DNA from: Bradyrhizobium diazoefficiens
GTDB taxonomy: Bacteria; Pseudomonadota; Alphaproteobacteria; Rhizobiales; Xanthobacteraceae
Direction: 5' to 3'
DNA length: 64,000 bases
NCBI RefSeq assembly: GCF_016616425.1
Contig: NZ_CP067101.1
Coordinates: 5,580,001-5,644,000, forward strand
In this document: positions 1-64,000 of the stretch, piece after piece
Position numbering within the stretch: position 1 is the stretch's first letter
How the letters are laid out: each line of letters begins with the position of its first letter
The notes under the pieces: generated by a model
What the model was told of the DNA's origin: nothing
Databases searched by the model: none
Seen by the model: the letters and a program-made list of their open reading frames with translations, nothing else
Translations under genes and position numbers: made by a program

Positions 1-1263
1 GAAATTCTCGTTGGCGGGCACGTAGACGAGCCCGGTCTTCTGGCTATAGGCCGCCGACGGCCAGTCCTTGCCGCCCCACAATGAGGGGCAGAACTCCACG
101 CGCTTGCCGATCACCGGCTTGTGCGCGGGGTCCACGATCGGCCTGCCGCTTTCGGGTTCGATGCCCTTCCAGACGTCGGTGGAGACGAACGGCCAGCCGG
201 CGACGTAGTTGATTTTGGTCGGCGTACGCTCGAGCACCCAGAAGATCGCATCGCGGCCCGGATGGATCAGGCTCTTGATGTTACGACCGTCGCGCTGCAA
301 GTCGATCAGCATCGGCGCGTCGACCTCATCCCAGTCCCAGGAATCGTTCTGGTGATACTGGTGATAGGTCTTGATCTTGCCGGTGTTGGGATCGAGCGCG
401 AGGACCGAGGACGTGTAAAGATTGTCGCCGGGATGGGTCTCGCCGGGCCACGGTGCGGCATTGCCGACGCCCCAATAGATCGTCTTGGTCTCCTTGTCGT
501 AATTGCCGGTCATCCAGGCCGAGCCGCCGCCGTTCTTCCAGTCGTCGCCGTGCCAGGTGTCGTGACCGGGTTCGCCTTCGCCCGGAATGGTGAAGGTTCG
601 CCACAGCTCCTTGCCGTCCTTGGCATCATAGGCGGCGACATAGCCGCGCACGCCGAATTCGCCGCCAGAGCCGCCGACAATGACCTTGCCGTCGACGATC
701 AGCGGCATCAGGGTCATGTACTGGCCCTTCCTGTAGTCCTGCACCTTGGTGTCCCACACGACCTTGCCGGTCTTGGCATCGAGCGCGACGACGTGGTCGT
801 CCGTGGTGGCGAGGTAGAGCTTGTCCTCCCAGAGACCGACGCCGCGGCTGGTCGGATGCAGCTGGAACAGATCGTCGGGAAGCTGTCGCTTGTAGCGCCA
901 ATATTCGTCGCCGGTCTTTGCGTTCAGCGCGATCACCTGCCCCATCGGGGTTGCCACGAACATCACGCCGTTGTTGACGATCGGCGGCGCCTCGTGGCCT
1001 TCGACGACGCCGGTGGCAAAGGTCCAGACCGGCGTGAGGTTCTTCACGTTGGAGGCGTTGATCTGGTCGAGCGGGCTGTAGCCCTGCCCGTCATAGGTGC
1101 GCCGATAGAGCATCCAGTTGCCAGGCTCCGGATTCTCCAGCCGCTGCGCGGTGACCGGCGTGTAGTTCTCGATCGGACCCGACACGGCGGCAGTCGAAAC
1201 GAGGCAGGTGAAGGCGACGAAGCCGGACAGTAACCATTGCTTCCTGGTCATGGACGTTTTCAT
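1..1263 (-). CDS. PQQ-dependent alcohol dehydrogenase, C-terminus beyond window
   Basis: Periplasmic quinoprotein that oxidises a primary alcohol and passes electrons to a cytochrome c. About 421 residues are visible and the gene runs off the left edge. The N-terminus MKTSMTRKQWLLSGFVAFTC is a Sec signal peptide ending near AVSG. Beta-propeller W-motif blades follow (for example VALDAKTGKVVW and GYVAAYDAKDGKELW). The active-site segment reads NDSWDWDEVD, with the catalytic Asp followed two residues later by a second Asp, the pattern associated with lanthanide-using members. The vicinal Cys-Cys pair of classical methanol dehydrogenases is not visible; the expected place reads HPTSRGVGLW. ATG at 1263 was chosen because AGGGG lies 8 bases upstream; ATG 1251 is an in-frame alternative. 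It lies downstream of a Rieske gene on the same strand. The family is certain, the substrate unknown. Confidence 0.9.
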   Translation of the reverse strand, partial: MKTSMTRKQWLLSGFVAFTCLVSTAAVSGPIENYTPVTAQRLENPEPGNWMLYRRTYDGQGYSPLDQINASNVKNLTPVWTFATGVVEGHEAPPIVNNGVMFVATPMGQVIALNAKTGDEYWRYKRQLPDDLFQLHPTSRGVGLWEDKLYLATTDDHVVALDAKTGKVVWDTKVQDYRKGQYMTLMPLIVDGKVIVGGSGGEFGVRGYVAAYDAKDGKELWRTFTIPGEGEPGHDTWHGDDWKNGGGSAWMTGNYDKETKTIYWGVGNAAPWPGETHPGDNLYTSSVLALDPNTGKIKTYHQYHQNDSWDWDEVDAPMLIDLQRDGRNIKSLIHPGRDAIFWVLERTPTKINYVAGWPFVSTDVWKGIEPESGRPIVDPAHKPVIGKRVEFCPSLWGGKDWPSAAYSQKTGLVYVPANENF

Positions 1264-1285
1264 GGACGTTCCCCTTTTTCATCCG

Positions 1286-1323
1286 TTTGAATTCTTGTTT
1301 TGAATTCTTGTTTTGAATTCTTG
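1286..1323. repeat. Three tandem copies of a 13-bp unit before the PQQ dehydrogenase
   Basis: TTTGAATTCTTG recurs three times at a 13-base period (units starting 1286, 1299 and 1312, joined by T). The array begins 23 bases upstream of the dehydrogenase ATG and lies between it and the Rieske stop. It is AT-rich in a GC-rich setting, so it may be a repeated regulator site or a replication-slippage product. Confidence 0.85.
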
Positions 1324-1394
1324 TCGTTCGTCCCGCCGTCCGCCCAGCGGCGGATACGGCCTCTCGTGAGGCGGGCACGACCCGCACCGTCCGT

Positions 1395-2048
1395 TTATCC
1401 TGGCTGCGCGGCACCTACCTTTCCGATGAAATTGCCGGCGACGCTGAGCGAACCGTCAGCGAGCGCCAACGGCAGCGCCGCGAGCCGTCGCGGCGCCGGC
1501 CCGAACACGACCTGTGCGCCCGCACGAGGATCGTATTCGGAGTTGTGACACATGCACTTGAACACCTTCTTGTCGCCGACATCGCTCTTCACCCAGGCGG
1601 TGACGGGACAGCCGGCATGAGCGCAGATCGCCGAGTAGGCGATGATGCCATCGACGGCGCGCGCACGGGTCTTCTCGTCGAGCTCGGCGGGATCGAGCCG
1701 GATGATCAGGATCTCGTTGAGCCGGGAGCCGCTGCGCACCACCGATGTCTTGGGATCCTTCGGCCAGGCATGCACCGGCGGTCCGCCAGCCGGCAGGTCA
1801 GCCGCGGTGATGAGCTTTCCCTCCTGGTCGCCTTCGGAGAAGACGAGCACATCGCCTTTCTGAGGCCGCTCGTCGGAGCCAGGCGGATCCTCGTCCGCAC
1901 GCGCGTACGCGGAACAACCGAGGCAGGCGGAAGTGACGAGCGCGCCGAGCAGGACAGTTCGCCGCGTCTGCTCGGCGCAGGCGTCGTCTTCGGGTTCCCC
2001 GGAGCGTTCAGGCGATGAGGAATTGATGGTGAGCGATGCGCGGGACAT
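1395..2048 (-). CDS. Rieske [2Fe-2S] protein with Tat-like N-terminus
   Basis: Exported Rieske iron-sulfur protein. The two cluster-binding boxes are CAHAGC and CMCHNSEYD, giving the Cys-x-His and Cys-x-x-His ligands. N-terminal to them, TRRTVLLGALVTSACLG resembles a twin-arginine signal, consistent with export after cluster insertion. The reading frame opens further upstream to an ATG at 2153 (252 residues), but that adds an amphipathic stretch before the signal, so ATG 2048 (217 residues) is preferred; neither start has a strong ribosome site. It precedes the PQQ dehydrogenase on the same strand, so it may transfer electrons in that periplasmic pathway; the link is inferred only from position. 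Confidence 0.8.
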   Translation of the reverse strand: MSRASLTINSSSPERSGEPEDDACAEQTRRTVLLGALVTSACLGCSAYARADEDPPGSDERPQKGDVLVFSEGDQEGKLITAADLPAGGPPVHAWPKDPKTSVVRSGSRLNEILIIRLDPAELDEKTRARAVDGIIAYSAICAHAGCPVTAWVKSDVGDKKVFKCMCHNSEYDPRAGAQVVFGPAPRRLAALPLALADGSLSVAGNFIGKVGAAQPG

Positions 2049-2296
2049 GTCCACAAGCAGGCGCTGGAACTCTGCCGAAATCAAGGCGAAGAGTTGGCAC
2101 CGCAGTGCATCAATATGGCTTTGCTCGCGTTGATTGAACGACGATAAACGCATTCATGCGCATTTTCGCAGTTCAACGTCACGCCGCGCGATTGGCATGA
2201 TGATTTTGCAGATCAGACCGATGATGTCGGAATTGGTGCGGCGCGCGATTCATTGCGCTGCGCAAACGCTATACGGCTGCAGGCAGCCAGTCGTCG

Positions 2297-2761
2297 TCAG
2301 GATCTGAGCACGTGGCGCGGCGCGGCGATAGAACCGGCGACGGTTGCCGATGCCATCTCGAAACTGTCGGCGATGCGGCGCGCCTTGTCGATGAACAGCG
2401 CAGCCGCCGGTGGCGGGCAGACCTCGCGCGCGGTCTGCTCGAACAGATCGAGCCAGCGGTCGAAATGATCGCTCACCAGGCTCAGCGGCAGATGCGCCCG
2501 CATCGGCGAGCCGTGATAGCGGCCGCTCATCAGCACGACCGAAGACCAGAAATCCCTGAGCTTGGCGAGATGCTCGTCCCAATTCTGCACGACCCCAAAC
2601 AGCGGTCCCAGCCGTGCATCTTCGCGCACGCGCCCGTAGAAGCGGGTGACGAGCTCCCCGATCATCTCTTCGGTGATCCCGGTGCGCTCGATCGCATCCT
2701 GGGTCAACAGGTTCCGCCGCGCGGCCGCCGCGTCGCGTTCGGCCTTCAGTCGATCCGACAT
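2297..2761 (-). CDS. Group III truncated haemoglobin
   Basis: A 154-residue 2/2 globin that binds haem and O2/NO. Features of group III include the B-helix Tyr in LVTRFYGRVRED, the E-helix stretch FWSSVVLMSGRYHG followed by PMRAHLPL, and the proximal His in DHFDRWLDLF. The C-terminal tail past residue 135 is not family-typical. It stands alone, with 140 bases to the hydroxyacyl-CoA dehydrogenase stop and about 250 to the Rieske start. It may protect the respiratory proteins nearby from NO, but position alone does not show this. Confidence 0.88.
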   Translation of the reverse strand: MSDRLKAERDAAAARRNLLTQDAIERTGITEEMIGELVTRFYGRVREDARLGPLFGVVQNWDEHLAKLRDFWSSVVLMSGRYHGSPMRAHLPLSLVSDHFDRWLDLFEQTAREVCPPPAAALFIDKARRIADSFEMASATVAGSIAAPRHVLRS

Positions 2762-2898
2762 GTCCTCTGTGTCCGTTCCGTTGTTCCCACGGGCCGCCCG
2801 TTCAACATTGTCGGGTCAATTGCGCGCGGCGTCTTTGTCGCAGCGCAAAGTGCGGGAATCCGGCGGCGGACGCCAAGTGCCCGCCGCCGATGCCCTCA

Positions 2899-3750
<852 letters not shown>

Positions 3751-4201
3751 TGCCTCTTATCCTTCATCCTTGCGGGCGTGCCGGCACGGCACGGCCCATT
3801 GTTCCTGCACCAGGGTCTAGCACCGCCACCGGGCGGCTGCGACCTGATCCTGCCCCTTCGATAAAGCATCCGAGGCGGGAATAAAGCCGCCATTCGGTTG
3901 CGAACGGGTACGATTTTGAGCTTCCGTCTGCCGGATTCGCGCCGGGCGAGCTGACGCGCCAATCAAGGCTTGGCACTCAGTTCGAGACCGGCGGGAGGCC
4001 GGGCTTCGGGACCCGGATTGCGACCTCTTGATTGTGGCGGCCGCAACGGCCAGAACCGGTGCAGTTGCCGCGCGAGGATCTGCATGCAGGGGGGCCGGCC
4101 ACCGGTCGAAGCCTTTGGGGGCAAGCTGTTGAGGCGAAGGATTTCGCGATGGACGTGAGCAGGATCGACGGCATCGAGCCGGCCCAACACCGTCAGGCCG
4201 G
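3751..4201. other. 451 bases without a convincing gene
   Basis: Both strands have only short open frames with unremarkable composition. A plus-strand frame of about 57 codons ends at TGA 4203-4205, overlapping the permease ATG by ATGA as a co-translated upstream gene would, but it has a stop at 4029-4031 and no recognisable domain. It could be the worn 3' end of a lost upstream gene, such as the missing transporter ATPase. Confidence 0.4.
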
Positions 4202-4900
4202 ATGAACGATTTCGCGCAATCCATCGCTGCCGCCTTCACGCTGATCGGCGAGGCCGACGCCGAGCTGCTCGGCATCGTCGCACTGTCGGTTCGCGTCAGC
4301 CTGACCGCGAGCATCGTTGCCCTGCTGATCGGTGCACCGATCGGGGCCTTGCTTGCGATTACCCGCTTCCACGGGCGGCAGGTGATCATCGTGCTGACCA
4401 ACGCGCTGCTCGGCCTTCCGCCGGTCGTGGTCGGCCTCGCGCTCTATCTTCTGCTGTCGCGATCCGGCCCGCTCGGGGCGTCCGGACTGTTGTTCACGCC
4501 GGCCGCCATGGTGATCGCGCAGACGCTGCTCGCCACGCCGATCGTGGTGGCGCTGGTGCACCGGCCCGCGAGCCTGCTGTGGGCGGAGTATGGCGATCTG
4601 GCGCGGATCGACGGACTGTCGGCCTTCCGCAGCATGGCGCTCCTGTTCGCGCTCGGTCGGACCTCGCTGCTGACGGCTTTTCTGGCAGCGTTCGGACGCG
4701 CCATCGCCGAAGTCGGCGCCATCATCATCGTCGGCGGCAATATCCGCGGCTTCACGCGCACGATGACGACAGCGATCGCACTGGAAACCAGCAAGGGCGA
4801 TCTGCCGCTGGCGCTCGGACTCGGACTGATCCTGCTCGCACTCAGCGTGGCGGTGTCGACCGTCGCGTTCCTGCTAGTGGGACGCGTTGGGGAAAAATAG
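4202..4900 (+). CDS. tupB: Tungstate/molybdate-type ABC transporter permease (TupB-like)
   Basis: Inner-membrane permease of 232 residues with about five membrane segments. The EAA-like coupling loop is AEYGDLARIDGLSAFRSMAL, and the GRAIAEVGAIIIVGGNIRG segment is typical of the TupB/ModB class. The neighbouring tungstate-type binding protein (4874-5683) supports tungstate over molybdate. The two genes are convergent and their 3' ends overlap by 27 bases, whereas tup genes normally run in one direction with tupC. No ATPase is found in the window, so it must be encoded elsewhere or be lost. Confidence 0.85.
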   Translation: MNDFAQSIAAAFTLIGEADAELLGIVALSVRVSLTASIVALLIGAPIGALLAITRFHGRQVIIVLTNALLGLPPVVVGLALYLLLSRSGPLGASGLLFTPAAMVIAQTLLATPIVVALVHRPASLLWAEYGDLARIDGLSAFRSMALLFALGRTSLLTAFLAAFGRAIAEVGAIIIVGGNIRGFTRTMTTAIALETSKGDLPLALGLGLILLALSVAVSTVAFLLVGRVGEK

Positions 4901-5683
4901 CTGCTCGCCGCCGACCTTGTACCCGGCGATCGCCTCCTGGCCCTTGGGCGAGATGAGCCAGTCGATGAAAGCCTGCCCGTCCTTCGCCTTGACGTTCGGA
5001 TGCTTGGCGGGGTTCACCAGCATGACGCCGTACTGGTTGAACAGCCGCTTGTCGCCCTCCGTCAGGATGGCGAGTTCGCCGCGGTTCTTGAACGACAGCC
5101 ACGTGCCGCGGTCCGACAGGAGATAGGCGTTCGACGACGAGGCCATGTTCAGCGCCGGGCCCATGCCCTGGCCGATCTCCCGATACCAGCCGTCCTTGCC
5201 CGCACTGAGATCGACGCCCGCCTCCTTCCACAGCCTCAGCTCGGCCGCGTTCGTGCCGGACTTGTCGCCGCGCGAGATGAAAGGCGCCTTTGCCGCCGCG
5301 ATCTTGCGCAGCGCATCCGCGACGTCCTTGTCGCCGGCGATCTTCGCGGGATCGCTCTTCGGCCCGACGATGACGAAATCGTTGTACATGACGTCGTAGC
5401 GCTTCACGCCCTGCCCTTCCGACATGAACTTGTCTTCGGCAACCCGGTCATGGACGAACACCACGTCGGCATCGCCGCGCCGCCCGATGTCCAGCGCCTG
5501 GCCGGTGCCGACGGCGACGACCTTCACGCCGATGCCCTCGGCCTTTGTGAACAGCGGCAGCAGATACCCGAACAGGCCCGATTGTTCCGTCGAGGTAGTC
5601 GAGGCCACCGTGATGGTGCGATCCTGCGCGAACGCGATGGTGGACCAGAGCAGAACCACTCCGATGGCGACTATCCTTTTCAT
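4874..5683 (-). CDS. tupA: Tungstate-type ABC transporter periplasmic binding protein (TupA-like)
   Basis: Periplasmic oxyanion-binding protein of 269 residues. The Sec signal MKRIVAIGVVLLWSTIAFAQ is followed by RTITVASTTSTEQSGLF, the Thr/Ser-rich oxyanion-binding strand of the TupA family. GTGQALDIGRRGDADVVFVH and SRGDKSGTN are further family blocks. ATG 5683 is preferred over 5698 because the signal peptide starts there and AAGGAGG lies just upstream. Its 3' end overlaps tupB on the opposite strand. Tungstate or molybdate supply would matter here, because the window encodes a formate dehydrogenase and a BisC-type enzyme. Confidence 0.88.
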   Translation of the reverse strand: MKRIVAIGVVLLWSTIAFAQDRTITVASTTSTEQSGLFGYLLPLFTKAEGIGVKVVAVGTGQALDIGRRGDADVVFVHDRVAEDKFMSEGQGVKRYDVMYNDFVIVGPKSDPAKIAGDKDVADALRKIAAAKAPFISRGDKSGTNAAELRLWKEAGVDLSAGKDGWYREIGQGMGPALNMASSSNAYLLSDRGTWLSFKNRGELAILTEGDKRLFNQYGVMLVNPAKHPNVKAKDGQAFIDWLISPKGQEAIAGYKVGGEQLFFPNASH

Positions 5684-6044
5684 GCCTCCTCCTTGCACCA
5701 GTTGCCGAGTTTTCCAAACTATCCCGAACCCCGCATTCGGAGCAATATCCTCGGTATCATCCCTGCGGCGCGGAACGAGGTGGAGAACTCATTTTGGCAT
5801 CGGCATGCATCATGGCGCTGGCGCACAGGTGAGCGCGACGAGCATCACAACGAGCCCTGTCTTGAAGATCGTATCTTGGAGATCACGAGTTCGCTCCCTT
5901 TCGACAGAGCGTATCGAGCGGCGGCTTATTGTGGAGGCGATCACGCGCGCGCCGGTCGACCTTCCACTTTCATGATGTGCGGATGTTCTGCTATTGATCT
6001 CGCCTACATTGACACGGGTATGACGGCCGGGGCAGTTTTTCACA
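5684..6044. other. Intergenic region upstream of tupA and the repeat-rich protein
   Basis: About 360 bases between two divergent genes. A 77-codon minus-strand frame (5810-6043) ends in a hydrophobic stretch but has an unconvincing Arg-rich composition and was not called. The region presumably holds both promoters; no clear operator was seen. Confidence 0.4.
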
Positions 6045-7247
6045 TTGCTGGCGAATCAGCGATTGCCCTCACGCCGAGTACCTCTTGGACAACTCCTAGT
6101 GCTTTCGAGACTGATATCGTTGCTGCGCCGCATCCCCGGGGTGAAATGGGCAATCACCCGGCTTCAGTCCGTGCCGCACAGCGGCAACGTTGACGTCACG
6201 CCGGTCGCCGCAGACGTCTCGCCTGCCGTCAGCGAAGACATCGCGGGGGCCACTTCGGCTCATCTCATCGATATCAGCACGGTACCGGCGTGCGACGACG
6301 TCGCGATCACAGGCGCGGCTCCGTCCGCCGAGGATCATACCGCGATCTCTATCATGGCAGAGAGCCGGCCGGCATCGCCGACCGCTGCCAGCGGCATCGG
6401 CGACGGGTCCCGGGAGACGCCGGCAGAAATTGAACCGGTCGTCGTGGAGAAGGATTCGGTCTCGACCATCGAGATCGAAATCGCGACAGCCGATACTCCC
6501 GAGCCCGTCATCAGCCATGATCCGGCTGTAGATATCCCGACGAGCATCGAGTCCGTCGACGCGGAGCCGGTCGCGGTCGACGTCGTCATCGAACCGGTCG
6601 ACGCCGCCGAACTCGTCATCGGCGACGATCCACTTCCCGCCCTCCCGACCGACGCTGAGCCCGTTGTCACGGAGGGGGCCTCGCCATCGTCCGTCGATGT
6701 CGCGAGCACACCGGTTGATGCCCCCGCTCTTGTCGTCAACGACAATCGTTTCCCTGACGTCATCGTGGATGTCGAGCCGGCTGCTGCGCCCGTCACAGCG
6801 GTGGCTGTGGCGCACTGCTCCGCCGACGCAGCCAGCGTCGTCGCGGACATCGAGCCGGCTCCGGCTCTGGTGTGTCCCTCTCGGGAGAACCGCAGCGCAC
6901 CGAAAGTTCGCTCAAGGGCCGCGGAACCTGCCGATCGCGCCGCACTGATCCGGCAGCGCTGGGCGGAAACCGGGATCAGGATGTGGAATCCGCGGCTTCA
7001 CGGCACCGGCGAAGCCACGCTGAACATCCAGGGAAGCGTCGGGCTGCTTCCGCCAGCGCCCGGCGAGACGATGCCGCGCTACGAGAAGCTGGAATTCAGG
7101 ACGCTCGACGGACAGATCGTCTGTGAGGGCATCATCGTCGAGGCGCCCGCACAGGCGAGCCATCGCAGTTTCACGCGGCTCGCCGAGCCCGGGAAACCCG
7201 ACCGGGTCCGCGAGCCGGCGCGGGAACGCCAAGCCGCTCTCGCCTGA
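6045..7247 (+). CDS. Protein of unknown function with acidic Val/Pro/Asp-rich repeats
   Basis: No known domain recognised. Three parts are visible. The N-terminus is basic and hydrophobic (LVLSRLISLLRRIPGVKWAI). The middle (roughly residues 60-280) is a low-complexity acidic linker with imperfect repeats of 36-40 residues around VDV-x3-PVDA and DAEPV, beginning near 6464, 6571 and 6690. The basic, folded-looking C-terminus contains RQRWAETGIRMWNPRLHG and a beta-strand-like segment GQIVCEGIIVEAP. The first possible start is TTG 6045; GTG 6099 just before the hydrophobic segment is a credible alternative. The layout suggests a membrane-associated N-terminus tethered by a disordered linker to a small domain. 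Confidence 0.6.
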   Translation: MLANQRLPSRRVPLGQLLVLSRLISLLRRIPGVKWAITRLQSVPHSGNVDVTPVAADVSPAVSEDIAGATSAHLIDISTVPACDDVAITGAAPSAEDHTAISIMAESRPASPTAASGIGDGSRETPAEIEPVVVEKDSVSTIEIEIATADTPEPVISHDPAVDIPTSIESVDAEPVAVDVVIEPVDAAELVIGDDPLPALPTDAEPVVTEGASPSSVDVASTPVDAPALVVNDNRFPDVIVDVEPAAAPVTAVAVAHCSADAASVVADIEPAPALVCPSRENRSAPKVRSRAAEPADRAALIRQRWAETGIRMWNPRLHGTGEATLNIQGSVGLLPPAPGETMPRYEKLEFRTLDGQIVCEGIIVEAPAQASHRSFTRLAEPGKPDRVREPARERQAALA

Positions 7248-7425
7248 TCCACTCTTCCGCGGCGTAAGTTCATTGCTTCTGGTCGTGATCGCCGGGCCAG
7301 ACTACCGTGCTGACGCGACCAGTCCTCGACGACATGAACGCGACCAGCCTGAGAGGCGCATGCGCTCGACCGCCGGCGAGACGATCGGGCGTTAGACGTC
7401 CCGCGCGGCTTTCGGCCAACACCTG

Positions 7426-9093
7426 CTACGCCAGGCTCGGCAGATCGAGTCCCTTGTCACGGGCACAGTCGATCGCCGTCTCATACCCGGCGTCGGCATG
7501 GCGCATGACGCCCGTGGCGGGATCGTTCCAGAGCACACGCTCGATGCGCTTGGCCGCTTGCGGCGTGCCGTCGGCGACGATCACCATGCCGGCGTGTTGC
7601 GAATAGCCGATGCCGACGCCGCCGCCATGGTGCAGCGAGACCCAGGTCGCGCCGCTGGCGCAATTGAGCAGCGCGTTGAGTAGCGGCCAGTCGGACACCG
7701 CGTCCGATCCGTCCTTCATCGCCTCGGTCTCGCGATTGGGGCTCGCCACCGAACCGCTGTCGAGATGATCGCGGCCGATGACAATCGGCGCCTTGAGCTC
7801 GCCGCGCGCCACCATCTCGTTGAAAGCGAGGCCCAGACGATGGCGATCACCGAGGCCGACCCAGCAGATCCGCGCCGGCAGGCCCTGAAACTTGATGCGC
7901 GCCTTGGCCATGTCGAGCCAGTTGTGCAGATGCTTGTCGTCGGGCATCAGCTCCTTCACCTTGGCGTCCGTCCTGAAGATGTCCTCGGGATCGCCCGACA
8001 GCGCCGCCCAGCGGAACGGGCCGACACCGCGACAGAACAAGGGGCGGATATAGGCGGGAACGAAGCCGGGGAAATCGAAGGCATTCTTCAGGCCCATGTC
8101 CTGCGCCATCTGGCGGATGTTGTTGCCGTAGTCGAGCGTTGGAATGCCCTGCGCGTGAAAATCGAGCATGGCCTGGACGTGCTCGACCATCGACGCCTTT
8201 GAGGCGCGCTCGACCGCCTTGGGATCAGAAGCGCGCCTGGCTTCCCAATCGGCAAGCGTCCAGCCTTTCGGCAAGTATCCGTTGATCGGATCGTGCGCGC
8301 TGGTCTGGTCCGTGACGATGTCGGGCTTGACGCCGCGGCGCACCAGCTCGGGGAAAATCTCCGCGGCATTGCCGAGCAGACCGACGGAGACCGCTCTCCT
8401 GGATTTCGCCGCCTCCTCCATGATCGCGAGCGCTTCGTCCAGCGTCGCGGCCTGTCGATCGAGATAGCCGGTGCGCAGCCGCATCTCGATGCGGCTCGGC
8501 TGGCATTCGACCGCGAGCATCGAAGCCCCAGCCATGGTCGCGGCCAGCGGCTGCGCCCCGCCCATGCCCCCTAAGCCGCCGGTGAGGATCCACTTGCCGG
8601 CGAGGCTGCCGCCATAGTGGCGTCGGCCGACCTCGACGAAGGTCTCATAGGTGCCCTGCACGATACCCTGGCTGCCGATATAGATCCAGGAGCCCGCGGT
8701 CATCTGGCCGTACATCATCAGGCCCTGGCGATCGAGCTCGTTGAAATGATCGAGCGTCGCCCAATGCGGCACGATGTTGGAGTTCGCAATCAGGACGCGC
8801 GGCGCATCCGCATGGGTGCGGAAGACGCCGACCGGCTTGCCGGACTGGACCAGCAGCGTCTGATCGCCTTCGAGCTTGCGCAAGGCTGCAACGATCCGGT
8901 CAAAGCTCTCCCAATCGCGCGCCGCGCGGCCGATGCCGCCATAGACGACGAGCTCGCTCGGACGCTCCGCGACATCGGGATCGAGGTTGTTCATCAGCAT
9001 GCGGAGCGGCGCTTCCGTCAGCCAGCTCTTGGCGCTGATATCGCTGCCGCGGGGCGCGCGGATGGTGCGGTCATTGTCCAGTCGGCGGTTCAT
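7426..9093 (-). CDS. hutU: Urocanate hydratase
   Basis: Second enzyme of histidine degradation, converting urocanate to 4-imidazolone-5-propionate with tightly bound NAD+. From ATG 9093 it is 555 residues, the normal length; the frame extends upstream but the family begins at [30 protein letters not shown] is the NAD-binding glycine-rich loop, and the C-terminal [18 protein letters not shown] block is also family-typical. It is the third gene of hutI-hutH-hutU, 10 bases after hutH. Confidence 0.97.
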
Positions 9094-9103
9094 GCGGACC
9101 TCT

Positions 9104-10675
9104 TCAGCCAAGTCGTGTCTGGTCGAGACTCGGAAACGGGTCGGTTGGAAGCGCTGCAAGCGCCGCGATCGGCAAAGCATCTGCTTCGATCAGTGCGGCG
9201 GCCTTGGCGAGATCGCCAGCCATGTAGCGATCCGCACCGAGCGCGGGCACCTGCTCGCGCAATGCGGCGATGACGGCGGCCAGTGGCCCGCTCGTCGCAT
9301 GCGGCGCGCGCAAGGTGATGCCTTGCGCAGCAACCAGGAGCTCGATGCCGAGGATGGCGGCAAGATTGTCGGCCATGTCCGACAGGCGCCGCGCGGCATG
9401 CGCGGCCATCGAGACGTGGTCTTCCTGGTTGGCGCTGGTCGGCGTCGAGTCGATCGAGCAGGCAGCCGCGCGCTGCTTGTTCTCGGCATAGAGCGCGGCC
9501 GCCGTCACTTCGGCGATCATGAATCCGGAATTGAGACCGGGATCCGGCGTCAGGAACGGCGGCAGGCCGAAATTCAGCGCGGGATCGACCAGCGTCGCAA
9601 TGCGCCGCTCGCTGATCGCGCCGATTTCCGACAGCGCCAGCGCGATCGCATCGGCAGCGAAGGCCACCGGCTCGGCGTGGAAATTGCCGCCCGAGATGAT
9701 CTCGCCGGTCTCGACCAGGACGAGTGGATTGTCGGTGACGGCGTTGGCTTCGACGATCAATGAGCGCGCGGCCTGCGTGATCAGGTCGAGCGCGGCACCC
9801 GCGACCTGCGGCTGGCAGCGCAGGCAATAGGGATCCTGCACGCGCTCGTCGCCCTCGAGATGCGACAGGCGGATGTCGCTGCCGTCCAGCAGCGCGGTCA
9901 GCGTCGCGGCCGCGGCGATCTGCCCGCGATGACCGCGCAGCGCCTGAATTTCGGGACGGAACGGTGCGGTGGAGGCCATTGCTGCGTCGACCGACAGCGC
10001 CCCGGTCACGAGTGCGGCGCGCGCCAGGCGAAATGCACGCAGCACGCCTGATATGGCGTAGGCGGCAGAGAATTGCGTGCCGTTGATCAGCGCAAGCCCC
10101 TCCTTCGGGCCGAGCGTCAGCGGCGCTAGACCGGCGGCCGCCAGCGCTTCACCGCCGGACATGGTCCTCCCTTCGACGATCGCCTGCCCCTCGCCGATCA
10201 TGACCGCCGTCATATGCGCGAGCGGCGCGAGATCGCCGGAGGCGCCGACCGAGCCTTGCTGCGGGACCAGCGGGGTGACGCGCCGCGCCAGCATGGCCTG
10301 CAACTGCTCGATCACCTCGCGACGCACGCCGGAGGCGCCGCGCCCGAGCGAGACGATCTTCAGCGCCATCATCAGGCGGACGATCGGCTCCGGTGTCACC
10401 GGACCGACGCCGCAGCAATGCGAGACGATGAGGTTGCGCTGGAGCAGCGCGGTCTGGTCCGGCGGAATGCGCTTGGAGGCCAGCTTTCCGAAGCCGGTAT
10501 TGATGCCATAGACCGGCGCGGCATCCCGTGCGGCCTTCGCGACGATCGCTGCGGCCGCCTCGACACGCGGCCAATATGATGGATCCAGGATGACGGACGC
10601 CCCCGCGAGCACATGTGCGAGGTCATCGAGACTGACCGTTCCCGGCCTGACCACGATCGATGCGCCCGGCTCCAT
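9104..10675 (-). CDS. hutH: Histidine ammonia-lyase
   Basis: First enzyme of histidine degradation, eliminating ammonia from L-histidine to give trans-urocanate. The Ala-Ser-Gly tripeptide that cyclises into the MIO electrophile is in [15 protein letters not shown]. The active-site Tyr is in [11 protein letters not shown], and QEDHVSMA is present near residue 420. ATG 10675 (523 residues) shares its A with the hutI stop (TGATG), indicating translational coupling; an in-frame ATG at 10690 is less likely. Confidence 0.97.
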
Positions 10676-11889
10676 CACTGCCCCCTCCACACCCGGCGGT
10701 GCAGCGGATTGAAGCCGATGCGGTAGACGAGTTCAGCGGGCCGCTCGATATCCCAGATCGCGAGGTCGCACCATTTCCCGGCTTCCAGTGTGCCGGCCTC
10801 ATCGAGCACCCCGAGCGCCCGCGCGCCTTCACGGGTGACGCCGGCAAGGCACTCGGCCACAGTCATCCGGAACAGCGTCGCGCCCATGTTCATCGCGAGC
10901 AGCAGCGAGGTCAGCGGCGAGCTGCCGGGATTGCAGTCGGTCGCGAGTGCCATGTGAACGCCGCGCTTGCGAAACACCTCGACCGGGGGCTTCTGTGTCT
11001 CGCGAATGAAGTAGAACGCGCCAGGCAACAGCACGGCCACAGTGCCGGCCTTCGCCATCGCGGCGGCGCCGGCTTCGTCGGTATGCTCCAAATGATCGGC
11101 CGACAGTGCCGAGAATCTTGCGGCAAGCGCCGCGCCGCCGAGATTCGACAGTTGATCGGCATGAAGCTTGACCGGCAGCCCCAGCTCCCTCGCCGTCGCG
11201 AACACCCGCGCAGTCTGTTCGGCCGAGAACGCGATGCCCTCCATGAACGCGTCGACGGCGTCGGCGACGCCAGCCTTTGCAACAGCCGGCAGCATCTGCC
11301 TGCAAACGAGATCGATGTAGCGGTCCTTGTGGCCGTCCGCTTCCACCGGCACCGCATGCGCACCGAGGAAGGAGGTGCGGATCGCAACCGGCCGCTGCCG
11401 GCCGAGGCTGCGCGCGGCAGCGAGTTGCCGCATCTCGGTCTCGCTGTCGAGACCGTAGCCCGACTTGATCTCGACGGTGGTTGCGCCCTCGCCGATCAAC
11501 GCATCGAGCCGCGGCAGCGCGCTTGCGACGAGCTCTGCCTCACTCGCCTTGCGTGTTGCGGCCACCGTCGAGACGATGCCGCCGCCGGCGCGCGCGATCT
11601 CCTCGTAGCTTGCGCCCTTCAGGCGCAGCTCGAATTCGTGCGCACGGTTGCCGCCATAGACGAGATGGGTGTGGCAATCGACGAGGCCGGGCGTGATCCA
11701 GCGGCCCTCGCAATTGATCCGCTCGACGGCGTCCGCGTCCGCCGGGAGGTCCGCGGCGGCACCCACATAGACAATACGGCCGCCGCGCGCGGCGATCGCG
11801 CCGTGCTCGATTGCGCCGAAATCAGAACGATCCGCCCGCATCGTTGCGAGGTGGGCATTGTGCCAGATCCGGTCGAAGCGCTCTGCCAT
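10675..11889 (-). CDS. hutI: Imidazolonepropionase
   Basis: Third step of histidine degradation: a metal-dependent amidohydrolase that opens 4-imidazolone-5-propionate to N-formimidoyl-L-glutamate. Metal-binding HTHLVYGG, the substrate-contacting region [16 protein letters not shown] and the late Asp in [10 protein letters not shown] are all present. The chosen ATG 11889 (404 residues, [14 protein letters not shown]) matches the family; the frame also opens at 11997, but this would run over the hut operator. First gene of hutIHU, divergent from hutF. Confidence 0.96.
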
Positions 11890-11936
11890 GCAACGGTCCC
11901 TTCGCGGATATTCCCTGCGCCTTGGAGATGCTTGAC

Positions 11937-11956
11937 TTATATGTCTAGACATATAA
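11937..11956. promoter_or_regulatory. Perfect 20-bp palindrome, candidate HutC operator
   Basis: TTATATGTCTAGACATATAA is a perfect inverted repeat centred between 11946 and 11947, in the gap between the divergent hutI (ATG 11889) and hutF (ATG 11991). Its TGTCTAGACA core resembles the TGTATAGACA-type operators of HutC repressors, and hutC is part of the divergent operon. One site could repress both directions, with urocanate as the likely inducer. Confidence 0.85.
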
Positions 11957-11990
11957 TCGTAAGGCGGTTCTGTCCAGCCGGCATGGAAAC

Positions 11991-13349
11991 ATGACACGAC
12001 TGCATTTCGCCTCCGCGCTCCTGCCCTCGGGCTGGGCCAATGACGTGCAGGTGGTGATCACCGCCGGCGCGATCGCCGAGGTGACGCCGGGCGTGGCACC
12101 GTCCGCCGGCGACGAGCGCCACGGAATTGCGATTCCGGGACTGGCGAGCCTGCACAGCCACGCCTTCCAGCGCGGCATGGCCGGACTTGCGGAGCTGCGC
12201 GGCGACTCCACCGATACATTCTGGACCTGGCGCGAGGCGATGTATCGCTTCGCCCTCGCAATGACGCCGGACGACGTCGCGGCTGTTGCGACGCTGCTTT
12301 ATGTCGAGATGTTGGAGCAGGGATTCACCCGCGTCGGGGAATTCCATTATCTTCATCACGATCGCGACGGCTCGCCCTATACCGATATCGCCGAGATGGC
12401 CGCGCGGATTGCGCAGGCCGCCGAAGCCTCCGGCATCGCGCTGACGCTGCTGCCGAGTTTCTATGCGCACAGCTCGTTCGGCGGTGCGGCACCGCATGAC
12501 GGCCAGCGTCGCTTCATCTGCTCGGTCGATCAATTCGCGGCATTGATGGCTGCATCGCGCAAGGCGATCAGCGCATTGCCGGGCGCCAATATCGGCGTCG
12601 CGCCGCATAGTCTGCGCGCGGTGACGCCGGACGAGCTTGCGGCGGTCATCCCGCTGGCCGACGGCGGGCCGGTGCATGTTCATGCCGCCGAGCAGGTGAA
12701 GGAAGTCGAGGATTGCCTGGCCTGGTCGGGCCAGCGCCCGGTGCAATGGCTGCTGCAGCACGCGGCCGTCGACCGGCGCTGGTGCCTCATCCATGCGACC
12801 CATGCGACGGATGAGGAAGTCGCGGCGTTGGCGAAAACCGGTGCGGTGGCAGGCCTATGTCCCATCACCGAGGCAAGTCTCGGCGATGGCGTTTTTCCGG
12901 CGCGCGAGTTTCTCGCCGCCGGCGGTGCGTTCGGCGTCGGCACTGATTCCAACGTGCTGGTCGGCGTCGCCGACGAGCTGCGCCAGCTCGAATATGGCCA
13001 GCGGCTGAAGCATCGCGAGCGCAACGTGCTCTCCAGCGGCGCAGGCCGCTCGACCGGGCGCACGCTGTTCGACCACGCTCTCGCAGGCGGCGCGCGCGCG
13101 CTGGCGCAGACGTCGGTCGGCCTCACGCCCGACGCGCGCGCCGACATCGTCACGCTCGACGGCGCACATCCCTCGCTGGCAGGCCGCCGGGGCGATGCCG
13201 CCATCGACGGCTGGCTCTTCGCGGCGGGCGGCGCTGCGATCGATTGCGTCTGGGCCGGCGGCGAGAAGGTTGTCGAAGGCGGGCGGCACAGGCTGCGCCG
13301 GGCCGCACGCGAGCGTTTCAACGCGTCCGTTCGGAGGCTCGTTGCATGA
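11991..13349 (+). CDS. hutF: Formimidoylglutamate deiminase
   Basis: Amidohydrolase converting N-formimidoyl-L-glutamate to N-formyl-L-glutamate and ammonia, the branch of histidine degradation that uses HutF and then a deformylase. Evidence: metal-binding [37 protein letters not shown], and the Asp of [10 protein letters not shown]; 452 residues is normal. It starts 35 bases after the palindromic operator and its stop overlaps the hutC start by ATGA. No HutG deformylase gene is present in the window. Confidence 0.95.
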
Positions 13350-14074
13350 GCCTCGTCGCCGATGCCGCCGACAAGCCGACGCTCTACAAGCGGATTCGCG
13401 CCGACATCGAGGAGCGCATCCTGACTGGCGAATGGCCGCCCGGACATCGCATCCCGTTCGAGCACGAACTGGTGGCGCGTTACGGCTGCTCGCGCATGAC
13501 GGTGAACAAGGCGTTGTCGGAGCTGGCGCAAGCCGATCTGATCGAGCGGCGGCGACGCGCGGGCTCGTTCGTACGCCGGCCACAGCATCAGTCGGCGGTG
13601 CTCAAGATCGCCGACATCCGCGCCGAGATCACCGCGCTCGGACGCGCTTACGGCTATGAGCTGATCCATCGCAAGCTGCGCGCCGCGACCGCCGCCGACC
13701 GAGACCGCCTCGGTGTGAAGAAGGCCGGCAAGGTCGTCGCCATCGCCTGCCGCCACAGCGCCGACAACGTGCCGTTCGCCGTCGAGGACAGGCTGATCGA
13801 CCTGTCGTCCGTGCCGGATGCCGCGACCGCGGATTTCTCGCGCGAACCACCCGGCTCGTGGCTGCTTCATCATGTCCCGTGGACGGAGGCCGAGCACACG
13901 ATCAGCGCCATCGTCGCGGACGATCGCATGGCGGACGCGCTCGCGATCGCTGTCGGCGCGCCCTGTCTCGTGATCGACCGCTACACCTGGCGCAGCGCAC
14001 GCACGATCACCGCCGTGCGCCTGCTCTATCCCGGTGACTCTCACCGCCTTGTCGCGCGATTCAAGGGAGGTTGA
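13346..14074 (+). CDS. hutC: Histidine utilisation repressor, GntR/UTRA family
   Basis: DNA-binding repressor of the hut genes that releases DNA on binding urocanate. From ATG 13346 it has 242 residues. The winged helix is at about residues 12-75 (LYKRIRADIEERIL, PFEHELVARYGCSRMTVNKA), followed by a UTRA ligand domain. It is translationally coupled to hutF by ATGA. Its target is probably the palindrome at 11937-11956, so it would regulate itself, hutF and hutIHU. Confidence 0.94.
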   Translation: MSLVADAADKPTLYKRIRADIEERILTGEWPPGHRIPFEHELVARYGCSRMTVNKALSELAQADLIERRRRAGSFVRRPQHQSAVLKIADIRAEITALGRAYGYELIHRKLRAATAADRDRLGVKKAGKVVAIACRHSADNVPFAVEDRLIDLSSVPDAATADFSREPPGSWLLHHVPWTEAEHTISAIVADDRMADALAIAVGAPCLVIDRYTWRSARTITAVRLLYPGDSHRLVARFKGG

Positions 14075-14182
14075 GAAGATGTGTCGGCACAAATCGTGCA
14101 ACGCTTCGGGCAACGGCCCATACCGGGCGACATTAAGAGATCAACAGGACGTCAATCCACCGATCGGCAGAGGACGACAATC

Positions 14183-15127
14183 ATGCGTAGTTCGAAAGTA
14201 TTTGCGACAATCATTGCCCTGGCGGCCGCCACTCCCGCGCTCGCCGACGACGTCAAGGTCGGCGTCGGCATCTCCGGATGGACCGGCTTCGCGCCGCTGA
14301 CGCTGGCGAAGGAGGCCGGCATCTTCAAGAGGAACGGCCTCGACGTCACCATCAAGAAGATTCCGCAGAAGGACCGCCATCTCGCGATCGCCTCCGGCGA
14401 CGTCCAGTGCGCGGCAACGACTGTCGAGACCTGGATCTCCTGGAACGCCAATGGCGTTGCGACCAAGCAGATCTTCCAGCTCGACAAGAGCTTTGGCGCC
14501 GACGGCATGGCGGTACGCAACGATCTCGCCTCGATCAAGGATCTGAAGGGCAAGACTGTCGCCGCCTCGGCGCCCGGCACGTCGCCCTATTTCGCGCTGG
14601 CCTGGATGCTCAAGAAGAACGGTCTGTCGGTGAAGGACGTCACCGTGGTGAACCTCGAGCCGGCCGCGGCCGCGCAGGCCTTCGTCTCCGGCCAGAACGA
14701 CGCCGCGATGACCTATGAGCCGTATCTGTCGACGGTGCGCGCCGCGCCCGACAAGGGCAAGATCATCGCCACCACGCTGGACTATCCGATGGTCATGGAC
14801 ACCTTCGGCTGCACGCCGAAATTCCTGACCGAGAATCCCAAGGCCGCCAAGGCGCTCGCCGACAGCTATTTCGAGGCGCTCGAAATGATCGCCAAGGACC
14901 AGACCAAGGCCTACGAGATCATGGGCGCCGACGTGAAGCAGACCGGCGAGCAGTTCGGCAATTCCGCGAAGTATCTGCGCTGGCAGGACAAGGCCGCGAA
15001 CCAGAAGTTCTTCGCGGGCGACTTCCTGACCTTCAACAAGGAGGCCGCCGAGCTGCTGCTCGAGATCGGCATCATCAAGGCCGCACCGAAGATCGATGAT
15101 CTCTTCGACGCGAGCTTCATCAAGTAA
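14183..15127 (+). CDS. ABC transporter substrate-binding protein, SsuA/NMT1-like
   Basis: Periplasmic binding protein of the nitrate/sulfonate/taurine/pyrimidine-precursor class, 314 residues. Sec signal MRSSKVFATIIALAAATPAL with cleavage near ALADD. Family blocks: WTGFAPLTLAKEAGIF, then DLKGKTVAASAPGTSPYFAL and QNDAAMTYEPY. It heads an importer with the next two genes and lies 108 bases after hutC. Position suggests uptake of histidine, urocanate or a related nitrogen compound; the family does not fix the ligand. Confidence 0.88.
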   Translation: MRSSKVFATIIALAAATPALADDVKVGVGISGWTGFAPLTLAKEAGIFKRNGLDVTIKKIPQKDRHLAIASGDVQCAATTVETWISWNANGVATKQIFQLDKSFGADGMAVRNDLASIKDLKGKTVAASAPGTSPYFALAWMLKKNGLSVKDVTVVNLEPAAAAQAFVSGQNDAAMTYEPYLSTVRAAPDKGKIIATTLDYPMVMDTFGCTPKFLTENPKAAKALADSYFEALEMIAKDQTKAYEIMGADVKQTGEQFGNSAKYLRWQDKAANQKFFAGDFLTFNKEAAELLLEIGIIKAAPKIDDLFDASFIK

Positions 15128-15197
15128 CGACTTCAAGACGCCGGCCCCGTCTCGCGGTGGGGCCGGCAATCTCGTTCTTCGCCCGGATAGATTGTTG

Positions 15198-15971
15198 ATG
15201 CGTCCTCTGGATCCCGTGACGTCGAAGCAGCGTGTGGCCTACGGCCTTGCGTTCTTCGTGGTGTTCGTTGCCCTCTGGTCATGGGCGACCTTCGGCGGAC
15301 ATGTGTCGAAGGTGTTCCTCGCCAACCCGCTGACCATGGTGCAGGAAGGCGTCGATCTGATCGCCAAACAGGGGTTCCTGTACGACATCGGCATGACGGT
15401 CTGGCGCGTGGTCGGCGGCTTTGCGCTCGCCGCCATCATCGCGGTGCCGCTCGGCGTGCTGATGGGCGCCTACAAGCCGGTCGAGGCGTTCCTTGAACCG
15501 TTCGTCTCCTTCGCGCGCTATCTGCCCGCCTCCGCTTTCATCCCGCTGCTGATCCTGTGGGCCGGCATCGGCGAGCTGCAGAAGCTGCTCGTCATCTTCA
15601 TCGGCTCGGTGTTCCAGGTCATCCTGATGGTCGCCGTGACCGTCGGGGCGACGCGGCGCGATCTGGTCGAGGCGGCCTATACGCTCGGGGCCGCCGATCG
15701 CGGCATCATCCGCCGCGTGCTGCTGCCCTCCTCCGCGCCCGAGATCGCGGAAATCCTGCGGCTGGTGCTGGGCTGGGCCTGGACCTATGTCATCGTCGCC
15801 GAGCTGATCGGCTCGTCCTCGGGTATCGGCCACATGATCACCGACAGCCAGGCGCTGCTCAATACCGGCCAGATCATCTTCGGCATCATCGTGATCGGGC
15901 TGATCGGTCTGCTCTCGGACTTCATGTTCAAGGCGTTCAACGCCTGGCTGTTCCCGTGGAGGCTCGCATGA
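15198..15971 (+). CDS. ABC transporter permease, TauC/SsuC type
   Basis: Inner-membrane permease, 257 residues from ATG 15198, about six transmembrane helices. The coupling motif region is LVEAAYTLGAADRGIIRRVL followed by LPSSAPEIAEILRL. The stop overlaps the ATPase start by ATGA. It works with the preceding binding protein and the following ATPase. Confidence 0.9.
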   Translation: MRPLDPVTSKQRVAYGLAFFVVFVALWSWATFGGHVSKVFLANPLTMVQEGVDLIAKQGFLYDIGMTVWRVVGGFALAAIIAVPLGVLMGAYKPVEAFLEPFVSFARYLPASAFIPLLILWAGIGELQKLLVIFIGSVFQVILMVAVTVGATRRDLVEAAYTLGAADRGIIRRVLLPSSAPEIAEILRLVLGWAWTYVIVAELIGSSSGIGHMITDSQALLNTGQIIFGIIVIGLIGLLSDFMFKAFNAWLFPWRLA

Positions 15972-16753
15972 CGATCCTCAAGGTCGAACAGGTCTCGCGC
16001 ACCTTCCCCGCGCGCCACGGCAATGCGCCGACCAGGGCGCTGGAGCCGACCGACCTCGTCATCGGCAACAACGACTTCGTCACCATTCTCGGCCCGTCGG
16101 GCTGCGGCAAGTCCACACTGCTGCGCATCGTTGCGGGCCTCGATCGCCCGACCGGCGGGCGCGTCACCCTCGACGGGCGCGAGGTGACCGGCCCTGGCGC
16201 CGATCGCGGCATGGTGTTCCAGTCCTACACGCTGTTTCCCTGGCTCACCGTGCGCGAGAACATCGCCTTCGGCCTGCGCGAGCGCGGCGTGACGCCGGAC
16301 GCGCGGAACAAGATCGCGGACGCCTTCATCCGCCAGGTCGGATTGTCCGGCTTCGAGAACCATTGGCCGAAGCAGCTTTCCGGCGGCATGCAGCAGCGCA
16401 CCGCGATCGCCCGCGCGCTCGCCAACGATCCGAAGATCCTGTTGCTCGACGAGCCTTTCGGCGCGCTGGACAACCAGACCCGCGCCTTGATGCAGGAGAT
16501 GCTGCTCGGCATCTGGGAGCGCGACCAGAAAACCGTGCTGTTCGTGACCCACGACATCGAGGAAGCGATCTTCCTTGGCAGCCGCGTCATCGTCATGAGC
16601 GCGCGTCCCGGCCGGATCAAGGCCGAGATCACGGTGGACCTGCCGCATCCTCGCTCCTACAAGATCAAGACCACGCCGGAGTTCGTCCAGCTCAAGGAGC
16701 GGCTGGTGGAGGAAATCCGCACTGAGGCGCTGAAGGTTGCCGAACATGCCTGA
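15968..16753 (+). CDS. ABC transporter ATP-binding protein, TauB/SsuB type
   Basis: Cytoplasmic ATPase of the importer, 261 residues. Walker A GPSGCGKST, Q-loop in GMVFQSYTLFPWL, signature LSGGMQQRTAIARAL, Walker B ILLLDEPFGALD and the switch His in FVTHDIEEAIFLG are all intact. Coupled to the permease by ATGA; its 3' end overlaps the next gene by 8 bases, giving one transcription unit of four genes. Confidence 0.94.
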   Translation: MTILKVEQVSRTFPARHGNAPTRALEPTDLVIGNNDFVTILGPSGCGKSTLLRIVAGLDRPTGGRVTLDGREVTGPGADRGMVFQSYTLFPWLTVRENIAFGLRERGVTPDARNKIADAFIRQVGLSGFENHWPKQLSGGMQQRTAIARALANDPKILLLDEPFGALDNQTRALMQEMLLGIWERDQKTVLFVTHDIEEAIFLGSRVIVMSARPGRIKAEITVDLPHPRSYKIKTTPEFVQLKERLVEEIRTEALKVAEHA

Positions 16754-17978
16754 TACACAGCCGCGCGCCGATGGAAGGCGCGTTCTTGCCGATCTCAATG
16801 CGCTCCGTGCCATCGGCGCCTACAAGTCCGGCGTGCACAGACCGACCTTCTCCGAGCCGCACAAGCTTTCGCTGGAATGGCTCGTTCAGAAGCTGCCCGA
16901 AGCCAACCTCTCCGCGGCGATCGACGGTATCGGCAATGTCTTCGGCACCAGTCCCAAGCCCGGCCCGAAGCTGCTGGCCGGCTCGCATCTGGAGAGCCAG
17001 AACTATGCCGGTTGGCTCGATGGTCCGCTCGGCGTCGTCTATGCGCTCGAAGCGGCACGCGTACTCAATGGCGATCCCGCCGTGACAGGCGCCGTTGAAG
17101 TCGCCGCCTGGTGCGACGAGGAAGGACATTTCGGCAGCTTCCTCGGCTCGCGGTCCTATATCGGGCAGGTGACCGAGGCCGACATCGACGCCGCACGCGA
17201 CCGCACCAGCGGGCGCACCATGCGCGATGCGCTCACCGAGATGGGGCTCGCCGGCCGCCCACGGATCAGCGTCGAGCCGGGCCGCCACCTCGGATATCTG
17301 GAAGCGCATATCGAGCAGGGCGATACGCTCGAAAGCGGCAAGCTCGCGATCGGCGTCGTAACCTCTATCGTCGGCATCTGGCAGTACCGTATCAATTTCA
17401 CCGGTGAGCAAAATCACGCCGGCACCACGCGCATGGCCGTGCGCAAGGATGCAGGGCTGGCGCTGGCCAAATTCTGCGTGGCAATCGACGAGCGTTTTCC
17501 CGCGGCCTGCGGTCCGCGCACGGTCTGGACCACCGGGCGCATCACGCTCGATCCGGGCGCGCCGAGCATCATTCCCGGCACGGCCGAAATGCTGTTCCAG
17601 ATCCGCGACGACGATCCAGCCGTCATTGCGCGGCTCGAGCAGCTGCTGCGGACCATGGCTGACGAGGCCGGTGCGAACGGCCCCTGCACCGTCGCCGTTA
17701 CGAAGCTGCGCACCGGTGCGCCTGCCATGATGAATGCCGGCTTTCAGGATGCGATCGAAGCCGCAAGCAAGGCCATGGCCGGTGGACGATCCGTTCGCAT
17801 GCCCAGTGGCGCCGGCCATGATGCGCAGATGCTGGCAACGGTCATGCCCGCGGGCATGCTGTTCGTGCCGTCGATCGGCGGCATCAGCCATCACTGGACC
17901 GAGAACACTGCCGAGGCCGACATCGTCACCGGCGCGCAGGTGTTCGTCGACGCCTGCCGGCGGATCCTCGGCGGTTAG
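16746..17978 (+). CDS. M20-family Zn-dependent amidohydrolase (carbamoylase/allantoate amidase type)
   Basis: Binuclear-metal hydrolase of the hydantoinase/carbamoylase family that cleaves N-carbamoyl or related N-acyl groups from amino acids; 410 residues from ATG 16746 (TTG 16737 possible). Metal ligands fit GSHLES, LDGPLG, CDEEGHF, LEAHIEQG and ISHHWTE. In the usual GSHLD block the catalytic Asp is here Glu. It is the last gene of the hutF-side cluster, co-directional with an importer. Because no HutG is present, it could release glutamate from N-formylglutamate; that is inference, and hydrolysis of an imported N-carbamoyl compound is as likely. Confidence 0.82.
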   Translation: MPDTQPRADGRRVLADLNALRAIGAYKSGVHRPTFSEPHKLSLEWLVQKLPEANLSAAIDGIGNVFGTSPKPGPKLLAGSHLESQNYAGWLDGPLGVVYALEAARVLNGDPAVTGAVEVAAWCDEEGHFGSFLGSRSYIGQVTEADIDAARDRTSGRTMRDALTEMGLAGRPRISVEPGRHLGYLEAHIEQGDTLESGKLAIGVVTSIVGIWQYRINFTGEQNHAGTTRMAVRKDAGLALAKFCVAIDERFPAACGPRTVWTTGRITLDPGAPSIIPGTAEMLFQIRDDDPAVIARLEQLLRTMADEAGANGPCTVAVTKLRTGAPAMMNAGFQDAIEAASKAMAGGRSVRMPSGAGHDAQMLATVMPAGMLFVPSIGGISHHWTENTAEADIVTGAQVFVDACRRILGG

Positions 17979-18035
17979 TCCAACGTCCTTCTTCTTGAGC
18001 ATGAGCTTCGCGGGCCTTTGGTGCACGTTCTCTCA

Positions 18036-18129
18036 TCCTCGTTATCGCGAGCGAAGGGAAGCAATCCAGAGTCTTTCCACGGAAGGATTCTGGATTGCTT
18101 CGTCGCAAGGGCTCCTCGCAATGACGGGT
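18036..18129. repeat. Palindromic dispersed repeat (REP-like), element A
   Basis: Perfect 13-base arms GAAGCAATCCAGA (18058-18070) and TCTGGATTGCTTC (18089-18101) around an 18-base centre, with imperfect outer arms ending in CTCCTCGCAATGACGGG. Such sequences recur in Bradyrhizobium and Rhodopseudomonas genomes (from memory, not searched). Confidence 0.75.
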
Positions 18130-18157
18130 ATGGGGGGCAGCTTGCTTCTAAAACTGA

Positions 18158-18270
18158 CGCTGTCATTCCCCGCGAAGGCGGGGAAACCAGTACGCCCCGG
18201 CCCCTCGATTCAATAGCCGCTGTCTCGGAGTACTGGATCGCCCGGTTGAATGAACCGGGCGATGACAGCG
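18158..18270. repeat. Palindromic element B with 9-bp terminal inverted repeats
   Basis: The ends are CGCTGTCAT (18158-18166) and ATGACAGCG (18262-18270). Inside are two strong hairpins: CCCCGC-GAAG-GCGGGG (18168-18183) and CGCCCGGTT-GAATG-AACCGGGCG (18239-18261). At 113 bases with terminal repeats and no coding capacity it resembles a MITE or a paired REP element. Confidence 0.75.
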
Positions 18271-18285
18271 AGCGTGGGCTACAGC

Positions 18286-18376
18286 TCGTAGGATGGGTAG
18301 AGCGAAGCGAAACCCATCACACTGTCATCCGCGCCGAAACATGATGGGTTTCGCAAGTGCTCTACCCATCCTACGA
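18286..18376. repeat. Palindromic element C with 17-bp terminal inverted repeats
   Basis: TCGTAGGATGGGTAGAG (18286-18302) is exactly repeated in inverse at 18360-18376. Inner arms GCGAAACCCATCA and TGATGGGTTTCGC extend the symmetry. Non-coding, 91 bases, MITE-like. Any protein predicted across it is spurious. Confidence 0.78.
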
Positions 18377-19060
18377 CCTCGCAGACACGCCTTCGCGTTC
18401 TCGCGGCTGATTTCGCCCGAGCTTTGCTTGGTCGCTCCACCCTCTGAAAGCCAAGAGGGCGCAGGGAAGGCCGGGTGCCGGCTCGCACCCGCGGTCTGCT
18501 GCGCGAAAGGCACACGCAGAAGAACCGCACAGCAGCATACAGGTGTAGCCGAACACTCGACCTTCCCTGCGCAGTGGTCGGACGGCTTATGCCGTGATCT
18601 CCCGGGAGCCGAGTTCGTTCTGGCCTCCCTCGCCCCGCGAATTCATGATGCAGTCTGCCCGGTTGGGCTCGCTCGCACCTTCGAAGGGCCTGACCGTAGC
18701 AACGACGGCCAGGACCACACGGTTTTGCCGTACGCGTTCAGCGCCGCTCGTCCGCACGCGGGTATCAAGCTCACAGGGACTACCCGCCCTGCCCGCCCCA
18801 TCTCGTGCCGACGCTGCCGCGTCCACCGCAACCCGGCCCGCGTTTCGAACGACTCGCGAACCGCCCCTCTTTCGGGCCGGGCTGCTTCGACTTATGCCGC
18901 AATTCCGAATTTCGGTAAAGTGGAATATTTTTGCGAAGAGGTATTGACTTTGCTCCGCAAGGAAATGGTCGGGTGTTTTGCCCGGGCGGGCAGTATTGCG
19001 TTCCGTCATTCTTCGGGGCTCGCCGAACGGGCGAGCGGAAGGAACCTCCCGGTGCGGCCG
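18377..19060. repeat. Probable long dispersed non-coding repeat
   Basis: About 680 bases with no plausible gene on either strand; the open frames are Arg/Ser/Pro-rich and lack domains. It resembles a long repeat I recall from Bradyrhizobium genomes that is often mis-annotated as small proteins. Structured parts: a 12-bp stem GCGCAGGGAAGG (18459-18470) pairing with CCTTCCCTGCGC (18561-18572), enclosing a short hairpin GGGTGC-CGGCTC-GCACCC. It directly abuts element C. Confidence 0.5.
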
Positions 19061-19144
19061 TGACACCTCGTGCACGCCACAGACATAAAGTCGCGACAAT
19101 CGTCAGGCTTGTCGGCCGCCCTGCCCTGCTTTCGCGGAGTTTTC

Positions 19145-20299
19145 ATGTCTTCTGCCGACCGGCCTTCGACGCGCCTTGCGACCCGGCTTGCGTTCCTCGT
19201 GGCGGGCTTCGGCATCGCGTGCTGGGCGCCGCTGGTGCCGTTCGCGAAAACGCGGCTCGGCGTCGACGACGGCGTCCTCGGACTGCTCCTGCTCAGCCTC
19301 GGCATCGGCTCGGTCGTTGCGATGCTGCTGACCGGAATCCTCAGCGCGCGCTACGGCAGCAGGCCGATCATCGTCGCGGGCGGGTTCGGCCTGGCGCTGG
19401 TCCTGCCCCTGCTCGCGCTCGCAAGCTCGCCTGCAACACTGGCGCTGGCACTCTTCGCATTCGGCGCCGCGCTCGGCTCGATCGACGTCGCCATGAACAT
19501 CCACGCCGTGGAGGTGGAGCGCGCCGCAGGACGCCCGCTGATGTCCGGCTTCCACGCGCTGTTCAGCATCGGGGGCTTCGCCGGATCCGCGCTGATGACG
19601 GCGCTGCTCTCGCTGCAATTCGGCACGCTCGCCTGCACGCTAATCTGCTCCGCCCTGATGCTGGTCGCGATGGTCGTGACCTGGCCGCGCCTGCTCCGCT
19701 CCTTGCAGGTGCAGGAGGGTCCGCTCTTCGTGCTGCCGCACGGATCGGTGCTGCTGCTCGCGCTGCTCGGCGCCATTACGTTCCTGGTCGAGGGCGCGAT
19801 GCTCGATTGGAGCGCACTGCTCGTCATCGGCGCGGGTCTCGTCACCGAGGCGCAAGGCGGAGCCGGCTACATCGTGTTCTCGATCGCGATGACAGCGGGC
19901 CGGCTCGGCGGCGATGCCGTCGTTGCGCGCATCGGGGACCGCACGACCTTGTTCTGGGGCAGCATGATCGCGATCGCGGGCTTTGCGGTCCTGCTGACGG
20001 CGCCCGTCGCGGCGGTCGCCATCGCCGGATTCCTGCTGATCGGGCTCGGCGCGTCGAACCTCGTGCCGGTGCTATTCCGCCGTGCGGCGCGGCAAACGGT
20101 GATGCCGACGGGGCTTGCGGTGGCGGCGATCACGACTGCGGGCTATGCCGGCGTCCTGATCGGCCCCGCCGGCGTCGGCTTCGTTGCACGTCTTGGCGGA
20201 CTGCCGACCGCGTTCTGGCTGCTGGCCGCGCTGATGGGTCTCGTCACGCTGTCGGCGCGCATCGTCACGAAGGACGCGCGCCAGACCGTTGAGAGCTAG
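19145..20299 (+). CDS. MFS transporter
   Basis: Twelve-helix inner-membrane carrier, 384 residues from ATG 19145 (upstream codons belong to the repeat region). The loop between helices 2 and 3 carries LTGILSARYGSRP, a degenerate MFS motif A, and helix 5 contains GFHALFSIGGFAGSAL, which recalls the sugar/YbjJ-like group. Substrate unknown. Stands alone. Confidence 0.85.
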   Translation: MSSADRPSTRLATRLAFLVAGFGIACWAPLVPFAKTRLGVDDGVLGLLLLSLGIGSVVAMLLTGILSARYGSRPIIVAGGFGLALVLPLLALASSPATLALALFAFGAALGSIDVAMNIHAVEVERAAGRPLMSGFHALFSIGGFAGSALMTALLSLQFGTLACTLICSALMLVAMVVTWPRLLRSLQVQEGPLFVLPHGSVLLLALLGAITFLVEGAMLDWSALLVIGAGLVTEAQGGAGYIVFSIAMTAGRLGGDAVVARIGDRTTLFWGSMIAIAGFAVLLTAPVAAVAIAGFLLIGLGASNLVPVLFRRAARQTVMPTGLAVAAITTAGYAGVLIGPAGVGFVARLGGLPTAFWLLAALMGLVTLSARIVTKDARQTVES

Positions 20300-20511
20300 G
20301 ACGCGGATTCACTAAGCCGCAGCCACAACCTGATTGATGCGAGTTGAGATGCGGGCTGAAGCAGATCGGATCGCTGCGGTTGCTTTTCGGCGGGATGTTG
20401 GCCGTGAGCAATGCTGCGAGCCCGGTCCTTCTGGTACGGCGCTTCCAAGCAAAAGCGGGACATAAAACACGACCGACGATCTCTTCCGAAGAAATGATCC
20501 TGAGCAGACGA

Positions 20512-20856
20512 TCACAGCCTGGAAAAGACAAACAAAAACGTTCCGGCGCAGAGCAAAAACGAACCAATAGTTAGCAGCGGAATGATGTACGCACCTCGGG
20601 TGTGGGCGTAGAGCCACAGAATTGGGGAAGCGACCTGCCCTATGGCAAGAGCGGGAAGGCCGACAAAGTATGAGACTACAAAGATCGTGAGCGCAATTTC
20701 TTTTGTCGTCGGATTGCTCGGGCCGTCCTGAAAGCCGAGCCCCAACGGCGACAAAAGCCAAACAAATATGCAGACGCAGGCGACTAGCGTAGTGACTATC
20801 AGGAAGGCAAAGTACTGCTGACGAGCTCCTGGCGGCGGACCATCCATCATGACCAT
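20512..20856 (-). CDS. Small membrane protein of unknown function
   Basis: 114 residues with three to four hydrophobic segments (FAFLIVTTLVACVCIFVWLL; ALTIFVVSYFVGLPALAIG; IIPLLTIGSFLLCAGTFLFV). The composition and membrane pattern favour a real gene, but there is no recognised family. ATG at 20856 or 20850. Convergent with the MFS gene, about 210 bases away. Confidence 0.6.
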   Translation of the reverse strand: MVMMDGPPPGARQQYFAFLIVTTLVACVCIFVWLLSPLGLGFQDGPSNPTTKEIALTIFVVSYFVGLPALAIGQVASPILWLYAHTRGAYIIPLLTIGSFLLCAGTFLFVFSRL

Positions 20857-21083
20857 CTCAGCTCCCGCCTTCCCCCAGTTCAGTTAAGACCAAATGGGCG
20901 TGCTTGGATAGTGCCGGTTTAGGCTGCCTCTGTCGCCCGTTGGCCCATCGCGACTCTTGCGACAATTTCACAAACGCGATCGGCATCGGAGTGAAGCGAA
21001 CATCGACGAAATTTTATGAGTACACGCCCTAGCCCCTTCCGTCCCAGGCCACGCACAGCCTGGCGAACCCATTTCGCCGGCGT

Positions 21084-21599
21084 TTAGGCTTCCGCCGCAG
21101 CCGCGCGGCGCGGCAGCTTCCAGCCGGGCCGGATGAAGTGGCAGGTATAGCCGTCCGGATAACGTTCGAGATAATCCTGATGCTCGGGCTCGGCCTCCCA
21201 GAACTCGCGGGCGGGGGCGATCTCGGTCACCACCTTGCCCGGCCAAAGGCCCGACGCCTCGACATCGGCGATGGTGTCTTCGGCGATCTTTTTCTGCTCG
21301 TCGCTCGTGTAGAAGATCGCCGAGCGATAGCTGGTGCCCCGGTCATTGCCCTGGCGATTGAGCGTGGTGGGATCGTGGATCTGGAAGAAGAACTCCAGCA
21401 TGGTCCGGTAGCTGGTCATTGCGGGATCGAACATGATCTCGATCGCCTCGGCGTGGCCTTCATGGTTGCGGTAGGTCGCGTTCTTCACCTCGCCGCCGGT
21501 GTAGCCGACGCGGGTTGAGATCACGCCCGGTTGCTTGCGGATCAGATCCTGCATGCCCCAGAAGCAGCCTCCGGCCAAAACTGCGCGCTCTGTCGTCAT
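21084..21599 (-). CDS. msrA: Peptide-methionine (S)-S-oxide reductase
   Basis: Repairs oxidised methionine (S-sulfoxide) in proteins. The catalytic motif is [11 protein letters not shown] at the N-terminus; [20 protein letters not shown] and [20 protein letters not shown] are family blocks. 171 residues, single domain without MsrB fusion, no signal peptide. Confidence 0.96.
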
Positions 21600-21829
21600 T
21601 TGTCAGCTCCAAATTGGTCTTGCCGCCCGCCCCACCTGCCCTCGACGCTCGCAATTACCAGGCGCGACCTTCTCATCCATTCGCTACCAAAGCCTGGACG
21701 GCTGCAGTGTTCCCGATCCGGACCGGATCGGCAACTTGCCCGAGGCCGACGGCGAGATCAATTTTGCGTCGAGCGCGGTGATATCCTTCTCCGGCGAAGG
21801 GCTGGACCGCCGCCGACGCCGCCGCACCC

Positions 21830-24151
21830 CTACGCCGGATCGAACGCGCGGATCGGCGGCAGGTTGCCGGTGAACTTCTCCACCTCGACCGTGGTCAGCT
21901 GACCGGTGCAGCCCTGCGCCAGGGACGAAGTTCCGACGTCGCGGGTCAGCACGTTCGGATTGCCGTGAACGCAGAGCGGCGCCTCGTCCTCGGGATCCAT
22001 CGGATCGTACCAGGCGCCGGTCGGAAGCTGCACCACGCCGGGCGCGATGCCGTCGGTGACGCGGACCGCGGCGAGGCACGCGCCGCGCTGATTGAACAGG
22101 CGGATGATGTCGCCGTCCTCAATGCCACGCGCGGCCGCATCGCGCGGGTTCATGCGCGCGACCTCGCGGCCGCGATGTTTTGCGGCAAGTGAATGGCCGC
22201 CGAAATCGAGCTGGCTGTGCAGCCGCGTCACCGGCTGGTTGGCGACGAGGAAGCACGGCGCCGCGGGCTTGGGCATGTCGGTCTTGTCGAGCCAGACCGG
22301 ATGTCCCGGACAATCCGCATCGCCATGGCTCGCGATCTTGGCCGAGAAGATCTCGATGCGGCCGCTCGGCGTCGGCAGGGCGTGATTGACGGGATCCTCG
22401 CGGAAGCGGCGCAGCCGGCCGCCGTCGTCGGGTTGCTGCGGCACGACCAGGCTGCCGCGCGCCCAGAATTCGTCGAAGCTCGGGGCCTCCAGGCCGCGCC
22501 TGGCGAGCGAGGCGCGGGTCGGTTCGTAGAGATGCTCCAGCCATTGCCGCGACGTACGTCCTTCGGTGAAGGGTTCGCGGGCCCCGAGGCGCTCGGCGAG
22601 ATCGGCGAAGATATCGTAGTCGTCGCGCGACAGGCCGAACGGTTCGGCGACCTGATGCATGGCGACCATCAAGGGGTCGTTGCTGGAATAGCCGATGTCC
22701 TCGCGCTCGAGCGTCATCGTCGATGGCAGCACGATGTCGGCGTGCCGGGCCGTTGCGGTCCAGGCGAGCTCATGCACGACGAACGTATCGAGCTGTGCAA
22801 AGGCCTTGCGCAGGCGGTTGATGTCCTGGTGATGATGGAAGGGATTGCCGCCGGCCCAGTAGACCAGGCGAATGTCCGGATAGGTGCGCGTCTCGCCATT
22901 GTAGCGGTAGGTGCCGCCGGGATTGAGCAGCATGTCGGCGATGCGCGCGACCGGAATGAAATCGGCGACACCGTTGCGCCCCTGTCCCAGCGTCGGGCCC
23001 GGCACGTCGTTGACGCGGCGGCCGTAATAGCCGATCGCCCCGAGCGAATAGGCATAGCCGCCGCCGGGAAGGCCGATCTGGCCGAGCGCAGCCGCGAGCA
23101 CCATGCCCATCCACACCGGCTGCTCGCCATGTTCGGCGCGCTGCAGCGAATGCGAGACGGTGATCAGCGCGCGCTTTCCGGCGAGCCGGCGCGCCAGCTT
23201 GCGGATCGTGCCCGCATCGACGCCGGAGATCGCGGCGGCCCATTCGGCGTGCTTCGCCTGTCCGTCGCTCTCGCCGGTGAGGTAGCGCAGGAAAACCGGC
23301 CAGCCCTCGGTGTAGCGATCGAGAAAGGCCTGATCATGCAGACCTTCGCTGACCAGCGTGTGGACGAGGCCGAGCATCAAGGCGGTGTCGGTGCCGGGGA
23401 TGCAACTCATCCATTCCGCGCCGGCCTCGACAGGCAGGTCATCGCGGAGCGGGCTGACCAGGACGAATTCGCAGCCGCGCCGGCGCGCCGCTATCATGGC
23501 GCCACGCTCGACATGCTTGCTGATCGAGCCGCCTGCGACCATAGAGTTCTTCAGCGCCATGCCGCCGAAGGCCAGCACGATGTCGGAACGATCGGCGATC
23601 TGCTCCCAGGTGACGTTGCGCTTGGTGATGTCCTCGTAGCCCGCCAGAATCTGCGGCAGCAGCACCGAGGACGCGCCTGACGAATAGCTGTTGACCGAGC
23701 GCACATAGCCGCCCATGGCGATGTTGAGGAAGCGATGCACCTGGCTCTGGGCGTGGTGAAAGCGGCCGGCGCTCGACCAGCCATAGGAGCCGCCGAACAC
23801 GGCGCCCGGCCCGCGCGTATCGCGGATGCGCGACAGCTCATCCCCTAAGAGATCGAGGGCCTTCTCCCAGCTGACGGAAACGAACTCGTCGCGACCGCGG
23901 CGATCGTCAGGACCCGGCCCGCGCTCGAGCCAACCGCGGCGGATCGCCGGCTGGGCGATGCGCACCTGGTGACGGAGCGCACCGGGGAAATTGTCGATGA
24001 TGCCGTTCGGATCGGGATCGCCCGTATAAGCCCTGACCTCCAGCCCGGCCGCGCCCTGACGCGCAGAAAATACGCCCCAATGCGAGGTGTGCGGCTTGAA
24101 CCCATCCGACAGGTCGAGACCGGGGTCGGGGAAGCCAATCGTATCGTCCAT
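21830..24151 (-). CDS. Molybdopterin-dependent sulfoxide/N-oxide reductase, BisC type
   Basis: bis-MGD molybdoenzyme of the DMSO reductase family, 773 residues from ATG 24151. GGSYGWSSAGRFHHAQSQVH contains the Ser that ligates Mo in the BisC/TorA/DorA group. There is no N-terminal [4Fe-4S] Cys motif and no Tat signal, so it fits the cytoplasmic BisC branch (biotin or methionine sulfoxide). It lies near msrA on the same strand (231 bases apart), a sensible pairing for free and protein-bound sulfoxide repair. The exact substrate cannot be fixed by sequence. Confidence 0.88.
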   Translation of the reverse strand: MDDTIGFPDPGLDLSDGFKPHTSHWGVFSARQGAAGLEVRAYTGDPDPNGIIDNFPGALRHQVRIAQPAIRRGWLERGPGPDDRRGRDEFVSVSWEKALDLLGDELSRIRDTRGPGAVFGGSYGWSSAGRFHHAQSQVHRFLNIAMGGYVRSVNSYSSGASSVLLPQILAGYEDITKRNVTWEQIADRSDIVLAFGGMALKNSMVAGGSISKHVERGAMIAARRRGCEFVLVSPLRDDLPVEAGAEWMSCIPGTDTALMLGLVHTLVSEGLHDQAFLDRYTEGWPVFLRYLTGESDGQAKHAEWAAAISGVDAGTIRKLARRLAGKRALITVSHSLQRAEHGEQPVWMGMVLAAALGQIGLPGGGYAYSLGAIGYYGRRVNDVPGPTLGQGRNGVADFIPVARIADMLLNPGGTYRYNGETRTYPDIRLVYWAGGNPFHHHQDINRLRKAFAQLDTFVVHELAWTATARHADIVLPSTMTLEREDIGYSSNDPLMVAMHQVAEPFGLSRDDYDIFADLAERLGAREPFTEGRTSRQWLEHLYEPTRASLARRGLEAPSFDEFWARGSLVVPQQPDDGGRLRRFREDPVNHALPTPSGRIEIFSAKIASHGDADCPGHPVWLDKTDMPKPAAPCFLVANQPVTRLHSQLDFGGHSLAAKHRGREVARMNPRDAAARGIEDGDIIRLFNQRGACLAAVRVTDGIAPGVVQLPTGAWYDPMDPEDEAPLCVHGNPNVLTRDVGTSSLAQGCTGQLTTVEVEKFTGNLPPIRAFDPA

Positions 24152-24299
24152 CGTCTGATCCTTGTTCCGGTAATCGGGGTTATTATACCGATCCGTTCCG
24201 GATGTCGTCGAGATCAGCGTCGACGGAAACGCTGGGCTGCCCCGCGCCATGCCAGCTTTGGTGCGGGCCTCTTGATGCTGGCCTTTTTGGTGCAGGTTC

Positions 24300-24344
24300 T
24301 GGCGTCAAACTCTTGGCCTCTTGGCGTCAAGGTCCTGGCGTCAA
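24300..24344. repeat. Three copies of TGGCGTCAA upstream of the BisC gene
   Basis: TGGCGTCAA occurs at 24300-24308, 24322-24330 and 24336-24344, about 150-190 bases upstream of the reductase ATG. Read towards the gene it is TTGACGCCA. The spacings (22 and 14) are not a simple tandem period, so either regulator sites or degenerate duplication. Confidence 0.5.
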
Positions 24345-24430
24345 TTGCGGTGGCCGGGCGTTCGCCTCGCCGTGCATTTGCTGTGGGCCGCATCTTTCGT
24401 TGTCGTCGTGGGCGAGCCGCCGGAGCGGCA

Positions 24431-24649
24431 TCACTCGCCTAGGCAGCAATCGACCAACAGCTCCCAGATCCGCTGTGTCTCGTCCCTCTCGCGACCCTCC
24501 GGCACATTCTCGGCGCTGGACTGACCGTATCCGGCGATGGTGCGCGTTTCACGCGGCACGATCCACCGCTCGGAGATCGGATCGTACCATTTTCCGATGT
24601 TCATCTCAGTCACGTCGAACGACTCACAGTTTGACCACGGTTGAGCCAT
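24431..24649 (-). CDS. Small hypothetical protein
   Basis: 72 residues, Trp- and Glu-rich (IGKWYDPISERWIVPRETRT), no domain recognised. GGAAAG lies 5 bases before ATG 24649. Balanced composition favours a real gene, but there is no other support. Confidence 0.4.
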   Translation of the reverse strand: MAQPWSNCESFDVTEMNIGKWYDPISERWIVPRETRTIAGYGQSSAENVPEGRERDETQRIWELLVDCCLGE

Positions 24650-24738
24650 GCACTTTCCGCCGTCTCACCCGAATCGTTCGGTAGCGCATCACTCGATTTA
24701 CCAATCAGGAGCGTGCGCGATCGTTCCGCTCCGCCGCA

Positions 24739-24933
24739 TCATCCCGGCCGGGCCGGATGCTGCGTGCGCGGATGCCGCTCGTGCAGCAGCCGGGCGAGCT
24801 CCTCGCGCTCGCTCGCGCGTCCCTTCATGGCGGTCTCGAACAGCGCCTCCTGGATATCGCGAGGCATGTCGCCCCACACGTCCATCGCCGCGCGCCCGAG
24901 CAGGCCCGCAAGATGATCAATTGCATCGCTCAT
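24739..24933 (-). CDS. Small hypothetical helical protein
   Basis: 64 residues from ATG 24933, predicted mostly helical (DAIDHLAGLLGRAAMDVWGD, then ALFETAMKGRASEREELARL). A good ribosome site AGGAGGG lies just upstream; the frame also opens at 24999. Unknown function, likely cytoplasmic. Confidence 0.6.
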   Translation of the reverse strand: MSDAIDHLAGLLGRAAMDVWGDMPRDIQEALFETAMKGRASEREELARLLHERHPRTQHPARPG

Positions 24934-25020
24934 TTGGCCCTCCTGGTCTGCATACCGGAATGGAACAGTTGCGGGCGTGCAGCGTTCCCGTGTCATCATT
25001 ATGAAAAGGAGGCGTCTCTT

Positions 25021-25237
25021 ACGGGACTCTTCACCAAAGATATCAGATCGATGGAAGAGCTGCTGCTGCCCGGACTGCAGGACATCTATGACGCGGAACG
25101 GCAGATCCTGAAGGCGCTGCCCAAGATGATCGGCAAGACGAGCAACAGGGGATCTCGCCGCCGGACTGAAAGCTCATCCGGATGAGACCAACAAGCAGGT
25201 CGAACCTGGTGACGGTCATCCAGCGCTTACCCGATAA
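25021..25237 (+). pseudogene. Decayed DUF892 (YciE/YciF-like ferritin-fold) gene
   Basis: The N-terminus is clear: SMEELLLPGLQDIYDAERQI, followed by LKALPKMIGKTSN. Three lesions: after a strong AAAAGGAGG site the expected ATG is ACG (25021-25023); a +1 shift in the G run at about 25146-25151 moves the reading to DLAAGLKAHPDETNKQVE; then homology stops abruptly at about 25205 and a stop follows at 25235. Only about a third of a normal gene remains. Confidence 0.8.
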
Positions 25238-25310
25238 GCTGTTTCGCTGGAACGATCGGTGGGCCTCTTCAGCCTCGACGGCCCTTCGGCCGCTCTCGAT
25301 CCTTTACCGG

Positions 25311-25730
25311 TCAGCGTGCCTTCCTGCTCCCACGGCCTCCACACGCCCGCGGACTGCCATCGATACGCCTCCACGTCACGTCCTTGGGCTCTCCATCGAA
25401 TTTGATGGTTGCGCCGCAATCCGAGGTGTTTGCAGCCGTGAAGGTCCATCTGGATGTCGTCGCAAAGTAGACGGTGCCGGTACCGGCGGTCGTCAGAACG
25501 CCCGTGGTCGAGGCGCCCTGGCCGTTGATGAATCGCCACCTCTTATAGCCGGTGGCGTATTCGGGCAGATCGCAGATGGAAGCCGTATAGTTGCACGGTC
25601 CCTCGCACTTGTAGGTGCCCTGCAGTTTGGCCCAGGGGTCCGGGCAACTATCCTCAGCGGATGCCACACTTGCCGAAACAAGTAACGCCAGGGCAGTCGC
25701 ACCAAGCGCGACCGCGATGCCAATTTTCAT
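25311..25730 (-). CDS. Small secreted protein of unknown function
   Basis: 139 residues with a clear Sec signal (MKIGIAVALGATALALLVSA, cleavage near ASAED). The mature part has six Cys, so disulfides are likely in the periplasm or outside, and a beta-rich look (GTYKCEGPCNYTASICDLP, TGTVYFATTSRWTF). GGGGAGAG precedes the ATG. It lies 39 bases downstream of the decahaem gene on the same strand and could be the tail of that operon. No family recognised. Confidence 0.7.
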   Translation of the reverse strand: MKIGIAVALGATALALLVSASVASAEDSCPDPWAKLQGTYKCEGPCNYTASICDLPEYATGYKRWRFINGQGASTTGVLTTAGTGTVYFATTSRWTFTAANTSDCGATIKFDGEPKDVTWRRIDGSPRACGGRGSRKAR

Positions 25731-25769
25731 CCTACTCTCTCCCCTGCCTGCCGTATCGACATCTTGCGT

Positions 25770-28700
25770 TTACTGGATGCCATAGCCAGCAAACTCGTCG
25801 ACAATGGCTGGCTGGATGTGTTTCGCCGCATTGATATCTGTCTTCGCGCTCGCGGCTCTGCCGCTGCGCCGTGCGGCGATCCCCCGGCCGTAGAGCGCGG
25901 ATGCGCGCTTCGGATCGTGCGACAGCGCCGAGGTATAGTCGGCAATTGCCTTGTTATAATAGCCGAGCTTTAGGTTGACCAAGCCGCGGCTGTCGAACGC
26001 GTCCGCGAAATTCGGGGCAATTCGCAACGACTCGTTGCAGTCCTTCAGCGCGGCCTGCACCTCGTCGAGCATTGCGAGCGCCCAGCAGCGATTGTTGAGC
26101 GCACCAGCATGTCGCGGATCCCGGCGGATCACCTCGTCAAAATCCTGGATCGCGAGCTCGAAATCGCCGCCAAGCGCCCGCTTTAAGCCGCGTCGGAAAA
26201 TACCATCCAGATCGGTCGGCTCACCCGCGCCGGCGTCCAGCGGCCGGGCGGAAGTGATTGATGCCGAATCCCCCGGATTGGTGTTCGCCGACTCGCCAGG
26301 GATTGCCATTGCCGACTTTGCGGGAGCCGTCTGGGGGGAATTGTCAGAGCTCACAGCGGCTGATTTTTCCGGCGTCACCGATATTGACTGGTCGGGAGCA
26401 ACGGCCGCCGGCTTGCCGGGCGCGACCGGCCCGGAATTTTCCGGCTGGTCTGTCGCCGTCGTTTCAGGCGCCGGGGCAGCGAGCCTCGCAAGCTGCTGCA
26501 CCGCCAGATCATGGTAGTGGCCCGAAGGATGACTTGCAACGAAGTCGTTCCAGGCCTGTTTCGTCCCAGTCCCTGCCGCGATGTCGTAGTCTACGCGCAC
26601 CTTGGCGTCCGGATCCAGCGATGGAGTCTCGGCGTCCGGTGCCGACGCAGTCGGTCTTTCAAAGGCGACCGGAAGGGCCGGCTTCGGCGCAGCCGAGCTG
26701 ACGTCGGGGACATGATAACCGTGGCAGAGCGTGCAGCTTTCCCACGCGGTCTGTTGGCTGTGGCATTCGGCGCAAAGGGCCTTGTCCAGGTGCTTGAAAT
26801 TCGGCGTGTAGTTGACCGGATCGCCTCCTTCGTAAGTCTTCAAGAATCCGCTGTCGGTCGGCTGCAATTCATGACACCTGACGCATGTCTTGGCGCCGAT
26901 CAGTTCAACGTGCGGCTTGTGAGAATAGTTGGTGAAGCGGTTGTTGATCGCATTTGGATCAAAAGGGTGCCAATTCACAACCTTGGCTCCGGCTTCGTCG
27001 TCAACGCTGTGGCATTTGGTGCAACGGCCGACCGCGTCCTTTGGTGCCAACTCAGCGAACACCGGCGTCATTTTGTCGTGCAAGCCGGCGCCGTGGCCGC
27101 GGCCGGCGAGATCGAGCCAGGTCTGCAGGAACTGATCGGCATGACCGGTCGGGCGATACCGGATCGTGAAATCGTCGCGATACCAGCCGCCGGTCTGCGC
27201 CCAGGCCTCGGGATCGAACGGGACGGGCGTCGCATCGGCCGGCGTCTTTGCTTCGGCACTTGCGCTCGCGTCATCCTTTTTGGAGCTGTCATCGGCCGTT
27301 GCCGACAAGATGTTACCGGCATCGGACTTGTTCCCCGAAAGGATGTCATCCTTGTCGGACTTGGTGGGGCCGTCATCCTTGCTGCTCCCAGCGAGGATGT
27401 CGTCGCTCTTGCTTGCCGCGGAAGCGTCACTCTTGTCCGGGCCCAGAATGTCATTCTTGTCGGAGCTCAAAATGTCGGCGTTGCCGCTGCCGCCTCCCGC
27501 AGGTGCAAGTATATCGTCGGAAGACGCAGCGCCGGGCGCCTTGGTCATTGCAGCGGCATTCCCGCCAGCGGAAGGCGGGGGCATTGCTGCGTCGATCTTC
27601 GGCTTTGGCGGCGGCGTGAAACTGCGCGTCGGCTCGCCGCGCTCATGCCGCTGCAGATCGTCTTGCAAATCGGGGAACCATTCGCGATTGCCAGCCATGA
27701 CGACGTCATGCGACATGCCACCGGCCAGCGCCGCCATTTGGAGCGGATCGACCTTATTGCCGGACTTGGCGCCGGCGCGAGCCCTCCCCGCCGCCGGATT
27801 GGTGGTCTCGAGGCGATTGAACAGGCGCTTGATCGCCCACGCCAGCGCCGCGACACGCGCGAGGTCCTGATCACTGGCCTTGCTCAGGTCAAGCAGATTA
27901 AGCCCTGCCACCGCGGATACGACGTTCTCGCCGTTGGATTCCAGCAGCAGCCCCATGAAGGGTGTCACCGCTGCTTCCGAATCCTTAGGCCAATAGCCGA
28001 TGTCGATGCCGTGTTCTCTCAAGGTCGCAACGTCGAGTGCCGGCACGGCGATGACGTCGATGCCCTTGGGCCCGCTGACCTGCGTGACCCCGGTAATGTC
28101 GCCGTTGTGGCAGCCGGCGCACATGCTTTCGAACGACTTGACCACCATGTATCGCTTCCGGACTCCCGGCTGATGGCAGTCAGCGCAATTGTCGGGCGCG
28201 ACCTGCCCCGCAATCGCGGCTTTCACCGCGTCAGGAAAATGTTTCGACATATGCGATTGGTGGTCGAAGATGATGCGCGGACGCCGCTGATACGGATATT
28301 TGTCAAACTGCGGATGTGAGCTCGCGAACGAACCGAATCTCGACACGTGGCAGCTCTGGCAACGCTGGTTCGAGACCGCCTTCAGGTCCGCAAATACGCC
28401 CTGATGCTCCTTGTGACAGGTCGCGCACGGGACCTCCGCTTCGGCCCCGCGTGACCGTGCGGGAAACACGACGCGCTGTATCGGACTCTCGGCCGGAGCA
28501 TCCTTCGATTTGAGGCGAAGCGTTTCGGTGAGCCGCTTCAAGTCGTCGATGGGATGCGTGTGCGGGGTGAAAGGCTCCGCTCCCATGACGTGGCAGGTCA
28601 CGCACAAGTTGGAGTTCTGCCGCGGTTCGACCGTCGTAACCAGACGGTGCAGCAGATCGACTTTCCCCGAGCGCGCGCCGGCATGGCAGGTGGAACAGTC

Positions 28701-29111
28701 GGTCAGACCTGCGTGGTGTGAAGAAAGCCTGCCCGGCATCATGAAGTGCCGCCCCGCTTCGCCTCCCATCGCAACTGCCAAGACACCGACGATGAGCGCC
28801 ACTGCCGCGAGTGCACCGCGCTTGCGCTTCGCGCGCAGGCTCGGACGCGGCACACAGCGCTCCAGGGTCATGCAGCACTGCCCGTCTGGCAACGGACCCG
28901 CCTGACAGGGGCCGCCAGCGTTGGCAGATCGCCGGCATTGCCACCGATCGCCCTCCAGGCGCGGCTGGCAGACGGTGGTCACGCGGCAGCGACCGTCACC
29001 GCCCGGGCCCAGATCGCACGGCTTGCCATCTGCCAGACGCCCGCAAACCCACGCATCCTGCGGACGTTCGTACCTGCTTTCCTTGAAGCCGAATTTCTGG
29101 AGGACGATCAT
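25770..29111 (-). CDS. Membrane-anchored decahaem cytochrome c with Cys-rich head and TPR tail
   Basis: 1113 residues, in order: a cytoplasmic head (about 20-95) with nine Cys in two similar units (PCDLGPGGDGRC and PCQAGPLPDGQCC); one transmembrane helix (GALAAVALIVGVLAVAMGG); six CxxCH sites at about 137-335; an Asp/Ser/Lys-rich linker at about 528-605 with repeated D[ND]IL motifs; four more CxxCH sites at about 695-795; a Pro/Ala/Ser linker; and about three TPRs at 965-1100. Ten covalent haems face the periplasm. Last of seven co-directional genes, 6 bases after the cytochrome b stop. It probably stores or relays electrons from the membrane, with TPRs docking partners. Haem count and topology are seen; the role is inferred. 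Confidence 0.9.
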   Translation of the reverse strand: MIVLQKFGFKESRYERPQDAWVCGRLADGKPCDLGPGGDGRCRVTTVCQPRLEGDRWQCRRSANAGGPCQAGPLPDGQCCMTLERCVPRPSLRAKRKRGALAAVALIVGVLAVAMGGEAGRHFMMPGRLSSHHAGLTDCSTCHAGARSGKVDLLHRLVTTVEPRQNSNLCVTCHVMGAEPFTPHTHPIDDLKRLTETLRLKSKDAPAESPIQRVVFPARSRGAEAEVPCATCHKEHQGVFADLKAVSNQRCQSCHVSRFGSFASSHPQFDKYPYQRRPRIIFDHQSHMSKHFPDAVKAAIAGQVAPDNCADCHQPGVRKRYMVVKSFESMCAGCHNGDITGVTQVSGPKGIDVIAVPALDVATLREHGIDIGYWPKDSEAAVTPFMGLLLESNGENVVSAVAGLNLLDLSKASDQDLARVAALAWAIKRLFNRLETTNPAAGRARAGAKSGNKVDPLQMAALAGGMSHDVVMAGNREWFPDLQDDLQRHERGEPTRSFTPPPKPKIDAAMPPPSAGGNAAAMTKAPGAASSDDILAPAGGGSGNADILSSDKNDILGPDKSDASAASKSDDILAGSSKDDGPTKSDKDDILSGNKSDAGNILSATADDSSKKDDASASAEAKTPADATPVPFDPEAWAQTGGWYRDDFTIRYRPTGHADQFLQTWLDLAGRGHGAGLHDKMTPVFAELAPKDAVGRCTKCHSVDDEAGAKVVNWHPFDPNAINNRFTNYSHKPHVELIGAKTCVRCHELQPTDSGFLKTYEGGDPVNYTPNFKHLDKALCAECHSQQTAWESCTLCHGYHVPDVSSAAPKPALPVAFERPTASAPDAETPSLDPDAKVRVDYDIAAGTGTKQAWNDFVASHPSGHYHDLAVQQLARLAAPAPETTATDQPENSGPVAPGKPAAVAPDQSISVTPEKSAAVSSDNSPQTAPAKSAMAIPGESANTNPGDSASITSARPLDAGAGEPTDLDGIFRRGLKRALGGDFELAIQDFDEVIRRDPRHAGALNNRCWALAMLDEVQAALKDCNESLRIAPNFADAFDSRGLVNLKLGYYNKAIADYTSALSHDPKRASALYGRGIAARRSGRAASAKTDINAAKHIQPAIVDEFAGYGIQ

Positions 29112-29117
29112 GCCGGC

Positions 29118-29948
29118 CTAGCCCGTCGCGAAGGCGTATTCCAACGCCACATGGACTACGATCGCCACCAGAAGGGCATAGGTCGCTGGAACGTGCATGA
29201 AAAGCCAAATGCGCAGCAGCCCGCCATTGCTGTAATGAAAATCGAGACTGCTCTTGGCCTCGACGAGATCGCGCATCTTCTGCAGGCGCGCCTTGCCGGG
29301 TTCATCGAGATATCGCTCAATGGCGGCAAGCTGCCCCAGAATTCGCGCCTGCGGTACCTTCGACGCCGCCAGATGCGCGAAGACGTTACGTGGTCCAGCG
29401 AAGAAATCGCTCAGGGAGTCCACATAGAGCTTGGCGATGCTCTTTGTGTTGCCGTCCTGGACGGACTCCCGGGCGATCGCCTCGGCCTGTTCCGCCAGTT
29501 GCGCCCTGAACAGCGGGATACGGTCGAACAAGATGCGTTCGCCCTGCGCCTCGAGGCGCGGCGGCAAAATCTTGCTCACGATTGCGCCTGCAAGCCCGCT
29601 CAAGGTGACAAGCACAAGCAGGCTCCAGAGCAACCAATGCAGCAGAGAGCCCGGCAGCTCATATCTGACGTGGACGATGAAGATCGCGACCGTCAGGAAG
29701 CCGACGTAATAGTGCACAAGCAGCCAGAACCTGACGCGGCCGAAGGGAATGATGATGACCTTCTTGCGCCAGCTCAGCAGCATCATCACGAAGATGCACG
29801 CAAACAACGTCCACCCGCTGAAGAATTGAACGTCGTGCAAGGCAATATCGCGCCGCGCGTGCTCCACGAAAAACAGCACGAACGCGACACTCACGACCGC
29901 AAGGTTGATGGCCGTGTTTCTGCTGAACAATGAGGTCAACCAAGCCAC
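29118..29948 (-). CDS. Four-histidine cytochrome b-type membrane protein
   Basis: 276 residues from GTG 29948, about five membrane helices. Two helices each carry a His pair 14 residues apart: H79/H93 (VHYYVGFLTVAIFIVHV) and H252/H266 (MHVPATYALLVAIVVH). This is the classic arrangement for two stacked b haems across the membrane. A soluble helical insertion of about 110 residues separates them. It overlaps the CNB-ferredoxin gene by 13 bases and is followed at once by the decahaem gene. Likely moves electrons between the cytoplasmic ferredoxin, quinone and periplasmic haems. The closest formal family is uncertain (ferric-reductase-like or b561-like). Confidence 0.78.
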   Translation of the reverse strand: MAWLTSLFSRNTAINLAVVSVAFVLFFVEHARRDIALHDVQFFSGWTLFACIFVMMLLSWRKKVIIIPFGRVRFWLLVHYYVGFLTVAIFIVHVRYELPGSLLHWLLWSLLVLVTLSGLAGAIVSKILPPRLEAQGERILFDRIPLFRAQLAEQAEAIARESVQDGNTKSIAKLYVDSLSDFFAGPRNVFAHLAASKVPQARILGQLAAIERYLDEPGKARLQKMRDLVEAKSSLDFHYSNGGLLRIWLFMHVPATYALLVAIVVHVALEYAFATG

Positions 29949-31639
29949 GCCAATAACTTTCTGGAATCGCGAATGTCGACACGAATCAAGGCATCGTGGG
30001 GACAGGCCTGGACGCAGGCCGGCCCGGTCAATTGGTCCACGCAAAGGTCGCACTTGGTGGCGCGACTGATCGTCAGGCCTTCGCCGTCGAGCAGGAAGGC
30101 GCCCGTCTTGTCGCGGATGTCCACCATCTGAATATTGTCGTACGGGCACGAATTGGCGCAGGTGGCGCAGCCGATGCAAGTGCCGTCATTGATGACGACG
30201 GTTCCGGACCCCTCCTCGCGGTGGATGGCGCCGGTCGGACAGCCGATCAGGCAGACCGGATCGGTGCAGTGCATGCAGGCATTGGTGACCATCAGATTGT
30301 TATGCGAGAAGCCGTGCCGCCGAAAGCGTGGGTTGTTGTCGTGCGCGGTGGCGCAGGCCCTCACGCAATCGTCGCAGCCGACGCAGCGATCGAGATTGAT
30401 CGCCATGGCTTTCTCACCGTTGATGAAGCGATGATCGACGAGAAAATCCATCATTTCCTGCTGCATCTTGAGCGCGACGGGTTCCGTGCTCGACACGACC
30501 CTCTTGTCGCGGCGATGGTGGGCAGGAAGGCCGGGCAGCACATACTTGCAGATCAGGTTGGTCGGAATGCGAATGACATCGACATAACCAATGGCGCGCA
30601 GAGTTGCCTTCAGCGCCACGCCGGCTTCTCCGGCTGCGATGGAGGCGATTTCATCCAGGCCGAAGACGTCGTTGACAGACAGATGGTCGATCGCCTGCTC
30701 GCCAAAGTCGACGCGTTCGGTCACCCTGGCGAAACCCCGGCTGATCAATAGCAGCCCGTCGACATGGTCGCCTTGCTCGCAAATCAACGTCTCCTGCTCG
30801 ATCACGCGGCTGACGTCGGTCTGCCGCTCCTTCTTGAATCGATGCATCCAGTCAGTGTTGCCGTAAGTCTCGAACAGCGATTGTCTCGCAATCTCGTCGA
30901 GTGCCCGTTGATCCAAATGATGAAAAATCGGGCATTCCTGCAACCGGCCGACGAGGCCGCGCTCGCGATAGATCTGATCGATGCGCTGGCGGAACGCCGT
31001 GGACCAGGTTCGGATGTCCCGCACCCCCTGCCAGCGCAGTTCGAACAGAAGCGTATCGTCTTCGGCGGCAACCACCGTGGCGGTGCGCGGCCTCCCGGTC
31101 AGGGCCGCGAGCTCGCCAAAAACCTCGGTCGTTTGAAGAGCGACTGCCGGATAGCGGTGCCTGGCGTCGTCGACATCGATATTGCCCAACCCACTCGGCG
31201 CGGGCTCCTGGGGTACCGGCGTTCGACGTCCGCGCCAGCGCCGCCGTGTCGGCCGAAACTCCGGAGGCTTGGCGGACGCAAACAACCGTGCGACCGATCG
31301 CGACCAGCTTGCCCTGTGCTTCGGGGCCTGGCCGTTCGTCCCGATCTTGATCGGTTCCGCGAACGCCAGGACGCCGCCCGAGAGGATGACAAACAACGAA
31401 CTGCCGTAGTCGCCTTTGCAAACGATCACTTCACCGCGCTGGCATCTGCGCAGGCGGCCGTCATTCGCGATAATCTGATCCAGCGGCAGCCGCGCCTGAA
31501 ACTCCGCCGGGTCGACATCCGCAAAAATGGGCAGCGAGAGAATGCGGCTGACCGTATCCGCGTCGACGGGCTCGTCCCCGAACGGTTCATCCCACCGCCG
31601 GTTGCGCTCTTCGACAAGCTCTGTCGCCGACTCAGACAT
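29936..31639 (-). CDS. Twin cyclic-nucleotide-binding domain fused to four-cluster ferredoxin
   Basis: 567 residues. Two Crp-like cyclic-nucleotide-binding folds: the first about 33-205 (IFADVDPAEFQARL, GEVIVCKGDYGSSLFVILSG, then after a Pro/Arg-rich insert FGELAALTGRPRTATVVA), the second about 240-370 (CPIFHHLDQRALDEIA, QGDHVDGLLLISRG). The C-terminus (about 420-560) is a HybA/NrfC-like ferredoxin with four [4Fe-4S] sets (CVGCDDCVRAC, ACMHCTDPVCLIGCP, CIGCATCANSCP, CDLCVDQLTGPACVQACP). There is no signal peptide, so it is cytoplasmic. It overlaps the cytochrome b gene. An electron-transfer subunit gated by a nucleotide or a protein partner is a reasonable inference; no helix-turn-helix is present. 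Confidence 0.9.
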   Translation of the reverse strand: MSESATELVEERNRRWDEPFGDEPVDADTVSRILSLPIFADVDPAEFQARLPLDQIIANDGRLRRCQRGEVIVCKGDYGSSLFVILSGGVLAFAEPIKIGTNGQAPKHRASWSRSVARLFASAKPPEFRPTRRRWRGRRTPVPQEPAPSGLGNIDVDDARHRYPAVALQTTEVFGELAALTGRPRTATVVAAEDDTLLFELRWQGVRDIRTWSTAFRQRIDQIYRERGLVGRLQECPIFHHLDQRALDEIARQSLFETYGNTDWMHRFKKERQTDVSRVIEQETLICEQGDHVDGLLLISRGFARVTERVDFGEQAIDHLSVNDVFGLDEIASIAAGEAGVALKATLRAIGYVDVIRIPTNLICKYVLPGLPAHHRRDKRVVSSTEPVALKMQQEMMDFLVDHRFINGEKAMAINLDRCVGCDDCVRACATAHDNNPRFRRHGFSHNNLMVTNACMHCTDPVCLIGCPTGAIHREEGSGTVVINDGTCIGCATCANSCPYDNIQMVDIRDKTGAFLLDGEGLTISRATKCDLCVDQLTGPACVQACPHDALIRVDIRDSRKLLAWLG

Positions 31640-31657
31640 TTTAATTTCGAGACCTCT

Positions 31658-32677
31658 TCAGTTTGAAACCTGACCTTTGAACTTGTCGGCACCGGGGATG
31701 TACTGGTCGATGGCAGCAAAGCCCGAGCCGTCGTAGCTCTTGGAGAACTTTTGGCCCAGCTCGGAAACCTTGCCGGCCGCGGCAACAAGCTCGGCCTCGT
31801 TGTTCAGCTTCAGCCCGGCGCCCTGGCCGACGTCGGAAATCGCCTTGAGTTCCGGCGCATTGGGCAAGAGGTTGGCGAGCGCAGCGACGGCCTTGCGGGC
31901 CGCATCGGCGCGCTGTGCCATCTTCAAGGCATAGTTATCCTTGGCCGTGGCCTTGCTGACGCCGATCAGCGACGCCTCCAACTCGACCACACGGCCGACC
32001 ACAAACAGCATGCGCTTGCGGGCTTGCGAGGCTTCCGGATTGGACGCTCCTTTGGTGAACCAGACATTGTGACGAACCTCTCCCTGGCTCCAACTGACGA
32101 GTTCGAAGCTGCTTCCTGCTGCGTGCCCGCCGACATTGACGAGCTTCTCGTTCGGCACGACGTGGCAGGTGAGGCAGTTCTTGGCGAGAGCGTAATAGTT
32201 GGTCGGGCGGATCATGCCGGCCGCCTCGGACTTCTCCCACCTTGCGGCGATCTCCGCCTTTGTTTCCTGGCCTTCCTTCTTGCCGCTGAACCCCGAATGC
32301 ACCTTGACCCAGTCCCTGGCTCCGGAATGGCAGGATTCACACGAAATTCCGGCAATGACCTTGTCAGGCGCCTGCACGGTGAAGTGGCAGTTCAGGCATA
32401 GGCTCTCCGACTTCAGCCGCTTGACGCCCATCTTCTCGGCTATGGCATCCGCGTCCTTGTTGTTGGGAAGATCCCGGAACGTCGTGAAGTGATGGGTGCG
32501 CTGCCAGATCGTGGCTTCCTTCTTGTGGCATTCGGCGCAGGCGTTGGGCCCGACCACCAGTTGGGGATCCGCCGCGCGCGCGGCGGAAAATCCGATTCCC
32601 GCGAGAAGCAACACCGCCGCGATCCGCCCCAGCCAGACAGGCGCTACCAGATTGGTCGGCATGATCGTCATTTTCAT
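31658..32677 (-). CDS. Periplasmic tetrahaem cytochrome c (c554-like)
   Basis: 339 residues with a Sec signal (VWLGRIAAVLLLAGIGFSAA, cleavage near ARAAD). Four CxxCH sites in the first half: CAECH, CLNCH, CESCH and CLTCH (about residues 48-175). This spacing resembles cytochrome c554-type proteins. The second half has no haem and is helical and Ala/Lys-rich (GVSKATAKDNYALKMAQRAD). Lies 18 bases before the CNB-ferredoxin gene. Probably a soluble shuttle between the membrane module and the outer-membrane side. Confidence 0.88.
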   Translation of the reverse strand: MKMTIMPTNLVAPVWLGRIAAVLLLAGIGFSAARAADPQLVVGPNACAECHKKEATIWQRTHHFTTFRDLPNNKDADAIAEKMGVKRLKSESLCLNCHFTVQAPDKVIAGISCESCHSGARDWVKVHSGFSGKKEGQETKAEIAARWEKSEAAGMIRPTNYYALAKNCLTCHVVPNEKLVNVGGHAAGSSFELVSWSQGEVRHNVWFTKGASNPEASQARKRMLFVVGRVVELEASLIGVSKATAKDNYALKMAQRADAARKAVAALANLLPNAPELKAISDVGQGAGLKLNNEAELVAAAGKVSELGQKFSKSYDGSGFAAIDQYIPGADKFKGQVSN

Positions 32678-32731
32678 CTCCCATCCATCAAGCGGGCAGC
32701 CACCTTGCTCACGGTGGCAAATCTGAAGCCG

Positions 32732-34015
32732 TTATGCGTCGAGTGCGATGTCCGCGGTCGGATGCGCGATGCAGAGCAACGCCGATCCAGCTGCCGGATT
32801 GCTCGCAGGTTTGACCAGATAACTTACGTTGCCATGTTTAACAGCCGTAACACAGGTTCCGCAGTTGCCCGCTCGGCATCCCGAATTGATCCTGATGCCG
32901 TTTGCCTCGGCCAACTCCAGCAAGGTCCCGGCCTCCCTCGTCCAGACCAGAGACTTGCGCGAGCGCATGAGCTCGACCTTGAAGCCCGCGCCCGCAGCCG
33001 CTGCCTCGGGTTCTGGCTTCTGAACCTTCTTGACCGATCCTGGCCCGAACGCTTCGAAGTGAATGTCCGGCTCAGGTACGCCCCACTCGGTGAGCGCTTT
33101 GACGACTGCTTCCATCATCGGCGGCGGACCGCAGATATAGAACTCGTAGTTCGATGTCTTCAGATATCGTTTGAGCAAATCGACACTTAGAAATCCCTTG
33201 CAGTCGTAATCCTTGCCTTCGATGCACTGCTCGGTCGGATCGGAATACACGGTGACCGTATGGAACTGTTGCCTGTTCTTGTCGGCGATATCGCGGATTT
33301 CGTCGCGCAATGCGATGTCATTGCTGTTTCTGACTGCGAGAAAAAACCACGCCGTCCGTCGGCTGCCCGTTTCGGCCAGCCATTTGAACATCGACAGAAC
33401 CGGCGTAAGTCCTATGCCGCCGGCGATGAAAACGGCGGGACGTTCCGAAGCCGTATCGAGACAAAAGCCGCCCGCCGGAGCCCTGACATCGACGATGTCG
33501 CCCTCCTTGAGGATGTCATGAAAATAGCTCGACGATAAACCCGAAGGGACGTCGGGCCCCGCCCTGGGCGGTGGCGGGATACGCTTAATGCTGACCCGAT
33601 ACCGATCGCGCGCCAATGGACTGTCGGAGAGGGAATAACAGCGGACCACCGGAACCGGATGGTCAGGCACATTGAGTTCGAACGTCAAAAATTGCCCCGG
33701 CAGAAACGGCGGCAAGGCGCCCCCGTCATGCGGCTCCAGAAAAAAGGAACAGATATCCCCTGCGCGGTTTTCGATCCTCCGCTTCGCCACCCGGAACTTC
33801 CGCTTTCCGGACCAGGTCAGTTCGACGCGCTGACGCGAACTCTCGGCCCGCCGAATCAAGACGTCCGTTTGCGCGGTGAAGGCGGCGAGCCTTCGACGAT
33901 CCAGCTGACGCCTGCGAATGGCATGACCGACTTCGGCAAACACGGCGATGCCCGCCTGCAAGAGCACGGCGCCCACAATGAACAGTCCGCAGAATTGTAA
34001 CACCACAGCCAGCAT
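32732..34015 (-). CDS. Membrane-anchored FAD/NAD(P) reductase with C-terminal [2Fe-2S] domain
   Basis: 427 residues. An N-terminal membrane helix (VVLQFCGLFIVGAVLLQAGI) is followed by a ferredoxin-reductase FAD domain (PGQFLTFEL, RCYSLSDSP), an NAD(P) domain (FIAGGIGLTPVLSMF, FYICGPPPMMEAVV) and a plant-type [2Fe-2S] domain (NSGCRAGNCGTC with the fourth Cys in LLCIAHP). This is the Hcr/vanillate-reductase order. It probably moves electrons between NAD(P)H and the cytoplasmic ferredoxin or cytochrome b of this operon, in either direction. Co-directional, 54 bases before the tetrahaem gene. Confidence 0.9.
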   Translation of the reverse strand: MLAVVLQFCGLFIVGAVLLQAGIAVFAEVGHAIRRRQLDRRRLAAFTAQTDVLIRRAESSRQRVELTWSGKRKFRVAKRRIENRAGDICSFFLEPHDGGALPPFLPGQFLTFELNVPDHPVPVVRCYSLSDSPLARDRYRVSIKRIPPPPRAGPDVPSGLSSSYFHDILKEGDIVDVRAPAGGFCLDTASERPAVFIAGGIGLTPVLSMFKWLAETGSRRTAWFFLAVRNSNDIALRDEIRDIADKNRQQFHTVTVYSDPTEQCIEGKDYDCKGFLSVDLLKRYLKTSNYEFYICGPPPMMEAVVKALTEWGVPEPDIHFEAFGPGSVKKVQKPEPEAAAAGAGFKVELMRSRKSLVWTREAGTLLELAEANGIRINSGCRAGNCGTCVTAVKHGNVSYLVKPASNPAAGSALLCIAHPTADIALDA

Positions 34016-34050
34016 GAACAGTCCTTCCGAAGGGCCGGGTCATTCCAGAG

Positions 34051-35628
34051 TCAAAAGCGTGTTCTCGTTCCTACGGCGGCGCCGTATCCGAAGTGCCGTT
34101 CGCTAGTCTCGAGCAGAAAGCCGTTCACCTGAACGCTGGTTCTGCTATCGATCGCCTGCACATATTGACCGCCGAAAGCCACGACGCTTTCTTTGACGCC
34201 CCTGATGTCGCCGTCGGTAAATCCCTTGCCGGCGAGTTCAAGCGTCAACTGCTTCCTGGGGCCGAAGAACTTTTGGTAGCCGATGGCCCCGCCGACGGCG
34301 GAGTTGTAAGCATCGCCCGGAATTGGTGACCCGGCCAAACCGGCAGCCAGCGGGGTAAAGAGAATGCCGACCCGCTCCAGCGGGCCGCCGACCTGGGCGC
34401 TGCGGGCAGCGGAGGTGTAGTTGCCGAGCGATGTGAAAAAGTTGGCGTAGATGATGTCCGTCGAACCAGGCATCGTTCGGGAGATTTCTGCCAACAGGAG
34501 GACGCCGTCGTTGACCCACGGCCCCTTCGCATCAAGCGCCGTCGAGGTGTTGATCCTGAAGGCGGTGTTGATGTCCCCGAAGCGCTGTGTGCTGGAAGCG
34601 CCCCAGAAAACGCCTGACCCGCCCCTTTGCACCCCCGCCCAATCCCGCGGATTGTCGCTACCGACATAGGCGAAGTCGAACGTCACGATGTTCCTGCGGA
34701 AGTCTGTCTCGGTGAACACGCCGAGCAGTTGCGCGGAGTGATCGGGCAGAGGTTGCATGTCTCCGCGCCTGATATCGCCCCAGCCGTACACGCCGGTGAC
34801 GCGCATGTCCTGAGTGAGCCCAGGTATCTGCATCGTATCCTTGGTAATCCCCAGCGCCTGGATGTTGTCGTTGATCATGATTCCTTCTTGGAAAAAGATC
34901 TGCTGCTTGCCCACCGCAAAACCGAAATCCAGGCCCCTTCGGTCGTCGGCGTCGATGCCTGGAAACAGTTGGCGTGTGTCGCCTTCGAAGAACAAGGTCT
35001 GGATATTCGGGTTGAGTGCGTCGACGAATTGCGTGCCCTGCCCATCGACGTGCAATAGCCCGGTGCCCAGACTGGAGCCTTGCGAGAGGGGAGAAAACCC
35101 GATGACGACTCGTTCAGTGGGTGTGAGCTGCAGGTGACCGAAGATGTCCGCCCGACCGGACACGTATTCGCGGCCGGGATTGACGCCGTTGTTGAAGACC
35201 CCGGCGCTGGTCTGGAGATCGCCGAACACCCAGAATGCCGGCTGCCAAACGGCACCAGTGGGGATCTTGAAGCCCGATTTGATGTTTCCAGGCCCCAGGA
35301 ACGGCTCGTTCCATTCGATGATCGGCGGATTTCTCTCCGGCAGCTGGGTATGTTCCTTCAGAAGCGGTACCGGCTTTTCGCTCAGGCGGCTCTTGCTGTG
35401 GGCGAGTTCGGGATGTTCCAGCTTCTGACTTCCCGGCGCCGGCTTGGAACGCCTCGGCTTCTTCTTGCTGTGATCCGTCTCGGCGACCTCTGGCGACGCC
35501 GCAGCGAGGGCGGCGACCTCCGTGGGCTGCTGTGCAGCCGGGTCGGCCACAGCGGGCGCGGCCAAGCCGGCCGCCTGAACCAGCGCGACCCCGCAAGAAA
35601 TAAGCAATCGATTCGCCCGCATGCCCAA
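34051..35628 (-). CDS. Outer-membrane beta-barrel protein candidate
   Basis: 525 residues. Signal peptide (RLLISCGVALVQAAGLAAPA), then a basic Lys/Pro-rich periplasmic stretch (HSKKKPRRSKPAPGSQ), then a region from about 115 to the end rich in alternating aromatic and polar residues, ending GTRTRF with the C-terminal Phe typical of barrel proteins. No CxxCH. Sandwiched between the pentahaem and reductase genes (gaps 15 and 35 bases). By analogy with MtrB and PioB, a barrel co-encoded with multihaem cytochromes could sheath them through the outer membrane; homology to those barrels was not evident by eye. Confidence 0.75.
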   Translation of the reverse strand: MGMRANRLLISCGVALVQAAGLAAPAVADPAAQQPTEVAALAAASPEVAETDHSKKKPRRSKPAPGSQKLEHPELAHSKSRLSEKPVPLLKEHTQLPERNPPIIEWNEPFLGPGNIKSGFKIPTGAVWQPAFWVFGDLQTSAGVFNNGVNPGREYVSGRADIFGHLQLTPTERVVIGFSPLSQGSSLGTGLLHVDGQGTQFVDALNPNIQTLFFEGDTRQLFPGIDADDRRGLDFGFAVGKQQIFFQEGIMINDNIQALGITKDTMQIPGLTQDMRVTGVYGWGDIRRGDMQPLPDHSAQLLGVFTETDFRRNIVTFDFAYVGSDNPRDWAGVQRGGSGVFWGASSTQRFGDINTAFRINTSTALDAKGPWVNDGVLLLAEISRTMPGSTDIIYANFFTSLGNYTSAARSAQVGGPLERVGILFTPLAAGLAGSPIPGDAYNSAVGGAIGYQKFFGPRKQLTLELAGKGFTDGDIRGVKESVVAFGGQYVQAIDSRTSVQVNGFLLETSERHFGYGAAVGTRTRF

Positions 35629-35643
35629 CCCTCGTTGCCGAAC

Positions 35644-37842
35644 CTAAGGCAAAACCACTTCGACGGTTCGTGTCCTGACAGCTACGCTTCCATTGACGAC
35701 TGCACGGGCGATCTCTGCAGGGCTCATGTTGTAGTCAAAACCGCCGTCCTTGATCGTGTCGATCAAATTGCTCGGTATCATCTGCGCGATGAACCGAACC
35801 GTGATCTTGTAGCGCTCGCCACTCCTGAGTTTGTCGGCAGGCACGGCATAGGTGGCCGTTCGCCGCCCCAAAGGCTCGATGGTCTGCTTGTGCTTACGCG
35901 CACCGAGCGGATGGCCGACGAGGGTCGTTGCCCTCGTTTCCGGCCGCACGAAGGGCAGCACGTCGACCGAAAGATTGGTTGGCAGAACCTGCTCACGCTC
36001 GCCGCCGCGAAGCGTGCGCACCAGGAAGAGCGACTGCAGATTGAACAGGTCCTTGTCTTCTTCCAACTCGCCATTGTGCACGTAGATGGAGTGCGAATCG
36101 CGCACGTCGCCATTGGGATCGCGATCTCCCGAGACATAGACCTTGTTGCCGCGGCTGTCCGCGACCGTCACCTCCAGGAAGAACAGGCGCTCGGCGTCGA
36201 AGCCGGTCGGCACGGCGTGACCTTGCGTCGCGTTGATGACATCGACGGAGAACTGCAGGCCGCTGGCATCCCTCTTGAGGACATTGATGTCGCTGAGCTG
36301 GATGCCGTTGCGCAGAACCTGCAGCCGCAGCCGGCGCACCTTTGCCAGACGCTCGAACTGAGTCTTGATGATGGCTCGCGCATCATAGCGTTCGTCGCGG
36401 GATTCCCAGGCCTTGGGAAACTTGTAGTCCTTCGCGACCGATTTTTCGAACTCGTCGGTGCCCCATCCGGCCTTGTAGTTGAACTGCAGCCATTCCGCGA
36501 GGTTCTTGAGCTTCTGCGCATCGACATTGAAAGGGAATATCCCGGGATGGATCACCGAATAGTCAGGGCCGGCAAAGGTATGGTTGGTCAGCTTGCGGTC
36601 CCTGGTCGGCACGCCGCCGACGATCGCGGCGGGCCCGAAATCATAGCCCGACGCCACGCCCTGCACCCGGCCCATATGGCAGTCCTGGCACTTCTCGCCC
36701 CTCTCCTTGATCGCCGGCGATGCCTTGAATTCGGTGAAGGCTTCCTCCAGCCTGAACCCATTGAGCAGCGTGACGTCGTGGCAAGTTCCGCAGAACATTG
36801 GCTTCGTGAGAAAGAACGCCTGCTTCACAGCTCCGTGGATGGCGCGTCCGGGCTGATCCTTCGAGGTCGAAACGCGGTACTCCTCCGGCTTGCTCAGAAC
36901 TCGTTTCAGCTCAGCGCCGCCCTTCGGCCCGTACACCGGCGAATAGATGTCGCCTTCCACGGTGGCCATCCGCGCGCTGATCTTGCCATAAGCCTGATTG
37001 ACCCGGTGGCAGGCGACGCAGGTTATGCCTTCCCGCGACGCCGGCGAGCGGTCGAGATTGGAGCCATAGACCGACTCGTTGAGATTCATTCCGAGCGGGG
37101 TGTGGCAGCGAATGCAGAAATCGCCATTGGTCCCGCCGGAATTGATGTTGATCTTGGTCTGCATCGCGTTGAACACGACGCTTACCTGAGCATAAGCGTG
37201 CTGCGATACCGACCACTCCTCGAATTGCTTGACGTGGCAGGTCGCGCAGGTGCTTGCCGACGGATACTTGGTTTCAAGGAACAGTTTCTCGTGCTCGGCA
37301 TCGGCCGCCTTTCGCCTGGCCTCGTCGTCCGCCCGCTTCTTTTTCGCTTCCTCCGATTCGGTGGCGGCAGCGGGAGCGACCTTCAGAACGTCATCTGGAG
37401 GCTTGGCACCCGGGGTCAGCAGATCATTGCCACCTGGTGCAGCGGGCGGCGTCAGCAGGTCGTTGCCGGAGGGCTGGCTGGATCCCGATGGCGCAGGCGC
37501 CGGCGCGGAGCCGCCCGGCGCGGTCAAGAGGTCGTCATTATTGCCTTGGGCGACAACCGTATTCGATCGGCCCTTGCGCGCCTTGATGTCAGCCAGATAG
37601 TTCCGAAGCCGGCCGATATCGCCAGGGGTCGCATCGCGGCGCGAGCCGGACGATTGGCGGTCGTTGACTTCGAGCAAATAGCTCTGAAGCCGCGCAACAT
37701 CAGCGGCTATCGCGCCGGCATCGCGGATTGATGCAGATAATGGAACGGCTTGCGCTGCGGCAGCCACCAGCAGCAACGAACTTGCGAAAACGGCGATCAG
37801 CGCGCCCCCGCGCCGAACTCGCATTCCAAACGCGCGAGCCAT
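35644..37842 (-). CDS. Periplasmic pentahaem cytochrome c with repeated DLL-type linker
   Basis: 732 residues. Sec signal (ALIAVFASSLLLVAAAAQAV), then a linker at about 100-152 with four motifs of the form [DN]D[LV]L (NNDDLLTAP, GNDLLTPPA, GNDLLTPGA, PPDDVLK). A charged helix (ESEEAKKKRADDEARRKAAD) precedes five CxxCH sites (CATCH, CIRCH, CVACH, CGTCH, CQDCH; about 197-385). A haem-free C-terminal half looks beta-rich. First gene of the seven-gene minus-strand run, behind a 300-base regulatory gap. Similar linker motifs occur in the decahaem protein of the same operon. Confidence 0.88.
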   Translation of the reverse strand: MARAFGMRVRRGGALIAVFASSLLLVAAAAQAVPLSASIRDAGAIAADVARLQSYLLEVNDRQSSGSRRDATPGDIGRLRNYLADIKARKGRSNTVVAQGNNDDLLTAPGGSAPAPAPSGSSQPSGNDLLTPPAAPGGNDLLTPGAKPPDDVLKVAPAAATESEEAKKKRADDEARRKAADAEHEKLFLETKYPSASTCATCHVKQFEEWSVSQHAYAQVSVVFNAMQTKININSGGTNGDFCIRCHTPLGMNLNESVYGSNLDRSPASREGITCVACHRVNQAYGKISARMATVEGDIYSPVYGPKGGAELKRVLSKPEEYRVSTSKDQPGRAIHGAVKQAFFLTKPMFCGTCHDVTLLNGFRLEEAFTEFKASPAIKERGEKCQDCHMGRVQGVASGYDFGPAAIVGGVPTRDRKLTNHTFAGPDYSVIHPGIFPFNVDAQKLKNLAEWLQFNYKAGWGTDEFEKSVAKDYKFPKAWESRDERYDARAIIKTQFERLAKVRRLRLQVLRNGIQLSDINVLKRDASGLQFSVDVINATQGHAVPTGFDAERLFFLEVTVADSRGNKVYVSGDRDPNGDVRDSHSIYVHNGELEEDKDLFNLQSLFLVRTLRGGEREQVLPTNLSVDVLPFVRPETRATTLVGHPLGARKHKQTIEPLGRRTATYAVPADKLRSGERYKITVRFIAQMIPSNLIDTIKDGGFDYNMSPAEIARAVVNGSVAVRTRTVEVVLP

Positions 37843-38086
37843 AAATCAACTACCAGCTTAATTATAAATCGCTACATGGCGCTTCACCCGGCAATCAACG
37901 CAGAAACAAATCCGGTGAAGCGTCTAACAGATCGAAACATAATCTTCGAAGATGACGCGACGCAAACGAATTTTGCTGCGGAGCTCATCGAGCGACGGGA
38001 TCGCGCCGGTTTCTCCGCGAGCTGTGTTTGTTGAGCCACGGACGGGAAAGTAGAGTGCTCGACTGCAACACACGGGGCGACCTCGT

Positions 38087-38104
38087 TTGTACGCTATCGT
38101 ACAA
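38087..38104. promoter_or_regulatory. 18-bp inverted repeat upstream of the cytochrome operon
   Basis: TTGTACG-CTAT-CGTACAA, perfect 7-base arms around 4 bases, about 245 bases before the pentahaem ATG and just beyond the 3' end of the Crp/Fnr gene. It has the TTG...CAA ends and symmetry of Crp/Fnr-type sites, though longer than the 14-base FNR/FixK core. Good candidate operator for the neighbouring regulator. Confidence 0.6.
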
Positions 38105-38132
38105 TCCATGCGCGAATATTGAATCATGCGGC

Positions 38133-38155
38133 CTCTACATCTTTAAGATGTAGAG
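38133..38155. promoter_or_regulatory. 23-bp inverted repeat over the Crp/Fnr stop codon
   Basis: Arms CTCTACATCTT (38133-38143) and AAGATGTAGAG (38145-38155) are perfect around a single T and span the stop codon of the regulator (38143-38145). No T-run follows, so an intrinsic terminator is doubtful. It may be an operator or a stem that limits transcription into the cytochrome operon. Confidence 0.55.
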
Positions 38156-38883
38156 CCAGGCGAGGCAAGCTGCCGCTCGTATTGCCGCTGAATCAAGCGG
38201 AAGCAACCACAGCAGACTTTTACCAGATCGTCCGGCTGACGGACCGTGATCCGCCCGCGGTTGGTGTCGATCAGGCCCTGACTTTCAAAGTGCTCCAGAA
38301 ACTGAGTAATGCTCGCTCGCCGGACGCCAAGCAGTTGGGCCAACACAGTGTGGGTCAACGGGATATCGTCCGAGCCCAGACAAGATCGAGCGACAAGGAG
38401 CCATCGCGCAAGACGGTATTTCAAACCATGCGTCGAATTGCACGCGCCCGATTGAGATGTCTGCGCCAGAACAACGTTGAGGTATGCGTAAAGAGTTGCG
38501 CGAAATATTGGAAGGCTTTCCATTGCTTCGCGGAATTCGCGGGTTGTTATGCGCAATGCCTGACCGCCAACCTGAACCGTCCTGCGGTGCAGCGGCTCAG
38601 TCACTGAACCCAATACAACCGGCGCTCCCACCATCCCCTCTGAACCGACCAGCCACACTTCGACAAATTTTTCATGGCCGACGTTCGCCGCAACAGAGAC
38701 CAGGCCGCTTTCGACAAAATAGACATGGTCCATCGGCGTGTTGTAGTCGTGAAGTATCTGTTGCGGGAGGAGCGGCTCCCTCTCAGAAATTGAAAGGATC
38801 CGCGAGAGTTCGTCGGCAGGGATTGCGCGCAACAACCTGTTTCGTGTGCGATCAATATCTGATGCGCCAATTTGCGGTATCAT
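38143..38883 (-). CDS. Crp/Fnr family transcriptional regulator
   Basis: 246 residues. An N-terminal cyclic-nucleotide-binding-like fold (about 20-140; YFVESGLVSVAANVGHEKFV, VGSEGMVGAPVVLG) lacks an Fnr-type N-terminal Cys cluster. A C-terminal winged helix follows (LTHTVLAQLLGVRRASITQF, then EHFESQGLI). It lies directly upstream of the pentahaem operon on the same strand, 300 bases away, and is the likely regulator of that operon. Divergent from ccmI. Confidence 0.9.
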   Translation of the reverse strand: MIPQIGASDIDRTRNRLLRAIPADELSRILSISEREPLLPQQILHDYNTPMDHVYFVESGLVSVAANVGHEKFVEVWLVGSEGMVGAPVVLGSVTEPLHRRTVQVGGQALRITTREFREAMESLPIFRATLYAYLNVVLAQTSQSGACNSTHGLKYRLARWLLVARSCLGSDDIPLTHTVLAQLLGVRRASITQFLEHFESQGLIDTNRGRITVRQPDDLVKVCCGCFRLIQRQYERQLASPGSTS

Positions 38884-39248
38884 TCGCCCAGGTCACCTAA
38901 CCAAGATAGCAGGACCTCTTTGACTCGACATCGTACGAGAGCATCCAGCCAGGCGCAACAATTCCAGAAATTCCGGACCTGCCTTCCATTTGCATCGATT
39001 CAGCAGCCGGTGACTCAGGGGCAGGCCGGTCGGCATCCGTCGAAATGACCAGGTTCGATCGCAATCCTGAGCTGCGGCTTGCTACACCAACAGAAAGCCG
39101 CTTAACTGAAGCCATCCGATTGAGCAGGGCGTCGACACCGATGCTGTAAGATTATTATGATGTATTTGATGGCCGACTGCCGGCCAAGCGCTACCTGTCG
39201 AAATCGGAGGGGTGACACCGGCCGCAGCGCTTACGGGTTTGAAAGAGT
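38884..39248. other. Divergent promoter region between the Crp/Fnr gene and ccmI
   Basis: 365 bases, no gene seen. GACATCGTACGAGAG near 38930 shares the ATCGTAC half-site with the inverted repeat at 38087-38104, which may hint at autoregulation. An AT-rich patch lies at about 39145-39170. Confidence 0.35.
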
Positions 39249-40946
39249 TTGATGACGCTTTGGCTCGTTCTGATATTGATGACGATGGTAGCGCTTGCCG
39301 CTGTCGTTTGGCCATTTTTGGTCGCACGCGCCAGTACGCCGTCCGGCAGCGACGTCGCCGTATACAAGGATCAGCTCGTCGAGATCGAGCGAGATCGTGA
39401 GGCCGGCTTGATCGCCGTTGCAGATGCAGAAGCAGCACGCATCGAGGTCTCGCGCAGACTTCTCAATGCAGCTGAAACTGCCGACTCCTTTCGCCAGCCC
39501 TCACTCACCGGCGACACGTTTAGGACTCGACGGCTTGCGGTTGTTGCCGCCGTGCTGGTGTTCTTGCCCGCGCTCGCCGCCGGCATGTACCTCCGACTCG
39601 GGGCGCCCGGCTTGGCTACGGTCGAGAGCATGCCCGACCAGAGCGCACGATCGTCCGACGATACGCTGATCGACACCATGGTGGCACAAGTCGAGGGCTA
39701 TCTGAGGGAGACGCCGAATGATGGCCACGGTTGGGAAGTTCTTGCACCAGTCTACATGCGCCTGGGCAGGTATGAGGATTCGGCGCGAGCCTGGCGAAAC
39801 GCCATTGCCGATCTCGGCGACAGCGCTGATCGAGAGGAAAATCTCGGCGAGTCCCTGGTCGCCGCTGCTAATGGTATCGTAATAGCAGAAGCCAGGACGG
39901 CATTCGATCAAGCTCTTTCGGTCGATCGCAACAGGGTCATGGCACGTTATTATATTGGCCTTGCGGCAAAGCAGGACGGCCGCCGTGACGAGGCCGCAAG
40001 GATCTGGCGCGATCTCGTGGCGGCAGCTCCACCTGACGCCGGGTGGATCGACACCGTCCGCAATGCGCTCGCGCGGCTGGACGAGGCGGCCGGCGCCATG
40101 GCGGACAGCGCATCGTCTTCCGAAGTTCAACAGAACGCCATGATCCGGTCAATGGTCGAGGGATTGGCGGCGCGCCTCAAGGCCGATGGAGGAGACGTGG
40201 ACGACTGGCTCAGGCTCGTGCGGTCCTACAGCGTGCTTGGCGAACACGAAAAGGCGGATGCCGCTTCGGCGGATGGGCGGCGCGCGCTCGCAGACGATCC
40301 TGACAAACTGGCTCATTTCGAGAACGGCTTGACGAACCTCGACCGGCAGACCGAGAGCAGCTCCCGCGCGACTGCGGCGCCGTCAACCCCGACCGTGACC
40401 GCAGCACCCGAGCACGACGCCCCGACTGTGCAAGCGATGGTCGCCAATCTGGCCGAGCGTCTCAGGACAAAAGGAGGCGGTCCCGACAGCTGGCTGATGT
40501 TGGTGCGCTCCTACGAAACGCTCGGAGAACGTGAGAAAGCCGCCACCGCGATAGCCCAGGCCCGGTCGGCTTTTGCCTATGATCCCGAGAAGTTAGCCCA
40601 ATTCAATCAACTCTTGAGCTCAGTCGACAGTGCTTCGAGCGTGCCTGTGGCACCGAATGCCTCGCAACGGCGGGATGTTCGAGAATCGGCCCGCGCCGAC
40701 ACAGCTCCGACTGAGGAACAGGCGGCGATGATCAACAGCATGGTCGATCGCCTGGCCGAGCGGCTGAAGGCAAATGGCAACGACGTCGACGGATGGATTC
40801 AACTGATGCGCTCTTACGTCGTGCTCGGCCGGCGGGATCAAGCATCCGCTGCGGGTCGCAGCGCCCGTATTGCTCTTGGCGACAACAATGACGCGCTGCG
40901 TCGGCTCAGTGAAGGGGCAAGGGAATTGGGCGTCGAGCTACCATGA
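39249..40946 (+). CDS. ccmI: CcmI/CycH-like cytochrome c maturation protein with triplicated module
   Basis: Holds apocytochrome c for haem attachment at the periplasmic face. Two N-terminal membrane segments (LWLVLILMTMVALAAVVWPF and VVAAVLVFLPALAAGMYLRL) flank the short heptad-rich loop usual for CcmI, then TPR-like repeats. The C-terminus has three copies of one module of about 63 residues (298-360, 393-457, 494-557; MVEGLAARLKADGGDVDDWL, MVANLAERLRTKGGGPDSWL, MVDRLAERLKANGNDVDGWI), separated by disordered linkers; one copy is usual, so 565 residues is long. No other ccm gene is nearby. Probably specialised for the multihaem cytochromes next door. Confidence 0.87.
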   Translation: MMTLWLVLILMTMVALAAVVWPFLVARASTPSGSDVAVYKDQLVEIERDREAGLIAVADAEAARIEVSRRLLNAAETADSFRQPSLTGDTFRTRRLAVVAAVLVFLPALAAGMYLRLGAPGLATVESMPDQSARSSDDTLIDTMVAQVEGYLRETPNDGHGWEVLAPVYMRLGRYEDSARAWRNAIADLGDSADREENLGESLVAAANGIVIAEARTAFDQALSVDRNRVMARYYIGLAAKQDGRRDEAARIWRDLVAAAPPDAGWIDTVRNALARLDEAAGAMADSASSSEVQQNAMIRSMVEGLAARLKADGGDVDDWLRLVRSYSVLGEHEKADAASADGRRALADDPDKLAHFENGLTNLDRQTESSSRATAAPSTPTVTAAPEHDAPTVQAMVANLAERLRTKGGGPDSWLMLVRSYETLGEREKAATAIAQARSAFAYDPEKLAQFNQLLSSVDSASSVPVAPNASQRRDVRESARADTAPTEEQAAMINSMVDRLAERLKANGNDVDGWIQLMRSYVVLGRRDQASAAGRSARIALGDNNDALRRLSEGARELGVELP

Positions 40947-41067
40947 GATCGAGGCCTGAAGCGGTCTCGGACTTCGCCCTGCTGTGCGGCAAGCGACCAG
41001 TTTGCAACTCGTGATGCGATGCTCGCCTGTTCGATGCTTGTTCGTCGTGCGCGCCAGCCGCTCCTTC

Positions 41068-42069
41068 TCATTCGGCCGCAGCGGACGCCGATTGCGGCTT
41101 TCGATCGTTCGGTCCAGTTCGCGCCATCTCCTCGTCGAGCCACAGGCTATGGTGTTCGCGCGCCCAATTGAGGTCGACCTCGCCTGAGCCCATGGCCTCG
41201 AAAGCCCCCTCCATTCCGATCGTGCCGATATAGATGTGCCCGATCATTGCGGCAACGAACAGCACGGCCACCACCGAGTGGATGATCTGGGCCATCTGCA
41301 TGCCTTCGATACCGCTGATGTAGAATGGGAACATCAACTGGTATCCCGTCGCCGCAACGAGGCCGCCCCCGATCACGACGATCCAGTAGATCATCTTCTG
41401 ACCGGCATTGAAGCGATAGGCCGGCGGTTGATCATGGCCAACGATGCCTCCTCCGCGCTTGATCCAGGCAACGTCCACCTTGTTCGGGATATTTCCCGCG
41501 ATCCACATCAGGAAGATCAGGACAACGCCGATGGTGAACGGGAAGCTCAGATAGTTGTGGGCATACTTGGCCCATTGCGACCACTCGGAGAAGGCTTCAG
41601 GGCCAATCAACGGCAACAATAGCGGCCGTCCGAAGGTGATGTTCAGTCCCGAGATCGCGAGGATGATGAAGCAGGTGGCTGTCATCCAGTGCACGAAGCG
41701 CTCGAACAGGGTGAAGCGCACGATGCGGCGTCCCGATCGCCCGCTTTCGAGCCGCACCATGCCGCGGGTCAGGTAGAAGATCAGGAGAAGCACCAGCACG
41801 CCGACGATCGCGACGCCGCCGATCCAACGCAGCGTGACGTTGCGAAATTCCCGCCATTCGCGTCCCTGCGGCTGCTCGAGCACCCCCGACCTCTGGTCCG
41901 GAATGCTGACACGACCCTGGATCCGGTTGAACTGCTGCAGCAGTTGCTGCTCCTTGACGGAGCTTGCGGTCGGGTTGACCTGTTGGCCCCACGCTGGAGC
42001 CGCTGCGATCACCAGAAACAGCGCGCCTGCGCCAAACGCCAGGCGAATGATCCTTCCAAATGACGCCAT
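41068..42069 (-). CDS. fdhC: Formate dehydrogenase cytochrome b subunit
   Basis: Gamma subunit of membrane-bound formate dehydrogenase, which takes electrons from the Fe-S subunit through two b haems to the quinone pool. 333 residues: signal-like N-terminus (AFGAGALFLVIAAAPAWG), a periplasmic Gln-rich stretch, then about five helices including ERFVHWMTATCFIILAISG and FAAMIGHIYIGTIG-type haem-ligand segments. Third in fdhABC, 39 bases after fdhB; convergent with ccmI. Confidence 0.92.
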   Translation of the reverse strand: MASFGRIIRLAFGAGALFLVIAAAPAWGQQVNPTASSVKEQQLLQQFNRIQGRVSIPDQRSGVLEQPQGREWREFRNVTLRWIGGVAIVGVLVLLLIFYLTRGMVRLESGRSGRRIVRFTLFERFVHWMTATCFIILAISGLNITFGRPLLLPLIGPEAFSEWSQWAKYAHNYLSFPFTIGVVLIFLMWIAGNIPNKVDVAWIKRGGGIVGHDQPPAYRFNAGQKMIYWIVVIGGGLVAATGYQLMFPFYISGIEGMQMAQIIHSVVAVLFVAAMIGHIYIGTIGMEGAFEAMGSGEVDLNWAREHHSLWLDEEMARTGPNDRKPQSASAAAE

Positions 42070-42108
42070 CTGCGCCTCCTGGTATTGCGTCCTCGACGGG
42101 GGTACGCG

Positions 42109-42705
42109 TCAGGACACGATCGTTTCGCGATACGCGGTCTTCCAGCCCCACGCGCCGGAGCCGTAGCCGCGCTTCATCACGCGTTCCCTGTAGATCTGGG
42201 CGATAATTTCCCCGTCGCCCGCGAGCAACGACTTGGTCGAGCACATCTCGGCACACAGCGGCAGCTTGCCCTCCGCCAAACGGTTCGCGCCGTATTTCTC
42301 GTATTCCTCCTTGCTGCCGTCGGCCTCCGGGCCGCCGGCGCAGTAGGTGCATTTGTCCATTTTGCCGCGCGAGCCGAAATTTCCGACCTTGGGGTATTGC
42401 GGCGCACCGAACGGACAGGCGTAGAAGCAATACCCGCAGCCGATGCACAGATCCTTGGAGTGCAGCACCACGCCGTCGGCGGTGGTGTAGAAGCAATTCA
42501 CCGGGCACACCGCCGCGCACGGCGCGTCGGTGCAATGCATGCAGGCCATCGAGATCGAGCGCTCGCCGGGCTTGCCATCATTGATCGTGACCACGCGGCG
42601 CCGGTTGATGCCCCAGGGCACCTCGTGCTCGTTCTTGCAGGCGGTAACGCAGGCATTGCATTCGATGCAACGGTCGGCGTCGCAGAGGAATTTCATACGT
42701 GCCAT
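42109..42705 (-). CDS. fdhB: Formate dehydrogenase iron-sulfur subunit
   Basis: 198-residue ferredoxin-type beta subunit with four [4Fe-4S] Cys groups: CIECNACVTACK, CMHCTDAPCAAVCP, CIGCGYCFYACP, and KCTYC with a later Cys pair in LCAEMC. Carries electrons from the molybdenum/tungsten subunit to FdhC. No own signal, so it is exported as a complex with FdhA. Twelve bases after fdhA. Confidence 0.95.
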   Translation of the reverse strand: MARMKFLCDADRCIECNACVTACKNEHEVPWGINRRRVVTINDGKPGERSISMACMHCTDAPCAAVCPVNCFYTTADGVVLHSKDLCIGCGYCFYACPFGAPQYPKVGNFGSRGKMDKCTYCAGGPEADGSKEEYEKYGANRLAEGKLPLCAEMCSTKSLLAGDGEIIAQIYRERVMKRGYGSGAWGWKTAYRETIVS

Positions 42706-42717
42706 CGTCGTTGCTCC

Positions 42718-45666
42718 TTATGCCGCCGCGATCTGGCAAAGCGTGACCTTGGGCTCCTGCATGCCCGTCGCGGGATCATATCCGTAGGTCGTGATGGTGT
42801 TGGCGCTTTCGCCGAGAACGATCGGATCGGTCCCCTTCGGATAGGCGCTGCGGAGATCCTTGCCCGCGAACCAGCCGCCGAAATGGAAGGGCATCCAGGC
42901 GACGCCCTTGCCGACGCGTTCGGTGACGAGCGCCTTCATCCTCGCCCTGGAATTGTTCTCGGCACCGGTGACCCAGACCCAACCGCCGTCCTTGACGCCG
43001 CGATCGGCCGCATCGGCAGGATTGATCTCGATGAACATGTCCTGCTGCAGTTCGGCAAGCCAGGGATTGGTACGCGTCTCCTCGCCGCCGCCTTCAAATT
43101 CGACCAGACGGCCCGAGGAGAGGATGAGCGGGAACTGCTTTGCAATCCCCTTCTCCACGGCAGCCTTCTGCACCGAGAACCCGATATTGGGCAAGCGGAA
43201 CTGCTTGGCATCGGGCAGCGTCGGATATTTCTCAACGAGGTCGACGCGTGGCGTGTAGATCGGCTCGCGATGCACCGGGATCGGATCAGGCAGGCCGAAC
43301 GCATTCATGCGTGCCTTGCCATTGCCATAGGGCACGCAGCCGTGCTTGAGCGCAACCCGCTGGATGCCCCCGGAGAGATCGAGCGACCACGATACTGAAT
43401 CCGGATTGGTCGAATTGACCTTCATGATGGTGGCCATCTCCGCTTCGGTGAGATCGGTGTCCCAGCCGAGCTTCTTCAGGCTCGCCAGCGTGAATTCGGG
43501 ATAGCCGTCCTGGATCTCGGAATCCTTGGAGTAGGATTTGTCGGCCAACATGCTGACCTTGCGCGTGGTCCCGTCCGGCAGCTTCTCCTCGCGCTCGATG
43601 CCGAAGCGCGGCCGGAACGTGCCGCCGCCGTCCATCACCGCAAGATTGGTGTTGTAGAGCAGCGGCGTGCCGGGATGCTTGACGTCCGGTGAGGCCCAGC
43701 ACGGCCACGGCAGGCCGTAATAGTCGCCGCCGACCTCGGGATCGTCCTTGGGCGCACGCATCGTCAGCATGTCGAACTTCGCCTGGTTCTTCATGTGCGC
43801 CTTGAGCCGCTCGGGCGACTGCCCGCAATAGCCGGTCGACCAGCTGCCGCGGTTCATCTCGCGCAGCACATCTTCCGCTTCAGGCAGATTGTTCTCGACT
43901 TTGATCTTCTTGAACATCTGATCGGCGAAGCCGAGCTTCTTGGCCATCAGATAAATGACCTCGAGGTCGTCCTTGGATTCGAAGATCGGCTTCACGATCT
44001 GCTCGCCCCATTGCAGCGAGCGGTTCGAGGCGACGCGCGATCCCTTGCTCTCGAATTGCGTGGCGACGGGAAGAATATAGACGCCATCCTTGCGGCCGGC
44101 CTCGACCGCGAGCGAGGCCCAGGTCGTCGGATGCGGGTCGGCGATGACAAGCAGGTCCAGCGCCTTCAGGCCCTTGAGCGACTCCGGAATACGCGTGATG
44201 CTGTTACTGGCATGTCCCTGCACGAACACCGCTCGCACATTGTCCTTTTGCGCGACCTGATCCTTCGGCAGTATCACCGCGTCGAACCAGCGCGTCAGCG
44301 GGATGCCAGGGGTTTCCATGATCTGCTTGGAGTCGAAGCGCGACTTCAGGAACTCGTAGTCGACATCCCAGACCCGGGACCAGTGCTTCCACGCGCCCTC
44401 GGCGAGGCCGTAGTAGAACGGCAGCGTCACGATATCGAGCCCGACGTCGGTCGCGCCCTGCACATTGTCGTGGCCGCGGAAGATGTTGGCGCCCATCCCC
44501 GGTCCGCCGACATTGCCGGTCAGGAGCAGCAGGATGCAGCTCGCCCGTACGTTGGCCGTGCCGACGGTCTTCTGGGTCTGGCCCATGGCCCAGATCAACG
44601 TCGACGGCTTTTCGGTGGCGAACATCTTGGCGACCCGCTTGAGCTGCTCGCCGGGAACGCCGGCGACGCGCTCGACCTCCTGCGGATTCCATTTCTCCAC
44701 CTCCTTGCGGAGATCGTCGAAGCCGTAGACGCGCTGTCTGATGAACTCCTTGTCCTCCCAGCCGTTCTGCAGGATGTGCCACATGATGCCATAGAGCACC
44801 GGAATGTCGGTGCCCGGACGCATCCGTACATATTCCGTCGCGTGCGCCGCGGTGCGCGTCATGCGCGGGTCGATAACGATGAAGTTGGCCTTTTGCAGCT
44901 CCTTGCCCTCGAGCAGATGCTGCAACGAAACCGGATGGGCCTCCGCCGGATTTCCGCCCATGATCATCTGGGTCTTGGCATTGCGAATGTCGTTGAAGCT
45001 GTTGGTCATCGCGCCGTAGCCCCAGGTGTTGGCGACGCCGGTGACGGTGGTCGAATGGCAGATTCGTGCCTGGTGGTCGGTGTTGTTGGTGCCCCAGAAA
45101 GCCCCGAGCTTGCGGAACAGATACGCGCCTTCGTTGGTCATCTTGGCCGAGCCGAGCCAATAGACGGAATCCGGTCCCGATTTTTCGCGAACCTGGAGGA
45201 TCTTGTCGCCGATCTCGTTGATCGCAGTGTCCCAGGAGACCCGCGTCCATTGCCCGTTCACGAGCTTCATTGGATAACGCAAGCGCCGTTCGCTGTGCAC
45301 CAGTTCGCGTACGGAAGCACCCTTCGCGCAATGAGATCCGCGATTGATCGGGGAATCCCAGCTCGGCTCCTGGCCGATCCAGACCCCGTTCAACACCTCC
45401 GCGGTTACGGTGCATCCGACCGCACAATGCGTACAGATACTTTTCTTGATCGTGGCGCCGGTGGTCAGCGGACCTGCCGCGGCCGCTTCCGCCTTGCGCA
45501 CGCCGGAGACCGGCATGGCGCCGAGTGCCGCGAGCGCACCACCGGCAAGGCCGGACCGGCGCAGGAAGGTGCGGCGATCGAGGCCGCTGGTCTGGCTTGC
45601 CAGAGCGTCCGCGACACGGCCGCAGCGGCCAGATGGGGAATGCTGATGTGTTCGCTTGATAAGCAC
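42718..45666 (-). CDS. fdhA: Formate dehydrogenase catalytic subunit, Cys-type
   Basis: 982-residue bis-MGD enzyme oxidising formate to CO2. Tat signal DRRTFLRRSGLAGGALAALG at residues 30-49. One [4Fe-4S] cluster: C78, C81, C85, C113. The active-site residue that is selenocysteine in E. coli FdnG is Cys203 here (ARICHSTTVTG), so no Sec machinery is needed. MoCo-binding blocks GGNPAEAHPVS and GPGMGANIFRG are present. Exported with FdhB, facing the periplasm. Follows the Tat peptide gene by 11 bases. Confidence 0.96.
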   Translation of the reverse strand: MLIKRTHQHSPSGRCGRVADALASQTSGLDRRTFLRRSGLAGGALAALGAMPVSGVRKAEAAAAGPLTTGATIKKSICTHCAVGCTVTAEVLNGVWIGQEPSWDSPINRGSHCAKGASVRELVHSERRLRYPMKLVNGQWTRVSWDTAINEIGDKILQVREKSGPDSVYWLGSAKMTNEGAYLFRKLGAFWGTNNTDHQARICHSTTVTGVANTWGYGAMTNSFNDIRNAKTQMIMGGNPAEAHPVSLQHLLEGKELQKANFIVIDPRMTRTAAHATEYVRMRPGTDIPVLYGIMWHILQNGWEDKEFIRQRVYGFDDLRKEVEKWNPQEVERVAGVPGEQLKRVAKMFATEKPSTLIWAMGQTQKTVGTANVRASCILLLLTGNVGGPGMGANIFRGHDNVQGATDVGLDIVTLPFYYGLAEGAWKHWSRVWDVDYEFLKSRFDSKQIMETPGIPLTRWFDAVILPKDQVAQKDNVRAVFVQGHASNSITRIPESLKGLKALDLLVIADPHPTTWASLAVEAGRKDGVYILPVATQFESKGSRVASNRSLQWGEQIVKPIFESKDDLEVIYLMAKKLGFADQMFKKIKVENNLPEAEDVLREMNRGSWSTGYCGQSPERLKAHMKNQAKFDMLTMRAPKDDPEVGGDYYGLPWPCWASPDVKHPGTPLLYNTNLAVMDGGGTFRPRFGIEREEKLPDGTTRKVSMLADKSYSKDSEIQDGYPEFTLASLKKLGWDTDLTEAEMATIMKVNSTNPDSVSWSLDLSGGIQRVALKHGCVPYGNGKARMNAFGLPDPIPVHREPIYTPRVDLVEKYPTLPDAKQFRLPNIGFSVQKAAVEKGIAKQFPLILSSGRLVEFEGGGEETRTNPWLAELQQDMFIEINPADAADRGVKDGGWVWVTGAENNSRARMKALVTERVGKGVAWMPFHFGGWFAGKDLRSAYPKGTDPIVLGESANTITTYGYDPATGMQEPKVTLCQIAAA

Positions 45667-45677
45667 GGCAGCCTCCC

Positions 45678-45887
45678 TCAGGCGGGATAGCGGTTGACGC
45701 GGTAATAAGTCTTCACGTGATCGGATTCCTTGTAGCGCGCCTTGCGCTTCTCATCGTTGTTCTCGCTGTCGGCCTCCGCGGAGCCGACCAGCGGCGCCGC
45801 CAGCGTGGCGCCAGCGCCCACCGTGCCGATGCCAACCTTGCGGAGGAAGTCGCGCCGTCCGACCGTCGCTTTCTTTTCATCACTCAT
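45678..45887 (-). CDS. Small Tat-signal formate dehydrogenase protein (FdhX-like)
   Basis: 69 residues from ATG 45887 with GGGAGAG upstream. VGRRDFLRKVGIGTVGAGAT is a strong Tat signal; the remainder is a short charged tail ending VKTYYRVNRYPA. This matches the formate-dehydrogenase-region Tat protein family found just upstream of fdhA in many proteobacteria; its role is unknown, perhaps helping export or quality control of FdhA. Confidence 0.88.
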   Translation of the reverse strand: MSDEKKATVGRRDFLRKVGIGTVGAGATLAAPLVGSAEADSENNDEKRKARYKESDHVKTYYRVNRYPA

Positions 45888-45915
45888 CGCATCTCTCCCG
45901 GACCAACCCGTGTGG

Positions 45916-46707
45916 TCACTTGGCGAACGAGAATCCTTGCCGCTCGATCTCGATAAACAAGCGGCCCAGCGTACCGACCGCGCGATAGAACCTTGCGCTG
46001 GTCGCCTGCTCCATGTCGGCGAACAGACGTCCCATCCAGGGTGAGACGTGTGCTTCGAACAGCGCGCGCTGCGCATCGCACGACCCTTCCAAGCGGCCGT
46101 CAGCCATCCCGGCCATGATCTCGCACAGGATGGCGGCATGATCTTCGGGCTCGGAATTGCTCTCGGCGCGCTCGATGCCGAGCGCCGAGAGATCGGATCG
46201 CAGGCGGGACAGCGGCCGTTCGTTGAGGAAGCCGGTCAGATAGTACGAGGCATAAGGCAGCAACTCACCGCGGCCGAGACCAACGAAAAGCTCAAAATAT
46301 TCGCGCTCGACCTGAGCCGCATTCGCGCGCGCAGCGGCTTCCGCCAAGGCCGCGTGAGCCTGACCGAGCGGCGTCCCGTCTCCTTCCAAGCCTGCAAGCC
46401 GATCGAGCAACCTCTTGGACGGCGCAGCGGCGAGCAAGGCGGCGAGAAGAGTATATTCCTGCGCTCGCGCGACATCGATGGGATCGATGCCGTCTTGCGA
46501 CACCGTGCGCGCGTGATGGTGGTCAGAAAAGAGATCGGGCCGGAGCTCGGCACGGGGAACACCCGTCGCCATTTCCACCGCAATCACCCGCTGCGCGGGT
46601 ATCTTGCTCCAGTTTGAAACCGAGGGCTGGCTGATATGGATTTTGCGCGCGAGTTCAGCTACGCCGCCTGCGGCGACAATGGCGCGATCAAGCCCTGCGT
46701 CACGCAC
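45916..46707 (-). CDS. TorD-family chaperone fused to an N-terminal helix-turn-helix
   Basis: 263 residues from GTG 46707, chosen because GGAGG lies 5 bases upstream. The N-terminus (about 1-60) is a Cro/YdaS-like helix-turn-helix (IVAAGGVAELARKIHISQPS, then VSNWSKIPAQRVIAVE). The rest is a TorD/DmsD-type chaperone (EYFELFVGLGRGELLPYASY, then RPLSRLRSDLSALG and EPEDHAAILCE). It should bind the Tat signal and apo-FdhA until the cofactor is inserted. The HTH could let unoccupied chaperone act on transcription; that is inferred. 28 bases before the Tat peptide gene. Confidence 0.9.
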   Translation of the reverse strand: MRDAGLDRAIVAAGGVAELARKIHISQPSVSNWSKIPAQRVIAVEMATGVPRAELRPDLFSDHHHARTVSQDGIDPIDVARAQEYTLLAALLAAAPSKRLLDRLAGLEGDGTPLGQAHAALAEAAARANAAQVEREYFELFVGLGRGELLPYASYYLTGFLNERPLSRLRSDLSALGIERAESNSEPEDHAAILCEIMAGMADGRLEGSCDAQRALFEAHVSPWMGRLFADMEQATSARFYRAVGTLGRLFIEIERQGFSFAK

Positions 46708-46839
46708 ATGGACCTCCGCCGAGCCCCCCGAGTGACTAATCTTGCTTGCGTAACAAAGCGCTAGCGAAGCGTAGACCCGGTGCCCCCGACGGTCAACCGC
46801 CGACACATAGCTCAAGGCTATAGCCTTTGGTCGAAGGAC

Positions 46840-47436
46840 CTAGCGAGGTAGTGCACCGCCATGTGTGCGGCGCCGAACGCTATCGGCTGCCGTCGTCGGT
46901 TGCGGCGCGACGGAGGTCGCCGTCTCCGCGACGACCGCTTGTGCAGATTCCTCGGTAAGCTCAGCAGCGTGCACGAGAACGTCCGAGGATTCTTTTTCTA
47001 GGGGCGTCGGCGTGTCAGGCGCCTCTGCGGCGCAGTGCAGGCCACCGACGATCCGCTCGACCCAGGCAACCAACTCGGCCGGCGAGCAATCGAGCGGTCC
47101 GAACCCGGGCATGGCATTCGGATCGTTGAAGTCCCAGGCGTTTTCGGCCAGCCCTACGAAATCGCGGATCGCGGGATCAGCCGACCAGGCGCGGCGAAGA
47201 GCTCCACGCATCAACTCCTGCGGGACACCTTTGCGCAGGAACGCGGTGATGTCGGTCCCGGCCGTGATTGAATCGACTGACGGCAGACTGCCGAGATCGA
47301 CTTCCGCTTCGACCTCGGCTGCCGGAGATCGGACAGCGGCATCGCTAGCAGGCTTGGCTGTCTCCGCGGGCGGAGCATCCGATTTTGAGGCGCGCTTGCG
47401 GCGCGACCAACGTGCGAGGAATTCTTCGTCAGTCAT
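46840..47436 (-). CDS. DUF3306 family protein
   Basis: 198 residues. Family start MTDEEFLARWSRRKR, then an Ala/Glu/Pro-rich linker, then a core (LPSVDSITAGTDITAFLRKG, VPQELMRGALRRAWSADPAI, RDFVGLAENAWDFNDPNAMP). No signal. DUF3306 proteins accompany periplasmic formate dehydrogenases; function unknown. Coupled to DUF3305 by ATGA. 132 bases before the chaperone gene. Confidence 0.85.
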   Translation of the reverse strand: MTDEEFLARWSRRKRASKSDAPPAETAKPASDAAVRSPAAEVEAEVDLGSLPSVDSITAGTDITAFLRKGVPQELMRGALRRAWSADPAIRDFVGLAENAWDFNDPNAMPGFGPLDCSPAELVAWVERIVGGLHCAAEAPDTPTPLEKESSDVLVHAAELTEESAQAVVAETATSVAPQPTTAADSVRRRTHGGALPR

Positions 47437-47945
47437 TTTTGCCCGCCTTCATGCTGCCGACCCGCCAACGCCTCCGGATCGGCGCGCCGTCGCTCGCGTT
47501 TGACGAATTCCCTTTCGACGTGGTGTTCGGCGACGAAGCTTTCAATCACCTCACGCACCGCCTCAGGCATGGGTACGGCTTCAACCAGATTGTCAGGAGC
47601 CTCGGTAAATCCCTCTCCTTCCGCAGGATCGGCGGTCGCGGCAGCGATCGTATAAGGCCACGGCCCCTCGGATGGGCTCATCACCACCCAGATGCTCGGA
47701 GTGCCGGAGGTGAGATTGTCGCGGTAGCGCGGGGTTTCCGACACGTACAGATCAACCGTTGCACTGCCGGCATAGAATAAGGTGGTGCCGTCCTGCTCGC
47801 GCAGGATTGTCCAGGGCTTCGTCTCCGGCTCGTCCGGCAACACCGCGGCGCTCCGCCAGATGAAATCCGCCCACGGCGAGCCCGCCTTGAGCCGTTCGAC
47901 GACGATGCCGACGGGGATACGCAGGAGTGGCAGCACAGCGCTCAT
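47433..47945 (-). CDS. DUF3305 family protein
   Basis: 170 residues from ATG 47945. Family features: RIPVGIVVERLKAGSPWADF, WRSAAVLPDEPETKPWTIL, and the WVVMSPSEGPWPYTIAAATA block. Cytoplasmic. The reading frame is open further upstream, but that sequence lies within the next gene. Fixed partner of DUF3306; role in formate dehydrogenase assembly unknown. ATGA overlap with both neighbours. Confidence 0.86.
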   Translation of the reverse strand: MSAVLPLLRIPVGIVVERLKAGSPWADFIWRSAAVLPDEPETKPWTILREQDGTTLFYAGSATVDLYVSETPRYRDNLTSGTPSIWVVMSPSEGPWPYTIAAATADPAEGEGFTEAPDNLVEAVPMPEAVREVIESFVAEHHVEREFVKRERRRADPEALAGRQHEGGQK

Positions 47946-48949
47946 GAGACGGCTTCCAGGCGTCTGATCGGGAGTCCTGTCAATAGATTCTGCGGCTTCA
48001 TGCGGAGCGTCTGATCGGCCGTCATCGCCAGGATCAGGTAGACCGGTTCGCCCCGCAGTGTCTCCAGGGCGAGACCAGGATCCGCAAAAGTCAGGCGAAA
48101 CAGCGAAAGCACCCGCGCTGCGCTGTGCTTGTCGACCTCCTCGCCGTGCCAAAGCCGATCGCCCAACCTGGTGGCGTCAGCATCCAGCCCAACATACCAG
48201 CTCAGCCTCACCTCGCGCAGTTCCGTCAACGGTTCAATGGCAACCTCGATCCCGAGCAGATGGGCAACCCAGCGCGTCATCACCTGCGCCAGTGCGCGCG
48301 ACCCTCGCGCACCTGCGGAGAGATCGAGGGCCATATCAAACCGGTCGCTGCGTTCCCAATAGGCCTCGGCGTTCTCTTCGCTCAACACGTCGAGCGGGGC
48401 GTCCGCCTTGGCATCCAGCATCGAGATCAACGACAACATGGGCGTCGGACTGCTACCGCCGACAACCTCTTCATCGCCAAGCAGCGTGGCCTGTTCATGC
48501 GGAAGGATCCGCTGCGGCCGGAAGAAGAGCTCAGCGGCGCGTAGCACGAACGCATCGTCGATGCCATCGAGGGCGTTGCGCAGGATCACGTGCACGAGCT
48601 GATTGATGAACAGCGGCGGCAGATCGTTTGACCCCGAGTGCAGGGCGGCGAGATACGAAGCTTCCAGCGTAGGGTGCCGCAACATCAGGTCGCGAAACGC
48701 CAGCACGAGGCGCCAGTTCTCCCGCGCGTCCGGGTCGGCGATCGCAGCAACCTCGTCCGTACTGACCGGCTGGCGCGGGTCGGCGAGCATTTCGCGATGC
48801 AGTCGTCGTTCGACCGGACACGCATCCTTCGGCGGCATCAACTCGGGACGGGCAAAATAAGCCTTCAGGAATTCGTCGGTGACACGGAGCCCGCCGCCCG
48901 CATCTCGATCGAGCAGATGATGGCCGCATGCGATCCAGAAATCATTCAT
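47942..48949 (-). CDS. DUF6352-type protein of the formate dehydrogenase cluster
   Basis: 335 residues from MNDFWIACGHHLLDRDAGGG. Helical, with conserved-looking LPPLFINQLVHVILRNALDG and ELFFRPQRILPHEQATLLGD. No enzyme motif recognised. The family name is from memory of clusters with DUF3305/3306 and is less certain than the gene. Overlaps both neighbours, so translated with them. Confidence 0.8.
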   Translation of the reverse strand: MNDFWIACGHHLLDRDAGGGLRVTDEFLKAYFARPELMPPKDACPVERRLHREMLADPRQPVSTDEVAAIADPDARENWRLVLAFRDLMLRHPTLEASYLAALHSGSNDLPPLFINQLVHVILRNALDGIDDAFVLRAAELFFRPQRILPHEQATLLGDEEVVGGSSPTPMLSLISMLDAKADAPLDVLSEENAEAYWERSDRFDMALDLSAGARGSRALAQVMTRWVAHLLGIEVAIEPLTELREVRLSWYVGLDADATRLGDRLWHGEEVDKHSAARVLSLFRLTFADPGLALETLRGEPVYLILAMTADQTLRMKPQNLLTGLPIRRLEAVS

Positions 48950-49436
48950 CTTCGACTTCCATGAACGAGAATGCCTTGCCATGTCGCTGCCCTTCCCGCA
49001 GTTGCAGCCTGCGGAAGGCCTCGTGGACTTCGCCGTCACTCGCCGAACGATGGACCGCAATCAGCGTGCCGGCCGGGTGCGTGCAGAGGGACTGCGCAAA
49101 GGTGACTTCCTCTTCCGCAGCGGTCCTTGCAACGTACATGTCCGGTGCGCCGAACCGATCAACGAGTTGCCTGGCAAGCAGTTCGATCAGCGCCTGGCAA
49201 TCGTCCTCGGTTGCCGGAACAATCTGCACCAGTGTCGACCATCCCCAGGATTGCACACCGAGAAAGCCGCTGCGGAAGGCAGCGCGCTCCTTTCCGCTCA
49301 GCTTCACCGGATCCAGATCGCAGAACCGGAAGGCGCCGGAGACGGCCCACTCGCCTGATACTGCCGGCACGTCGAACACGAAGGTATCGGAGGCATCTAG
49401 CGCGATGGTGCGCAGAAATTTCACCGCCTTTCTCAC
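48942..49436 (-). CDS. DUF6505-type protein of the formate dehydrogenase cluster
   Basis: 164 residues, starts MRKAVKFLRTIALDASDTFV. Contains SGEWAVSGAFRFCDLDPVKL and SGFLGVQSWGWSTLVQIVPA. No known catalytic motif. Family assignment rests on gene order. Overlaps its neighbours by 4-8 bases. Confidence 0.78.
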   Translation of the reverse strand: MRKAVKFLRTIALDASDTFVFDVPAVSGEWAVSGAFRFCDLDPVKLSGKERAAFRSGFLGVQSWGWSTLVQIVPATEDDCQALIELLARQLVDRFGAPDMYVARTAAEEEVTFAQSLCTHPAGTLIAVHRSASDGEVHEAFRRLQLREGQRHGKAFSFMEVEDE

Positions 49437-50221
49437 GACGCTGGCCCTCCGAGCTTCGGATCGAGCCAGGATGGTGTGGCGAGGGCTTTGACAAGGTCTG
49501 CCCGCTCGACCGCGTCACTGCCGATGCGGCGTGTGAGCAGATCGCCGCAATCATCGATGCCTCGAACCGTCTGCCGCTCGCGAGGGATGCGGCTGAGATA
49601 GTCGCGCGCGACGCTGTCAAATCCCTCGACCTGCCAACTGTCGATCGCCCGCATCAGATACCGCGCAAAGCTCTCGGTCACCTGCATGGCGCCGGCCTCG
49701 CCAAACCCTTCCTCATCCAAGGCTGAGGCCAGGGGATGGAGGCCGGGATCATCGGTCATCATGACTGTCCGGATCATGGCGCCGAATACGAGCCAGCCCG
49801 GCGGTTCATCCTCGTCCGCAGATGGGGGCCAGCCCAACCGTCCCCCTCCAACCTGCCCTCCGTCAACCCTCACTGCATCCGGCCAACTGACCGCAACCTC
49901 CTTGGCCGGCGGCGCGTAGGCGCGCAGGGCATCCGTCAGGGCCACCATGCCGGCGTAGAAGGCGCGGCGCGCGATGATCAGCGGCTCGGCCGGCTCCAGC
50001 ACCACCGCGAACTCGGCGAGGTCGAACCGTCCGACATAGACCAGCGTGCCGGCACCGCTTTCGGGTGCAATGCGGCATGCATGGGCAAAGGCGTCTCCGC
50101 TCTCGCGCAACCGGACCAAGGTGAAGGGTGGCGGCAATCGGATTGGTTCCGCCGTGGAAACGTGGCTGGTTGGGATCGACCGCAGGCCGTCCTCCACTTT
50201 CCCTTTTTTCCCAATTGACAA
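49433..50221 (-). CDS. Biotin/lipoate-protein-ligase-like protein
   Basis: 262 residues from TTG 50221 (GTG 50197 also possible). The ligase-like core includes LRESGDAFAHACRIAPESGA, GTLVYVGRFDLAEFAVVLEP, VALTDALRAYAPPAKEVAV and SWPDAVRVDGGQVGGGRLGW, recalling the LplA/BirA fold, but the RRxxGGGxVxHD-type signature of true lipoate ligases is absent. First gene of the formate dehydrogenase accessory run, divergent from the polyferredoxin. It may bind or transfer a small cofactor; no substrate is evident. Confidence 0.78.
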   Translation of the reverse strand: MSIGKKGKVEDGLRSIPTSHVSTAEPIRLPPPFTLVRLRESGDAFAHACRIAPESGAGTLVYVGRFDLAEFAVVLEPAEPLIIARRAFYAGMVALTDALRAYAPPAKEVAVSWPDAVRVDGGQVGGGRLGWPPSADEDEPPGWLVFGAMIRTVMMTDDPGLHPLASALDEEGFGEAGAMQVTESFARYLMRAIDSWQVEGFDSVARDYLSRIPRERQTVRGIDDCGDLLTRRIGSDAVERADLVKALATPSWLDPKLGGPAS

Positions 50222-50279
50222 TATCTATACGAGGCAAAGGATCAGCGCGAGCCCGCCATTCGTCGCCTTCTCGGGAGGG

Positions 50280-52304
50280 ATGAACCTGGAGCAGCCAGCG
50301 AAGACCATCCTCATTTGCTCGTGTGAAGACACGATGCGGCTTGATGCAGCCGCAATCAAGCGCGGCTGCATCAATTGCGATATCAAGAGCTTTCATCACC
50401 TGTGCGGGCCAGAGCTCGATCATTTTCGCGCAGCTGCAAAGACCGAAGGCCCGCTGACCGTTGCCTGCACATATCAGCAACCCTTGTTCGAGGCGGAAGC
50501 CGGCGAGCGTTCCGCGCCTATCGCTTTCGTGAATATTCGCGAAACTGCGGGCTGGTCCACCGAAGCTGCGCAAGCGGGCCCGAAAATGGCGGCGCTGCTC
50601 GCGGCGAGCGCCGTGCAGGCGCCCGATTATCCGCTGGTCACGCTTGCGAGCGAGGGGGTCATCCTGATCTACGGCCGGGACGAGGCGGCGATCGAAGCCG
50701 GGCGGCTGTTGTCGGATCACCTCGATGTGACGGTGATGCTGAGGCCACTGGGTGAGATCATCTCGCCTGCGGCAACCCCCTTCCCGGTCGTGAAAGGCGC
50801 TATCCGTCACGCCAAAGGACATTTTGGCGCCTTCGAGCTCACTATCGACGACTACGCCGACCCGCGCCCCTCTTCGCGCGACACTTACGCCTTTGGAAAT
50901 CCCCGCAGCGGCGCCACCTCGCGCTGCGACATCATCCTCGACCTGTCGGGAGAGAGACCGCTGTTTCCGGCGCATGATCTGCGCGACGGCTATCTGCGGG
51001 CCGATCCCAGGGATCCTAGCGCCGTGCTTCGGGCCGTCCTGAGCGCACGTGATCTCGTCGGACGTTTCGATAAGCCAAAATACATCGATTCCACGCCCGA
51101 TCTTTGCGCCCATTCGCGCTCCAATCTGATCGGCTGCCATCGCTGCCTCGATCTATGTCCCACCAGCGCGATCACACCGGCCGGCAATCAAGTTGTCATC
51201 GATGCCGAGATTTGCGCCGGGTGCGGCCAGTGTGCCGCGGCCTGTCCGACCGGAGCGGCGTCCTACGCGTTGCCGCCCGCGGACACGCAGCTTCAGACCA
51301 TCCGCGCCATGCTGCTCGCCTATCATCAGGCCGGCGGATCGAACCCGGTTCTGTTGCTGCACGACGGCCAGCATGGCGCGTCCCTGATCGACGCACTTGC
51401 GCGGCACGGGGATGGCCTGCCTGCCGAGGTCATCCCTCTGGCCGTCAACGAGGTGACGCAGGTCGGGCTTGAGGCTGTCATCGGCGCCTTTGCCTACGGA
51501 GCGGCCGCGTTCCGGTTCTTGCTCCGCGGCAAGCCGCGGCATGACGTGACCGGACTCACCCAGACGATCGACATGGCAGCGACGATCCTTGCCGGGCTCG
51601 GATTTGAAGGACGCCGGGTCACTGCGATCGAAACCGGCGATCCGGATTCAATGCTGGAGCAACTGAACGGTATCGGGACACTCGCTGCGGTGAATGCGCC
51701 TGCGACGTTCAAGACCGTCGGCAAGCGGCGCGACTTGCTTCGCTTCGCGTTGAGCGAACTGCATCGCCTCGCATCGAAGCCGGTCGACGTCATTGCCTTG
51801 CCTCAGGGGGCTCCGATTGGCGCAGTGAGCGTTGATACCGGTGGATGCACGCTGTGCCTGTCCTGCGTTTCCGTCTGCCCGACCGGCGCGCTCCGCGATG
51901 ATCCTGACCGCCCGGTGCTCAAGTTCGTCGAAGATGCCTGCGTGCAATGCGGCCTGTGCCAGAGTACCTGTCCCGAGAAGGTCATCACGCTGAAACCCCA
52001 GATCGATTTCCGAGCAGGCCGCGCGGCCGCTGTCGTGATCAAGGAGGAAGCGCCTGCGCTTTGCATCCGCTGCGGCACGGCGTTCGGCGTGAAGAGCACG
52101 ATTGACCGGATCGCGGCCAAGCTCGAGGGCCGGCACTGGATGTATCCGGCCGGCGACAAGCGCCTCGACGCCATCAGGATGTGCGCGGATTGCCGCGCAA
52201 TCGTGATGAGCGAACAGCAGTTCGATCCGTTCGAGGGCGTGCCCGAACGCGCGCCGCCCCGCACCAGCGAAGATTATTTGCGCCGGCCCGACAGCAAGAC
52301 CTGA
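50280..52304 (+). CDS. Polyferredoxin of the formate dehydrogenase cluster
   Basis: 674 residues from ATG 50280 with GGGAGGG just upstream. Cys groups: CHRCLDLCP, CAGCGQCAAACP, CTLCLSCVSVCP and CVQCGLCQSTCP for about four [4Fe-4S] clusters, plus an N-terminal CSC/CINC/LC set and C-terminal CIRCG and CADC pairs. No signal peptide, so cytoplasmic. Divergent from the lipoate-ligase-like gene, with a 58-base promoter gap. Such proteins lie by periplasmic formate dehydrogenases in alphaproteobacteria; electron delivery during assembly or to the cytoplasm is possible but unproven. Confidence 0.88.
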   Translation: MNLEQPAKTILICSCEDTMRLDAAAIKRGCINCDIKSFHHLCGPELDHFRAAAKTEGPLTVACTYQQPLFEAEAGERSAPIAFVNIRETAGWSTEAAQAGPKMAALLAASAVQAPDYPLVTLASEGVILIYGRDEAAIEAGRLLSDHLDVTVMLRPLGEIISPAATPFPVVKGAIRHAKGHFGAFELTIDDYADPRPSSRDTYAFGNPRSGATSRCDIILDLSGERPLFPAHDLRDGYLRADPRDPSAVLRAVLSARDLVGRFDKPKYIDSTPDLCAHSRSNLIGCHRCLDLCPTSAITPAGNQVVIDAEICAGCGQCAAACPTGAASYALPPADTQLQTIRAMLLAYHQAGGSNPVLLLHDGQHGASLIDALARHGDGLPAEVIPLAVNEVTQVGLEAVIGAFAYGAAAFRFLLRGKPRHDVTGLTQTIDMAATILAGLGFEGRRVTAIETGDPDSMLEQLNGIGTLAAVNAPATFKTVGKRRDLLRFALSELHRLASKPVDVIALPQGAPIGAVSVDTGGCTLCLSCVSVCPTGALRDDPDRPVLKFVEDACVQCGLCQSTCPEKVITLKPQIDFRAGRAAAVVIKEEAPALCIRCGTAFGVKSTIDRIAAKLEGRHWMYPAGDKRLDAIRMCADCRAIVMSEQQFDPFEGVPERAPPRTSEDYLRRPDSKT

Positions 52305-52364
52305 GCGCGAACGTCCCTTATTGGCGTTGGGATCTTCACCTATTGCTGCGGATGGCTACGCGCC

Positions 52365-52505
52365 GTGCGGGTGCTCCTGATCGCTCCAGATCCAGCGGCC
52401 CGCGGGTCCTCGCCTTTCCTTGTCCTCACGGTCGTCGTGCTCATACTGCTCCTCGCCAAGCTGGAAGTCGACTTGCATAGCGCCTATCTTCAATCGATCG
52501 GCTAA
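52365..52505 (+). CDS. Possible small single-helix membrane protein
   Basis: 46 codons from GTG 52365. One hydrophobic helix (SSPFLVLTVVVLILLLAKLE) near the middle and a short tail. No good ribosome site. Kept because of the clean helix; it could be chance. Confidence 0.3.
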   Translation: MRVLLIAPDPAARGSSPFLVLTVVVLILLLAKLEVDLHSAYLQSIG

Positions 52506-52621
52506 GAGCCCTTAGTTAGAACCAGCAGGAAGGGCAGGCGAATTTCGGATCGTTCGTCACAGTTGCTCAAAGCAAGCGGCATCGTAAGATGCGTGCGAAT
52601 TGCAAGTGATGGAGTTTGCGC

Positions 52622-52744
52622 ATGAAGGCGTTTCTGCTCGGTTGTGCTGCGGCCATTGTGATCGCATTTGCTGCAATGGCAATCCTGGATCAGGTGCAGG
52701 AGCCCGTTGCCCAGGCGTTTGCGACAACCGGTGTGCGACTGTAA
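52622..52744 (+). CDS. Small single-helix membrane or exported protein
   Basis: 40 residues, MKAFLLGCAAAIVIAFAAMA followed by ILDQVQEPVAQAFATTGVRL. GGAG lies 8-9 bases before the ATG. It resembles a small protein type I recall as common in Bradyrhizobium genomes. One N-terminal helix, short polar tail. Function unknown. Confidence 0.7.
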   Translation: MKAFLLGCAAAIVIAFAAMAILDQVQEPVAQAFATTGVRL

Positions 52745-52965
52745 GACCGCCTGCCGCAAGAGGCGCCGGGGCGGCCCGCTTGATGCTCGGCTCCACAGGA
52801 GGGCGCGGGTTGGATGACCGCGCGACAATGCACCCACTTGGACGTCAGGACAATTGCGCCCCGCATCTCGAGGCTGGGCCGGTGAAGCCGGCTGGCGCAA
52901 AATCCGAGGCATTGTCGGGCGATCCCTACAATTCGGTCTTTGGCTTCCGTTTCGCTGCCGCCTCG

Positions 52966-53162
52966 CGCTGATGCCATCACCCAGGTCGACGTCCGCGAGC
53001 AGCGTCCGACACCGCTGCCGGCCCTCGCGAAAGGTGGACAGGGCCGCCTCCCGAATGGACCGGGCAGGCCTCAAAACCGCCGTCCGACAAGGCATCCTCG
53101 ACGAAGCTGCAGATCAGCGCTTCATCCCCCACGACGAGAACACGGACGGCATCACTCAGTTT
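52966..53162 (-). pseudogene. Frameshifted response-regulator receiver fragment
   Basis: AVRVLVVGDEALICSFVEDA is the first strand and helix of a CheY-like domain. At about 53050 the reading jumps frame and continues EAALSTFREGRQRCRTLLAD followed by VDLGDGI, which contains the expected phospho-acceptor Asp. Sequence past DGI is unrelated. One of the two acidic pocket residues is Gly. So at least a frameshift, a truncation and a pocket substitution. Confidence 0.75.
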
Positions 53163-53232
53163 CGAGTCCCCTCGGCGACCCAGGCGGGTCGCGCCGTGGC
53201 GCAGGCCTCCTCCGGAGGGAGCGAACTCCGCC

Positions 53233-53362
53233 TCAAGGCGAGGCAAGCACCAGAGTACCGTGCCCCTTGGTGGTGATCTTCCAGCCGCCCCGCGCGACGA
53301 GGCCTTGCGAAAAGACATCGAAGTCCGGCACGCGCGCGGCCAACCGCTGGGTGCGATCGGCT
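53233..53362 (-). pseudogene. Possible C-terminal gene remnant
   Basis: A 42-codon frame after a stop, ending VPDFDVFSQGLVARGGWKIT then TKGHGTLVLASP. It reads like a natural protein end but has no start or upstream domain. Possibly a winged-helix or small-domain remnant; weak. Confidence 0.3.
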
Positions 53363-53585
53363 CAGTCCCTGGCCGCCGGTCTGGAGGCGCTAGTCTCCGA
53401 CCGCCGCGACCAGCACGATCAAGGCGGCAGGTCAGACGACCAGGTGAAGAACCGCAGCCACCCTGCGAGGGAGCGGGCGCGGGATGCATTCGCATAGCGT
53501 TCGCCACGTTAAGGCTAGCTGCGGTTCGCTCTAGCTATGGGCCGGTGAACCAGTGCTATGCTGCAGCCCCGCAAGGACCAGCACT

Positions 53586-53813
53586 TTGACCATCTACCGA
53601 ATATTGCAGAACTTGCCTCTGGGGCCGGAAGAGATTGCCCGGCTTTCGACGGCTTACGAACAAGCCTTGCGCACTCTCGGTGTAAAAGATCGGAACGACC
53701 CTCTCACCGAGCTGATCGCCAAGAAGATCATCGAGATCGGTCAGACCGGCGTCAAAGACCCGGACCAAATTTGTAGTCGGGCCGTCGAAGCGTTGGACCT
53801 GCCGGAAGGATGA
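53586..53813 (+). CDS. Small helical protein of unknown function
   Basis: 75 residues from TTG 53586, with AAGGA 8 bases upstream. LTIYRILQNLPLGPEEIARL, STAYEQALRTLGVKDRNDPL, TELIAKKIIEIGQTGVKDPD. Helical and soluble; I recognise this as a common rhizobial hypothetical type without known function. Stands alone. Confidence 0.65.
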   Translation: MTIYRILQNLPLGPEEIARLSTAYEQALRTLGVKDRNDPLTELIAKKIIEIGQTGVKDPDQICSRAVEALDLPEG

Positions 53814-54276
53814 TCACGGACCGGGTGGATCCGTGCGGTTATCCTGTCGAGTTGCCGAGCGCTTCAAGGCCGACCTGTGCGAACATTTCTCGATCGGCGG
53901 TGTGATGTTTGCAAGACCGTCGATCGCGGTCAAGCACGGCGCAGGTCGTGGATGTTGTTCGGTCCCTGCGAAGGCGGGCCAGATTTTCGTCGAGCATCAT
54001 CGTCAGTCCTGACGGTCGTCACCGTCCTTTGGTTTGAACGGGAAGCCCTCTTCCTCGACAAAAAACTTATGCCCTTCGGTGCCAAGCCTGATCTGCGTGG
54101 AGCGAGAAAAGCGACCTCAGCGCTCGGCGCGTGGGCGGCTCCGCGGCCGAACTGTAGCCCCGGCACGGGAACCATATCTGTGGTAGCCAGTTGGCTCGCT
54201 GTTGAGCTGGGAGTCTGCAGAGCAGCTCGACACCGGCATGCGTTCAAGTGCCGGGCATCCGTCGGGGGCCAGTCCC
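53814..54276. other. Intergenic region with a likely gene remnant
   Basis: About 460 bases. Apart from the minus-strand fragment at 54003-54116 no coding signal was seen. The 3' part must hold the promoter of the Crp/Fnr gene. Confidence 0.4.
54003..54116 (-). pseudogene. Remnant of a small acidic protein
   Basis: RSTQIRLGTEGHKFFVEEEG then FPFKPKDGDDRQD and a stop. It reads like a genuine small protein C-terminus, but there is an in-frame stop shortly upstream and no start codon, so the 5' end is lost or shifted. Confidence 0.35.
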
Positions 54277-55053
54277 ATGGTGGACCACCTGACTAGAGTT
54301 GGTAACCGGTTGTTAGCAGCGTTGCCGCCAGCAGATTTTGCTTTGCTTGCGCCCCATCTGCGGAAAATCGTGATCGAACGCGATTCCGTGCTCGTCCGAT
54401 CGGGCGATCGGATTGATCATCTTCTCTTCCCCCTCAGCGGCGCGATCGCCACTATCATGGAGCTGCCGAACGGGCAGACGGTCGCCACGGCGATAACCGG
54501 CCACGAGGGGGCTATAGGTCTGACGTCAGCGCTTGGCGCATCCCGCTCGCCCGTGACGGCGGTCGTTCGCATATCAGGGGTTGCGCTGCAGATCTCGCCC
54601 GCGCAATTCCTGGCAGCGCAACATCGCAGCCTCCCAATCGCAGCCATGGTGCAGGTCTTCACGAGATCGTTGTTGACGCAACTTCACCACGTGGCGGCCT
54701 GCAATGCACTGCATTCCGTTGAAGCCCGCCTGGCGCGCTGGCTGCTTCACATTCACGACCGGGCAAATGGCAACGAGCTCCTCCCGCTGACCCAGGAAAC
54801 ATTGTCAGAATTGCTGGGCGTCCGCCGCACCACCGTCACGCATGTCGTGAGCACAATGCGCGCATCAAGAGCGCTGAAATCCAATCGGCGCGGCCAGCTC
54901 GAGATTGATCGGCCGCGGCTCGAAGCCGTGGCGTGCGAGTGCTACAAAGTCATGAACCGCAGAATCGATCGGATAGTCTCGCACGGCGCGGTCGGGCTCG
55001 TTCATGGGGCTCCAGCGCGGAGCGCCCCCGCTCGCCCGGTAGCCGGGACGTAA
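54277..55053 (+). CDS. Crp/Fnr family transcriptional regulator
   Basis: 258 residues from MVDHLTRVGNRLLAALPPAD (ATG 54277); ATG 54238 is an in-frame alternative. CNB-like domain (VLVRSGDRIDHLLFPLSGAI, ITGHEGAIGLTSALG) and winged helix (LTQETLSELLGVRRTTVTHV). No Fnr-type Cys cluster. Same subfamily shape as the regulator at 38143-38883. Alone; target unknown. Confidence 0.88.
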   Translation: MVDHLTRVGNRLLAALPPADFALLAPHLRKIVIERDSVLVRSGDRIDHLLFPLSGAIATIMELPNGQTVATAITGHEGAIGLTSALGASRSPVTAVVRISGVALQISPAQFLAAQHRSLPIAAMVQVFTRSLLTQLHHVAACNALHSVEARLARWLLHIHDRANGNELLPLTQETLSELLGVRRTTVTHVVSTMRASRALKSNRRGQLEIDRPRLEAVACECYKVMNRRIDRIVSHGAVGLVHGAPARSAPARPVAGT

Positions 55054-55242
55054 ACCCTCGATCCACGTCGAAATGGCGCTCCCCGTTTCCGGGCGCTCAA
55101 TCATCATTACGCCCAGCTTCAATTCCTGCAATCCCGTTGCCGGCCCTGGGCTCGCCAGCCCGCCATCGGCTGGACCGCCTCTCCTGTCGCGGAGAGTCTT
55201 GTCCAGCCGATCCGCGTGGCCGGTAGCTTCGATAAGGACCTC

Positions 55243-55734
55243 TTATGCGACGGTCGTGCGCAATACCCGGCTGAAGCCGGTCTTGATGGGCTCGGTCGTG
55301 TCGAGCGCGACTTTCTGCGCGAGCTGCCAAAGCTCCCTATTCTGTGCGGAAACGGCTTCGAAAGTCTCGCGGCTTTGGACAGTCGAAAGACGTACGAGAT
55401 CCAGCAGCGATCTGGTCTCGGCGAGCCGAGACAAGAATTCCAGGGTGGCACTGGTATTATCTTTGGAGATCTCGAGGATTCTTGCGCTGTAGTCGACAGC
55501 ACCCTTGACGTTCGTTGAACAGGCTTCGCGGAGAACGTCGCTGATCTCCTCGGACGTCGCCTTCATGCTCTCAATGTTTTTCCTGGCCTGCGCGGCGCCC
55601 TGCTCGGCAAACCCGCGGAAGAGTTCCTGGAAATTCAAGAGTGGCAAATCGAACCTTGGCTTTGCCCCGTTCGCAGTCTCATTCACCGGATCGGCATGCG
55701 TTTCGACTTTCACATCGGCATCATTCACGGGCAT
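55243..55734 (-). CDS. Phasin family protein
   Basis: 163 residues, helical. Phasins coat polyhydroxybutyrate granules and regulate their size. Evidence: LLNFQELFRGFAEQGAAQAR, KNIESMKATSEEISDVLREA, then NRELWQLAQKVALDTTEPIK. Start ATG 55734. Fits the 3-hydroxybutyryl-CoA dehydrogenase at 2899-3750 metabolically, not by operon. Confidence 0.88.
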   Translation of the reverse strand: MPVNDADVKVETHADPVNETANGAKPRFDLPLLNFQELFRGFAEQGAAQARKNIESMKATSEEISDVLREACSTNVKGAVDYSARILEISKDNTSATLEFLSRLAETRSLLDLVRLSTVQSRETFEAVSAQNRELWQLAQKVALDTTEPIKTGFSRVLRTTVA

Positions 55735-55752
55735 TCATCCTTTCAAGCGAAA

Positions 55753-55914
55753 CTAGGTAATGGATTGAAGACCCCCAACAGCTCCCAACGCGTGCAGCGC
55801 CGGGAGACTGCCCCCGCTCTCGGTGTGGTAGGATGCTGCTGCGGATGAACCGCTCCCGCCACCAAAGCCAACTATGGTCGATTGAGATCGAGCCATCTGT
55901 TCGCTTTCGGACAT
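55753..55914 (-). CDS. Possible small Gly/Ser-rich protein
   Basis: 53 residues from ATG 55914, MARSQSTIVGFGGGSGSSAA in the middle and ALHALGAVGGLQSIT at the end, 18 bases before the phasin start. No good ribosome site. May be the first gene of a two-gene unit with the phasin. Confidence 0.35.
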   Translation of the reverse strand: MSESEQMARSQSTIVGFGGGSGSSAAASYHTESGGSLPALHALGAVGGLQSIT

Positions 55915-55966
55915 TCGTCGCAAACAATTGGCTGCGTTTGCGACCACGCGGCGCAGCGACGAAATT

Positions 55967-56176
55967 TTAAGTCCGCCAAGTTGAAACGGCCGCTCGCTTG
56001 CTCTCTGAGCTTGCTCGCTTCGCCGGAATAGTCGGCTTGCGCAGGTCGCCCCGACGGTTCTCTTCCCAGTCTACCCGGTCTCTGAGACTCTCAAGTTCTG
56101 CGAGTTGGGAGGCGAGCGCTTCGAGACGCTGGCGAAGAACAGCAGCAGTTTTGTCCGCTGGAGCACCGATCCGCAT
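55967..56176 (-). CDS. Small coiled-coil protein
   Basis: 69 residues from ATG 56176 with GGAG 8 bases upstream. TAAVLRQRLEALASQLAELE then SLRDRVDWEENRRGDLRKP is a short coiled coil followed by a basic tail. Unknown function. Confidence 0.6.
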   Translation of the reverse strand: MRIGAPADKTAAVLRQRLEALASQLAELESLRDRVDWEENRRGDLRKPTIPAKRASSESKRAAVSTWRT

Positions 56177-56277
56177 GGCAGGTCTCCTACTCGACATTCC
56201 GGGAGAATTCGCCAACCTTGACAGCCGGGAAAACTATGCAATGGCTCGGGACAACGCGCACTAACATTTGGCATGCT

Positions 56278-56304
56278 GCGCCGCCAATCCGGATATGGCG
56301 GCGC
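56278..56304. repeat. 9-bp-stem hairpin
   Basis: GCGCCGCCA-ATCCGGATA-TGGCGGCGC, perfect stem. No T-run on either side; may be a small REP-like element or a transcript end between the coiled-coil gene and the next plus-strand gene. Confidence 0.55.
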
Positions 56305-56716
56305 TAAGAAAGTGCTCGGGTGCCCAGGGGGCGCGCATGCGTCCATTCAGGCAGGGCTGCACTAACGCCCAGATCCGGGCGCGCTCGAAACTCGTGACAG
56401 GTCGCTTGCAATCGGGATTGCGCTTGCGCGCATCATCTTCGTCTGCGCAATCGAAGCCACCATTTGCGCTTCGATTTCCAGAGCTGCCTCCGGTCGCGAA
56501 CGGCCCTTTGCCACCGGATCCGCCGCCACCGCCGGATGTCCCTCCGGCACGCGATGATCCGGCAGAGCCGCCTGGCCGGCGCAATTTCCGTGGCCCCCGA
56601 CTCCCTGGCGCACCTCGCCCGCCATTGTGCGATTTCGAGTTGCGCCCATAATTTAATATGATTAAATTTCTATTTAACTCGGCCGCGCAACGTCTCGACT
56701 AAAATGGATTATTGCG
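56305..56716. other. Intergenic region
   Basis: About 410 bases. Open frames on both strands are Pro/Gly/Arg-rich and unconvincing. A short AT-rich patch at 56650-56690 probably holds the promoter of the next gene. Confidence 0.4.
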
Positions 56717-56968
56717 ATGCCACTGCAATTCCACCGGTCCGTCCAAGACATGGAGATCTGGAGCGCGAGCAGCGGTGGCTTCTCGTTCGTGATCAGTTTC
56801 GGAAGCCCCAGAGGTTCCGGCTTTCACGGACGCTCCGGCTACTTGGCGAGCTGGCGTCCGCTCCACAAGAACCAAGCCGCAATCAAGATTGGCGGCTCGC
56901 CCTTTCGAACATTAGCCGAGGCGGAAGGGGCCTGCCGCAACATGATTGAGCATCTGGCGCGACGATAG
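56717..56968 (+). CDS. Small hypothetical protein
   Basis: 83 residues (MPLQFHRSVQDMEIWSASSG), Gly/Ser-rich centre and helical end EAEGACRNMIEHLARR. Start ATG 56717; ATG 56750 possible. Balanced composition and an upstream AT-rich promoter region support it. Unknown function. Confidence 0.58.
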   Translation: MPLQFHRSVQDMEIWSASSGGFSFVISFGSPRGSGFHGRSGYLASWRPLHKNQAAIKIGGSPFRTLAEAEGACRNMIEHLARR

Positions 56969-56992
56969 CCCACGCTGCACCAGACCTCCTCG

Positions 56993-57682
56993 TCATTTCA
57001 CGCTGGCCGGATCCTGGTCCAGCAGATCGGGGGGATCCAGCTCATATGGCGCCGCATGCAGGTCGTTTCGCGAAATCGCCAATGCCGCGAGAACCGTACG
57101 ATTGCTGATATCGAGCTTCTCGAAGATGTGATGAAGGTGGACTTTGATCGTACCGTCGGCAATGCTCAAGCGACGCCCAATCTCCTTGTTCGATAGCCCC
57201 TCCGACACGAGTCGCATGATCTGGCGCTCCCGGTCCGTCAGTTGCGTCAAGGGCTTCTCACCGGCGCGGGACTCCCCGTTGACCTGTCCGGTGCCGGGCG
57301 AGGCCGCTGCTTGGCCGCGGGCAGCCTTCCGCAGGGTCGCGATCAGAATCTCCGGATTCGCGTCCTTTGCGAGGACGATGCAGGCGCCGTGCAAGGCCAA
57401 CCTTTGCAACGCACTGTCGCCCGCGACACCGGCGAAGAAGATTATCGGGGTACCGGGGCATGCAGCGTTGGCACGTGCGAGGATCTGCCGTCGGCTGACA
57501 TCGGGCAGTGCAGCATCGACGAGCGCGATGTCCGGCACCAGAAATCGGATTGCCTTGAGGCAGCTTGCACCATCGCTGCAAGACGCAACGATCGTAAAAT
57601 CACGCTGTGTCGCAAGAACGCTCCTGATGCCTTGCAAGACGATCGGGTGTCGATCCGCGATGACAGTTCTGATGCGGCGCAT
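56993..57682 (-). CDS. NarL/FixJ-type response regulator
   Basis: 229 residues from MRRIRTVIADRHPIVLQGIR. Receiver domain with ADRH in the acidic pocket (one Asp replaced by Arg), phospho-acceptor Asp in ALVDAALPD and Lys in LAKDANPE. LuxR-type HTH at the C-terminus (LTDRERQIMRLVSEGLSNKE, IGRRLSIADGTIKVHLHHIF). No histidine kinase is nearby, so the partner is unlinked. Confidence 0.88.
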   Translation of the reverse strand: MRRIRTVIADRHPIVLQGIRSVLATQRDFTIVASCSDGASCLKAIRFLVPDIALVDAALPDVSRRQILARANAACPGTPIIFFAGVAGDSALQRLALHGACIVLAKDANPEILIATLRKAARGQAAASPGTGQVNGESRAGEKPLTQLTDRERQIMRLVSEGLSNKEIGRRLSIADGTIKVHLHHIFEKLDISNRTVLAALAISRNDLHAAPYELDPPDLLDQDPASVK

Positions 57683-57772
57683 GCTTCCCTTGCCCTGTGC
57701 TTCCCTTGCCCTGTTGCTACCGCCCGTGCAGCCGTTTATTCTGACAATCTCCTTTTGAGACGCGCGAAGCAT

Positions 57773-58303
57773 AACCAGTCAGCCCGGCCAAAATGTCGTA
57801 CAGCCTTAAGTCCACGTAGCGACAACGCTCGATGGGCGCACACTACGTTACCGTAAACTCGCCCAGAGAATGCGTGCAGCACCGTAGCAATGCGATGCTG
57901 CACGCAAAATTCAAAATTGCGAATTCCTCGACGAAAGCGACATCGCTAACGCCTGATAGATTCTCCCCCGAAAATCTCCAGAGAATGTCATCGGTGCTCT
58001 GGTCGGCTGCCTTGTTATTATGGTCCAATATCGAACTTTACCGGGGGCAGGTATTACGAACGATATATAGGGACATTGACGATTCAAATCTAACATTCGA
58101 CGAAGTTTCAATGAGACGAGGCCATTTGAAAAAGCCTCGTCTTCCGGGGAGGGAGGGGCAAAAAGTATTACTATTCGTCGAGGCGAGGACTGGTAATCAC
58201 CGATGAAAAACCTGTCACCGAAGTTGGAGCTGCATTTCTCATCGATTCAGCAACTTCAATGAGCGGTCACAGGCCTCATCGTTGGCAATGAGTAGGTGGT
58301 CAC
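57773..58303. other. Relatively AT-rich intergenic region
   Basis: About 530 bases, noticeably more AT-rich than the surroundings. A 124-codon plus-strand frame (57832-58206) has no recognisable domain and mixed composition and was not called. Contains the hairpin at 58114-58142. Confidence 0.4.
58114..58142. terminator. Hairpin, terminator-like
   Basis: AGACGAGGC - CATTTGAAAAA - GCCTCGTCT, perfect 9-bp stem. No T-run follows on either strand, so intrinsic termination is uncertain. Confidence 0.4.
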
Positions 58304-58480
58304 ATGTATTCTTCCGCTGTTTTGCGTCAAACCCAGCAGGCTCTCATCGTTCAATTCACCGAATTGCAGAACCTACGTAGTCGCGTGTTGAAGGCCGAGC
58401 AGCGATTGCTTGCGCCCAGGCGACGAGTCCGCGGGCGGAGGGCCCGCCCACTCGGTCGGAGGCATGAGCCCAACCGGTAG
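58304..58480 (+). CDS. Small basic coiled-coil protein
   Basis: 58 residues from ATG 58304. LRQTQQALIVQFTELQNLRS is a helical heptad stretch, followed by a very Arg-rich tail (PRRRVRGRRARPLGRRHEPN). AGGTGG just upstream. Lies 118 bases before the H-NS gene and could be a small nucleic-acid-binding protein. Confidence 0.48.
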   Translation: MYSSAVLRQTQQALIVQFTELQNLRSRVLKAEQRLLAPRRRVRGRRARPLGRRHEPNR

Positions 58481-58598
58481 CACCAAGGACTGCGCTGCAC
58501 ACTGACGCCGCCACGCGCCCGGATCGCGCTTGCCCGACCCCGGTTTGACCTGATAATCCCCTCCTGTTTCGGTTCGGAAGTAGCTGGGGACGGCTTCC

Positions 58599-58943
58599 AT
58601 GGGGAAAGACGACTGGGCAAGCGTGACCACGGCCGAGCTGTGGCGGCTTTATGATGAGGTCACGGCTGTTCTTGGTCGCAGGATGGCCGCGGAAAAAGCC
58701 AAGCTCGAAGAGCGGCTTCGCAGGATCGAGGGGATGGCCGCTCCGACCCAGAACAAGGAACGTCCGCGCCGTCCCTACCCCCCGGTGTTGCCTAAATACC
58801 AGAACCCGAAGAATCCGTCCGAAACTTGGTCCGGTCGTGGCAAGCAGCCCCGATGGCTGAAGGTGCAGCTTCGAGCCGGTAAGAAGCTGCACGATCTGCT
58901 GATTGACCGTGCGTCTGGGCAAAGGCGTCGCCGGACCGGCTGA
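58599..58943 (+). CDS. H-NS family nucleoid protein
   Basis: 114 residues. N-terminal oligomerisation helices (AELWRLYDEVTAVLGRRMAA, EKAKLEERLRRIEGMA), a Pro/Lys linker, then the H-NS DNA-binding motif YQNPKNPSETWSGRGKQPRW. Binds AT-rich DNA and silences acquired genes; AT-rich pockets lie on both sides. Preceded by a short basic protein gene. Confidence 0.92.
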   Translation: MGKDDWASVTTAELWRLYDEVTAVLGRRMAAEKAKLEERLRRIEGMAAPTQNKERPRRPYPPVLPKYQNPKNPSETWSGRGKQPRWLKVQLRAGKKLHDLLIDRASGQRRRRTG

Positions 58944-59033
58944 GCCGGCTATGTTTGATTGGCGTTCGTGTCACCAATGGCCAGCCTTTTCACCAACGGC
59001 CAGCCATTTTTCTTTGCGACTAGGCTCTTACCT

Positions 59034-59255
59034 TCAACGGTTGTCATCCGGTTTCCCATTGGGACTGCCGTCATTTCCGCCGTTGCCGAAGCCGTTGTTG
59101 CCATGCACAATTCGGCCGCCGGAACTCGCGATTGCAGCAGAGGTCAGAGAGGTGGATAGCAACAGCGTTACAGTCGGAGGGGTAACGACGGCAAATTTTC
59201 CGCAGTTCTTCAAGAACTCACGACGATCATCGCCTTCTGCATCGAGATGGGTCAT
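59034..59255 (-). CDS. Small exported Gly/Asn-rich peptide with Tat-like leader
   Basis: 73 residues from MTHLDAEGDDRREFLKNCGK. Leader: DDRREFLKNCGKFAVVTPPT then VTLLLSTSLTSAAIASSGG. The tail NNGFGNGGNDGSPNGKPDDN is short and Gly/Asn/Asp/Pro-rich. I recognise a family of such proteins in alphaproteobacteria; role unknown. Divergent from the 2OG oxygenase with an AT-rich gap. Confidence 0.72.
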   Translation of the reverse strand: MTHLDAEGDDRREFLKNCGKFAVVTPPTVTLLLSTSLTSAAIASSGGRIVHGNNGFGNGGNDGSPNGKPDDNR

Positions 59256-59496
59256 CTGGCTCGTCCTGCTATAATTCCAGCCCGTCTTCAAGGTAGGCCG
59301 CAATTTATCGCAACTCAAATTAAATCTGTTAATAGCGCGATCTAATTTCCCGGCTAGCGATCACAATTTAGTTCGGGCTTGTCGGCATCTCATTAATTCG
59401 ACATTCCTGTCGCAGCAAACTTCAAATGCCGCGAGCTTGCTTAAACTATTTATTTTGACATTTAATGTTCAGCCGATTAATAATGGCATTTAATTT

Positions 59497-60393
59497 ATGA
59501 GATCGGCGGACTTGGAGGCGAACTCCAAGCACGACAGCCCGGAGTCTGCGGAATTGCAGGTCGATTTCCAGCTTCACTCGTTGAGCGGCCTCCTTGCCCG
59601 AGCCATCGCCCTGCGCGCTGAATACGCAGCTGCAAAACCTTGGCCGCACATTGTCGTTCATGACGCCTTTCCCGAGAGGCTCCTGGACATGGTCGCGACC
59701 GAATGCGCAGCTCTCCAGGAAACCCGCCTGGTCACCACGAACAACGATCGGCTGGTAAAGCAAGAGGCGTCGGACGCTTTGGGGCCAGCCACCCAGCACC
59801 TGCTGAACCTGGTGGATAGTGCTCGCTTCCGAGAGTTTATATCGACAATCACCGGCATTCGCGATCTTCTTTCCGATCCGACGCACAAGTTTGCGGGAGT
59901 GCATCGCACGCCTCCAGGGGGCTTCACGAAGATTCACCGTGATTTCGAGGTTCACCCGACCACCGGACTGTTCCACAGGGTCAATCTACTGATCTATCTC
60001 AATCGGGATTGGCCCGAAGCTTACGGCGGCAGTCTTGAATTGTGGCCTGCGGACATGTCAGCGCTCGGATGCCGTATCTTCCCGCGGTTCAATACCATGA
60101 TCCTCTGGGAGACTCACGGCGCCACCCTCCACGGACTTCCGGATCCGGTCACCTGCCCGCCTGGTCGAATGCGCCTTTCGGTCGCATCCTATTACTACAC
60201 GAGGACGCGCCGCGTCGCTGCATCGGGCGAACGCCGCGTGCGGTATTGGGCCGCGCGGCCCGGTGAAGATCAATGCATCGAGCGGATGAGTTGGCAGGAT
60301 CACCTGCGCGCGCTCATACCCGATCCGGTCTACAATGTGCTCCGAGCGGCGCGCGATCGGATGGCCAAAGCGCGCCGGCCGAAAACACCATGA
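59497..60393 (+). CDS. 2-oxoglutarate/Fe(II)-dependent oxygenase
   Basis: 298 residues. HRDFEVHP supplies the His-x-Asp metal pair; ATLHGLPDPV supplies the distal His; the Arg in GRMRLSVASYYY should bind 2-oxoglutarate. Resembles the prolyl-4-hydroxylase-type 2OG oxygenases often found in surface-polysaccharide loci. First of three plus-strand genes (gap of 34 bases to the next). Substrate unknown. Confidence 0.85.
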   Translation: MRSADLEANSKHDSPESAELQVDFQLHSLSGLLARAIALRAEYAAAKPWPHIVVHDAFPERLLDMVATECAALQETRLVTTNNDRLVKQEASDALGPATQHLLNLVDSARFREFISTITGIRDLLSDPTHKFAGVHRTPPGGFTKIHRDFEVHPTTGLFHRVNLLIYLNRDWPEAYGGSLELWPADMSALGCRIFPRFNTMILWETHGATLHGLPDPVTCPPGRMRLSVASYYYTRTRRVAASGERRVRYWAARPGEDQCIERMSWQDHLRALIPDPVYNVLRAARDRMAKARRPKTP

Positions 60394-60427
60394 AGCCGGC
60401 GTCTTCCGGCAACAGCGGGATCAATCA

Positions 60428-61492
60428 ATGACCGGGACCGGAACATCGGTCGCGCAATTGCGATCTGGCGATGCGGATACGAGAGCACCTCGCAGGCCAG
60501 GCTTCTCACCTGTGCGACTGCGCATGCTGATGAAGCTCGCCGTCGCTGAAACGGGACTGGACATGTCGGGAATGACTGTGCTGACCGAAGCCGCGACTGG
60601 CGCTTATGCCGTGACCCCAGTCCTCGCTGCAATGGCCGGAGCCAAGCACGTCTACGCGTTCACAAGGTCTGGCCGCCATGGGACTGTGTCCGATGCCAGA
60701 CGGGAGACTTTGGAGCTCGCGGCCCCCCTTGGCCTCGCTGATCGCATCGAGATTCTGGAGAGGCTCAGTCCTGAGGTGCTTCACAACGTCGACATCGTTA
60801 CCAACAGTGGCCACCTTCGTCCGCTTACAGCGGAGCTGATCGCCCAGCTACACGGCGATGCCGTGATTGCCTTGATGTTCGAGGCCTGGGAGTTTCGTCG
60901 CGGGGACCTGGATATCGAAGCGTGCGCACGGCGCAAAATCCCGGTGGTCGGCGTCAACGAGCGACACCCCGCCGTCAATGTCTTCTCATTCCTTGGCCCG
61001 CTCGCCGTAAAGCAGCTGCACGACTGCGGTCTGGCGGTAGTCGGCAACGAAATCGGTCTGCTCTGCGACAATGACTTCCTCGCCCCGCTGCACACCGGGC
61101 TGGCAAGGCTGGGGGCGAACGTCAAGACGTTCCACAGCGTTGCGGCGGTCCATCCCGGCGCATGGGATGCCCTTGTTGTCGCCTTGCAGCCAGCGGCCAC
61201 GCCGCGCATCGGCCATGCGGAGGCTGCTCATCTGGCCGCATGCGCGCCCGCCGGCGCCGTTGTGGTGCAGTTCTGGGGCGACATCGATCGAGCGGTGCTG
61301 GCCGCCAATGGTCTTGCGGTCTGGCCCACACAATCTGTCGGAAAGGGCCATATGGGCACTCTGCTGTCGGAGATCGGGCCCGAGCCGATCGTTCGATTGC
61401 AGACTGGCGGCCTGCGCGCGGCCGAATGGGTTCGTCGCGGCGGTGCCGTTACACAAGATGGTTTCGCCCAGCTCGTACCATGGCAGGGGTGA
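60428..61492 (+). CDS. Rossmann-fold protein of unknown function
   Basis: 354 residues from ATG 60428. Two nucleotide-binding-like halves: first about 45-130 (TVLTEAATGAYAVTPVLAAM, VTNSGHLRPLTAELI) and a second at about 200-300 (LAVVGNEIGLLCDNDFLAPL, AVVVQFWGDID). The layout recalls NAD-binding folds of the adenosylhomocysteinase type, without the catalytic motifs. Between the oxygenase and formyltransferase genes, one base before the latter. No reaction can be assigned. Confidence 0.72.
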   Translation: MTGTGTSVAQLRSGDADTRAPRRPGFSPVRLRMLMKLAVAETGLDMSGMTVLTEAATGAYAVTPVLAAMAGAKHVYAFTRSGRHGTVSDARRETLELAAPLGLADRIEILERLSPEVLHNVDIVTNSGHLRPLTAELIAQLHGDAVIALMFEAWEFRRGDLDIEACARRKIPVVGVNERHPAVNVFSFLGPLAVKQLHDCGLAVVGNEIGLLCDNDFLAPLHTGLARLGANVKTFHSVAAVHPGAWDALVVALQPAATPRIGHAEAAHLAACAPAGAVVVQFWGDIDRAVLAANGLAVWPTQSVGKGHMGTLLSEIGPEPIVRLQTGGLRAAEWVRRGGAVTQDGFAQLVPWQG

Positions 61493-61493
61493 C

Positions 61494-62537
61494 ATGACGG
61501 AGCGGCTGCAGCCCGATGTCGTGCTCCTGGCAGACGGACCGACAGGCTTCACGGCGCTTCGCTCATTGGCTGCGCGGTGCCGCGTGGCCCAGATTTTCCG
61601 GAAACCGGGCCAGCCCGACGCGAGCGCGTTGATGGCATTTGCGAACAATCGCGGCATCCCGGTCGCGGAACTGCAGGAATTGACCCAGCTTCAGAAGGTG
61701 ATTGCGGACGCACGCCCGGCGGCTGTTGTGATTTCTTCGTTCGATCGGATCATCCCGCCGCACATCCTTGCGTTGTGTAGCTTCGTCAACGTGCATTATT
61801 CGCTTCTGCCGCATTATCGCGGCCGCGCCAACGTCAATTGGGCAATTATCAACGGCGAGACGACTGCCGGGATCAGCATTCACCTTGTGATCCCGGAGCT
61901 TGATGGCGGCAATCTGCTGTTTCAGCAGGCCATCCCGATCGGCGCGAACGACACGGTGACCTCGCTCTACGAGCGCCTCAACGCGATTCAGGAACGTGAG
62001 CTCGGCGGCGTCGTCGTACGAACGATCGCTGGCTACAAAGGTACGTCTCAAAATACCGACCATGCTTCATATGGCTGCGCCCGGGTTCCGGAAGATGGAG
62101 AGATAGACTGGCGGCAGCCTACCGATAGCATCGATCGGCTGATCCGCGGCTTAACGCCGCCATTTCCTGGTGCCTTCACCTACCTTGACGGGCAGCGGCT
62201 CATCATCGCCAACGCGTCCCCGCGCCTCGATGCTCCCCGCTACATCGGCCGCATACCAGGCCGGATCGTGGGCCGGTCACCTTCCGAAGGCTGGGTGGAT
62301 GTGCTGACTGGCGATGGCGTCCTACGCATGTTCAGCGTCCTTCCTCCCAACGCCGAGCAGCCATATGCTGCCGCCTCCGTCATCGGATCGACACGAGCCA
62401 CACTGGGGCTGTCCCGCCTCGATCTTCTCCGCCGGATCGTCGCGCTTGAAGACAGGCTCGCTTCGCTCGAGCAACTCAAATGCGCTCACGAGGCAGCGAC
62501 GGTTCTGGCCCGGGAAGGCTCAGGCCTCCAGCGCTAA
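61494..62537 (+). CDS. Formyltransferase (Fmt/ArnA-type fold)
   Basis: 347 residues. NVHYSLLPHYRGRANVNWAI carries the N-x-H and SLLPxYRG of N10-formyltetrahydrofolate formyltransferases; the Asp in ELDGGNLLFQQ completes the triad. The C-terminus adds a methionyl-tRNA-formyltransferase-like beta domain and a coiled coil. Not a housekeeping Fmt by context; more likely formylates an aminosugar nucleotide or other small amine in the local pathway. Confidence 0.85.
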   Translation: MTERLQPDVVLLADGPTGFTALRSLAARCRVAQIFRKPGQPDASALMAFANNRGIPVAELQELTQLQKVIADARPAAVVISSFDRIIPPHILALCSFVNVHYSLLPHYRGRANVNWAIINGETTAGISIHLVIPELDGGNLLFQQAIPIGANDTVTSLYERLNAIQERELGGVVVRTIAGYKGTSQNTDHASYGCARVPEDGEIDWRQPTDSIDRLIRGLTPPFPGAFTYLDGQRLIIANASPRLDAPRYIGRIPGRIVGRSPSEGWVDVLTGDGVLRMFSVLPPNAEQPYAAASVIGSTRATLGLSRLDLLRRIVALEDRLASLEQLKCAHEAATVLAREGSGLQR

Positions 62538-62800
62538 AATGCCTCACGACCCGTGTCCTAGATTATATTTTATAAAATAAATAAATTGATAAATGGACGA
62601 CAATTGAATAAGGGCAGAGACCGTGCGCAAAGAGCCGTAGCGGCCATGGTATTGCCGTGAGAAGGATTTGGAATAGCGCGAAGTCCTGATCGGGTGGAAT
62701 ACCGGGGCCTCCTCAGTGCACTCGGAAGAAGCCTCTCGTATCCGCAGCAGGGGGCGGCAATTTAAGGCCAAGTAATCGCGCGCGGTAGGACGGATATCAA

Positions 62801-62998
62801 ATGCAAGATGAGCTACTCGTCATTCTGGGAGCCGAAGCCACGATACTTGCGTCCGTGGCGGCGATGACCCTCTACGCCAAACGAATGGACGTCCTGAGCG
62901 GACGGTCGTTCGAGCGATCTGTCGCCTCGCCCGCCGACAACGGGCCCCGGTCGCTCCGTCGAACGCCGCGCGATTTAATATGGTTGCTCAGGAGGTAG
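62801..62998 (+). CDS. Possible small membrane protein
   Basis: 65 residues, MQDELLVILGAEATILASVA then AMTLYAKRMDVL, one short hydrophobic N-terminus, basic tail. AGGA about 14 bases upstream, AT-rich region before it. Weak. Confidence 0.38.
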   Translation: MQDELLVILGAEATILASVAAMTLYAKRMDVLSGRSFERSVASPADNGPRSLRRTPRDLIWLLRR

Positions 62999-63162
62999 GG
63001 CCACCTCGCTGCGTTCGCCCCGCCAAATCTCTTGCGGCGACCTGACGTAACCAGAACCAGACCGCAGACTCCGTCCCGGCTCGTGACACACTTTCGTCGG
63101 TCGGGTATGCCCGCCGCTGATGGTCCAGAGGACCGGCCCTGCTTTCCGAGGCTGGTCGCAAC

Positions 63163-63188
63163 GCTGACGCCCGTGGATAGGCGTCAGC
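63163..63188. terminator. Stem-loop downstream of the HlyD gene
   Basis: GCTGACGCC - CGTGGATA - GGCGTCAGC, a perfect 9-bp stem, 43 bases past the HlyD stop on its strand. No U-run, so only a possible transcript end. Confidence 0.45.
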
Positions 63189-63230
63189 ACCCGATGCAGG
63201 CAGTCGAGCGCCGCTATCTTTCGCGAAGCC

Positions 63231-64000
63231 TCAGCGCTCCTTAAATGCACGCTCCGCCTGATCGTGCAGCGGCTTGAGCAGGTAGGACAGCGCGGTCCGA
63301 CCTGCCGTCTTGATGAAGACCTCGACCGGCATGCCTGGCAGCAGCTTGGCCGAGCCGAGCTTCGCCAGCTCTTCCGGCTTCAGCAAGACGCGGCCCGTGT
63401 AGTAACTCGTGCCGGCGCGCTGATCCTGCGTGATATCCGCCGAGACCATGCTGACCTCTCCGTCGATCTCCGGCGTGGTCTTCTGGTTGAACGCGGCGAA
63501 ACGCATTGTCGCGGTCTGGCCCACATAGACCTGGTCGATATCGCGCGGTGCGATCTTGACCTCGACCGCGAGCGAGTCCGCGTCCGGCACGATCAGCATG
63601 ATTTGCTCGCCGGGAGAGATGACACCTCCGACCGTGTGGACGCTAAGCTCGTGGACGCGGCCGGATTGTGGTGCCTTGATATCAATTCGATTTAGCTGGT
63701 CGACCGCCGCAGTTTTGCGCTCGCTCAGTTCGGCCAGTTTCGAGCGCGTTTCGATCAGATCCTTGCCCACCTCCGTCCGCAGATCCTGGTCGACCTGAAT
63801 GACCTGAAGCCCGATTTCGGAGATCTTGCCCTTCGACTGGGCAATCATTCCTGCGAGCTGGCTGCGCTCGCCTTCGATACGGGCGGAGTCGCGCTCGAGG
63901 GAATTGAGCCGCGTGATCGGCACCAGATTCTTCTGCCAGAGGCTGCGCACGCCCTCGAGCTCCTGGTGGATGAATTCAAGCTCCTTCTGCTTGGCCTCGG
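63231..64000 (-). CDS. HlyD-family type I secretion adaptor, N-terminus beyond window
   Basis: Periplasmic adaptor linking an inner-membrane ABC exporter to TolC. 256 residues visible, running off the right edge. Coiled-coil hairpin (ERDSARIEGERSQLAGMIAQ, DLIETRSKLAELSERKTAAV), lipoyl-type halves (DIKAPQSGRVHELSVHTVGG) and a beta-barrel end (LLPGMPVEVFIKTAGRTALS). The C-terminal end LLKPLHDQAERAFKE is typical of the PrsE/HlyD T1SS group. Its ABC partner should lie just outside. Confidence 0.9.
   Translation of the reverse strand, partial: EAKQKELEFIHQELEGVRSLWQKNLVPITRLNSLERDSARIEGERSQLAGMIAQSKGKISEIGLQVIQVDQDLRTEVGKDLIETRSKLAELSERKTAAVDQLNRIDIKAPQSGRVHELSVHTVGGVISPGEQIMLIVPDADSLAVEVKIAPRDIDQVYVGQTATMRFAAFNQKTTPEIDGEVSMVSADITQDQRAGTSYYTGRVLLKPEELAKLGSAKLLPGMPVEVFIKTAGRTALSYLLKPLHDQAERAFKER

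Follow-up and report, generated by a model that had tools for sequence, protein, structure and literature searches.

The seven minus-strand genes at positions 25770-37842 of the window, the stretch of 64,000 nucleotides of Bradyrhizobium diazoefficiens contig NZ_CP067101.1 analysed here, fit a PCC4 Subgroup II conduit; they share the haem counts, predicted porin, membrane-protein motifs and gene arrangement given for it in the main text of He et al. 2017 (PMC5566968). The encoded machine probably links the NAD(P)H pool to the cell exterior by electron transfer, and its cytoplasmic part looks, from its sequence motifs, to be under the control of a cyclic nucleotide, for instance cAMP. Our fuller reading, a PCC4 Subgroup II conduit with a path from NAD(P)H to a porin, access through the pore, gating at the first cyclic-nucleotide-binding (CNB1) domain and a slight preference for export, is one that we hold with about as much belief as doubt. 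An earlier note had proposed a trans-envelope conduit matching no known system. The conduit is still the best reading, supported by the co-occurrence of its parts in many bacteria, but its place outside the known conduits was wrong, as gene content and motifs fit PCC4 Subgroup II as described in that main text. PCC4 was named in 2017, and its first examples came from iron oxidisers and from an enrichment that oxidises pyrite (PMC5566968). A literature search that included this main text retrieved no functional test of PCC4, and for PCC with Hyphomicrobium it retrieved He et al. 2017 only.

Gene content and comparison with known conduits

The genes, numbered G1 to G7 by coordinate, are separated by 6, -13, 18, 54, 35 and 15 bases, in agreement with the earlier note. 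The gap of -13 requires that G2 starts at the GTG at 29948 and not at the TTG of the listed open reading frame, a start that we prefer because the resulting 276 amino acids are near the length of most homologues. The 19 covalent haem sites previously claimed are borne out by CxxCH counts of ten in G1 (25770-29111), four in G4 (31658-32677) and five in G7 (35644-37842), within 4056 amino acids, where the Cys and His content of seven other open reading frames of the window would predict about 0.02; those seven contain none in 4398 amino acids. The operon holds no further multihaem gene by this count. An FNR-type box ahead of the operon was rejected: such boxes with at most two mismatches number 20 in the window against 15 expected, with none at 37843-38142.

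G1 encodes a membrane-anchored decahaem cytochrome with C-terminal TPRs (Pfam). Its homologues carry ten CxxCH motifs in 75 of the 85 open reading frames over the length limit, and several of the misses run to a contig end; ten proximal and ten conserved distal His are present in 76 aligned sequences. Ahead of its single membrane helix (hydropathy peak 99-117) lies a domain of two four-Cys repeats (28824-29072), which we take as cytoplasmic from the sequence. Its residues Cys 23, 32, 42, 48, 59, 69, 79 and 86 are each kept in 78 to 81 of the 84 sequences that are not of Subgroup I layout, and the domain is absent from all six Subgroup-I-like loci. G4 is a tetrahaem cytochrome of the c554 type (PF13435), probably periplasmic, with four motifs in 75/77 homologues over the length limit and with four proximal and four invariant distal His in all 76 aligned sequences. 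The pentahaem cytochrome G7 consists of a signal-type N-terminus, a low-complexity linker and a large non-haem C-terminal domain; five motifs occur in 52/53 homologues of at least 550 amino acids, and five proximal and seven further conserved His in 53 aligned sequences. All 19 c-haems can thus be bis-His by these alignments, which is typical of electron relay. The signal-type peaks of G4 and G7 and the one anchor of G1 were assigned by hydropathy alone. As a shared docking motif, the acidic DDIL/NDLL repeat seen in the G1 and G7 linkers was rejected, since only 31/73 and 23/42 homologues have it.

The descriptions of the remaining genes in the earlier note proved accurate. G2 (29118-29948) is a cytochrome b with five hydropathy peaks, whose four His form two HX13H pairs inside WX3HX13H motifs at peaks 3 and 5; both motifs are found in 78/79 homologues of at least 240 amino acids. 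Its SGLAG lies at the very end of peak 4, and SGXXG occurs somewhere in 72 of these 79 homologues. G3 (29936-31639) fuses two CNB domains (two stretches of PF00027) to a DmsB-like ferredoxin (PF13247, E 4e-11), whose 16 cluster Cys (79-81/81 sequences for each) fit four [4Fe-4S] clusters. It has no N-terminal hydropathy peak and one weak peak at 82-100, within CNB1, and is taken as cytoplasmic. G5 (32732-34015) is an NAD(P)H-linked reductase with an N-terminal hydrophobic peak predicted as a membrane helix, followed by FAD-binding, NAD-binding and C-terminal [2Fe-2S] domains (PF00970, PF00175, PF00111). G6 (34051-35628) is a predicted outer-membrane beta-barrel, supported by an AlphaFold2 model of G6 alone with about 18 strands (residues 131-524; mean pLDDT 84.9, pTM 0.79). 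G6 gave no Pfam or NCBIfam match, and its profile gave only two chance-level matches to PDB sequences at E up to 1. In a structure search, its fold neighbours among the matches listed were OprD/AlgE-type substrate porins; MtrB-type barrels were not among the 50 matches listed (Foldseek, VIA), which does not imply their exclusion. From the strand number and these neighbours, it is possible that G6, unlike MtrB, does not enclose a multihaem wire. Substrate porins have narrow pores.

According to the main text of He et al., PCC4 comprises four-, five- and ten-haem cytochromes, all three placed in the periplasm, a porin gene and a five-helix inner-membrane protein with WX3HX13H on helices 3 and 5 and SGXXG on helix 4 (PMC5566968). 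The operon agrees in its haem counts, in the predicted barrel G6 and in the motifs of G2. It also shares the arrangement given there for Subgroup II, with a pfam13247 Fe-S gene (G3) upstream of the membrane-protein gene and a redox gene (G5) upstream of the tetrahaem gene, its domains reordered relative to Subgroup I (PMC5566968). Six loci of Subgroup I layout (L096-L101) occur in the same taxonomic order, L101 in a different family from L096-L100; for this subgroup the main text names only Hyphomicrobium (PMC5566968). They share homologues of G1, G2, G4, G6 and G7 with the window operon but lack G3 and the eight-Cys domain and are split into two divergent halves. In L098, the one such locus scanned, the reductase order is Fer2-FAD-NAD, as opposed to FAD-NAD-Fer2 in G5.

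Other conduits resemble the operon less closely. MtrCAB, PioAB and MtoAB likewise combine a decahaem, bis-His haems and a barrel, but the 26-strand barrel described for them (PMC8406198), which holds the decahaem in MtrAB and PioAB, was not found in the predicted model of G6. In Cyc2 the barrel is likewise small, with a cytochrome proposed to close its periplasmic mouth and a pore-access model of 16 predicted strands, but Cyc2 carries one fused haem instead of a separate pentahaem protein (PMC8406198). The Uet conduit shares a barrel, a tetrahaem and a multihaem set, but has undecahaem, trihaem, isomerase and NHL components (PMC10734462), and the haem counts of 10, 4 and 5 rule it out as the identity.

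Distribution of the seven genes

In the literature searched, PCC4 has hardly been followed up, yet tblastn (E up to 0.001) finds relatives of G3 in 408 stretches of a collection with one genome per species. Among the best 80 of these 408 loci, 41 hold the full seven-gene set, 25 of them in the gene order of the window, and the full set is spread over seven phylum-level groups. Carriers of all seven genes include Roseibium aggregatum (L001), Hwanghaeella grinnelliae (L067) and Tistlia consotensis (L011), which make direction and gating testable. In a count limited to the 31 loci whose flanks of 10 kb are complete, G1, G2 and G3 are always present, G5 is found at 30, G4 at 29, and G6 and G7 at 21. 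Where the G6-G7 pair is missing from the locus (10/31), seven genomes hold an adjacent G7-G6 pair elsewhere and three yielded none anywhere in the genome. By comparison, only 4/398 genomes drawn from the phylum of the window carry the porin, although the ten genomes are mostly of other phyla. A porin unrelated to the cytochromes, which would have spoken against a conduit, was not seen; G6 is tied to the pentahaem G7, which we propose as the outermost cytochrome and its partner.

The co-occurrence across seven phylum-level groups, the separate G6-G7 pair in seven of ten genomes and the bis-His potential of all 19 haems are new here, as are the OprD/AlgE-like barrel model, the cyclic-nucleotide cassette on the ferredoxin, the cyclase neighbours and the eight-Cys domain. 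The main text of He et al. (PMC5566968) does not contain the CNB domains, the eight-Cys domain, the cyclase neighbours or the porin fold.

Cyclic-nucleotide cassette and cyclase neighbours

The phosphate-binding cassette of cyclic-nucleotide-binding proteins has a consensus with Glu and Arg, and CNB1 of G3 shows both (residues 174-188; 31076-31120, minus strand). Gly175 is present in 81/81, Glu176 in 80/81 and Arg185 in 76/81 sequences, and either Glu or Arg is lost in six of the 81 ferredoxins. A class III cyclase domain is matched by 8/118 immediate neighbours as compared with 1/286 other non-core open reading frames (one-sided Fisher p 0.0003), but the eight are not independent, since six belong to Planctomycetota, five of these with a divergent layout in common; Pfam was used to check only one of these cyclases (locus L009). 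A Pfam scan of 29 proteins of the window found no cyclase. The literature search returned no combination of CNB, 4Fe-4S and multihaem parts; if the CNB reading is true, an electron-transfer chain would be switched directly by a second messenger.

Proposed electron path, direction and gating

In the path that we propose, electrons would move between NAD(P)H and G7 by way of G5, G3, G2 and G4/G1, with G2 acting as a two-haem cytochrome b and G4 and the anchored G1 contributing 14 potentially bis-His c-haems. G7 would sit at the periplasmic mouth of G6, where a small redox partner (metal ion or chelate, flavin, quinone) could reach it through the pore, as proposed for Cyc2, with no haem wire filling the barrel; a cyclic nucleotide on CNB1 would open or close the G3 relay. 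We lean slightly towards net export, as against uptake, because the reductase of the window and of one Subgroup-I-like locus is of the NAD(P)H type, and because RuBisCO is no commoner in porin carriers: PF00016, which also catches RuBisCO-like proteins, matched 11/26 carriers and 150/371 other genomes of the order (p 0.84), so that a link to autotrophy was dropped. Against our reading count the absence of the G6-G7 pair from some loci, the non-independence of the cyclase neighbours and the occasional loss of the cassette, together with the opposite direction drawn in the main text of He et al. (PMC5566968).

These authors, noting iron-oxidiser habitats, drew electrons as entering the quinone pool from a donor outside the cell (PMC5566968). 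Applied here, an Fe(II)- or Mn(II)-type donor would feed the porin and cytochromes, the cytochrome b and the quinones, possibly with reverse flow to NAD+. We regard uptake as a serious possibility that nevertheless falls well short of even: the first finds of PCC4 in iron oxidisers agree with it, as do G3 carriers such as Ferruginivarius sediminum and bacterium MnTg02 and the strong RuBisCO matches (E < 1e-100) in the window's own genome and eight other porin carriers, but the lack of RuBisCO enrichment does not, and a quinone-only path needs no NAD(P)H reductase. Many carriers, moreover, belong to groups better known as heterotrophs.

The barrel and G7 bear on two further alternatives. The substrate-porin fold of G6, with the conserved His 542 and 584 and the non-haem domain of G7, would suit a periplasmic enzyme of the nitrite-, sulfite- or tetrathionate-reductase style whose small substrate is imported by the porin. 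We consider this unlikely, as bis-His ligation is possible for each of the five haems of G7, CxxCK is absent from G7, no NCBIfam model matched it at the curated cut-off and its Pfam matches above cut-off are only the general Cytochrome_C554 and Cytochrome_C7. The sole solved-structure match of G7 to E 0.1 is cytochrome c552 (5ze8, E 7.4e-6, residues 195-285). An MtrAB-like wire, in which G7 or some portion of G1 would run through the barrel and touch solids directly, appears improbable. The porin gene does adjoin multihaem genes, as in PCC systems, and G7-G6 stay paired in the seven genomes where they lie apart, but the model has about 18 strands against the 26 of MtrB-type barrels (PMC8406198), the nearest folds listed are substrate porins, and a further multihaem gene is lacking.

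Returning to the PCC4 Subgroup II conduit with pore access, we tentatively suggest, while rather doubting it, that cyclic nucleotide gates the conduit directly and not through transcription: G3 would dock on the eight-Cys domain of G1, switching NAD(P)H-linked flow to the porin-served G7. The nucleotide would then come from a neighbouring or a distant cyclase, and the inner module could, as in some Verrucomicrobia, work with a different outer module as well. Free-standing versions of the eight-Cys domain were looked for and set aside: of the 35 hits, most of the ones whose contig is stated lie on contigs shorter than 7 kb.

A PCC4-type operon

The minus-strand operon runs from the decahaem cytochrome gene (25770–29111) to the pentahaem gene (35644–37842), and ORF, motif and domain checks bore out the positions and encoded products that the earlier note had given for its seven genes. 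The listed ORF of the cytochrome b gene begins with TTG inside the ferredoxin gene; the reported gap of −13 bases is reproduced if the gene starts at GTG 29948, which gives 276 residues, close to the length of most homologues. CxxCH motifs occur 19 times in the 4056 residues of the seven genes, where about 0.02 are expected, and 0 times in the 4398 residues of a comparison set of seven other window ORFs.

We assign the operon to Subgroup II of PCC4, a conduit cluster type which, in the excerpts of He et al. 2017 used here (PMC5566968), comprises a porin, 4-, 5- and 10-haem cytochromes and other redox proteins, with an inner-membrane protein of five helices bearing two WX3HX13H motifs and SGXXG. 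Subgroup II has an additional pfam13247 Fe-S gene upstream of the inner-membrane protein, and Subgroup I is known from Hyphomicrobium only, according to the same excerpts (PMC5566968). The window cytochrome b has WX3HX13H at hydropathy peaks 3 and 5, with SGLAG ending peak 4; among 79 homologues of at least 240 aa, 78 have two WX3HX13H motifs and 72 have SGXXG. The ferredoxin matches PF13247, and compared by published description, the operon and Subgroup II are alike in these motifs and this gene. PMC13264449, in the part used here, touches PCC4 only by citing He et al. 2017.

The porin is present in 26 of 397 genomes of the window's order (own genome counted), and 13 regions were taken from its carriers. 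The six loci L096–L101, from genomes of two families, have pentahaem–porin divergent from tetrahaem–cytochrome b–decahaem and lack the ferredoxin, a layout that fits Subgroup I of He et al. The L098 reductase, the only Subgroup-I-like one scanned, is ordered Fer2-FAD-NAD, whereas that of the window is FAD-NAD-Fer2. L102 is incomplete, and L103–L108 are of the window type over the sequence covered.

Conservation and the outer module

Relatives of the ferredoxin were found in 408 stretches of GTDB contigs (tblastn with alignment A1 of 17 sequences, E up to 0.001). The gene content of the best 80 of these 408 loci, many of them cut by contig ends, was scored by phmmer with the window proteins, and 41 of the 80 contained the complete seven-gene set (at L003 in broken pieces). 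According to their record titles, these 41 loci belong to Alpha- and Gammaproteobacteria, Planctomycetota, Verrucomicrobia, Nitrospinota, SAR324, Latescibacterota, Zixibacteria or 'Proteobacteria'. The exact window order is kept at 25, and the others are reshuffles of three blocks (pentahaem–porin; reductase; tetrahaem–ferredoxin–cytochrome b–decahaem), with the tetrahaem or reductase gene displaced in three. The sole Kiritimatiellae locus (L018) has decahaem, cytochrome b, ferredoxin and reductase, and the sole Omnitrophica locus (L059) only the first three. Single-sequence searches of the 31 loci that span 21.5 kb or more detected these three in all 31, the reductase in 30, tetrahaem in 28, pentahaem in 21 and porin in 20; profile searches gave 29, 21 and 21 for tetrahaem, porin and pentahaem. 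The parts and their conservation are established, and a barrel fold is predicted for the porin.

Whole-genome searches for the 10 of these 31 loci without the porin–pentahaem pair detected the porin in 7 genomes and the pentahaem in the same 7, in each of which a pentahaem adjoins a porin on one strand; the rough base rate of the porin is 4 of 398 genomes from the window's phylum, own genome counted. Because the pair recurs elsewhere in seven of these ten genomes, both proteins belong to the system even where located apart. Porin and pentahaem were not found in whole-genome searches of the L059, L076 and L078 genomes. The verrucomicrobial loci L076 (14385–20789) and L078 (14237–20609), and also L071, which resembles L078, carry a candidate alternative outer set. 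Beside the decahaem gene lies a stop-to-stop ORF of 777 aa in L076 and 822 aa in L078, the latter matching Alginate_exp below cut-off and the former not matching it; a second ORF (1357 and 1304 aa) has ten CxxCH and LVIVD repeats. Since these loci carry other outer ORFs, the inner module may be able to serve a different outer module. All three also have a divergent three-CxxCH c554-type ORF before the reductase gene.

Haem ligands, cytoplasmic module and direction

Histidines were aligned in homologues with the standard haem count only. The tetrahaem protein combines 4 proximal His with 4 distal ones that are invariant (76/76 sequences), the decahaem protein has 10 and 10, each at least 95 percent conserved (76 sequences), and the pentahaem protein 5 proximal and 7 further His, each at least 91 percent conserved (53 sequences). 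With these possible ligands established, all 19 of 19 haems could have bis-His ligation, like relay cytochromes. Two of the extra pentahaem histidines, His 542 (53/53) and His 584 (50/53), lie in the C-terminal non-haem part and are a possible metal or substrate site. DDIL/NDLL-like repeats lie within low-complexity linkers of the decahaem (about residues 540–640) and pentahaem (about 100–155) proteins and occur in only part of the homologues.

Of 81 ferredoxin sequences, 79 to 81 keep each of the 16 cluster Cys. The phosphate-binding cassette of its first cNMP-binding domain is established as conserved (Gly175 81/81, Glu176 80/81, Arg185 76/81); that of the second is altered (Glu330 77/81, Arg348 66/81). 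The most frequent non-core neighbour family (9 loci; next families 5) carries a class III cyclase domain. The L009 member, the only one so checked, has CHASE2 and Guanylate_cyc (Pfam), and its cyclase domain has phmmer matches in 11 of 80 loci. Among non-core ORFs of at least 200 aa, after removal of overlapping frames (which dropped the matches of L001 and L068), matches make up 8 of 118 immediate neighbours versus 1 of the remaining 286 (p 0.0003, one-sided Fisher test). This count does not represent independent events, because Planctomycetota account for six of the eight and five of these share one divergent layout before the reductase gene.

The decahaem N-terminus has eight Cys in two repeats, followed by a single helix with Arg/Lys ahead of it; provided that the haems face the periplasm, these Cys would be cytoplasmic. 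Each is present in 78 to 81 of 84 N-terminal sequences outside the Subgroup I layout, and the set is absent from all six Subgroup-I-like loci. All eight are invariant (45/45) in a smaller alignment, whose rows were preselected by a motif that itself requires two of these Cys (44 loci used of the 49 that passed). The presence of both this domain and the ferredoxin in the window type, and the absence of both from the Subgroup I type, suggests that the two dock. A separate 139-aa ORF, unfused to the haem part, matches this N-terminal stretch with its Cys-rich region at L018 (about 12400) and at L036 (about 4400).

We infer electron-flow order, gating, docking, pore access and direction. He et al., in the excerpts used, favour electron uptake into the quinone pool (PMC5566968), whereas we lean weakly towards export because an NAD(P)H reductase is present and there is no link to RuBisCO; PF00016, which also picks up RuBisCO-like proteins, occurs in 11 of 26 porin carriers versus 150 of the 371 remaining genomes in the same order.

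Genomic context

The window genome is a single contig of 7.14 Mb. The porin was found in 0 of 35 same-genus genomes. In all six same-genus genomes examined, the DNA match spans the formate dehydrogenase cluster and stops just past it at 41055–41121, so the operon is located in a segment not shared with those six; in one (L119) there is a further match, to 17403–17974, about 12 kb on. A Crp-type regulator gene (38143–38883, minus strand) lies 300 bases upstream on the operon's strand, and beyond it a CcmI-like cytochrome c maturation gene (39249–40946, plus strand). Downstream, a BisC-family molybdenum S/N-oxide reductase gene (21084–24250, minus strand) adjoins methionine sulfoxide reductase.
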